Shown here in pieces: positions 1 through 32,187 of a stretch of DNA of 32,187 nt. The notes below the pieces were generated by a model. The model was not told where the DNA came from. It did not search any database and worked only from the letters and a program-made list of their open reading frames with translations. The stretch is from the NCBI GenBank assembly GCA_018901125.1, contig JAHIFE010000022.1:1-32187 (forward strand), in the 5' to 3' direction. Position 1 is the first letter of the stretch; each line of letters opens with the position of its first letter. The position numbers and the translations under genes are program-made. The DNA is from Pseudomonadota bacterium. GTDB taxonomy: Bacteria > Desulfobacterota > Desulfobacteria > Desulfobacterales > RPRI01.

Positions 1-142
1 GAGCCACTTTCAAAATGTTTCAGTTTGGTCAAGGTCAAGGCGGGTGAAAATTTTAACCGCAGGAATACATAGAGTATTTCGAGGATTAAAATTTTCACCC
101 AACGCAGAGATCGGCCAAAATGGGACGTTTTGAAACTGGCTC
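1..142 (+). mobile_element. Hairpin MITE-like element, copy 1
   Basis: This 142-bp element begins GAGCCACTTTCAAAA and ends with its near reverse complement. An internal pair, GGGTGAAAATTTTAA near 42 and TTAAAATTTTCACCC near 86, continues the symmetry, so the whole element can fold into one long imperfect hairpin around position 72. Three more copies lie at 6628, 10799 (inverted) and 25020. It has no coding capacity. The left flank lies outside the window, so a target duplication cannot be tested for this copy. It sits 24 bp upstream of the tyrosine kinase start and so may influence its leader. I could not identify the parent transposon. Confidence 0.85.
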
Positions 143-165
143 AAGAATATAAAGGTTGAATTGTT

Positions 166-1020
166 ATGGGAAAAATATTTGAAGCACTTCAGAAAGCGGA
201 AGAAGAAAATATTCAGGCACCTCCGGCAGAGACTATTGCAGCAATCTCACCAGATAATACTGTCTTGAACGATCAACTTGTTTGCTATTTCCAGTCTAAT
301 TCCATTGTTTCAGAACAGTTCAGAAAACTCAGAACATATCTCTTAATGCCTAACCTCGGCACAAAACCCAAAACAATTCTTATTACAAGTGCCTTTAGCG
401 GGGAAGGAAAAAGCTTAATTGCAATAAATTTGGCTATTACAATCGCTATGGAATTACAAAGCCATGCCCTGTTGATGGATTGCGACCTGCGTAATCCATC
501 ACTTTCCAGGTGGTTTGGTGTAGATAAAGCCAAGGGATTATCGGATTACCTACTGGGAAATGCGGATTTACCAGACCTTATAATTAAAACAGGGATTGAT
601 AAACTGAGCCTTCTTACCGGAGGCAGCAGCCAGGAAAACCCTGTTGAACTGATCGGTTCGAAAAAGATGGAAAGCCTCGTTGACGAGTTGAAGTCGCGCT
701 ATAGCGACCGGCATATTATATTAGACTCTTCCCCGGTGCTTGCAACAACAGAACCACATGTTCTTTATAAAATGGTTGACTGCATTCTTCTTGTAGTTAG
801 AGCTGGAGCAACACCAAGAGGATCAGTTCAGCAGGCCATTAAATTTCTTGGAAAAGAAAAAATTATCGGCGTTATTTTAAATGATATGAATTTTAAATCA
901 GCTGCGCTTCGTTCACGATATTTTGGAACTTCACAGTATTATCCTTGTTATGGAAATGATAAAAATATTAAAAGTCAGAGCATTGGTAGCAGATTAAGTT
1001 CAATATTCAAGAAAGAGTAA
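166..1020 (+). CDS. CpsD/CapB-type tyrosine autokinase of polysaccharide locus
   Basis: This 284-residue cytoplasmic bacterial tyrosine kinase (BY-kinase) domain is the kind that controls polysaccharide chain length and export together with a Wzz-like membrane partner. The Walker A motif SGEGKS is at residues 78-83, Walker A' (LLMDCDLRNP) at about 102-112, and the Walker B-like ILDSSP at about 184-190. The C-terminus holds a tyrosine cluster (YFGTSQYYPCY), the usual autophosphorylation tail. There are no membrane segments, so the transmembrane activator must be a separate protein, probably upstream of the window. The opening MGKIFEALQKAEE resembles the autokinases of exosortase-linked loci. 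The ATG at 166 follows an AAGG-containing stretch. The family call is secure; the exact partner is not visible. Confidence 0.9.
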   Translation: MGKIFEALQKAEEENIQAPPAETIAAISPDNTVLNDQLVCYFQSNSIVSEQFRKLRTYLLMPNLGTKPKTILITSAFSGEGKSLIAINLAITIAMELQSHALLMDCDLRNPSLSRWFGVDKAKGLSDYLLGNADLPDLIIKTGIDKLSLLTGGSSQENPVELIGSKKMESLVDELKSRYSDRHIILDSSPVLATTEPHVLYKMVDCILLVVRAGATPRGSVQQAIKFLGKEKIIGVILNDMNFKSAALRSRYFGTSQYYPCYGNDKNIKSQSIGSRLSSIFKKE

Positions 1021-1270
1021 GCCAAAATGAAAGGTTATTAATGAAGTATTAATGATTGACGTTTCAGGATTATAAGCGAATTTTCCGATGCAAACAAAGG
1101 GTCGCCCAATATTCTGCGGTTTGCATGCGCCTCATGCCACTATATGCCTTTTGTTTAGAACACCATGCAGCGACATTAACCGATAAAAACCCTGTTTATT
1201 GCGTTAACCTCAATAGTTATCAAATGTTTTTAATTCCAAAACCAAAGTATGATAATTATAACATTCAAAT
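1021..1270. other. Non-coding gap after the kinase gene
   Basis: No convincing gene is visible here. A 98-codon open frame at 1056-1352 has no family resemblance, an irregular composition and a promoter inside its 3' part, so I do not call it. The sequence becomes very AT-rich towards 1240-1370, leading into the regulatory region described next. Confidence 0.5.
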
Positions 1271-1286
1271 TGTGATATTTATCACA
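1271..1286. promoter_or_regulatory. CRP/FNR-type operator
   Basis: TGTGATATTTATCACA is an exact match to the TGTGA-N6-TCACA palindrome bound by CRP/FNR-superfamily regulators. It is centred about 53 bp upstream of the start point predicted from the promoter at 1297-1325, in non-coding sequence ahead of the sugar transferase. In a sulfate-reducer-like host the protein could be a CRP, an FNR or an HcpR-like regulator; the sequence does not decide which. Confidence 0.6.
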
Positions 1287-1296
1287 GACATATTTA

Positions 1297-1325
1297 TTGT
1301 AAAATGCTATACAATTTATTATAAT
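1297..1325 (+). promoter_or_regulatory. Sigma-70-type promoter for the sugar transferase operon
   Basis: A TTGTAA -35 box (1297-1302), a 17-bp spacer and a perfect TATAAT -10 box (1320-1325) are seen. Predicted transcription would begin near 1332, leaving a leader of about 240 nt before the start at 1573. That leader holds a run of eight G (1398-1405) and a 30-bp palindrome. Confidence 0.55.
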
Positions 1326-1422
1326 ATCAATAAAAATATAAATTATTCATAATCATATAAATATTTAAGGGCTTATGTAAAGTCGGCCATCGCGCTTGGG
1401 GGGGGTATAAATTCCATAGCCT

Positions 1423-1530
1423 TGGTTGTGGAGGAAACCGCTTAGTTACACTTGTGGCGAAAATGGACGCCCTATTTATCCAAATAATGAGTTGCTTTTT
1501 TACTTTTTGCTTGGATATCTATACTGGCTA
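1423..1530 (+). pseudogene. Possible transposase N-terminal remnant
   Basis: The open frame in phase with the downstream gene reads ...GENGRPIYPNNELLF and then FLLGYLYWL. This recalls the GRPxYxPxxLL...YLYGL pattern of the N-terminal domain of some IS4/IS5/IS1182-type transposases. It has no good start codon (only TTG at 1426). It is more likely a fossil than a real N-terminal extension of the sugar transferase. The resemblance is short and by eye only. Confidence 0.25.
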
Positions 1531-1531
1531 T

Positions 1532-1561
1532 TTAGTTTTGAAACAATTGTTTCAAAACTAA
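1532..1561. promoter_or_regulatory. 30-bp perfect palindrome next to the ribosome binding site
   Basis: The half-site TTAGTTTTGAAACAA is followed directly by its exact reverse complement, centred on CAATTG, with no mismatch. The last two bases overlap the AAGGA ribosome binding site (1560-1564) of the sugar transferase. It could be an operator for a dimeric repressor, or an RNA hairpin that hides the ribosome binding site. Confidence 0.7.
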
Positions 1562-1572
1562 GGAAAATAATC

Positions 1573-2760
1573 ATGATTTATGAATTAAACCAGGATGCTA
1601 TGGATTCATTAAACTTATCTATTAGAAAATTTACTAAATTTCTTCATACCACATCTAAAGCAATTACCGAGCCTTTCACTGAAGCAAACTATATATTTTT
1701 TAGCATGCCTTACTTTCTCCATATGCTTAGAATAGAACGTAAAAGAACGGAGCGATCAAAAAAACCATTTATTCTTATGTTGCTTGACATCTCAGAACTA
1801 AGAACTAAAGATAGCAAAGATTTTGTTATCGATAAGATGAAGGAAGTTCTTATTGCCTGTTTAAGAGAAACCGATATTAGCGGATGGTATAAAAACAATC
1901 AGATTATGGGTGCGATATTTACAGAAATAAGTTCAATAGACGGAACCTCAATAGAGAACATACTCAGAAAGGTACACGATGGAATTAATAAATTAATTGA
2001 TCCAAACCTGGCAAAAAAGATAAAAATATCATTCCATGCATTCCCTGAGATAAACGAGAATCCTAAAATTAATGAGGGATTATTCAATACGGCTCTGTAT
2101 CCCGATCTTTCAAAACCAAATATTTCAAAACAGGCAAAATCGTTTTTAAAAAAAACAATGGATTTGGGGGGAAGTTTATTGGCCATGTTTTTTCTTTTTC
2201 CTGTCTTTCTGATAATTGCAATAGCTATAAAACTGACATCAAAAGGCCCTGTTTTTTTTAAGCAGGAAAGAATGGGATTAAACGGCAAGAGATTCTCTTT
2301 CTTAAAATTTAGATCAATGCATGAAAATAGTGACAGCAAATGCCATAAGGAATACATTGAAAAATTTATCGGACAAGGTGATTCTGACCCAAACTCCCCG
2401 GGTGTATATAAGTTATGTAATGATTCACGTATAACACCTTTAGGCCATTTCATCAGAAAAACCAGCCTTGATGAACTTCCTCAATTTATTAATGTACTAA
2501 AAGGAGAGATGTCGCTTGTTGGCCCACGCCCTCCTATTCCATATGAGTGTGACCTGTACGATATCTGGCACAAACGCAGATTACTATCTGTCAAACCTGG
2601 AATTACGGGTTTATGGCAGGTTACCGGAAGAAGCAGAACAACTTTTGACGAAATGGTTCGCCTTGACTTAAAATATATCAACAACTGGTCTTTGTGGCTT
2701 GATATCAAACTTCTTTTAAAAACTCCACTTGTAATTCTGACCGGTAAGGGGGCTTATTAA
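1573..2760 (+). CDS. Initiating sugar transferase (polyprenyl-phosphate sugar-1-phosphate transferase)
   Basis: This enzyme is predicted to transfer a sugar-1-phosphate from a nucleotide sugar to undecaprenyl phosphate, starting the repeat unit at the inner membrane. I chose ATG 1573 (395 residues) over an upstream in-frame TTG because AAGGA lies 8 nt before it. Residues 197-395 form the bacterial sugar transferase domain: a membrane segment (about 198-220), then KFRSM, TSLDELPQ, the signature SLVGPRPP and KPGITGLWQVTGRS. Residues 1-195 are unusual: the pattern with MLLDIS, ETDISGWY and GAIFTE resembles a degenerate GGDEF-like fold without a GG(D/E)EF motif, rather than the multi-pass region of WbaP/WcaJ. 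The substrate sugar cannot be read from the sequence. Confidence 0.9.
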   Translation: MIYELNQDAMDSLNLSIRKFTKFLHTTSKAITEPFTEANYIFFSMPYFLHMLRIERKRTERSKKPFILMLLDISELRTKDSKDFVIDKMKEVLIACLRETDISGWYKNNQIMGAIFTEISSIDGTSIENILRKVHDGINKLIDPNLAKKIKISFHAFPEINENPKINEGLFNTALYPDLSKPNISKQAKSFLKKTMDLGGSLLAMFFLFPVFLIIAIAIKLTSKGPVFFKQERMGLNGKRFSFLKFRSMHENSDSKCHKEYIEKFIGQGDSDPNSPGVYKLCNDSRITPLGHFIRKTSLDELPQFINVLKGEMSLVGPRPPIPYECDLYDIWHKRRLLSVKPGITGLWQVTGRSRTTFDEMVRLDLKYINNWSLWLDIKLLLKTPLVILTGKGAY

Positions 2761-2781
2761 CTATAAACTGGGCAGGAAAAG

Positions 2782-2860
2782 CCAGAGTTCAGGATGCAGT
2801 ATATTTTAAGAAAAGAAATTTCTTGGGTTCAACAATCTTCCCAAGACCACCTGACTCTGG
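2782..2860 (+). other. Nested inverted repeats in the wbpB leader
   Basis: An outer arm CCAGAGTTCAGG (2782-2793) pairs with CCTGACTCTGG (2850-2860), with one bulged base. Inside it, CTTGGG (2822-2827) pairs with CCCAAG (2840-2845) around a 12-nt loop. No U-run follows, so this is not a standard terminator. It may be an RNA structure in the leader of the downstream genes or a small degraded repeat. Confidence 0.4.
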
Positions 2861-2898
2861 ATCCCCAACACCAGCTATCCGTTTAAAAGGAATATTAT

Positions 2899-3903
2899 AT
2901 GATTCGTATAGGTGTAATAGGCTATGGCTACTGGGGTCCTAACCTTGTTAGAAACTTCAGCGCAGCCGATGGTTCAGAAGTGCTTTATGTATGTGATTCA
3001 AACAATCAGTCTCTTAAAAAAGCTCTCAAGAGACATCCCGGAATTAAAATAACTACTGATTTAAAAGAAGTAATAAAAGATCCTAATATTGATGCAGTGG
3101 CAATAGCTACTCCTGTATTTACGCATTACGAACTTGCAAAAATGGCTCTTGAAGAAGGCAAAAATATATTTATCGAAAAGCCCTTCACATACTCAAGTGA
3201 TGAAGCTGAAAAACTTATCGAACTTGCTGAAAAGAAAAATCTTAAAATCATGGTGGATCACACATTTCTTTATACAGGTGCGGTAAGGAGAATCAAACAA
3301 CTTGTTGATGATAAAGTACTGGGGGATATTTACTACTATGACTCCACCAGGGTCAATCTTGGCCTCTTCCAGCATGATGTTAATGTTGTATGGGATCTCG
3401 CTCCTCATGATATCTCTATAATGCTGTATGTATTAGGTGAAAAGCCTCAGGGAGTAATTGCAACGGGAGCGGAACATTTTAACCGTGGCCTGGAAGATGT
3501 TGCATATCTTACATTTTACTTCAGCAATAATTTAATAGCACATATCAATGTAAACTGGCTTTCTCCTATAAAGATGAGAACAACACTGATCGGTGGTCAG
3601 AAAAAAATGCTCGTTTGGAACGACATGGAACCCGATGAAAAAATAAAAATCTACGATAAAGGTGTTCGGGTAAAAACTAAAGAAGGAAAATATAATTTGC
3701 TGGTATCTTATCGTTCCGGAGATATGTGGGCACCTAAGATTGATCATGCAGAAGCACTTCAACTCACTGCCGATAGTTTTGTGAATTATTTAAATGGGAA
3801 CGGTAAAGTTGCAAATGACGGTATTGCTGGCCTTGAGGTAGTAAGAATGCTTGAGGCATCCTCTGAATCACTTAAAAATATGGGGAAAATGGTGCACCTG
3901 TGA
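2899..3903 (+). CDS. wbpB: Gfo/Idh/MocA oxidoreductase, UDP-GlcNAc uronate 3-dehydrogenase-like (WbpB/WlbA)
   Basis: This 334-residue cytoplasmic NAD-dependent oxidoreductase has a Rossmann motif GVIGYGYWGPN at residues 5-15, the family EKP motif at 93-95 and the catalytic WDLAPHD with H170 and D171. In the WbpB/WlbA pathway this enzyme oxidises C3 of UDP-GlcNAcA, and the product is then aminated and acetylated. The next two genes supply exactly those two steps, which is the main reason for the specific call. The start has an AAAGGAAT ribosome binding site. Its stop overlaps the next start (GTGA), so translation is coupled. The alternative is a related 3-dehydrogenase acting on another nucleotide sugar. 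Confidence 0.8.
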   Translation: MIRIGVIGYGYWGPNLVRNFSAADGSEVLYVCDSNNQSLKKALKRHPGIKITTDLKEVIKDPNIDAVAIATPVFTHYELAKMALEEGKNIFIEKPFTYSSDEAEKLIELAEKKNLKIMVDHTFLYTGAVRRIKQLVDDKVLGDIYYYDSTRVNLGLFQHDVNVVWDLAPHDISIMLYVLGEKPQGVIATGAEHFNRGLEDVAYLTFYFSNNLIAHINVNWLSPIKMRTTLIGGQKKMLVWNDMEPDEKIKIYDKGVRVKTKEGKYNLLVSYRSGDMWAPKIDHAEALQLTADSFVNYLNGNGKVANDGIAGLEVVRMLEASSESLKNMGKMVHL

Positions 3904-4367
3904 ATTATCTCTGCATAGCCGATGACGTAAAACTTGGGAATAACGTTAAGCTTTCAAAATTTATCAACCTCTATGGATGTACTATTGGTGATGAAACAAA
4001 GATCGGTGCATTTGTTGAAATACAGAAGAACGCATTTGTTGGAAAAAACTGTAAGATATCAAGTCATTCATTTATCTGCGAAGGAGTGACCATTGAAGAT
4101 GAAGTGTTTATAGGCCACAATGTGACCTTTATTAACGATAAAAAGCCCCGTGCCACCACAAACGGCAAATTACAAACTGAGTCTGACTGGAAGGTCGAAC
4201 CGACCCTTGTAAAAAGAGGCGCCTCGATAGGTTCGAGCTGCACGATTTTATCAAATATTACAATCGGTGAATATGCCATAATCGGGGCCGGAAGCATAGT
4301 TACAAAAGACGTGCCCCCAAATGCTATCGTTGCCGGAAATCCAGCTAAAATACTAAAAAATATTTAA
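3900..4367 (+). CDS. wbpD: Left-handed beta-helix N-acetyltransferase, WbpD/WlbB-like
   Basis: This 155-residue protein is built of hexapeptide repeats (IGAFVEI, VGKNCKI, IGSSCTI, IGEYAIIGAGSIV), a trimeric left-handed beta-helix acyltransferase. It ends with the typical VAGNPAKIL. WbpD-type enzymes acetylate the 3-amino group of UDP-GlcNAc3NA using acetyl-CoA. The conserved FINDKKPRA block (about residues 79-87) is typical of nucleotide-sugar N-acetyltransferases. The GTG start is inside the wbpB stop (4-bp overlap) and wbpE follows 13 bp later, so the three genes form one translation unit. Confidence 0.85.
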   Translation: MNYLCIADDVKLGNNVKLSKFINLYGCTIGDETKIGAFVEIQKNAFVGKNCKISSHSFICEGVTIEDEVFIGHNVTFINDKKPRATTNGKLQTESDWKVEPTLVKRGASIGSSCTILSNITIGEYAIIGAGSIVTKDVPPNAIVAGNPAKILKNI

Positions 4368-4380
4368 GGAATCGTTAATT

Positions 4381-5487
4381 ATGAAAGTACCGTTTCTTGA
4401 TCTGAAATCTCAATATCTGTCAATTAAAAAAGAAACTGACCATGCAATACAGCAGGTTATTGATAACTGCGCATTTGCGGGAGGACCTTTTGTGGAACGG
4501 TTTGAAAAAGCATTTGCACCTTACTGCCAATGCAAAGAAGCTATTGGTGTTGGCAGCGGAACAGATGCTCTATGGATTGCCTTGATAGCTCTTGGGATCG
4601 GAGATGGCGATGAGGTCATTACGGTTCCGGCCTCTTTCATCGCAACAGCTGAAGCCATAAGCTTTAGCGGCGCAAAACCGGTTTTCGTCGATGTAAATGA
4701 AGCTACCTGCAATATGAATCCGGATCTTATTGAAGCTGCCATTACATCCAGGACAAAAGCTATTATTCCTGTACATCTCTTTGGTCAAATGGCTGACATG
4801 GATCCGATCATAAAAATCGCAAAGAAGCATAACCTGTTTGTAATCGAAGATGCATGCCAGGCTCATGGTGCGGAATATAAAGGACAACGAGCTGGATCTG
4901 TTGGCGATGCCGGATGTTTCAGTTTTTATCCCGGCAAAAACCTTGGAGCATACGGTGAAGCTGGAGCGGTTGTTACCAACAATACAGAACTATCTGAGAC
5001 CATGCGTATTTTTCGTGATCACGGGCAGTCAAAAAAATATTATCACAAAATGGTCGGCTGGAACGGACGTATGGACGGAATCCAGGGCGCTATACTTGAA
5101 GTAAAGCTTAAACATCTTTGTGCATGGAACGATGCCAGGCGCAAAAATGCCGGAATATATAAAGAACTGCTTGAAGATATAAACAGCATTTTGCTTCCTT
5201 TTGAGACATCACACACAAAACATGTGTATCACATATATGCAATACGAACAGTAAGAAGGGATAAGCTTATAGAATATCTTACAGGAAAAGGAATATCATG
5301 CGGTATTCACTATCCTGTTCCAATACATCTTCAGGATGCATATAAGGCAATGGGACTAAAAAAGGGCAGTTTCCCAATGGCGGAAAAATGTGCGGATGAA
5401 TTTGTCTCCCTTCCCATGTTTCCGGAGCTGAATAGAGATCAGATTGAATATATTGTTCAGGAAATAAGGAATTTTTCGAAGAATTGA
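4381..5487 (+). CDS. wbpE: DegT/DnrJ/EryC1 PLP-dependent sugar aminotransferase, WbpE/WlbC-like
   Basis: This 368-residue fold-type I aminotransferase has VPFLDLKSQY at the N-terminus, GVGSGTDALWIAL at the PLP phosphate site, EDACQAHGA with the ring-stacking Asp, and the PLP lysine in FYPGKNLG (K186). It would aminate the 3-keto nucleotide sugar made by the wbpB product using glutamate, giving the substrate of the wbpD product. Length and motifs are normal for the family. An AAGGA lies upstream of the ATG. Close linkage with wbpB and wbpD supports a 2,3-diamino uronic acid route, though the exact sugar has not been shown. Confidence 0.88.
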   Translation: MKVPFLDLKSQYLSIKKETDHAIQQVIDNCAFAGGPFVERFEKAFAPYCQCKEAIGVGSGTDALWIALIALGIGDGDEVITVPASFIATAEAISFSGAKPVFVDVNEATCNMNPDLIEAAITSRTKAIIPVHLFGQMADMDPIIKIAKKHNLFVIEDACQAHGAEYKGQRAGSVGDAGCFSFYPGKNLGAYGEAGAVVTNNTELSETMRIFRDHGQSKKYYHKMVGWNGRMDGIQGAILEVKLKHLCAWNDARRKNAGIYKELLEDINSILLPFETSHTKHVYHIYAIRTVRRDKLIEYLTGKGISCGIHYPVPIHLQDAYKAMGLKKGSFPMAEKCADEFVSLPMFPELNRDQIEYIVQEIRNFSKN

Positions 5488-5526
5488 TGAATTCGCAAAA
5501 AGTCCGGCAACAGGCTGAGGGCGAAT

Positions 5527-6618
5527 ATGAATCACCTTAGATCCAAATACAAACGCCTTACACCAGATCCCCGGAAAAATGAACCTTATATTCAGATTTT
5601 GAACCCTGAAAGCTATGAAAAATGGGATGATGAAATTTATATGGTCCACAACTCTTCCGTTTTTCATTCGGTAGCCTGGGCAAAAGTTTTATCCGATTCA
5701 TATCACTATACACCATGTTATCTTGTATCGTATGATGAGGATAAATTATCTACTATAGTTCCAATGATGGATATAAAGAGCTTTTTAACCGGAAGCAGAG
5801 GAGTATCTCTGCCGTTTACCGATTATTGCGACCCGCTTATTTCTGAAGGCTTAAATTTTCAGGATATTCTTGATCAGATTATACAGTACGCCAAAAAACA
5901 CAACTGGAAGTTTATTGAACTTAGAGGTGGCGATAAGTATTTACCTGATGCAGTTCCTTCTTCCCGTTTTTTTGGACATCGTCTTAATCTTTCACACAAA
6001 GAAAATGAAATTTATAAACTTTTTAAAAATACGTTTAAAAGAAATATAAAAAAAGCGGCCTCAAGCGGTGTAACCATTAATTTTTTCACCACACTTCAAG
6101 CTATAAAGGAGTTTTACAGACTTAATTGTATCACACGAAAAAGGCATGGTCTTCCTCCCCAGCCATATTTTTTTTTCGAAAAAATATATGAACACATTGT
6201 ATCAAAAAAGATAGGAATTGTAGTTCTTGCCTCTTATAATAATAAATATATAGCAGGGGCTATTTTCTTTCATTTCGGTGATGAGGCGATTTATAAGTAT
6301 GGTGCCTCGGATATGAATTATCAGAATCTGAGACCAAATAATCTTGTTATGTGGGAAGCCATTAAATGGTATGCTCAGAAAGAATATAAAACTCTTTCTC
6401 TTGGCAGAACAGAGCCTGAAAATCACGGGCTGAGGCAGTTCAAGTTGGGTATGGGTGCACAAGAATATTCCATTAAGTATTACCGATACGATCTTAAAAG
6501 CGGTTCATTTGTCAAGGAGCCGGAAAAAGTCAGCCCGTTTCTGGCTAAAGCATTTGGCAAACTGCCTGTTTTTGCACTAAAAATTATCGGAACGCTTTAT
6601 TACAGGCATGCCGGATAA
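5527..6618 (+). CDS. FemAB-like (GNAT-fold) protein, exosortase-locus type
   Basis: This 363-residue protein has the two GNAT-like halves of the FemAB family. It carries FHSVAWAKVL (about residues 46-55), SLPFTDYCDPL, KRNIKKA, RKRHGLPPQPY, AGAIFFHFG, YGASD and LGRTEPENHGLRQFKLG. These features match the FemAB-related proteins found in PEP-CTERM/exosortase polysaccharide loci. Fem proteins of Gram-positives add amino acids from aminoacyl-tRNA to lipid II; the role of the proteobacterial branch is not established. The start has GAGGG 5 nt upstream. It is paralogous to the C-terminal half of the protein at 8739-10793, and both end in a similar YRHxG tail. Confidence 0.82.
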   Translation: MNHLRSKYKRLTPDPRKNEPYIQILNPESYEKWDDEIYMVHNSSVFHSVAWAKVLSDSYHYTPCYLVSYDEDKLSTIVPMMDIKSFLTGSRGVSLPFTDYCDPLISEGLNFQDILDQIIQYAKKHNWKFIELRGGDKYLPDAVPSSRFFGHRLNLSHKENEIYKLFKNTFKRNIKKAASSGVTINFFTTLQAIKEFYRLNCITRKRHGLPPQPYFFFEKIYEHIVSKKIGIVVLASYNNKYIAGAIFFHFGDEAIYKYGASDMNYQNLRPNNLVMWEAIKWYAQKEYKTLSLGRTEPENHGLRQFKLGMGAQEYSIKYYRYDLKSGSFVKEPEKVSPFLAKAFGKLPVFALKIIGTLYYRHAG

Positions 6619-6627
6619 TTCAGGGTA

Positions 6628-6785
6628 GAGCCTGTTGCAAAATGTTTTATTTTGGTCAAGGCGGGCGATAATTTTAACCGCAAGAATACATAGGGTATTT
6701 TGAGGATAGCGCTATAGCTTCACTTAGTGCAAAATTTGAGTCTAATGCAGCGAACGGCCCAAATGGGACGTTTTTGAATTGGCTC
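6628..6785 (+). mobile_element. Hairpin MITE-like element, copy 2 (expanded)
   Basis: It has the same ends as copy 1 (GAGCC...GGCTC), and the outer and middle parts are recognisable (TTTGGTCAAGGCGGG, TTTTAACCGCA, AAATGGGACG). The right centre is replaced by an unrelated, longer stretch around 6708-6745, giving 158 bp instead of 142. The flanking tetramers GGTA and TTTA do not match well. This looks like the oldest or a rearranged copy. Confidence 0.75.
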
Positions 6786-6874
6786 TTTAGTTTATAACAA
6801 TTAATGCCGATTTAATACTTAGCAGTTATATTAATGATTAATGTAACTGAGGGGGCGGAGCTGTATAGATATAT

Positions 6875-7012
6875 AAGGTAAGCCGGTAAGTTCGTAAGTT
6901 GATAAGTTAATAAGCATAAAGCAACAATTTCTAACCAGCCACCAACTTATGAACCCATGAACTATCTTTTCTGTACCAACTTACTAGCTTATGAGCTTAT
7001 CAACTTATGAGC
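6875..7012. repeat. Iterated AAGTT(G/A)ATAAG inverted repeat
   Basis: The left arm (6893-6915) carries AAGTTGATAAG-type units and pairs with a right arm (6987-7009) of the opposite sense; by eye, 20 of 23 positions are complementary. Copies of CAACTTATGA occur between and within the arms, and a related fragment lies at about 14562-14583. There is no coding capacity. It occupies the gap between copy 2 of the hairpin element and the dehydrogenase gene. Confidence 0.6.
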
Positions 7013-7038
7013 TATCTTTTTGAAAGGCATAAAATTAT

Positions 7039-8718
7039 ATGACTGTTAAAAAAACAATCAGGAAACCAAAAACCAATGTTAATGACACAGCACTTTCAGT
7101 TTCTCCGAGCGGTGAAGCCTTCCCTATTCCCAGCCCGGAAGATTACAAAAAAGAATTCACCCGGCTAAAAAAACTTGTTGCCGGTCAAAAAAAAATGAAC
7201 CGGGAAATAGTTGTTGTTATGGGGGTTGGCTTTGTAGGAGCAGTAATGGCCGGTGTTGTTGCTGATTCGATTGACAAAGATAGCGGCAAACCCGGTAAAT
7301 TTGTAATCGGTATGCAGCGCCCCTCTCCTCGCTCATTCTGGAAAATACCATACATGAACCGAGGCATAGCTCCGGTGGAAGCAGAAGATCCTGAAGTCGC
7401 CCCTCTTATAGCACGTTGCGTAAAAGATAAAAAAAACCTTGTTGCAACCTTTACCTATGATGCTCTTAGCCTTGCCGATGTTGTTGTTGTGGATGTTCAG
7501 TGCGACTATTTCAAGGATACCTTTGGAAACTGCCGTGAGGGGCATGCTGAAATAGCAGCCCTGGAGGAGAGCCTTAAAATCATAGGTGATAAAATTAATC
7601 CTGACTGCCTTGTGCTTATTGAGACTACAGTTCCTCCTGGAACAACTGAATATGTAGCATATCCTATAATAAAAAAGGCTTTTGAAAATCGTGGCATCCA
7701 GTCGGAACCGCTGCTTTCTCATTCTTACGAAAGAGTAATGCCCGGACGTGATTACGTGGCCTCAATCCGTGATTTCTGGCGGGTATGCAGCGGAATCAAC
7801 GATACTGCACGTGAGCGTGTCAAAAAGTTTCTTAGCGAAATATTAAATGTAGATAAGTTTCCTCTTACTGTTCTTGATCGTCCTATTGAAAGCGAAACCT
7901 GTAAAATAGTAGAAAACTCTTATCGGGCAACCATACTGGCATTTCTGAATGAATGGAGCCTTTTTGCCGAACGAAACGGCGTAGATATTATAAAGGTTAT
8001 CAAGGCTATTAAGGTTCGCCCGACTCATAGCAATATTATATTTCCCGGTCCTGGCATAGGCGGCTATTGTCTTCCTAAAGATGGCGGGCTTGGAGTCTGG
8101 TCTTATCATACTCTTATGGGTTTTGATGACGATATCTTCAAAATTACACCGCTTGCGATAGATATTAACGACACCCGTTCTCTCCATGCAGCCGAACTTG
8201 TACGTGATGCCTTAAGAAATATGAGTAAAATAGTAGCGGCCTCCAAAGTTGCAATTTTAGGAGCTTCCTACAGGGAGGACGTTGGAGATACCCGCTACAG
8301 CGGATCAGAAATTCTTGTTCGCAAACTTAGCGAGATGGGTGCTGAAATAGTAGTTCACGACCCCTATGTAAAACACTGGTGGGAGCTTGAAAAGCAGGAT
8401 ACCTACCCTGCCCCCGGTCATTCCTGGGCACGTTTTTTCAGAAATCAGGACAAACTAACGGAAACACATGTACAGCATGATCTCAAGAAAGTACTGAAGG
8501 GAGTAGATGCACTGGTTTTGGCAGTCCGTCATCAAGCTTATCTTAACCTTGATCCGGAGGATGTGCTCAAAATGGCAGGCCGGCCGGTGGCTGTTATCGA
8601 TTGCTTCGGCATCCTCGAAGATACCCAGATACAACATTATTTCGAGCTTGGTTGCGAAGTAAAAGGATTGGGCAGAGGACATATGAAAAGAATAAAAGAC
8701 ATGGTAAAAAACAGATAA
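7039..8718 (+). CDS. UDP-glucose/GDP-mannose dehydrogenase family protein (nucleotide-sugar 6-dehydrogenase)
   Basis: This NAD-dependent enzyme would oxidise C6 of a nucleotide sugar to a uronic acid. Visible features are the Rossmann motif GVGFVG (residues 62-67), ETTVPPGTT, the central-domain ENSYRA and the catalytic cysteine in GIGGYCLPKD (C344). The C-terminal domain has LGASYREDVGDTR. At 559 residues it is well over 100 longer than typical WbpA/Ugd proteins. It has a 55-residue basic N-terminal extension and an insertion after the Rossmann loop (about 80-115). It could provide the UDP-GlcNAcA that feeds wbpB, but its divergence leaves the substrate open. GAAAGG lies upstream of the ATG. 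Confidence 0.85.
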   Translation: MTVKKTIRKPKTNVNDTALSVSPSGEAFPIPSPEDYKKEFTRLKKLVAGQKKMNREIVVVMGVGFVGAVMAGVVADSIDKDSGKPGKFVIGMQRPSPRSFWKIPYMNRGIAPVEAEDPEVAPLIARCVKDKKNLVATFTYDALSLADVVVVDVQCDYFKDTFGNCREGHAEIAALEESLKIIGDKINPDCLVLIETTVPPGTTEYVAYPIIKKAFENRGIQSEPLLSHSYERVMPGRDYVASIRDFWRVCSGINDTARERVKKFLSEILNVDKFPLTVLDRPIESETCKIVENSYRATILAFLNEWSLFAERNGVDIIKVIKAIKVRPTHSNIIFPGPGIGGYCLPKDGGLGVWSYHTLMGFDDDIFKITPLAIDINDTRSLHAAELVRDALRNMSKIVAASKVAILGASYREDVGDTRYSGSEILVRKLSEMGAEIVVHDPYVKHWWELEKQDTYPAPGHSWARFFRNQDKLTETHVQHDLKKVLKGVDALVLAVRHQAYLNLDPEDVLKMAGRPVAVIDCFGILEDTQIQHYFELGCEVKGLGRGHMKRIKDMVKNR

Positions 8719-8738
8719 TTTCGTCTCCTGATCCTTAA

Positions 8739-10793
8739 ATGAAAATTTACAAAGCTTACTATACAATCAAATTATTCATTCCCCGTTGGCTTCAGATTTA
8801 TATACGACGCCTGGTATTAATGGAAAAGCGCCTCAAGTATAAAGATGTCTGGCCTATTGACAAAAGGGCCGCAAAGCCTCCAAAAGACTGGGCAGGATGG
8901 CCGGACGGAAAAAAATTTGCTCTTGTTTTGACACATGATATTGAAAATTCAAAAGGACACGCCAATTGTAAAAGGTTAGCGGAATTGGAAGAAAGCCTTG
9001 GTTTCAGATCATCCTTTAATTTTGTAGCAAAAGACTATCCGGTTTCTGCCAAATTGCGCCAATATCTTACCGATAGGGGATTTGAAGTAGCCATACACGG
9101 TCTTCATCACGATAAAAATCCGTTTCGGTCAAAAACAATATTTCAAAAGCAGGCTGTTGAAATTAACTGTAGTTTAAAGGAATGGAACGCCGTTGGTTTC
9201 CGGTGTCCAAGCATGTACCATGATCTTGAAATGCTGCATGAGTTAAATATTGAATATGATGCCTCTACCTTTGATACCGATCCCTTTGAACCTCAGCCGG
9301 ACGGTGTTACTACAATATTTCCTTTTAAAGTCTCCGGGAACAACCAACAAAAAGGATATATCGAACTTCCTTATACTCTTCCCCAGGATTTTTTGCTCTA
9401 TGTACTTATGAGGGAAAAGAATATAGATATATGGAAAAACAAACTGGACTGGATTGCCGATAATGGAGGCATGGCTCTCTTCATTACACATCCGAACTAC
9501 ATCAGTTTTGATGAAAATTCGCATTATGAAGAATATCCGGTAAGTTATTATATCGAGTTTTTAGAATACATCAAATCAAAATATGAAGGGCAGTACTGGC
9601 ATGCATTACCACGGGATGTTTCACGTTATTGTGCTTCAAAAACAAGTGAATCTCACCCTACAAACAATGATCCTTGCTCCTTGCACACTGCTGCACCTTG
9701 TACCCAAAACCTTATTCCTTGCACCTCGAACCTTAAACCTTGTTTAATTGATCCGGTTAATGATCCACGATGGGATTTGTTTGTTTTAAATCATCCATTC
9801 GGATATATTTGTCATCTCTCAGGATGGAAGCAGATACTTGAAGAAAGCTTTCCACATATGAAAGGGCATTATTTGGCCATAGTTGATTCCTCTGATAATA
9901 ATATACGGGCTGCTCTTCCGGTTTTTGAGGTAAGAAGTCTTCTTGCAGGAAACAGGCTGGTCAGCATCCCTTTTGCAACTATTTGCGATCCACTTGTGTC
10001 TTCGGATGAAGATATAACAAAACTTCTTGATGCCGCAATAGATCTGTCAAATAATCTCGGAACTTCAAGAATTGAAATCAGAGCAACGGCTTCCACGCAT
10101 CTCAATCAGGATAATAGAGTAGATTCTGTAGTGTACAATAAGAGCCATCAACTATCATTAGAACCTGGCCCCGAAGAGCTGATTAAAACTTTCAGCAAAC
10201 AGGTAAAACGCAAATTAAAAAAAGCTTTAAACAGCGGTTTTGAGCGGCAACTTGCAAAAAATGAACAAGAACTCAAAGAGTTTTATCATCTTTATGTTAA
10301 AACCAGAAAACGTCTCGGGCTTCCACCTCAGCCATATATTTTATTTAAATTGCTGTGGGAAAAATTTTCACCGTCCAATAATCTTAGCCTTCTGATGATC
10401 AGGAACAAAGGACAGTTAGTTGCAGGTTTTATAATATATAAGTTCAAGGATCGCTGCTCTTGGGACTATTTGGCATCGGATGTTGATTTTCAACATTTAC
10501 ATACAAACTATTTTGGCTTATGGGAAGCGATTAAATTATCATGTTTAGAAGGTTATAAGATATTCGATTTTGGCCGAACCGGAATAAGCAATGAGGGATT
10601 AATGGGATTTAAAAAACTTTGGGGGACCACAATTATAGATCTGCCACAATTCTATTATCCCAAAAACTTATGCTCAGATTTATCCCCTGCTGATTCATCA
10701 ATTTTATATAAACTCATAAATAAGGTAAGTAAAATTGCTCCTGATTCTGTATTCCGTCTTATGGGGAAAATTTTATACAGACATCTTGGTTAA
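8739..10793 (+). CDS. Polysaccharide deacetylase-FemAB-like fusion
   Basis: This 684-residue two-domain protein has a NodB-like deacetylase module at residues 1-305: THDIEN (65-70) at the metal-binding Asp position, HGLHHDKNP with H120 and H124, and the GFRCPSMYHD motif. These enzymes remove N-acetyl groups from amino sugars. Residues 337-684 are a FemAB-like module with KRKLKKAL, RKRLGLPPQPY, AGFIIYKF, FDFGRT and GLMGFKKLWG, paralogous to the protein at 5527-6618. The fusion suggests that one domain exposes an amine and the other acylates it. The linker (about 308-335) is Cys/Pro-rich and encoded by a word repeat. No strong ribosome binding site precedes the ATG; ATG 8820 is an alternative start. 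Confidence 0.8.
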   Translation: MKIYKAYYTIKLFIPRWLQIYIRRLVLMEKRLKYKDVWPIDKRAAKPPKDWAGWPDGKKFALVLTHDIENSKGHANCKRLAELEESLGFRSSFNFVAKDYPVSAKLRQYLTDRGFEVAIHGLHHDKNPFRSKTIFQKQAVEINCSLKEWNAVGFRCPSMYHDLEMLHELNIEYDASTFDTDPFEPQPDGVTTIFPFKVSGNNQQKGYIELPYTLPQDFLLYVLMREKNIDIWKNKLDWIADNGGMALFITHPNYISFDENSHYEEYPVSYYIEFLEYIKSKYEGQYWHALPRDVSRYCASKTSESHPTNNDPCSLHTAAPCTQNLIPCTSNLKPCLIDPVNDPRWDLFVLNHPFGYICHLSGWKQILEESFPHMKGHYLAIVDSSDNNIRAALPVFEVRSLLAGNRLVSIPFATICDPLVSSDEDITKLLDAAIDLSNNLGTSRIEIRATASTHLNQDNRVDSVVYNKSHQLSLEPGPEELIKTFSKQVKRKLKKALNSGFERQLAKNEQELKEFYHLYVKTRKRLGLPPQPYILFKLLWEKFSPSNNLSLLMIRNKGQLVAGFIIYKFKDRCSWDYLASDVDFQHLHTNYFGLWEAIKLSCLEGYKIFDFGRTGISNEGLMGFKKLWGTTIIDLPQFYYPKNLCSDLSPADSSILYKLINKVSKIAPDSVFRLMGKILYRHLG
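9671..9742 (+). repeat. CCTTGCACC-type word repeat translated in-frame
   Basis: About 72 bp are made of variants of CCTTGCACC (CCTTGCTCC, CCTTGTACC, CCTTGCACC, CCTTAAACCTTG). The repeat lies exactly between the deacetylase and FemAB domains of the fusion gene and keeps the frame open, encoding a linker with four PC pairs. Such words are normally intergenic, so this looks like the old gap between two genes that became coding. Confidence 0.65.
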
Positions 10794-10798
10794 CTAAA

Positions 10799-10940
10799 GA
10801 GCCACTTCCAAAACGTCCCATTTCGGCCGATCTCTGCGTTGGGCGAAAATTTTAATCCTCGAAATACTCCATGTATTCCTGCGGTTATAATTTTCACCCG
10901 CCTTGACCTTGACCAAACTGAAACGTTTTGGAAGTGGCTC
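10799..10940 (-). mobile_element. Hairpin MITE-like element, copy 3 (inverted)
   Basis: This 142-bp copy, in reverse orientation, differs from copy 1 at roughly eight positions by eye. It is flanked by a perfect 4-bp direct repeat TAAA (10795-10798 and 10941-10944), evidence of insertion with a 4-bp target duplication. It lies 6 bp after the fusion gene and 27 bp before the glycosyltransferase start, so its hairpin could act as a transcript-end structure. Confidence 0.9.
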
Positions 10941-10967
10941 TAAATACGAAATAATTTACAAATAAAT

Positions 10968-12185
10968 ATGGCTATAAAAATAGATAATTCCGATTCATCG
11001 AATACACCAAGTCCCCGTAAACCCATTAGGGTTTGCATGCTAGCCTATTCATTTTACGATTCGGATGGTCGTATTAGGCGTTATGCAGAAACTCTAGCCA
11101 GAAGAGGCGACTATGTTGAAGCAATTTGTTTAAAAAAAAGGGGGCAATTATCTCATGAGGTTATTCAAGGAGTTAATGTATATAGAATACAGGAACGGAT
11201 CATCAATGAAAAAAAGGAATTCTCTTATCTATATAAACTAATAAAATTTTTTATTTTATCTATGGTATTTATAACCAAAAGACATTTAAAAAACCCATAT
11301 AATTTAATACATGTCCATTCCGTTCCCGATTTTGAGGTATTTGCTACAATATTTCCAAAATTACGTGGCACTAAAATTATTCTGGATATTCATGATATTG
11401 TACCTGAATTTTATGCTGGAAAATTCAACAAACATCAAAACAGCTATATATTTAAATTATTAGTTGCAGCTGAAAGAGCTTCAATTGCATTTTCCGACCA
11501 TGTGATTATTTCCAACCATATCTGGGAGAAAAAACTGCTTTCACGCTCAGTTTCGGAACAAAAGTGTAGTGTAATAATGAATTATCCAGATCCGGCTTTT
11601 TTTTACAAAAGGGTTAAAACCAGAAAAGATAATCGCTTGATTATTATTTATCCCGGTTCTCTTAATTGGCATCAGGGGCTCGATATTGCAATAAAAGCGT
11701 TTGCTAAAATCAAAGATAGAGTTCCAAAAGCTGATTTTTATATTTATGGTCGCGGCCCAGAAAAAAATAATTTATCAGATCTCATTGAGAAACTCGATCT
11801 TCAGGAAAGAGTTTTTATTAAGGAGACTCTTCCGTTAGACCAAATTGTTGAGATCATGGCAAACGCCGATCTCGGGGTCGTTCCAAAAAGAAATAGCTTT
11901 TTCGGAGGGGAAGCATTTAGTACAAAGATATGGGAATTGATGACTCTTGGTGTTCCTGTAATTGTTTCAGATACTAAGATAGACAGATTCTATTTCAATG
12001 ACTCTGTAGTAAAATTTTTCAAACCCGATGATGTAGATGATTTGTCAAAATCTATGTTGACACTATTAACTAACAAACAGTTGTGTGAATCCTTATCTAA
12101 TAATGCAGCAGATTTTGTTTTAGATTTTAGTTGGGGGAAGAAAAAAAATGAATACATAAACCTTGTGGATTCATTAACAGGTTAA
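10968..12185 (+). CDS. Glycosyltransferase family 4
   Basis: This 405-residue GT-B glycosyltransferase has an N-terminal acceptor domain with MLAYSFYDSDGRIRRYAETLARRGD and ILDIHDIVPEFY. The C-terminal donor domain begins near residue 225 with IIYPGSLNWHQGLDIAIKAF, followed by FYIYGRGPE and the EAFSTKIWELMTLGVPVIVSD block, where the nucleotide-sugar-binding glutamate sits. It is cytosolic and acts on the lipid-linked repeat unit. Donor and linkage cannot be assigned. There is no clear ribosome binding site in the AT-rich spacer after the hairpin element. Confidence 0.88.
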   Translation: MAIKIDNSDSSNTPSPRKPIRVCMLAYSFYDSDGRIRRYAETLARRGDYVEAICLKKRGQLSHEVIQGVNVYRIQERIINEKKEFSYLYKLIKFFILSMVFITKRHLKNPYNLIHVHSVPDFEVFATIFPKLRGTKIILDIHDIVPEFYAGKFNKHQNSYIFKLLVAAERASIAFSDHVIISNHIWEKKLLSRSVSEQKCSVIMNYPDPAFFYKRVKTRKDNRLIIIYPGSLNWHQGLDIAIKAFAKIKDRVPKADFYIYGRGPEKNNLSDLIEKLDLQERVFIKETLPLDQIVEIMANADLGVVPKRNSFFGGEAFSTKIWELMTLGVPVIVSDTKIDRFYFNDSVVKFFKPDDVDDLSKSMLTLLTNKQLCESLSNNAADFVLDFSWGKKKNEYINLVDSLTG

Positions 12186-12225
12186 ATTTGAGATTAATCA
12201 ACTACTTATAATCGGTAAGATAAAA

Positions 12226-13095
12226 GTGAACTCATACGTTTTAATAACCCCAGCTCGAAATGAAGAAGCAAATATTGAAAGGGTTATTACATCGGTTATT
12301 AAACAAACAGTTTTACCAATAAAATGGGTTATTGTTAGTGACGGTTCTACTGATAGCACTGATGATATAGTTAGAAAGTTTATTAAAGAAAACCCATGGA
12401 TAGAACTCTTCCGAATGCCTGAGCATGCAGATCGCCAGTTTGCAGCCAAAGTAAACTGCTTTAATGCAGGATACAATATTGTTAAGGGATTGAACTACGA
12501 TATAATTGCAAACCTTGATGCAGATATTTCATTCGAAAATGATTATATTGAATTTCTTCTTTTAAAGTTCAAAGAAGATCAAAGATTAGGTGTAGCCGGG
12601 ACACCATTTGTTGAAAATGGAAAGCACTACGATTATAGGTTTACAAATATTGAGCATGTTTCCGGTGCCTGTCAGTTATTCAGGCGCGAATGTTTTGAAG
12701 AAATTGGAGGGTATATTCCCATTAAGGGGGGCGGTATCGACTGGGTTGCAGTTACTACCGCAAGAATGAATGGTTGGAAAACCAGAACATTCACTGAAAA
12801 ATTCTGCCTTCACCACCGAAACATGGGAACTGGAAATACTAGTCCAATATTAACCTGGTTCAGACAGGGACAAAAGGATTATTTTCTGGGCAACCACCCT
12901 TTTTGGGAAACTTTCAGAATTTTATATCAGATGACAAAAAAACCCTTTATTATTGGGGGATCTTTTCTGCTGTTTGGATTTGTATGGGCAAGCTTAAAAA
13001 GAGTCAAAAGACCTATATCAAAAGAACTTATACAATTTATCCGCTCTGAACAAATGATTAGGCTTAAAAAAGCTCTCAAACTGAAGAGTTTTTAG
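12226..13095 (+). CDS. Glycosyltransferase family 2
   Basis: This 289-residue GT-A enzyme shows VLITPARNEEANIERVI, VSDGSTDSTDDIV (nucleotide binding), the metal-binding NLDADI and RRECFEEIGGY. A hydrophobic C-terminal helix (IIGGSFLLFGFVWAS) anchors it to the membrane. The start codon is GTG at 12226. It follows the family 4 enzyme after 40 bp and is likely co-transcribed. The sugar and acceptor are unknown. Confidence 0.88.
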   Translation: MNSYVLITPARNEEANIERVITSVIKQTVLPIKWVIVSDGSTDSTDDIVRKFIKENPWIELFRMPEHADRQFAAKVNCFNAGYNIVKGLNYDIIANLDADISFENDYIEFLLLKFKEDQRLGVAGTPFVENGKHYDYRFTNIEHVSGACQLFRRECFEEIGGYIPIKGGGIDWVAVTTARMNGWKTRTFTEKFCLHHRNMGTGNTSPILTWFRQGQKDYFLGNHPFWETFRILYQMTKKPFIIGGSFLLFGFVWASLKRVKRPISKELIQFIRSEQMIRLKKALKLKSF

Positions 13096-13256
13096 CCGCA
13101 GATAAACGCAGAAAGACATTTGATCAACGTTCCAAATAAAACTTACCTGCGATAGCAGCATGTCAGCATTTTAAGAACTTTTCCTCTTAAAAAATTTTTA
13201 AAAACAACTCTGGGCACTCTGTGAGAGACAAGTAAAAATATATGGGGATTTGTAAA

Positions 13257-13436
13257 ATGAATACACTAAAGCAAGAAGCATTAACAGCGATTGAACAACT
13301 TCCGGATACTGCCGACATAGATGCAATCATGTATAAACTCTATGTGATCGATAAAGTAAGAAAAGGAAGAGAAGCCATTGAAAAAGGCGATATGATATCT
13401 GTGGAAGATCTGGCCCGGGAAAGCGATGCATGGTAA
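13257..13436 (+). CDS. Small antitoxin of a ParE/RelE-type module
   Basis: This 59-residue protein starts MNTLKQEALTAIEQLPDTADIDAIMYKLYVIDKVRKG and ends EDLARESDAW, a shape typical of short antitoxins encoded just before ParE/RelE toxins. I chose ATG 13257 over ATG 13242 because GGGGAT lies 8 nt upstream. Its last codons overlap the toxin start (ATG 13430, TAA 13434-13436). The toxin is broken by one stop codon, so this may be an orphan antitoxin now. Confidence 0.7.
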   Translation: MNTLKQEALTAIEQLPDTADIDAIMYKLYVIDKVRKGREAIEKGDMISVEDLARESDAW

Positions 13437-13744
13437 TCTGGGCCACACCGGCAAAGTCTGACTTGAAAGCCATTTACGATTTTATAGCATCTGACTCAAA
13501 ATATTATGCAAAGAAAGTGGTCCGGGATATTATTGCAAAAACGAATATACTCGAAGAACATCCGGGCATTGGCAGGCAAGTTCCAGAGATAAATGATTAA
13601 AACCTACGGGACATCTTTATATATTCATACAGAATCCTTTACGAAATCAATTATGGTAAGATTTATATTATAGGAATAATTCACGGCAGCCGTGATTTTG
13701 CATCCACAGATTTTCACAGAATCAAGAAGCATGACAACAGCTAA
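13430..13744 (+). pseudogene. ParE/RelE-family toxin interrupted by one nonsense codon
   Basis: Frame 13430-13744 reads MVIWATPAKSDLKAIYDFIA..., ILEEHPGIGRQVPEIND, then TAA at 13598-13600 (codon 57). It continues in the same frame as NLRDIFIYSYRILYEI and IYIIGIIHGSRDF to TAA at 13742. Both halves match the ParE/RelE toxin pattern, including the C-terminal R.Y.I.YEI block, and no shift of frame is needed. A single substitution probably inactivated the toxin. A sequencing error is the alternative. Confidence 0.85.
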
Positions 13745-14080
13745 CCGTAGAACGCTATGGGAGATTTAAAAAACACAAGGCACAAGTTTATACACTTTAT
13801 GGTTATCGATTTACTGGCGACTGTTAACTGACAACCGTAAACCGTTTAAAAATTCTTGAAAAAACTCTGTGACTCTGAAATCTCTGTGATAGGTTAATTG
13901 AAAGTATAAAATTCAGCCACCGCCCAATACTTTATAATATCTGCGACCGTCCGCGTTTGTCCGCGGCTAATATGAAGTTATTCACATGTTAATATAAAGT
14001 AATATCAGCAAATTTTTCCGAATACGATGAATTATACAGGGCAGTAAACTGCTTGAAAAGTATCGCTACAGTCTCATAAT
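13745..14080. other. Gene-free gap with short word repeats
   Basis: No intact gene is visible. Words such as CTCTGTGACTCTG and GCGTTTGTCCGCGGCT (13953-13968) are seen. The latter is an inverted match, 14 of 16 bases, to 13094-13109 before the antitoxin. At 14008-14079 a short frame ANFSEYDE... ends just before the HEPN remnant and resembles a stretch of the VpsJ-like gene. Confidence 0.5.
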
Positions 14081-14241
14081 ATGACAATTAATAAAAAAGA
14101 GTTGATAACATACTGGGTAAATAGTTCTGATAATGATTTCAAGGCAATGATACATTTGAATGTACAAGAGAATTTACTTCTAAATGGATTGCTACAATAA
14201 AGGAATTTAGAAAATGGATAAAAGAAAAGCTCCTGAAATAG
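14081..14241 (+). pseudogene. HEPN toxin gene with central deletion
   Basis: The frame from ATG 14081 gives MTINKKELITYWVNSSDNDF, a typical HEPN N-terminus, then runs into stop TAA at 14198. In another frame, 14161-14241 encodes CTREFTSKWIATIKEFRKW and ends in LLK-stop, a typical HEPN C-terminus that overlaps the start of the nucleotidyltransferase gene. Intact HEPN proteins have roughly 110-140 residues, so the middle (most of the helical bundle and active site) has been removed with a change of frame. Confidence 0.75.
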
Positions 14242-14522
14242 CGATTAACTATATCGATTTTCTGAGAAAAAGAGACACCAGTATAAAAAAAGCTTATCTT
14301 TTCGGATCTTATGCTAAAGGAACGGCCGACGCCGACAGTGATATAGATTTGGCTATCGTATTTGAAAATCTTTCCGACACTTTTGATATGCAAGTTCTTT
14401 TAATGAAACTTAGAAGAAAATTTGATAATAAAATCGAACCGCATGCTTTCAGGGATTCCGATTTTAATACTTCTAACCCTGTGGCTAATGAGATATTTAA
14501 ATATGGAATTGAACTTTTTTAA
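14214..14522 (+). CDS. MNT-type nucleotidyltransferase (antitoxin of HEPN/MNT pair)
   Basis: This 102-residue minimal nucleotidyltransferase has the signature GSYAKGTADADSDIDLAI (residues 31-48), with the GS and the DxD metal ligands of the polymerase-beta superfamily. MntA-like proteins of this type modify their HEPN RNase partner. The start overlaps the 3' end of the HEPN remnant by 28 bp, the normal arrangement, but the partner is deleted, so the gene appears to be a solitary survivor. Confidence 0.85.
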   Translation: MDKRKAPEIAINYIDFLRKRDTSIKKAYLFGSYAKGTADADSDIDLAIVFENLSDTFDMQVLLMKLRRKFDNKIEPHAFRDSDFNTSNPVANEIFKYGIELF

Positions 14523-14628
14523 ATGCTTCCTCCTTGGTTTCACTTTGAGTCTTGTTTCTTTAAGCTCATGAACTTATCAACTATTTAAAAAAGCACTAAA
14601 GATTAGCCATATAATTTAGGAATTATCT

Positions 14629-15801
14629 GTGAGTAATTTTAAGGAAGTTATATCAGCAAGTATTCAAAAACTCGAAAAATGGATCGAAGATCACGATTAT
14701 AAAGGCTACGATCCTGCTGACGGCCTGACATCTTTTTTAAGGCCATTAACCTTTGGCAATTTATTTCTGGATCGTCTCTTACAGCAGCTTGTCTGGCGCA
14801 GCCCCATTAATATTCGTCCGATAGTTGGGGTCAAACCATTAGATTCGTGTATCGGTCGTGGTTATATGGCTTGGGGATATCTTGCAATGCTAAAAACAAC
14901 CGGCGATAACAGTTATAGAAAAAAAGCGGAATCATGCCTTGATTGGCTTATTAATAATAGATCCCCAGGTTTTGAACACTATTGCTGGGGTAAGATGTTT
15001 GATTTTGCCAGCCGGGGAGGAAGGCAGGGAAAATATGAACCAATTACTGTGTGGACCAGTCTTATAGGTCAGGCATTTATTGACGCATATGAAATAACTG
15101 GCGACAAAAAATATCTGGAAGTAGCTGAGAGTATATGCGATTGGATAGTTGAAAGACCAAGAAATATCACAGAATCAGGCTGTTGTATAAACTATACTCC
15201 TTCCGGAGAAGGCGATTGCACTATTCATAATCAAAGCATGCTGGCTGCTGCAATGTTGGCGAAGACTGCCAAATATAATTCCAATCAGGAATATCTAAGA
15301 CTCGCTAAAGAAGCTGTTACATATACGTGCACACGACAGTTACCTGATGGATCATGGCTTTATGGTGAAGAACCTAAATACCACTGGATTGATAATTTTC
15401 ACACAGGATATAATCTGGACGCTCTTAAGTGCTATATCGAAAACACAAATGACAAAACCTTTGAAGATAGTTTAAAGAAAGGCTTTGATTTTTTTAAAAT
15501 TAATTTCTTTGAACCAACAGGAAGACCTAAATACTATCACAACAGGACATATCCCATAGACAGTCAGTGTTGTTCCCAGGCAATTGAAACTTTAGCCAAT
15601 TTTTCCGACTACGATGAAACATCTCTGGAACTGGGAGTAAGAGTTGCAAAATGGACTATTGAAAATATGCAGGACCAAACAGGATATTTCTATTTCATGC
15701 GATATCCGTATATGACATTAAAAGTACCAATGATACATTGGGCGCAGGCTACTACTTATAAGGCAATGTCAATGTTGCTTAAGGCTCTTAACTCTGAATA
15801 A
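14629..15801 (+). CDS. VpsJ-like alpha/alpha-toroid polysaccharide biosynthesis protein
   Basis: This 390-residue protein without signal peptide or membrane segment is made of repeated helical hairpins (RGYMAWGYLAMLKTTGD, SLIGQAFIDAYEITGDKKYL, QSMLAAAMLAKTAKY, HTGYNLDALKCYIENT, HWAQATTYKAMSMLLKAL), an alpha/alpha toroid. Similar proteins occur in polysaccharide clusters, including VpsJ of Vibrio. Their fold suggests a carbohydrate-active lyase, hydrolase or epimerase, but no activity is established. It starts with GTG, with AGGA 7 nt upstream. It is followed closely by the amidotransferase gene. Confidence 0.7.
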   Translation: MSNFKEVISASIQKLEKWIEDHDYKGYDPADGLTSFLRPLTFGNLFLDRLLQQLVWRSPINIRPIVGVKPLDSCIGRGYMAWGYLAMLKTTGDNSYRKKAESCLDWLINNRSPGFEHYCWGKMFDFASRGGRQGKYEPITVWTSLIGQAFIDAYEITGDKKYLEVAESICDWIVERPRNITESGCCINYTPSGEGDCTIHNQSMLAAAMLAKTAKYNSNQEYLRLAKEAVTYTCTRQLPDGSWLYGEEPKYHWIDNFHTGYNLDALKCYIENTNDKTFEDSLKKGFDFFKINFFEPTGRPKYYHNRTYPIDSQCCSQAIETLANFSDYDETSLELGVRVAKWTIENMQDQTGYFYFMRYPYMTLKVPMIHWAQATTYKAMSMLLKALNSE

Positions 15802-15837
15802 GGCAATTTATAGAGATTCCATAAGGAGAAAAAATAA

Positions 15838-16968
15838 ATGGCTGATATCATAAGGTGCACTCGGTGTATACTCCCAGTTTCATTGCCCAGTGTTAGATTA
15901 GATGATAATGGAGTCTGCAATCACTGCACTACTTATGAAAGGCGCTTCATAGCGGCTCAAACTGTTAGTACCGATCGGATTTCAATATTTGAGGAACTTT
16001 TGAACAATGCAAAAAAACGTCATCGTACGTATGACTGCTTGATACCGCTGAGTGGTGGAAAAGATAGTACCTATTCACTTTATGTTTGTGCAAAGCTATA
16101 TGGTATGCGTTGTCTTGCAGTTACGTTTGATAATGGGTACCTCTCAGAGCATGCTCTCACAAATATCAATCATGCAGTGAATATTTCCGGTGCAGATCAC
16201 ATTCATTACAAGGTTAATCGGCCCACCATGTTGAAACTTTACAAAACATTTCTGGAACATTGTGGGTCTTTTTGTCCAGCCTGTATGCGAGGTATTGGTT
16301 CGGCAATTGAATCTGCCAAGAAATATGATATTCCACTTATCATATCGGGAACTGGAGCCCGGGTAGCCTACTTGGCCATGATACCAGAATTATACCAAGG
16401 AGGAGATCCCAGATTTTTTAAAAATGTACTCAAAGGTAGTGAATTGGTGACAAGTGTAGACCAGCTATCAGGTAGCGATTCTCTTTATAATTTTGAAAAA
16501 CTTATGGGCATTGCCCTAAGGACTTTAGGACTTCCGATAAAAACGAAACACCAACAAATAGGAATCTATGACTATTTCGAACCGGATCTAATTAATGTTT
16601 ATGAAATAATTCAAAAAGAAATGGGATGGACAAAACCGGATGGCAACGCCGAACATATGGATTGCCTTGTTCAAAGTGTTGCTAATTATATACAAACTCT
16701 CAAATTTCCAGAGCTTACACCCAAAACTATTTATAACAGTGGACAGGTTCGATTTGGAAGAATGAGCAGAGAAGCAGCATTGGAAGTAGAAGATGACAAT
16801 TTGCGTAATACTGATGCCCCAGCGATGCTTGATACTTTTTTAAGAGAAATCAATATGGATAAGAAGGTTTTTTATAACTCCACTAATGATTGGAGAAAAT
16901 TAGACTCATATCGAAATAAGAAATTAGATTCTATAAGGCGCATATACCGTAAAATTGCTAGAAATTAG
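15838..16968 (+). CDS. N-acetyl sugar amidotransferase, WbpG/PseA-like
   Basis: This 376-residue PP-loop ATPase has SGGKDST (residues 72-78) and two CxxC pairs (C7/C10 and C27/C30) forming a zinc ribbon, with CPACMRG further on. WbpG-type enzymes convert an N-acetyl group of a nucleotide sugar into an acetamidino group, using ammonia delivered by HisH/HisF-like partners. No such partner genes are visible in this window. AAGGAG stands 11 nt before the ATG. It is likely co-transcribed with the VpsJ-like gene. Confidence 0.85.
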   Translation: MADIIRCTRCILPVSLPSVRLDDNGVCNHCTTYERRFIAAQTVSTDRISIFEELLNNAKKRHRTYDCLIPLSGGKDSTYSLYVCAKLYGMRCLAVTFDNGYLSEHALTNINHAVNISGADHIHYKVNRPTMLKLYKTFLEHCGSFCPACMRGIGSAIESAKKYDIPLIISGTGARVAYLAMIPELYQGGDPRFFKNVLKGSELVTSVDQLSGSDSLYNFEKLMGIALRTLGLPIKTKHQQIGIYDYFEPDLINVYEIIQKEMGWTKPDGNAEHMDCLVQSVANYIQTLKFPELTPKTIYNSGQVRFGRMSREAALEVEDDNLRNTDAPAMLDTFLREINMDKKVFYNSTNDWRKLDSYRNKKLDSIRRIYRKIARN

Positions 16969-17053
16969 GGAAACGCTCCTCCTCTCCTTTTTAAAAATGC
17001 ATTCAGGCAAGCACCTTTAAATATAACTAAACAATTACAGTAGGTACTGTCGT

Positions 17054-17950
17054 ATGATAGTTGACAATAAAGAACTTGTAATCAGAGGTAGATTCATTAA
17101 AAAGGTACAATTAAAATCCGAATGGGATGTGGATATTAAAGAGCCAGAAGCATTCATCAAGCAAATTAAAAACAGCAAAATCAAAGCAGACATATTTACT
17201 TTTATGCAAAGATTGCCGGAATCCAGGCCAAAATACAATTATCAAATGATTTGGGACAGCCGAGCGGCTATACCAATTACAACCTACGATCATTGGCACA
17301 AAAACCAACTCCATCAGAATCCAAGAAATAAAATGCGGATAGCTCAAAAAAAAGGAGTGACTGTTAAATTATGCGAATTTAATGATGACCTCATAGAAGG
17401 GATAACAAATATTTATAATGAAACCCCTATAAGACAAAATAAGCGTTTCCCGCAATATGGTATAGATTTCAACGCTACACGAAAGGCCCATATAACTTAT
17501 ATAGACAGGGCGCACTTTATAGGTGCATACTACAACGATGAAATGATCGGTTTTTTAAAATTAGTTTCAACCGAAAACTATATGAGAACGATGGGAATTC
17601 TCGCAAAAGAATCACATCGAGATAAAGCCCCAATGAACCTGCTCGTAGCAAAAGCTGTGGAGATTTGCGCAAAAAAAGGAATTCCATATTTTGTTTACGG
17701 AAAGTATAATTATGGCAAAGGTGGAAGTGAGACATTCAGAGAATTCAAACATTATCTGGGGTTTGAAAGCATAGTTCTACCACGATATTATATCCCTCTT
17801 AATGCTTGGGGAAGTTTAATAATAAATCTAAATTTACACCTTAAACTAATCGACATACTCCCAAAGAAATTGCTGGGGGTTTTACTGCAGATGCGAAACA
17901 ACTGGCATATGAAGAAATATTCAAAATTATCGCGCAACAATAATTGCTAA
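17054..17950 (+). CDS. GNAT/FemAB-like acyltransferase
   Basis: This 298-residue protein contains the block NKMRIAQKKGVTVKLCEF, then IYNETPIRQNKRFPQYG, FIGAYYNDEMIGFLKLV and MNLLVAKAVEICAKKGIPYFVYGKYNYGKG. This is a single acyltransferase domain of the FemAB/GNAT superfamily. The C-terminal part carries a weak amphipathic segment. The acyl donor, acyl-CoA or aminoacyl-tRNA, cannot be told from sequence. It stands between the amidotransferase and the first AsnB-like gene, two genes ahead of the tRNA. The ATG has only a weak ribosome binding site. Confidence 0.72.
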   Translation: MIVDNKELVIRGRFIKKVQLKSEWDVDIKEPEAFIKQIKNSKIKADIFTFMQRLPESRPKYNYQMIWDSRAAIPITTYDHWHKNQLHQNPRNKMRIAQKKGVTVKLCEFNDDLIEGITNIYNETPIRQNKRFPQYGIDFNATRKAHITYIDRAHFIGAYYNDEMIGFLKLVSTENYMRTMGILAKESHRDKAPMNLLVAKAVEICAKKGIPYFVYGKYNYGKGGSETFREFKHYLGFESIVLPRYYIPLNAWGSLIINLNLHLKLIDILPKKLLGVLLQMRNNWHMKKYSKLSRNNNC

Positions 17951-18058
17951 TCGATATCGATCTGCCGAAGCTGCCAAATAAAATATCCGCGCATTCCCAT
18001 TGCTTATTTCACTGAGACAATCTGATATTACAATTGTTATATGTAACCGGAGACACCG

Positions 18059-19900
18059 ATGCCAGGAATCGTTGGAATAATCAGTAAAACACCGCAAGAA
18101 ATAAAATATACGCAGAATGTACAATTGATGGTTCATGCTATGATGCATGAACCATTTTATTCTTCTAGTATTTATACAAATGACAAATTGGGTGTTTATG
18201 CGGGTTGGATTTGTCACAAAGATTCATTTTCAGATTGCATGCCTATATGGAATGAGAAAAAGAATCTGGTGATGTTATTCTTTGGAGAAAACTTTACTGA
18301 TAAAGAAACATTTGACCGCCTTAAGTCAAAAAATCACAAATTCGATAATTCTAATGCAAGCTACATAATTCATCTTTATGAAGAAAAGGGCATTGATTTT
18401 TTGAAAGACTTAAACGGCTGTTTCAGTGGCCTCTTGATAGATATTCAGGCGGAAAAAGTTTTTTTATTTAACGACCGCTATGGGATGCAGCGAATTTATT
18501 ACTATGAAAGTAATGATGCCTTTTACTTTTCATCCGAAGCAAAAGCCCTGCTAAGAATTTGTCCGGAACTCCGAAAAATAGACATGAAAGGTTTGGGCGA
18601 ATATTTATGTTATAACTGCGTCTTGGAAAATCGTTCATTGTTTCAAAACATCTATCTTCTGCCTTGTGCTTCGGTATGGAAATTTCAAATTGATGGACTC
18701 ATCAATAAAGCGGTCTACTTCACGCCTGATGAATGGGAAAATCAACCTTGGCTTGAAAAAGAATTCTTTTATGAAAAATTGAAAGAAACTTTTATAAAAA
18801 TATTGCCACGGTACTTTCGCACAAATCAAAAAATTGGGATTTCTCTAACAAGTGGTCTGGATATACGCATCATAATGGCAAATATAGACATGCAGGCAGG
18901 CAAGTATCCAAGTTATACATTTGGCGGAACATATCGTGATAGCTTTGATGTTCAAACAGCGCGTAAAATTAGCAATGTATGCAATCAAACACACCAAGTT
19001 TTTTATCTTGATAAAAAATTCTTAAATGATTTTTCAATCTATGCCGATAAGACAGTATATATGACAGATGGTTGTTTAGGCGTAGTTGAAACTCCAAAAA
19101 TATATACTGCTGCTTTAGCAAGAGAAATTGCGCCAATCAGCATGACAGGTAATCATGGAGGTAATATTTTAAGAGGGGAAGGAGGAGGAACATTAAAGGC
19201 AACTCCGCCAAGTGATAATCTCTTCAACGCTGAATTTAAAAAATATATTCATCAAGCATTAATTTATGATGATTATCTTCGCAATAATAAATACGACACT
19301 TTATCTTTTAACCTATTCACGAAAATACCATGGTACAAGAATGCGGAATTCATTGGTGAACAAACACAGTTGACACGGCGCAGCCCCTATTTGGACAGCG
19401 ATTTTGTATCTTTAATGTATAGAGCGCCTATGGTCTTTCGAAATAACAAAGAATTGTCACTGAGATTAATGCGGGATGGCAATCCATCATTAAGGAATAT
19501 TCCAACAGACCGGGGATACGACAGCAATCAAAATTTTCCATTTTCAATGCTAACGCACTTACATGGGGAATGCTTATTCAAAGCAGAACATGCATATAGC
19601 GAGAAGATGTCCCCGTGGCTCGCTAAATTAGACCATATATTTATGTTGCTGCATTTCGAAAGATTATTTCTTGGTTATCATGAGTATGCTCATTTCCGAA
19701 CATGGTATCAGAATGAATTGGCTGATTATGTGCAGGAAATACTATTAGATGAAAAGACATTAAATAGACCTTTTTTAAACAGAGTAAAACTAGAAAAAAT
19801 AGTACTTGACCATACCAAGGGATATTGCAATAATACAGCCGAAATAAATAAAATACTCTCTGTGGAGTTGATCCATAGGTTGTTAATCGAAAATTATTAA
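18059..19900 (+). CDS. AsnB-like amide-forming protein 1, no glutaminase cysteine
   Basis: This 613-residue protein has the overall plan of glutamine-dependent asparagine synthetase. The N-terminus is MPGIVGIIS where active enzymes have MCGIxGI, so the catalytic Cys2 is Pro and glutaminase activity is not expected. The N-terminal fold persists (FLFNDRYGMQRIYY). The ATP-pyrophosphatase loop near residues 264-270 is TSGLDIR, degenerate against SGGLDSR. The C-terminus carries RSPYLDSDFV and IPTDRGYDS. It may use free ammonia or another amine, bind without catalysis, or be inactive. CCGGAGA precedes the ATG. A full-length paralog lies at 23180. Confidence 0.8.
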   Translation: MPGIVGIISKTPQEIKYTQNVQLMVHAMMHEPFYSSSIYTNDKLGVYAGWICHKDSFSDCMPIWNEKKNLVMLFFGENFTDKETFDRLKSKNHKFDNSNASYIIHLYEEKGIDFLKDLNGCFSGLLIDIQAEKVFLFNDRYGMQRIYYYESNDAFYFSSEAKALLRICPELRKIDMKGLGEYLCYNCVLENRSLFQNIYLLPCASVWKFQIDGLINKAVYFTPDEWENQPWLEKEFFYEKLKETFIKILPRYFRTNQKIGISLTSGLDIRIIMANIDMQAGKYPSYTFGGTYRDSFDVQTARKISNVCNQTHQVFYLDKKFLNDFSIYADKTVYMTDGCLGVVETPKIYTAALAREIAPISMTGNHGGNILRGEGGGTLKATPPSDNLFNAEFKKYIHQALIYDDYLRNNKYDTLSFNLFTKIPWYKNAEFIGEQTQLTRRSPYLDSDFVSLMYRAPMVFRNNKELSLRLMRDGNPSLRNIPTDRGYDSNQNFPFSMLTHLHGECLFKAEHAYSEKMSPWLAKLDHIFMLLHFERLFLGYHEYAHFRTWYQNELADYVQEILLDEKTLNRPFLNRVKLEKIVLDHTKGYCNNTAEINKILSVELIHRLLIENY

Positions 19901-19924
19901 TATTCCAGTGTTCTTTGTAATATT

Positions 19925-20002
19925 GGGGCCGTAGTTCAATTTAGATAGAACACCAGCCTGTCACGCTGGAGGTTGTAAGTGCAAATCTTGCCGGCCCCGC
20001 CA
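19925..20002 (+). tRNA. tRNA-Asp (GTC) with altered elbow
   Basis: Acceptor arms GGGGCCG and CGGCCCC pair fully, then G73 and an encoded CCA. The D stem is GTTC/GAAC. The anticodon stem CCAGC/GCTGG holds loop CTGTCAC with anticodon GTC at 19984 minus 24 to 22 (19960-19962). The T stem is GTAAG/CTTGC. Aspartate identity elements G73, G34, U35, C36, C38 and G10 are all present. Unusual features: the D loop AATTTAGATA has A instead of G18, and the T loop TGCAAAT has G instead of U55. G19-C56 is retained and the 15-48 pair is A-U. It sits 24 bp after an AsnB-like gene and on the same strand, so it is probably co-transcribed. It may be a dedicated non-ribosomal tRNA or a decaying copy. Confidence 0.85.
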
Positions 20003-20223
20003 ATTTAGTTATAAAGATACTACAACAAAAAGCATAAATGATAAACGGACGATAATTAAAGAACTGCTTAAAGTGATCAAGATAGTATTACGAGAACATA
20101 AATGATACTTTTTAAAATAGTAATTAAAATATGCGCGACTATAAGAAACTACGGAAGTTTTCAAGGGAACTGTTATAAATTAATCACTTCAAATTACAAA
20201 ACGAATAATAGAGTAAGCCCCTG
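20003..20223. other. AT-rich spacer between tRNA and Wzy
   Basis: I see no gene, no second tRNA and no clear terminator in these 221 bases. It could hold the processing site of the tRNA and a promoter for the polymerase gene, but nothing is distinct enough to call. Confidence 0.4.
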
Positions 20224-21600
20224 ATGTATCGCTTACATGTTACTTTTCTATGCATCCTCTTGATAATTTGCCTCTTCTGGATTGATCGAAAAAATAAAAA
20301 TATAGATGTTAGTCCCGCTATATGGATACCCTTTGTCTGGCTATTTTTTGCCAGTGCGCGCCCATTTTCTTTTTGGCTACACTACTTCTTTGGCATCGGA
20401 TATTATGCCGGATCCATCGAAAATGCTAAAATAGAAGGTAATCCCTACGAGCGGATCTATCTAATTATTCTAATTCTTTCAGGAATCATTGTCTTGATTA
20501 GGCGTAAGCTTGACTGGGGAAAGCTGTTCAATCAAAACACCTTAATATGGATGTATTTCATATTTGGCGCTCTGAGTTTCCTTTGGTCAGATTACCCCTT
20601 TGTCTCCTTTAAACGATGGGTTAAGTCCTTAGGTACTGTCATTATAGTCTTGATTATTATAACAGAGTCGAAGCCTTATGAGGCGATTGGGATCATCTTG
20701 CGCCGGATTTCCTTCATCTGTTTGCCCCTGTCAATCCTATTTATCTGGTATTACCCGAAACTTGGCATATCATATCATAGCTTTTCAGGTGGCAAGATGT
20801 ATACGGGAATTGCCGAACATAAAAACAGTTTGGGGAGTATCTGTCTGGTCTCTTGCGTATATTTCACATGGAAATTGCTCTTCAGCAATCAGAATAAAGA
20901 TGGAACAGGTCCACCACTGCATTCTTTTATTTATATAGTCATTCTACCAATGATTGTGTGGCTTTTATATATGGCAAACAGTGCAACATCACTTGCCTGC
21001 TCTATCGCGGCAATCTGCCTTCTATTGGTTAGCCGGCTGTCCAAATTTGTACAAAATCCTCGTAAAATATTGATCTTGGGTATTTTGGGAATTATTGCGT
21101 TTGGCTTAATGCAATGGGCCTTTGATGTTAAAAATATAATAATTACTATGCTAGGACGACGAACGGATTTAACCACACGAGTCCCAATGTGGAAGGATAT
21201 GCTGTCTATGGTTAAAAATCCCCTTTTAGGTTTTGGCTATGAAAGCTTCTGGTTGGGTGAGCGACTAGAACAGATAAATGCTCGTTGGGGAATTGACAGC
21301 CAGGCACATAACGGCTACCTTCAAATGTATCTTGACTTAGGTTATACAGGACTTTTTTTTCTAATTGGCTGGATCATTAGTGGATTGAAAAAAGTCGCTC
21401 GTCATCTTGCAGTTGATTATCCCGCAGCTATATTCAGATGTTGCTTCATTGTGATTGTTGCTTTGTACAATTACACAGAAGCAACCTTTTTAGGAGGTAG
21501 TGCTTTACTATTTCTATTTTTATTTGCGGCGATTGATTATAATTATGAGATGAATAAAAATATTCAAACCATACAGACACCATGGCTATATTCAAAATAA
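20224..21600 (+). CDS. O-antigen polymerase/ligase family membrane protein (Wzy-like)
   Basis: This 458-residue integral membrane protein has about ten to twelve hydrophobic segments. The family signature SQAHNGYLQMYLDLGYTGL (H362, N363) lies in the large periplasmic loop and the following helix. It would polymerise flipped repeat units in the periplasm, or ligate the chain to a lipid. Its position beside the Wzx-like gene favours polymerase. The ATG at 20224 has no strong ribosome binding site. Confidence 0.85.
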   Translation: MYRLHVTFLCILLIICLFWIDRKNKNIDVSPAIWIPFVWLFFASARPFSFWLHYFFGIGYYAGSIENAKIEGNPYERIYLIILILSGIIVLIRRKLDWGKLFNQNTLIWMYFIFGALSFLWSDYPFVSFKRWVKSLGTVIIVLIIITESKPYEAIGIILRRISFICLPLSILFIWYYPKLGISYHSFSGGKMYTGIAEHKNSLGSICLVSCVYFTWKLLFSNQNKDGTGPPLHSFIYIVILPMIVWLLYMANSATSLACSIAAICLLLVSRLSKFVQNPRKILILGILGIIAFGLMQWAFDVKNIIITMLGRRTDLTTRVPMWKDMLSMVKNPLLGFGYESFWLGERLEQINARWGIDSQAHNGYLQMYLDLGYTGLFFLIGWIISGLKKVARHLAVDYPAAIFRCCFIVIVALYNYTEATFLGGSALLFLFLFAAIDYNYEMNKNIQTIQTPWLYSK

Positions 21601-21670
21601 TTTCCTTAATTTAAAATAATTTCAGTGTTTTCTTATTTATCCTTTTTATTATTTCTAATGGTTACAATAC

Positions 21671-23158
21671 TTGGTTATCGGTAATCTTAAAAAAACGGCT
21701 GTACGTAGCGCGGGAATAAACGTCATATCAAACTCTATTGGCTTTATTTTCCAGACAGCTGGTGTGATCGTACTTGCCCGACTATTGACGCCAAAAGATT
21801 TCGGTTTGGTGGCCATGGTTACAGCTTTCAGTATGTGGATTATGAATTTCGGGATCAATGGATTCACCGAATATATTATTCAGAAAAAAGATATCAATAC
21901 GCTTGAAATCAATTCTATATTCTGGACTCATCTTTTTTTAGCCTCATTGCTTTCTGTATGTTTTATACTATTTGGTTTTTTTCTCGTTTATTTTTATAAA
22001 GAACCTGCCTTAAGCGGTATATCAGCCGTTATGGCATCCAGCTTCATTCTCTATGCTCTTTTTACATGCCACTTTGCCGTTCTCAAACGGGAAATGAAAT
22101 TTACCTATATTGCTTCTGCTCAATTGATCGCAGTTATTTTAAGTATCGGGTTATCAATTTCGGCAGCTACCATTGGCCTGGGCTATTGGGCAGTTGTTAT
22201 CCGACAATTGACATTGCCCATTATTACAGTGATTGCTGCCTGGATTATACGCCCCTGGCGTCCTCAACGGCCACAAAACCTTTTAAATGCCTTACCGGCA
22301 TTAAAATATGCGATTAAAGTATATTCCAATTTCTCTCTTAGTTACTTGTCAAGAAATATCGATAATGTTCTCCTGGGAAAATTCCATGGCTCCACAGTAC
22401 TCGGCAATTACGATCGCGCTTACTATTTATCTCAACAGCCTATTGCACAACTCCTTCAGCCATTAACCAGTGTTGCACTTGCAACACTCAGTCGTATAAG
22501 ACAGGATAAAATAAAATTTGCAGCATATTATATCAAGGTTGTTTCAACGATCTCATTTACAGGGATGGCTGTGACAATCTCCTTCATGCTGACGGCGCAA
22601 GACCTGGTGCTGCTCCTTCTTGGCCCCGCGTGGACAGAAACAGGAAAAATTTTAATGGCGTTAATCCCGGCCTTGGCGGCAACTCTGACATCCGGAACAA
22701 ACTCATGGCTATATCTATCCCTTGGCCAGCCTGGACGCTGGTTTCGCTGGAATATTATCGCAACAAGTTTTACTATACTCGCTTTCATTATTGCTGCGCC
22801 ATTCGGCGCTGTTGCAATGGGTATAGCTTACAGCACCAAAGCGTACATCCTTTTGCTGCCTGGTCTATGGTATGCTGGTCGCCCGATTCAGCTTAGTCCC
22901 AAAATATTGCTTAACTCAATATGGCCATATCATTCATCTGCCCTCATTATTGCCGCATTCTGGTTATATATTTCTACCCATTGGATGCCTTTGAGCATTT
23001 TTCTTTCCGAGTTGCATATTATAATAAGGGTTGCACTAGTCGCATGCACGGCAACATTTCTTTATATCAGCCTGGTTGCTTTATTTGAGCGAAGCTTTAA
23101 ATCAGTTTATGACTTTATTGCACTTGTTAAATTATTCTTTAAACGTGGTGACGCGTAA
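21671..23158 (+). CDS. Wzx-like flippase (MOP superfamily)
   Basis: This protein of about 495 residues has twelve to fourteen predicted membrane segments and typical features: VLARLLTPKDFGLVAMVTAF near the N-terminus, LSYLSRNIDNVLLGKF and YDRAYYLSQQP in the centre. It belongs to the WzxC-like polysaccharide exporters, which flip lipid-linked repeat units. The start is probably TTG 21671, since no ATG or GTG in frame precedes the conserved N-terminus; there is no clear ribosome binding site. It is followed after 21 bp by the second AsnB-like gene. Confidence 0.85.
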   Translation: MVIGNLKKTAVRSAGINVISNSIGFIFQTAGVIVLARLLTPKDFGLVAMVTAFSMWIMNFGINGFTEYIIQKKDINTLEINSIFWTHLFLASLLSVCFILFGFFLVYFYKEPALSGISAVMASSFILYALFTCHFAVLKREMKFTYIASAQLIAVILSIGLSISAATIGLGYWAVVIRQLTLPIITVIAAWIIRPWRPQRPQNLLNALPALKYAIKVYSNFSLSYLSRNIDNVLLGKFHGSTVLGNYDRAYYLSQQPIAQLLQPLTSVALATLSRIRQDKIKFAAYYIKVVSTISFTGMAVTISFMLTAQDLVLLLLGPAWTETGKILMALIPALAATLTSGTNSWLYLSLGQPGRWFRWNIIATSFTILAFIIAAPFGAVAMGIAYSTKAYILLLPGLWYAGRPIQLSPKILLNSIWPYHSSALIIAAFWLYISTHWMPLSIFLSELHIIIRVALVACTATFLYISLVALFERSFKSVYDFIALVKLFFKRGDA

Positions 23159-23179
23159 TCTACTGTTGAGAAAATAATA

Positions 23180-25006
23180 ATGCCCGGTATTACAGGTATA
23201 ATCAGCAAAAAAGCTATTCAGATCAATGAACCGACTTTAGATACGATGATCAGCGCCATGCATTATGAAGATTTTTATACAAGCGGCAAATATCTGAATG
23301 AACAGATGGGGGTTTATGTTGGATGGGCCGTACACAAGGACTCCTTTGCTGATTGCCTGCCGATCTATAACAAGGAAAAAGATGTCATATTAATATGTTA
23401 TGGAGAAAACCATGCTAATAGCGATGTTCTTCAAATACTAAAAAGTAAAGACCGTGATGTAACCACTTTGAATGCTTCTTATTTGATTCATTTATACGAA
23501 GATGATACGCAGGAATTTCTTAAAAAACTCAACGGATGGTTCTGCGGCCTTCTTATAGACCTTCGAAAGAAGAAATCTTTTTTATTTAATGATAGATACG
23601 GCATGCAGCGTATATATTTCCATGAGGACAAAGATACCGTCTATTTTGCATCTGAAGCAAAATGTATTTTAAAAGCAAAGCCTGAATTGAGGAAGATAAC
23701 AGCACAAGGTCTTGCAGATCTTTTATATTGTCAGTGCGTTTTAGATAATCAATCGCTATTTGAAAATATAGATTTATTACCCGGTGGAAGCTGCTGGGAA
23801 ATTCAGCAGAAAGAAATAGTTAATAGACACCGCTATTTTGACCCTATAGAATTTGAAAAATTGCCACCGTTAGACGGCGATGTTTTTTACAGCAGACTAC
23901 AAGAAACTCTACGAAGAATCTTACCTAAATATTTTATAGCTAATGGCAGGATTGCCTTTTCGTTAACTGGCGGCCTGGATACTCGCATGATATTAGCTAA
24001 CATCCCAAAGCCGTTGACAAATGTTGAGTGCTATTCCCATGGTGGCGCATATCGGGATTGTTATGACGTAAAGATAGCTCGTCAAATTGCTAATCTGTGC
24101 GGTCTTACACACCACACCCTTAAAATAGATGACAAGTTTATTGCTGATTTCCCGGCCCTTGCAAAAAAGACAATATTCATTACAGATGGATATATGGACC
24201 TCAACGGCACACCAAGTCTCTATCTGCATGGTAAAGTAAGAGAAATAGGCAATATTCGATTTACCGGAAATTTCGGCGATCAGGTACTGGTCGGCCGCAT
24301 AAACCTGTTGCCTTCACAAAGAAAGTCTCAAATAGTTAACGGCGATCTCCACACATATATGGATCAATCTGCGGAACGTTTCAGGCAAATATCAGTGGGC
24401 CATCCTTTAACTTTTTTCTTGTTCAAACAAGCGCCCTGGTTTGATTATGCCCGATATTCCCTTGAACAATCCCAGTTAGTTCAGCGATCGCCCTTTATGG
24501 ATCTTGAATTAATAAAGCTTTTATACCAGGCTCCAAAGGGCATGCTTGCCTCGCAGGACATTAGGATGCGACTTATTCGAGATGGAAATTCTGAGTTAGC
24601 CAAAATCCCAACCGACAGAGGTTATCTTGGCAGCAATATTATTTTTGCTTCAAAAGTACTTCATTCATACAGAGACTTCCTGTTCAAACTTGAATACTAT
24701 TTCAGTTACGGTATGCCGCATTGGCTTGCAAAGTTAAATAATGCAATTAGTTTTACGCATCTCGAATATTTGTTTCTTGAAGTCAACAAATATTATAACC
24801 TCAGAAGATGGTTTCGTTATGAATTGGCTGACTATGTAAAATCCATCCTTTTGGATGCCAGAACCCTGAACCGGCCATTTATCAACAGAAGCTTCGTCGA
24901 GAACATGGTTACTGCCCACACCAGCGGCCGCGGAAATTATACAAACCAGATCAACCGTCTTCTTAGTATCGAACTATCTTTTAGATGCTTAATCGAGGAT
25001 ATTTAA
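23180..25006 (+). CDS. AsnB-like amide-forming protein 2, no glutaminase cysteine
   Basis: This 608-residue full-length paralog of the protein at 18059 has the same MPGITGIIS start (Pro in place of Cys2), shared blocks HKDSFADCLPI, FLFNDRYGMQRIY, RSPFMDLEL, IPTDRGYLGSN and a very similar C-terminus. Unlike copy 1, its ATP-pyrophosphatase loop is well kept (LTGGLDTR, residues 262-269), so adenylation of a carboxylate is plausible. The nitrogen or amine donor would have to be free or supplied by another protein. Copy 4 of the hairpin element follows 13 bp later. A role in amidating or coupling an amine to a uronic acid is inference. Confidence 0.82.
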   Translation: MPGITGIISKKAIQINEPTLDTMISAMHYEDFYTSGKYLNEQMGVYVGWAVHKDSFADCLPIYNKEKDVILICYGENHANSDVLQILKSKDRDVTTLNASYLIHLYEDDTQEFLKKLNGWFCGLLIDLRKKKSFLFNDRYGMQRIYFHEDKDTVYFASEAKCILKAKPELRKITAQGLADLLYCQCVLDNQSLFENIDLLPGGSCWEIQQKEIVNRHRYFDPIEFEKLPPLDGDVFYSRLQETLRRILPKYFIANGRIAFSLTGGLDTRMILANIPKPLTNVECYSHGGAYRDCYDVKIARQIANLCGLTHHTLKIDDKFIADFPALAKKTIFITDGYMDLNGTPSLYLHGKVREIGNIRFTGNFGDQVLVGRINLLPSQRKSQIVNGDLHTYMDQSAERFRQISVGHPLTFFLFKQAPWFDYARYSLEQSQLVQRSPFMDLELIKLLYQAPKGMLASQDIRMRLIRDGNSELAKIPTDRGYLGSNIIFASKVLHSYRDFLFKLEYYFSYGMPHWLAKLNNAISFTHLEYLFLEVNKYYNLRRWFRYELADYVKSILLDARTLNRPFINRSFVENMVTAHTSGRGNYTNQINRLLSIELSFRCLIEDI

Positions 25007-25019
25007 TTTTTATACAAAG

Positions 25020-25161
25020 GAGCCGGTTTCAAAACGTTTCAGTTTGGTCAAGCTCAAGGCGGTCGAAAATTTTAACCGCAGTAATACATGGAGTATTTCG
25101 AGGATTAATATTTGATCCCAACGCAGAGATCGACCAAAATGGGGCGTTTTGGAGTTGGCTC
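25020..25161 (+). mobile_element. Hairpin MITE-like element, copy 4
   Basis: This 142-bp copy begins GAGCCGGTTTCAAAACG and ends TTGGAGTTGGCTC. It is flanked by a perfect 4-bp direct repeat AAAG (25016-25019 and 25162-25165). Together with copy 3 this establishes a 4-bp target duplication. It separates the AsnB2 gene from the O-acylation genes. Confidence 0.9.
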
Positions 25162-25222
25162 AAAGGTTTTGTTTTTAGCATCAAATGCTGTTTTTTCATT
25201 TATTCTCCCATGATAAAAAATA

Positions 25223-26650
25223 ATGCTATTTAACTCACTAGTTTTCATTGGCTTTATAACCATCGTCTTTTTGGTATATCCACGATTGCATCTGCGGGCT
25301 CAGAATATCTTTCTTCTGATCGCAAGTTACGTCTTTTACGGATATTGGGACTGGCGATTCACGTTTCTGCTTTTAACATCGACTGTCGTAGATTTCTGGG
25401 TCGGCCGACAGTTAGAAGTAACTGAGAGGCAAAGGAGCCGGAAATTCCTTCTTCTTATCAGCATCGCGGTTAATCTGGGGATTCTCGGTTTTTTCAAATA
25501 CTTCAATTTCTTTATAGAATCGACATCATCACTACTAACAGCTATAGGCCTTCAGGCCAATATTCCGGTGCTGCAAATTATCCTGCCTATCGGCATCAGC
25601 TTCTATACATTTAAAACCCTGACCTATACGATTGATATATACCGGAGGCAGCTTACCCCCACAAAAGACTTCATCTCCTATGCCTTGTTTACATCTTTTT
25701 TCCCGCAAATTCTCGCGGGACCTATTGAACGGGCCGCCAACTTATTGCCCCAGATTGCCCTACCCCGCCAGATAACGCGGGCCCATGTTTTAACAGGACT
25801 CAATTTGATCATGCTGGGGTTTTTCAAGAAAGTAGCCATCGCAGATACGCTTGCACCCATCGTCGCTAAGGTTTTTTTAGATCCTTCTGCCATGACCTGC
25901 GGCCAGTTATGGAGCGGCGTATATGCATACACATTCCAGATATACGGCGATTTTTCAGGCTATACGGATATCGCGCGCGGCCTTGCCTGCGTCCTTGGTT
26001 TTAAGAGCATGGAAAACTTCAACGCGCCATATTTGAGCAAAAGCGTTACGGAATTCTGGCGAAAATGGCACATATCTCTTTCTACCTGGTTTCTGGATTA
26101 TCTGTATATTCCGCTTGGCGGAAATCGCCTGGGCAAAGTAAGGACGTACATAAACCTATTCATCACAATGCTGCTCTGCGGTCTTTGGCACGGCGCTGCT
26201 TGGCCTTTTGTAATATGGGGCATCATCCATGGTCTGTATCTTATTGGTCATCGCATCATTCTGAAAGGCAAAAAAGCCGAAACATCATGGCCACATACTT
26301 TTTCAGGTTGGCTCATTTGTATTGTAAAGATTTTTATTACATTCCATCTTGTCGCTCTCGCCTGGGTACTCTTCAGATCATCGACCCTGGATGGGGCATT
26401 AGTGTATTATATGGGACTCTTTAGTTTACAATCGTTATCCGGTTTCTCCGTTCCCGTTCTTTTCGCTGGAATACTTATTATCACCCTGGATATTGCGCAG
26501 ACATGGATCGGTAATCAAACCTGGATTGCAGATATGCAAAAGCATGCCATCTTGCGTTATACAGCAGCCCAGTTCATGCTTATCAGCGTCCTTGCCGCCA
26601 CCATTGCTCATTTGGAAACCGTAACCCCATTTATCTATTTTCAATTCTAA
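25223..26650 (+). CDS. MBOAT O-acyltransferase (AlgI-like)
   Basis: This 475-residue multi-pass inner-membrane protein of the MBOAT family has LLIASYVFYGYWDWRF, FFPQILAGPIERA, VTEFWRKWHISLSTWFLDYLYIPLGG and the catalytic histidine in LWHGAAW (H323). AlgI/PatA-type proteins carry acetyl groups from the cytoplasm to a periplasmic partner that esterifies the polysaccharide. The next gene encodes an SGNH protein that fits this role. The ATG has a poor ribosome binding site. Polysaccharide O-acetylation is a well-supported inference. Confidence 0.9.
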   Translation: MLFNSLVFIGFITIVFLVYPRLHLRAQNIFLLIASYVFYGYWDWRFTFLLLTSTVVDFWVGRQLEVTERQRSRKFLLLISIAVNLGILGFFKYFNFFIESTSSLLTAIGLQANIPVLQIILPIGISFYTFKTLTYTIDIYRRQLTPTKDFISYALFTSFFPQILAGPIERAANLLPQIALPRQITRAHVLTGLNLIMLGFFKKVAIADTLAPIVAKVFLDPSAMTCGQLWSGVYAYTFQIYGDFSGYTDIARGLACVLGFKSMENFNAPYLSKSVTEFWRKWHISLSTWFLDYLYIPLGGNRLGKVRTYINLFITMLLCGLWHGAAWPFVIWGIIHGLYLIGHRIILKGKKAETSWPHTFSGWLICIVKIFITFHLVALAWVLFRSSTLDGALVYYMGLFSLQSLSGFSVPVLFAGILIITLDIAQTWIGNQTWIADMQKHAILRYTAAQFMLISVLAATIAHLETVTPFIYFQF

Positions 26651-26659
26651 TCAAAGACA

Positions 26660-27898
26660 ATGCCCAATAAACTCCGTAAATATGTATGGTTGAAACGCGT
26701 TATATTGAATGCAATCGTTCTATCGTTTGCACTTCTTTGGGGTGAGGCGTTTACAGTAATCCTCCTGCCTCAGAATGTGGATTCTAAAATGAATATTTTG
26801 GCATCAGATCCGGTTATTGGCTATATATATATGCCTAATGCTTCAACATATGAAAAGGGAAGAGAATACAACGCGCTCTACCGGATCAACAGTCTTGGCC
26901 TGCGGGATCGGGAGTACGGCCCGAAGAAAGACGGCGTATTCAGAGTACTCCTGCTGGGTGATTCATTTTCGGTGAGTCATGGCCTCGCAATAGAAGATAG
27001 TCTATCCCGTCAGATGGAGAGAGCTTTGCAGGAAGTGGCTGATACACAGGTGGGAACATCTGTAAAGTTCGAAGTCATCAATACGGCCGTGGGCGGTTAT
27101 TCTCCCTATAATTACTGGAAGGCATATCTTCGGTGGGCACCTGTCTTTAAGCCGGATTTAGTGCTTTTAGGATTATCACCAGATGACTATGATTCAAGCA
27201 ACGGAGAGCTGATTTATATTATTGAGAATGGAAGCAGGGTCGCCTCATTCAGAGAAGGTCACGAACCTAAAAAAAGGGGGGGGAATCTCGTAAGGAACCT
27301 CCGAAAATGGCTTTCCTGGAATAGTGATTTTTATATATTGCTCCGGAATTTTTTTTACTACAACGAACTCGTTGGCCGCTTAAGCACAAAGTTTACCCCA
27401 AAAAGTGAGGCCCGACTTAATCAGTTACAGCAATTCATGTTACCGCAACCGGAGATTATCCTTGAGCACTGGGCAAAATCCTTTTCCTATTTGGAAAAAT
27501 TGCACGAATCAACGTCTGCGGACAATGTTGAATTAATTATCATACCAATACCCTTGAAGGAAGAAATAGATGCTGCGGTGTTTCAACGCACTCTAACGGC
27601 ATGCGGATTGAAGCTGGAACAAATGGATATCAACCAACCCCTTGATCAAATTGCAGCCTTCTGCAGAAAACGAAATATTCCTCTTTTAGATCCGAGACCG
27701 GCAATAAAGGCACGGAATATGGAAGTACCCTGCTACTTTGTGTATGACGGACATTGGATACCAGAGGGTATTCATACTGCTGTGGTATCCATCGCGCATC
27801 AGTGGTCTAATTTACATCTCCCGCCATGGAACAAAATATCAAGTCGAGAAGATGCTGAAATTAAATATATTGGAAGGACCGCTGCAAAATATCGATGA
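26660..27898 (+). CDS. SGNH/AlgJ-like periplasmic O-acetyltransferase candidate
   Basis: This 412-residue protein has an N-terminal membrane anchor (about residues 13-32) and an SGNH-hydrolase-like domain: LLGDSFS with nucleophile candidate S102, INTAVGGYSPY, and YDGHW with D363 and H365 near the C-terminus. Proteins of this type work with MBOAT partners to move acetyl groups onto sugars (AlgJ, AlgX, PatB). It lies 9 bp after the MBOAT gene and overlaps the next gene by 4 bp (ATGA), so the three are one unit. It could also be an esterase. Confidence 0.8.
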   Translation: MPNKLRKYVWLKRVILNAIVLSFALLWGEAFTVILLPQNVDSKMNILASDPVIGYIYMPNASTYEKGREYNALYRINSLGLRDREYGPKKDGVFRVLLLGDSFSVSHGLAIEDSLSRQMERALQEVADTQVGTSVKFEVINTAVGGYSPYNYWKAYLRWAPVFKPDLVLLGLSPDDYDSSNGELIYIIENGSRVASFREGHEPKKRGGNLVRNLRKWLSWNSDFYILLRNFFYYNELVGRLSTKFTPKSEARLNQLQQFMLPQPEIILEHWAKSFSYLEKLHESTSADNVELIIIPIPLKEEIDAAVFQRTLTACGLKLEQMDINQPLDQIAAFCRKRNIPLLDPRPAIKARNMEVPCYFVYDGHWIPEGIHTAVVSIAHQWSNLHLPPWNKISSREDAEIKYIGRTAAKYR

Positions 27899-28821
27899 AT
27901 TCTAACAATAACCAAGAGTTAAAACCGGATCACATTTCCGTTTGTATTTGTACTTTTAAAAGACCGATAATGCTGAAACGGCTCCTTGATTGTTTAATCA
28001 AGCAATCCACTGATGGTGCATTTACATTCGAGATAGTTATCGTCGATAATGACAAGATGCGTTCGGCGGAGGATCTCGTTCACAAATGTCAAGAGCGGGT
28101 TCAATTGAAGATTATATATGACTGCGAACCTGAACAAAGTATCTCGCTGGCGAGAAACAGAACGATCCGAAACGCAACGGGTAATTTCATTGCTACTATT
28201 GATGACGACGAATTTCCTGCGGAAAATTGGCTATATAAAGCGTACCAATGCCTTAAGGACAACAATGCGGATGGGGTGTTAGGACCGGTTTTACCTCATT
28301 TTCCGGACGGCGCGCCTGTATGGCTTCAAAAAAGTAAATTGTGCGACAGGCCAAGAAATTTTACCGGTTCACCTATTACACATAAAGATTTAAGAACTGG
28401 CAATGTTTTATTCCAACGCTATGTTTTTGAGAAGGATGATAAGTGGTTTGATCCCGCTAAAGGACTCACCGGCGGCTCAGATGGAGAGTTTCTTTGGCGG
28501 CAAATCAAGAGAGGCCGCAAGTTTATTTGGTGCGACGAGGCTCTGGTATTTGAAACAGTCCCTGAGGTAAGATGGCCTGCTTCATTCTATTTAAAGAGGC
28601 AATTTCGAATTGGAACAATGACCGGCAAAATAATCCGACGGTCTCGAAAAATACACACTATACTGAAAACTTGTTTTTTAGCTCTGGTCTACGCCGCTCT
28701 GCTTCCTTTTGCAATGCTTGCGGGAAAGCACATCTGGATAAAGGTCATGACTAAACTTTATTATAATGCCGGTTGTGTATTATCATTCTTTTCACTTGTG
28801 CGGGTGCAACAAAGGCAATGA
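27895..28821 (+). CDS. Glycosyltransferase family 2 with C-terminal membrane segment
   Basis: This 308-residue GT-A glycosyltransferase has VCICTFKRPIMLKRLLDCL, IVDND, SISLARNRTI, the metal-binding TIDDDEFP and GLTGGSDGEFLWR. The C-terminus holds a hydrophobic helix (CFLALVYAALLPFAML) and a basic tail. The start lies inside the stop of the SGNH gene (ATGA overlap). A frame-shifted second copy of its last 170 bp is found at 30131-30300. The substrate is unknown. Confidence 0.88.
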   Translation: MNSNNNQELKPDHISVCICTFKRPIMLKRLLDCLIKQSTDGAFTFEIVIVDNDKMRSAEDLVHKCQERVQLKIIYDCEPEQSISLARNRTIRNATGNFIATIDDDEFPAENWLYKAYQCLKDNNADGVLGPVLPHFPDGAPVWLQKSKLCDRPRNFTGSPITHKDLRTGNVLFQRYVFEKDDKWFDPAKGLTGGSDGEFLWRQIKRGRKFIWCDEALVFETVPEVRWPASFYLKRQFRIGTMTGKIIRRSRKIHTILKTCFLALVYAALLPFAMLAGKHIWIKVMTKLYYNAGCVLSFFSLVRVQQRQ

Positions 28822-28962
28822 TTCCATTATACTACTCTTCTGGGATAGTATCTTTCTACTTTGATTCTGATTCTTTTTAGCAAGTCACTACACTTCGAAT
28901 CTAAAATCTTTGTTTACTGTATTAATATTAATGAAATCAAAATATAAGGAGTAAAATAACTT

Positions 28963-30111
28963 ATGCCAAGTAGGCTAAGGTCAATTTTATTGTTTCCCAT
29001 AAAAAAGCCAAGAGCAATGATTAAAATTTTTTTGGAGTTAGCCACCCTGTTTTCAAATAAAATTGTTCCATTTTATAATTTAAAGTTTCCATTGGTATTA
29101 ACCAGAGCTATTCATTTACTGCTTAGCAAGGGTTTCGTTCCACTGGAAGCACTGGAGTTAGGTCTTTTGGAATTTAATTTCCCCAAGGCTGAATTACGCA
29201 AATTTGTAAGTAAAAGGGAGATGCTGAAGATAGAGAGATCCTTGAATCCAGAGACATGGGAATCATTAACAGAAGACAAGGGTATATTTTATAAATATTG
29301 CAACGCATTAAGTCTTCCTATACCAAAGCTGTATGCAATATTCTTCAGTAACACTGCAGGATACTCAACGAAGGGGTCTGTTTTATATTCACGTAAAGAT
29401 TGGCAAACGTTTATAAAGATTGAACTTCCTTCAGAATTTATTATCAAGCCCACAACAAGTGCATATGGGGCAGGCGTTTTGTGTTACATAAGAACTCAAG
29501 AAGAAGCTTTTATTGATGTTGCCTCTGGAAAACAATATAATGCTGATGACATATATAACATAATGTTTACAGCAAACAAAAATTTTGTCATTCAGGAAAG
29601 GTTGATGAATCATCCTGAATTGATACGACTTAGCGAAACAAAGAGCCTTCAAACACTGCGTATCTGGACATTTATTGATAGAAATGGCAAGAGCCACATC
29701 CTGCATGCCTTTCTCAAGGTGATTGTGGGTGAGAATATAACTGATAACCATGAGCATGGTATAAGCGGCAACTTATGTGCGGAAGTCACTTTGGACAAAG
29801 GAACATTGAAATCAGCCGTTAAATTAAATCCTAATGTTTCCGGAATTATGACAGTTGTTTCCCATCCTAAAACCGGCATATCTTTTGATGGTTTTAATAT
29901 TCCGTTATGGGATGCTGCTTTAAATTTGGCGAAAGAGGCATCTTTGAAATTTTTGCCAATGCGGATATTTGGTTGGGATATAGCTGTTACATCAAATGGC
30001 CCCTATATTATTGAGGGAAATATTTTTGCAGATCCGCCTAATCACCAAAAAAAAATGGATCTAATTTTATCAAAAGTCTTCGGGGAACAACAAACATTGT
30101 TAAAGGGCTGA
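28963..30111 (+). CDS. Sugar-transfer-associated ATP-grasp ligase
   Basis: This 382-residue protein matches the ATP-grasp family found in polysaccharide clusters: FIIKPTTSAYGAGV (residues about 163-176, nucleotide-binding), VIQERLMNHPEL, TLRIWTFID, and the C-terminal metal-binding GWDIAV...YIIEGNIFADPP. ATP-grasp enzymes join a carboxylate, through an acyl phosphate, to an amine or thiol. Here the likely role is adding an amino acid or similar group to a sugar acid, which is inference. AAGGAG precedes the ATG by about 11 nt. The gene is flanked by the two copies of the glycosyltransferase tail. Confidence 0.82.
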   Translation: MPSRLRSILLFPIKKPRAMIKIFLELATLFSNKIVPFYNLKFPLVLTRAIHLLLSKGFVPLEALELGLLEFNFPKAELRKFVSKREMLKIERSLNPETWESLTEDKGIFYKYCNALSLPIPKLYAIFFSNTAGYSTKGSVLYSRKDWQTFIKIELPSEFIIKPTTSAYGAGVLCYIRTQEEAFIDVASGKQYNADDIYNIMFTANKNFVIQERLMNHPELIRLSETKSLQTLRIWTFIDRNGKSHILHAFLKVIVGENITDNHEHGISGNLCAEVTLDKGTLKSAVKLNPNVSGIMTVVSHPKTGISFDGFNIPLWDAALNLAKEASLKFLPMRIFGWDIAVTSNGPYIIEGNIFADPPNHQKKMDLILSKVFGEQQTLLKG

Positions 30112-30130
30112 TGGTTAATGATTAACCGGG

Positions 30131-30300
30131 ATACACACTATATCGAAAACTTGTTTTTTTTCTGGGCAACACTTCCATGCTACGTTTGCAATGCTTATGG
30201 GTAAGCATATCTGGATGAATTTCCTTATAAAAACTATTATACAACGCTGGTTGTGTACTATCCTCTTTCGCACTCTCATGCATACAAAACAGGCAAGATG
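30131..30300 (+). pseudogene. Degenerate duplicate of the glycosyltransferase 3' end
   Basis: It matches 28651-28820 collinearly: ATACACACTATA...AAAACTTGTTTTTT, TTTGCAATGCTT, AAGCA.ATCTGGAT, GGTTGTGTA.TATC. Translated, it keeps FAMLMGKHIWM and, after a shift of frame, LLYNAGCVLSSFAL against LYYNAGCVLSFFSL in the intact gene. It is the leftover of a second copy of the family 2 gene, lost by deletion and drift. Confidence 0.85.
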
Positions 30301-30338
30301 CCAGTATGTTATCTTTAATCTTCCTGCGAGGAGGTAGC

Positions 30339-31007
30339 ATGTTTAGAAGAATGAAAGTATTATACCTCAGAGTCAGATCCGATGGGATAACAGCAGCAAT
30401 ACGTTGGCTGATAACAACTGTATATCACAGAACAATTCCACAAAAGCAAGTTATTTGGTGTACCGATATCACGGAAATAAATCCCGAAGGATTCTCGATA
30501 CCGGACAATCTCAAGATTAAGTATTTTTATTCAATAGATCAGGTGGATAAAAAAGATTTGAAAACGCTCACCGAATACGGTGGCACCGAATTAATGGGTA
30601 GCGCTGCGAGAAGCATAATCCACGACAGGTTTGCCAAAGGCGCTGTTCTATGGTTATTAAAGGAGGATGGTAAGCTTGCCGGTTATCGATGGACCATTGT
30701 TAATAAGCATATGTTGCCGCCTTATGTGCCGCATACAGAAAGCGATGTGCATATAATCGGGACCGAAGTTTTTCCGGGTTTTAGGGATCGGGACTTGTTT
30801 CAAATATTTATAAAACATTCGAACATTATGCTAAAAAATGAAGGTTTCAAAAGAAATTATTCAGAAACATACTTATATAACAAACGCGCTGTGAAAGCTA
30901 TTTTGAAGATCGGCGCACGAAAAATTGGAATTGCCAGGAGATTCAGCCTTTTTGGAAAGAATGTTGTTATTTGGTATGATATGACCGGTAAAACGGATTT
31001 CTTATGA
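30339..31007 (+). CDS. GNAT family acyltransferase
   Basis: This 222-residue GNAT-like protein has GAVLWLLKEDGKLAGYRWTIV, the strand HIIGTEVFPGFRDRDLFQIFIKHSNIML (acyl-CoA-binding region, residues about 142-169) and YNKRAVKAILKIGARKIG. I chose ATG 30339 because GCGAGGAGG stands 5 nt upstream; ATG 30306 lies in the pseudogene tail. It probably N-acylates a sugar nucleotide or lipid-linked sugar. It follows the glycosyltransferase remnant, which suggests an ancestral order glycosyltransferase then GNAT. Confidence 0.75.
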   Translation: MFRRMKVLYLRVRSDGITAAIRWLITTVYHRTIPQKQVIWCTDITEINPEGFSIPDNLKIKYFYSIDQVDKKDLKTLTEYGGTELMGSAARSIIHDRFAKGAVLWLLKEDGKLAGYRWTIVNKHMLPPYVPHTESDVHIIGTEVFPGFRDRDLFQIFIKHSNIMLKNEGFKRNYSETYLYNKRAVKAILKIGARKIGIARRFSLFGKNVVIWYDMTGKTDFL

Positions 31008-31205
31008 GCTTGTTCTTAACTGACCATCGAAACGCGAGCCGGCATAACTCAAATGCAGAGCAGCTTAAATTTAATCAGCGGATGGAGTATTCGAACCCTA
31101 CTGTCGTATCCAGATAAACCAGCCTGTATATTTCAACCAAAAATTGTTCACATTATACCGCAATAACTCCTTTTGGTGAATATTAAAAGGATATTCAAAT
31201 ATCAC

Positions 31206-32187
31206 ATGAGACAAAGCAAAATGAACATAAATACAATGCCAATGGATGACGGTTATTTTGCTGAAATAGATTCTGTAAATGAGGCATCCTGGTATGACAT
31301 AATGTCTCAATTCAGAGACGCAAATCTTTATCAAACATGGGCATATGGTTCAGTTAGATACGGCACGAATAACCTGAGTCACATTGTATTAAAAAAAGGC
31401 GGGCAAATCATCGCCGCCACCCAGATTCGGATAGTAGCAATCCCATTCATTAAAGCAGGAATTGCTTATGTTCGCTGGGGACCACTTTGGCGGAAAAATA
31501 TTGGCAATGACAATTCAGAAGACTTTCGGAAAATAATTATTGCCATGTATCGCGAGTATGTAAGTCATCGCGGCTTATGTCTTAGACTCATCCCAAACGA
31601 AGTTGAGCAGGAAAATAAAGAATTACAATCAATTCTCGAAGATACCGGGTTTGAGTGGCACGAAAGTGATTACCGAACACTGTATCTGCCATTATCCGAA
31701 CCACTGGATAAGATAAGAAACAACATGAGCAAGAATTGGCGAAAAAATCTGACTAAAGCAGAAAAGAAAGGGCTTTCAATAGTAGAAGGAACAGATCAGG
31801 ATTTATTCGAAAGCGTTATGCGTCTTTATCGGGAAATGCTATTACGTAAAGGATTTGAGCCGGGAATAGACATTGATGAATATCCTTTAATACAGGCGGG
31901 GCTTCCGGAAAAGTTAAAAATGAAAATCATGGTATGTAAATCGGAAGAACAGCCTATAGCCGGTCTGGTTGGATCATCAATTGGTGATGTGGGGATAGAA
32001 TTGGTAGCTGCGACCGGCAACGACAGTCTTGACGTTGGTGCAAGCTTTCTTTTGAGATGGAAAATGACAGAATATTTAAAGACATGCGGATGCCATTTTT
32101 ACAACCTCAATGGTATCAGTCCTGAGAGAAATCCTGGGGGGTACCAGTTCAAGTCCGGCCTTGCCGGTAAATCAGGTATAGATCTTA
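31206..32187 (+). CDS. FemAB/FemX-like aminoacyltransferase family protein (partial, runs off window)
   Basis: The frame is open from ATG 31206 to the window end, giving 327 residues so far, without a stop. Features: ANLYQTWAYGSVRYG, IAYVRWGPLW, LCLRLIPNEV, MSKNWRKNLTKAEKKGL, AGLVGSS, LLRWKMTEYLKTCG and YNLNGISPERNPGGYQFKSGL. This is the two-GNAT-fold architecture of FemX-like peptidoglycan-bridge transferases; the final NPGGYQFKSGL block is characteristic. An AAGG lies in the loop of a small hairpin (31177-31197) upstream. ATG 31221 is an alternative start. Of the FemAB-type proteins here it looks closest to true tRNA-dependent Fem ligases, judged by eye. Confidence 0.82.
   Translation, partial: MRQSKMNINTMPMDDGYFAEIDSVNEASWYDIMSQFRDANLYQTWAYGSVRYGTNNLSHIVLKKGGQIIAATQIRIVAIPFIKAGIAYVRWGPLWRKNIGNDNSEDFRKIIIAMYREYVSHRGLCLRLIPNEVEQENKELQSILEDTGFEWHESDYRTLYLPLSEPLDKIRNNMSKNWRKNLTKAEKKGLSIVEGTDQDLFESVMRLYREMLLRKGFEPGIDIDEYPLIQAGLPEKLKMKIMVCKSEEQPIAGLVGSSIGDVGIELVAATGNDSLDVGASFLLRWKMTEYLKTCGCHFYNLNGISPERNPGGYQFKSGLAGKSGIDL

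Follow-up and report, generated by a model that had tools for sequence, protein, structure and literature searches.

A candidate reserved tRNA-Asp in a polysaccharide operon of a Desulfobacterales bacterium

The tRNA gene and the operon around it

The window, by which we mean the whole 32,187-nucleotide stretch of DNA analysed (contig JAHIFE010000022.1 of assembly GCA_018901125.1), carries a polysaccharide locus. Its gene set comprises a tyrosine autokinase, a sugar-phosphate transferase, glycosyltransferases, Wzy, Wzx, MBOAT and AlgX-like proteins, two AsnB-like proteins and a WbuX-like protein, and the predicted activities suggest a glycan of diamino-uronic (amino-uronic) sugars. A tRNA-Asp gene lies among these genes. 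The features relevant to the analysis are:

2899-3903, + strand: Gfo/Idh/MocA oxidoreductase, UDP-HexNAc 3-dehydrogenase-like, with a score below that model's cut-off
3900-4367, + strand: hexapeptide acyltransferase, sugar N-acetyltransferase-like
4381-5487, + strand: DegT/DnrJ sugar aminotransferase
5527-6618, + strand: FemAB-like protein (PF02388, 46.3 bits against a gathering score of 24; PDB match FemX)
7039-8718, + strand: UDP-sugar dehydrogenase-like protein (uronic acid)
8739-10793, + strand: fusion of a weakly polysaccharide-deacetylase-like N-terminal half and a FemAB-like C-terminal half (PF02388, 35.5 bits, also above the gathering score)
15838-16968, + strand: WbuX-like N-acetyl sugar amidotransferase (183.3 bits, below the cut-off of 203.2)
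17054-17950, + strand: unannotated protein of 298 residues with a predicted FemX (double GNAT) fold and homologues in six of six other loci
18059-19900, + strand: AsnB-like amidotransferase, the marker for homologous loci
19925-20002, + strand: tRNA-Asp(GUC) with encoded CCA, beginning 24 nt after the asnB stop (called by ARAGORN; Rfam tRNA model, 63.8 bits against a gathering score of 29)
20224-21600, + strand: Wzy-like polymerase/ligase, the next larger gene after the tRNA
21671-23158, + strand: Wzx-like flippase
23180-25006, + strand: second AsnB-like protein, 45% identical to that of 18059-19900

The tRNA-Asp is the sole Rfam match in the window at the gathering score. Upstream of it, a promoter-like site (19806-19834) and a terminator-like site (19859-19879) turn up in simple scans, with site counts close to those in shuffled sequence; between the tRNA and the Wzy-like gene, a simple scan lists no terminator-like site on the + strand. 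The tRNA is followed by a 40-codon open reading frame with no Pfam match (20102-20224); the stop of this frame and the start of the Wzy-like gene overlap. Direct repeats of 14 and 11 nt near the tRNA were considered as traces of an integration site and taken as chance, and the scans of window open reading frames, which for 10 of them included PHROGs, recognised no phage or integrase gene. Toxin-antitoxin debris lies further upstream, at 13242-13600 and 14081-14522. It includes a short ParE-like reading frame (PF05016) with an upstream frame that by eye is antitoxin-like, and an MntA-like nucleotidyltransferase preceded by a possible HEPN fragment, again recognised by eye.

Anatomy and constraint of the tRNA-Asp

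An earlier note on this DNA had read the gene as a tRNA-Asp with all stems paired and aspartate identity bases intact. This reading was borne out: ARAGORN and Rfam both call the tRNA, 21 of its 21 stem pairs are standard, and G10, the anticodon G34, U35 and C36, C38 (read from the letters) and G73 are all present. U33 and the entire anticodon arm, decoding loop included, are kept. The letters that the note gave for the remaining positions, namely A18, G19, T54, G55, C56, A58 and A15/U48, are correct as well. The D-loop and T-arm features are:

19943, + strand: A18, coupled with G55 at 19981
19981, + strand: G55 in the T loop TGCAAAT, with no U for pseudouridine 55
19975-19991, + strand: T arm, with G49-C65, U50-G64 and A51-U63 against G49-U65, C50-G64 and G51-C63 in ordinary tRNA-Asp

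The source genome (4.45 Mb, 241 contigs, 46 tRNA matches) holds a second, ordinary tRNA-Asp gene, adjoining a tRNA-Val (G000:C171:4359-4436) and carrying GG18-19 and TTC; the circumstance named by the note as fatal to its proposal, that the window gene be the only tRNA-Asp of the genome, does not apply. The two genes are identical at 58 of 78 positions, with 20 substitutions between them. The closest ordinary tRNA-Asp genes, from other families of the order, are identical to the window tRNA at 62 of 78 positions, and L161, an ordinary tRNA-Asp of the order, is separated from it by 16 substitutions. When the 16 changes from L161 were placed at random, all 21 pairs were kept in 78 of 200,000 trials; for the 20 changes from the genome's own gene, the figure was 48 of 200,000. 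Pairs 5-68, 29-41 and 51-63 are changed on both sides, and 15-48 has gone from G-C to A-U. Because 21 pairs are kept through 16-20 substitutions, beyond chance, free decay is unlikely, and on this comparison the structure is one that has been selected or inherited from a functional source.

Ordinary tRNA-Asp aside, the window tRNA had no further genomic matches at E ≤0.001. We looked for the same T-loop change in 10 genomes of the family and 395 of the phylum. It matched three of the former (the window and two occurrences in non-tRNA sequence) and gave four matches in the latter (the window, one of those two non-tRNA occurrences and two more); ARAGORN calls no tRNA in the matches L048, L049 and L051, and L052 was judged by eye. 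U33 is present in 45 of the 46 tRNAs of the source genome; the remaining one is, judged by eye, a tRNA-Thr(GGU) in the wrong register. The same genome also contains a tRNA with a long variable arm, a Leu-like body by eye and the proline anticodon UGG (L028:1501-1587, on G000:C162), in addition to another tRNA-Pro(UGG).

The earlier note had described the G18-psi55 pair as lost, where replaced is the better word: A18 and G55 co-occur in many viral tRNAs. A scan of genome contigs from 84,980 species for Asp tRNAs with a base other than U at position 55 gave 97 stretches and 102 parsed matches, the window included. C55 with GG kept accounts for 89 of the 102. A18 with G55 occurs in the window tRNA, L077, L149 and L100 (the last called by Rfam only), and G55 with GG18-19 kept in L098, L119, L139, L145, L147 and L153; from the G55 side, the coupling is not strict in bacterial genomes. 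A search of IMG/VR for class I tRNAs with A18, whatever their base 55, gave at least 122 matches in at least 120 stretches. Among the 122 listed, 83 have G55, 39 have T55 and none has A or C, and in many of the listed T55 cases a GG lies one step away. Within the listed IMG/VR loci, ARAGORN and a parser yielded 712 distinct tRNAs, in which AG-type D loops go with G55 in 137 of 163 cases and with T55 in 26, and GG-type loops with T55 in 504, C55 in 19 and G55 in 2 (n=525). A second scan, for G55 with any base 18, gave at least 120 stretches; the 96 analysed produced 82 distinct matches, and among these listed matches 79 have A18 (75 AG and 4 AGG). Among the loci listed, many viral tRNAs of many isotypes thus carry A18-G55 as a joint substitute for G18-U55 (IMG/VR loci L193-L374; also L149 and L077). 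Since such tRNAs presumably serve translation, the elbow alone argues neither for nor against translation. An A18-type loop is absent from the 45 other tRNAs of the source genome.

The changes in pairs 49-65 and 51-63 are more informative than the elbow. The earlier note saw that T-stem bases were changed and overlooked that these EF-Tu pairs were among them. According to the accessible text of PMC4499158, the tRNA's own contribution to EF-Tu affinity is determined mainly by pairs 49-65, 50-64 and 51-63, and tRNA-Asp ranks third in binding strength. Ordinary tRNA-Asp of the order has G-U at 49-65 and G-C at 51-63 in 29 of 29 loci. Nine of the source genome's remaining 45 tRNAs have A51-U63, and none of the nine is an Asp, Glu or Gly species.

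Homologous operons and proteins with a predicted FemX fold

We sought the AsnB-like protein of 18059-19900 in 10 genomes of the family, 389 of the order and 395 of the phylum, and in 17, 46 and 26 genomes around those designated G149, G388 and G073, in overlapping sets, taking as strong a match at E ≤1e-40 in the order search and ≤1e-60 in later searches. Strong matches outside the source genome came from six genomes (G513, G149, G073, G340, G388 and G791), which belong to different genera, none in the window's family. Homologues of the genes at 14629, 17054 and 18059 are present in all six loci (in G340 in part), and a homologue of the gene at 20224 in G149, G073, G513 and G791. On plasmids, no homologue of 18059-19900 was found at 1e-40 and none of 8739-10793 at 1e-25; for the gene at 14629-15801, 29 plasmid records matched at 1e-25, the listed rows showing about 30% identity.

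Two of the six loci carry a tRNA on the operon strand. In G149, whose AsnB homologue is 64% identical to the window protein, a tRNA-Glu(CUC) occupies the same slot as the window tRNA, 43 nt past the asnB stop; in G388, a tRNA-Gly(UCC) sits downstream of the 17054 homologue and upstream of asnB, at distances of 57 and 117 nt respectively. ARAGORN and Rfam (E ≤1) gave no tRNA in the stretches of G513 (39 kb), G073 (25.8 kb, the whole contig) and G791 (39 kb), which keep the asnB and 17054 homologues despite having none, and no tRNA was found in the 5.1-kb contig of G340, which ends inside asnB. Because three homologous operons are without it, the operon tRNA is optional. The homologous loci, to which the earlier note had looked for a check, gave a divided answer: a tRNA in two of six, each structurally irregular, none in three, and one locus cut off. 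If 46 tRNAs are placed uniformly over 4.45 Mb, the probability that at least two of five other loci have a tRNA within 130 nt is about 1e-4 (1.2e-4), a rough figure, for polysaccharide loci may attract insertions. In G513 the asnB-wzy gap is shorter than in the window, and no tRNA remnant was seen in it.

The window tRNA is identical to the operon tRNA-Glu at 46 and to the operon tRNA-Gly at 45 of 78 positions. All three keep the acceptor stem, anticodon and CCA, with G73 in Asp and Glu and U73 in Gly, and each departs from the ordinary genes compared in its T stem at the EF-Tu site. All 40 of the ordinary Asp, Glu and Gly tRNA genes examined have G-C at 51-63 (six from the source genome, 29 order loci, many of them alike, four from G388 and one from G149). 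This pair is A-U in the window tRNA-Asp and in the operon tRNA-Glu of G149; in the tRNA-Gly of G388 it is A-U with one bulged U in the Rfam alignment, or G-U with two mismatches as called by ARAGORN.

The operon tRNA-Glu has A33 for U33 (loop C-A-C-U-C-A-A) and a C27-A43 mismatch. G149 has no ordinary tRNA-Glu(CUC) that we could find, only a tRNA-Glu(UUC) elsewhere, which has U33. A tRNA that is charged and does not decode would be expected to look like this, with the U-turn base gone and the identity bases retained, although decay could have the same outcome. In G388, the 2.02 of approximately 2.1 Mb covered yielded no ordinary tRNA-Gly(UCC), and for this reason the operon tRNA-Gly of that genome might be the proteinogenic gene. 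In the same 2.02 Mb, tRNA-Tyr, Thr(UGU), Thr(GGU), Ile and Ala(UGC) are likewise uncalled. Many G388 tRNA genes lack an encoded CCA; the operon tRNA-Gly has one.

The earlier note had FemAB-like genes surrounding the tRNA. In fact the two recognisable ones (5527-6618 and 8739-10793) sit 9-14 kb upstream, and none was recognised downstream among the open reading frames scanned; a closer gene, the unannotated 17054-17950 with its predicted FemX fold, had been overlooked. PDB sequence matches of the two recognisable proteins are FemX and FemX-type synthases, and against TIGR03019 they score 110.1 and 148.5 bits, below the curated cut-off of 260.35. In a sequence alignment, the FK pair of 5527-6618 falls on the FK of S. 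aureus FemX; the catalytic lysine of W. viridescens FemX is Lys305. The N-terminal half of the fusion matches TIGR03006 at E 0.002 (0.012 for the G149 homologue and 0.039 for that of G073), and PF01522 at E 0.008 for the G149 homologue with no match for the window protein, all below cut-off. A model of the fusion (mean pLDDT 61.9) finds FemX, Sbb17/Sba18, FemA, MprF and A-PGS/L-PGS-type chains in its best 21 Foldseek rows; of these, FemA, MprF and PGS are known users of aminoacyl-tRNA.

The protein of 17054-17950 has no family match at 1e-3. PF02388 is detected in three of seven homologues (best E 6.7e-4), the window member being unlisted up to E 1. Its predicted model, made from an alignment of the seven homologues, in which an FK pair is invariant, has a mean pLDDT of 73, and Foldseek rows 1-6 for this model are Sbb17/Sba18 and FemX. 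Against FemX (6snr) it gives Z 15.5 over 247 residues at 3.9 A, and against Sba18 and Sbb17 Z 15.4 and 15.2, compared with 12.3 for 2hqy, an uncharacterised protein, and 12.2 for the highest-scoring plain GNAT; identity to the streptothricin-type synthases is 12-17% in alignments. The model thus predicts a fold resembling aminoacyl-tRNA-dependent transferases, Sbb17/Sba18 and FemX being users of aminoacyl-tRNA according to PDB entry titles or the accessible text of PMC12945691.

FemAB genes number two in the window, three in G149 and one found in G073, which has no tRNA; tblastn at 1e-5 found none in the stretches read of G513 and G791, and the contigs of G388 and G340 are too short for this census. 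The third gene of G149 (L379:10778-11893; PF02388, 104.7 bits) lies directly after the deacetylase-FemAB fusion.

A proposed role outside translation and its rivals

We propose that the operon tRNA is probably reserved for a FemX-type transferase that aminoacylates an amino sugar of the polysaccharide. The operon would build a glycan with amino-uronic sugars. Because the aspartate identity bases are kept, the cell's AspRS would be expected to charge the tRNA, and because the strong T-stem pairs at 49-65 and 51-63 are replaced, the product would be a poor EF-Tu ligand. A FemX-type transferase, most likely the neighbour 17054-17950, else 5527-6618 or 8739-10793, would move the aspartyl group from the tRNA to a sugar amino group, which the deacetylase-like half of 8739-10793 might have freed, and an AsnB-like protein may then amidate the free carboxyl. 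With a Glu or Gly tRNA at this gene in two operons, a cassette would set the decorating amino acid. We give close to an even chance to this wider reading, in which an exchangeable tRNA cassette (Asp, Glu or Gly), withdrawn from translation and placed beside a FemX-fold transferase and an AsnB-like gene, dictates the amino acid of the glycan; it rests on two further loci, and if true, surface-polymer chemistry would change by the swapping of a tRNA gene.

A tRNA reserved for non-ribosomal aspartyl transfer had been suggested in the earlier note from the elbow, an argument that fails to carry it. The suggestion draws its support instead from the tRNAs of other isotypes at the same gene, the EF-Tu and decoding changes, and the neighbour with its predicted FemX fold. 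Counting against it, the C27-A43 mismatch of the tRNA-Glu and the disturbed T stem of the tRNA-Gly may also be read as decay; three homologous operons are tRNA-less, and the window tRNA keeps U33 and its decoding loop.

That the gene is an ordinary extra translational tRNA, horizontally acquired, possibly by phage, and only incidentally placed in the operon, we consider unlikely. The kept U33 and anticodon arm fit such an origin, as does an A18-type loop seen in none of the 45 other tRNAs of the genome, and phage acquisition would explain an elbow of phage type, A18-G55 being coupled in viral tRNAs (G55 in 137 of 163 AG-type loops among loci listed). However, the nearest relatives are tRNA-Asp genes of the host order (62/78) and not the collected viral tRNA-Asp, the best of which, L235, matches at 60/78 and the best with A18-G55, L314, at 57/78; a comparison with GenBank phages produced 60 records, of which the best is 79.4% identical across query bases 1-63, and among the window frames scanned none was recognised as a phage or integrase gene. 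Nor would an extra copy serve a decoding need, since by wobble rules ordinary tRNA-Asp(GUC) reads both Asp codons, and the Glu and Gly tRNAs at the same gene and the lost U33 would go unexplained.

Somewhat less likely again is a pseudo-tRNA origin, with copies landed by chance in insertion-prone polysaccharide loci and now decaying. The absence of a tRNA from three of the five other loci with enough sequence, the C27-A43 mismatch and A33 of the Glu copy, the disturbed T stem of the Gly copy, and the toxin-antitoxin debris at 13.2-14.5 kb, which suggests that the region takes insertions, are all consistent with it. Against this stand the 21 of 21 stem pairs with both-side changes at 5-68, 29-41 and 51-63, the fact that no operon tRNA has lost its acceptor stem, anticodon, discriminator base or CCA, and the occurrence of three isotypes next to one gene, all in the same orientation, an unlikely product of uniform insertion. 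We regard as very improbable a processing or regulatory element, whereby RNase P and tRNA-maturation cuts would part the asnB and wzy mRNA or the tRNA would act as a charging-state sensor. The position between two same-strand operon genes, 24 nt after the asnB stop, would suit it, and so would the lack of a listed + strand terminator-like site before the Wzy-like gene, but it leaves unexplained the changed EF-Tu pairs, the position before asnB in G388 and the change of isotype.

A reserved tRNA invites comparison with the non-proteinogenic tRNA-Gly of S. aureus, used by FemX, FemA and FemB for pentaglycine bridges, to which the earlier note had likened the D loop and T arm. The accessible text of PMC4052509 describes loss of GG18-19 and the replacement of G51-C63 by A51-U63, and so upholds the GG18-19 and T-stem parts of the parallel; the GUGC that the note mentioned was not found there. 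As in S. aureus (accessible parts of PMC4052509 and PMC9976931), an extra isoacceptor stands beside ordinary ones, G18 is replaced, pairs 49-65 and 51-63 are replaced with an identical A51-U63, and the users belong to the FemABX family, here by prediction. In S. aureus, however, both bases of GG18-19 are replaced (by UU or CU), pair 49-65 is A-U and the amino acid is glycine only, whereas the window tRNA has A18 with G19 kept, G-C at 49-65 and aspartate, with Glu and Gly in two related loci. It also lies inside a polysaccharide operon, has the A18-G55 elbow and would serve a target other than peptidoglycan. Because G19 is kept, we do not assign the window tRNA to the S. aureus type.

Among streptothricin-type FemX-fold synthases (Sbb17, Sba18 and Orf11), Sbb17 and Sba18 are among the closest solved folds to the 17054-17950 model; unlike the system proposed here, these synthases concern small-molecule antibiotics, and the term 'tRNA gene' is absent from the accessible text of PMC12945691. 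Orf11, which by the same text makes glycylthricin from the amino sugar intermediate streptothrisamine, is by analogy the nearest biochemical precedent for the proposed transfer. XrtA/PEP-CTERM exopolysaccharide loci also bring together relatives of FemAB (TIGR03019), a deacetylase (TIGR03006) and an amidotransferase (TIGR03108) in one locus. In the window, by contrast, all three models score below their curated cut-offs, and we know of no tRNA that is part of the XrtA/PEP-CTERM system. Phage-encoded tRNAs share the A18-G55 elbow and differ in that no phage genes were recognised in the frames scanned and the nearest sequences are host-order tRNA-Asp.

To our knowledge, few cases of a bacterial tRNA species kept for a non-ribosomal job have been described. 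Dedicated tRNAs for FemABX enzymes are already known for peptidoglycan, and within the accessible CC-licensed PMC literature no report of a dedicated tRNA inside a polysaccharide operon was found. If the proposed reservation is true, a biosynthetic operon outside peptidoglycan synthesis would include a reserved tRNA, with an isotype that varies by lineage. Such a tRNA would also give the FemAB-like proteins of environmental exopolysaccharide loci a concrete substrate, provide a sequence signature for finding further such loci, and make the diversion of aminoacyl-tRNA from the ribosome testable by genetics.

The replacement of G18-U55 as a unit by A18-G55 bears on the requirements of the tRNA elbow. 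Other 18-55 pairs may already be on record in older studies of selected suppressor tRNAs; within the accessible literature, no mention of a coupled A18-G55 replacement in viral tRNAs was found. On one uncultured-bacterium contig, 38 ARAGORN tRNAs are packed into about 4.5 kb (L149:3163-7643), and the A18-G55 elbow occurs in 25 of 30 distinct parsed tRNAs there. A tRNA-Asp with C55 (TCC loop) and GG18-19 kept, seen in L081, L082, L086, L094, L099, L106, L114, L144, L158 and many Patescibacteria loci, occurs in several Clostridium species, which we take to be cold-living, in Patescibacteria and in others.
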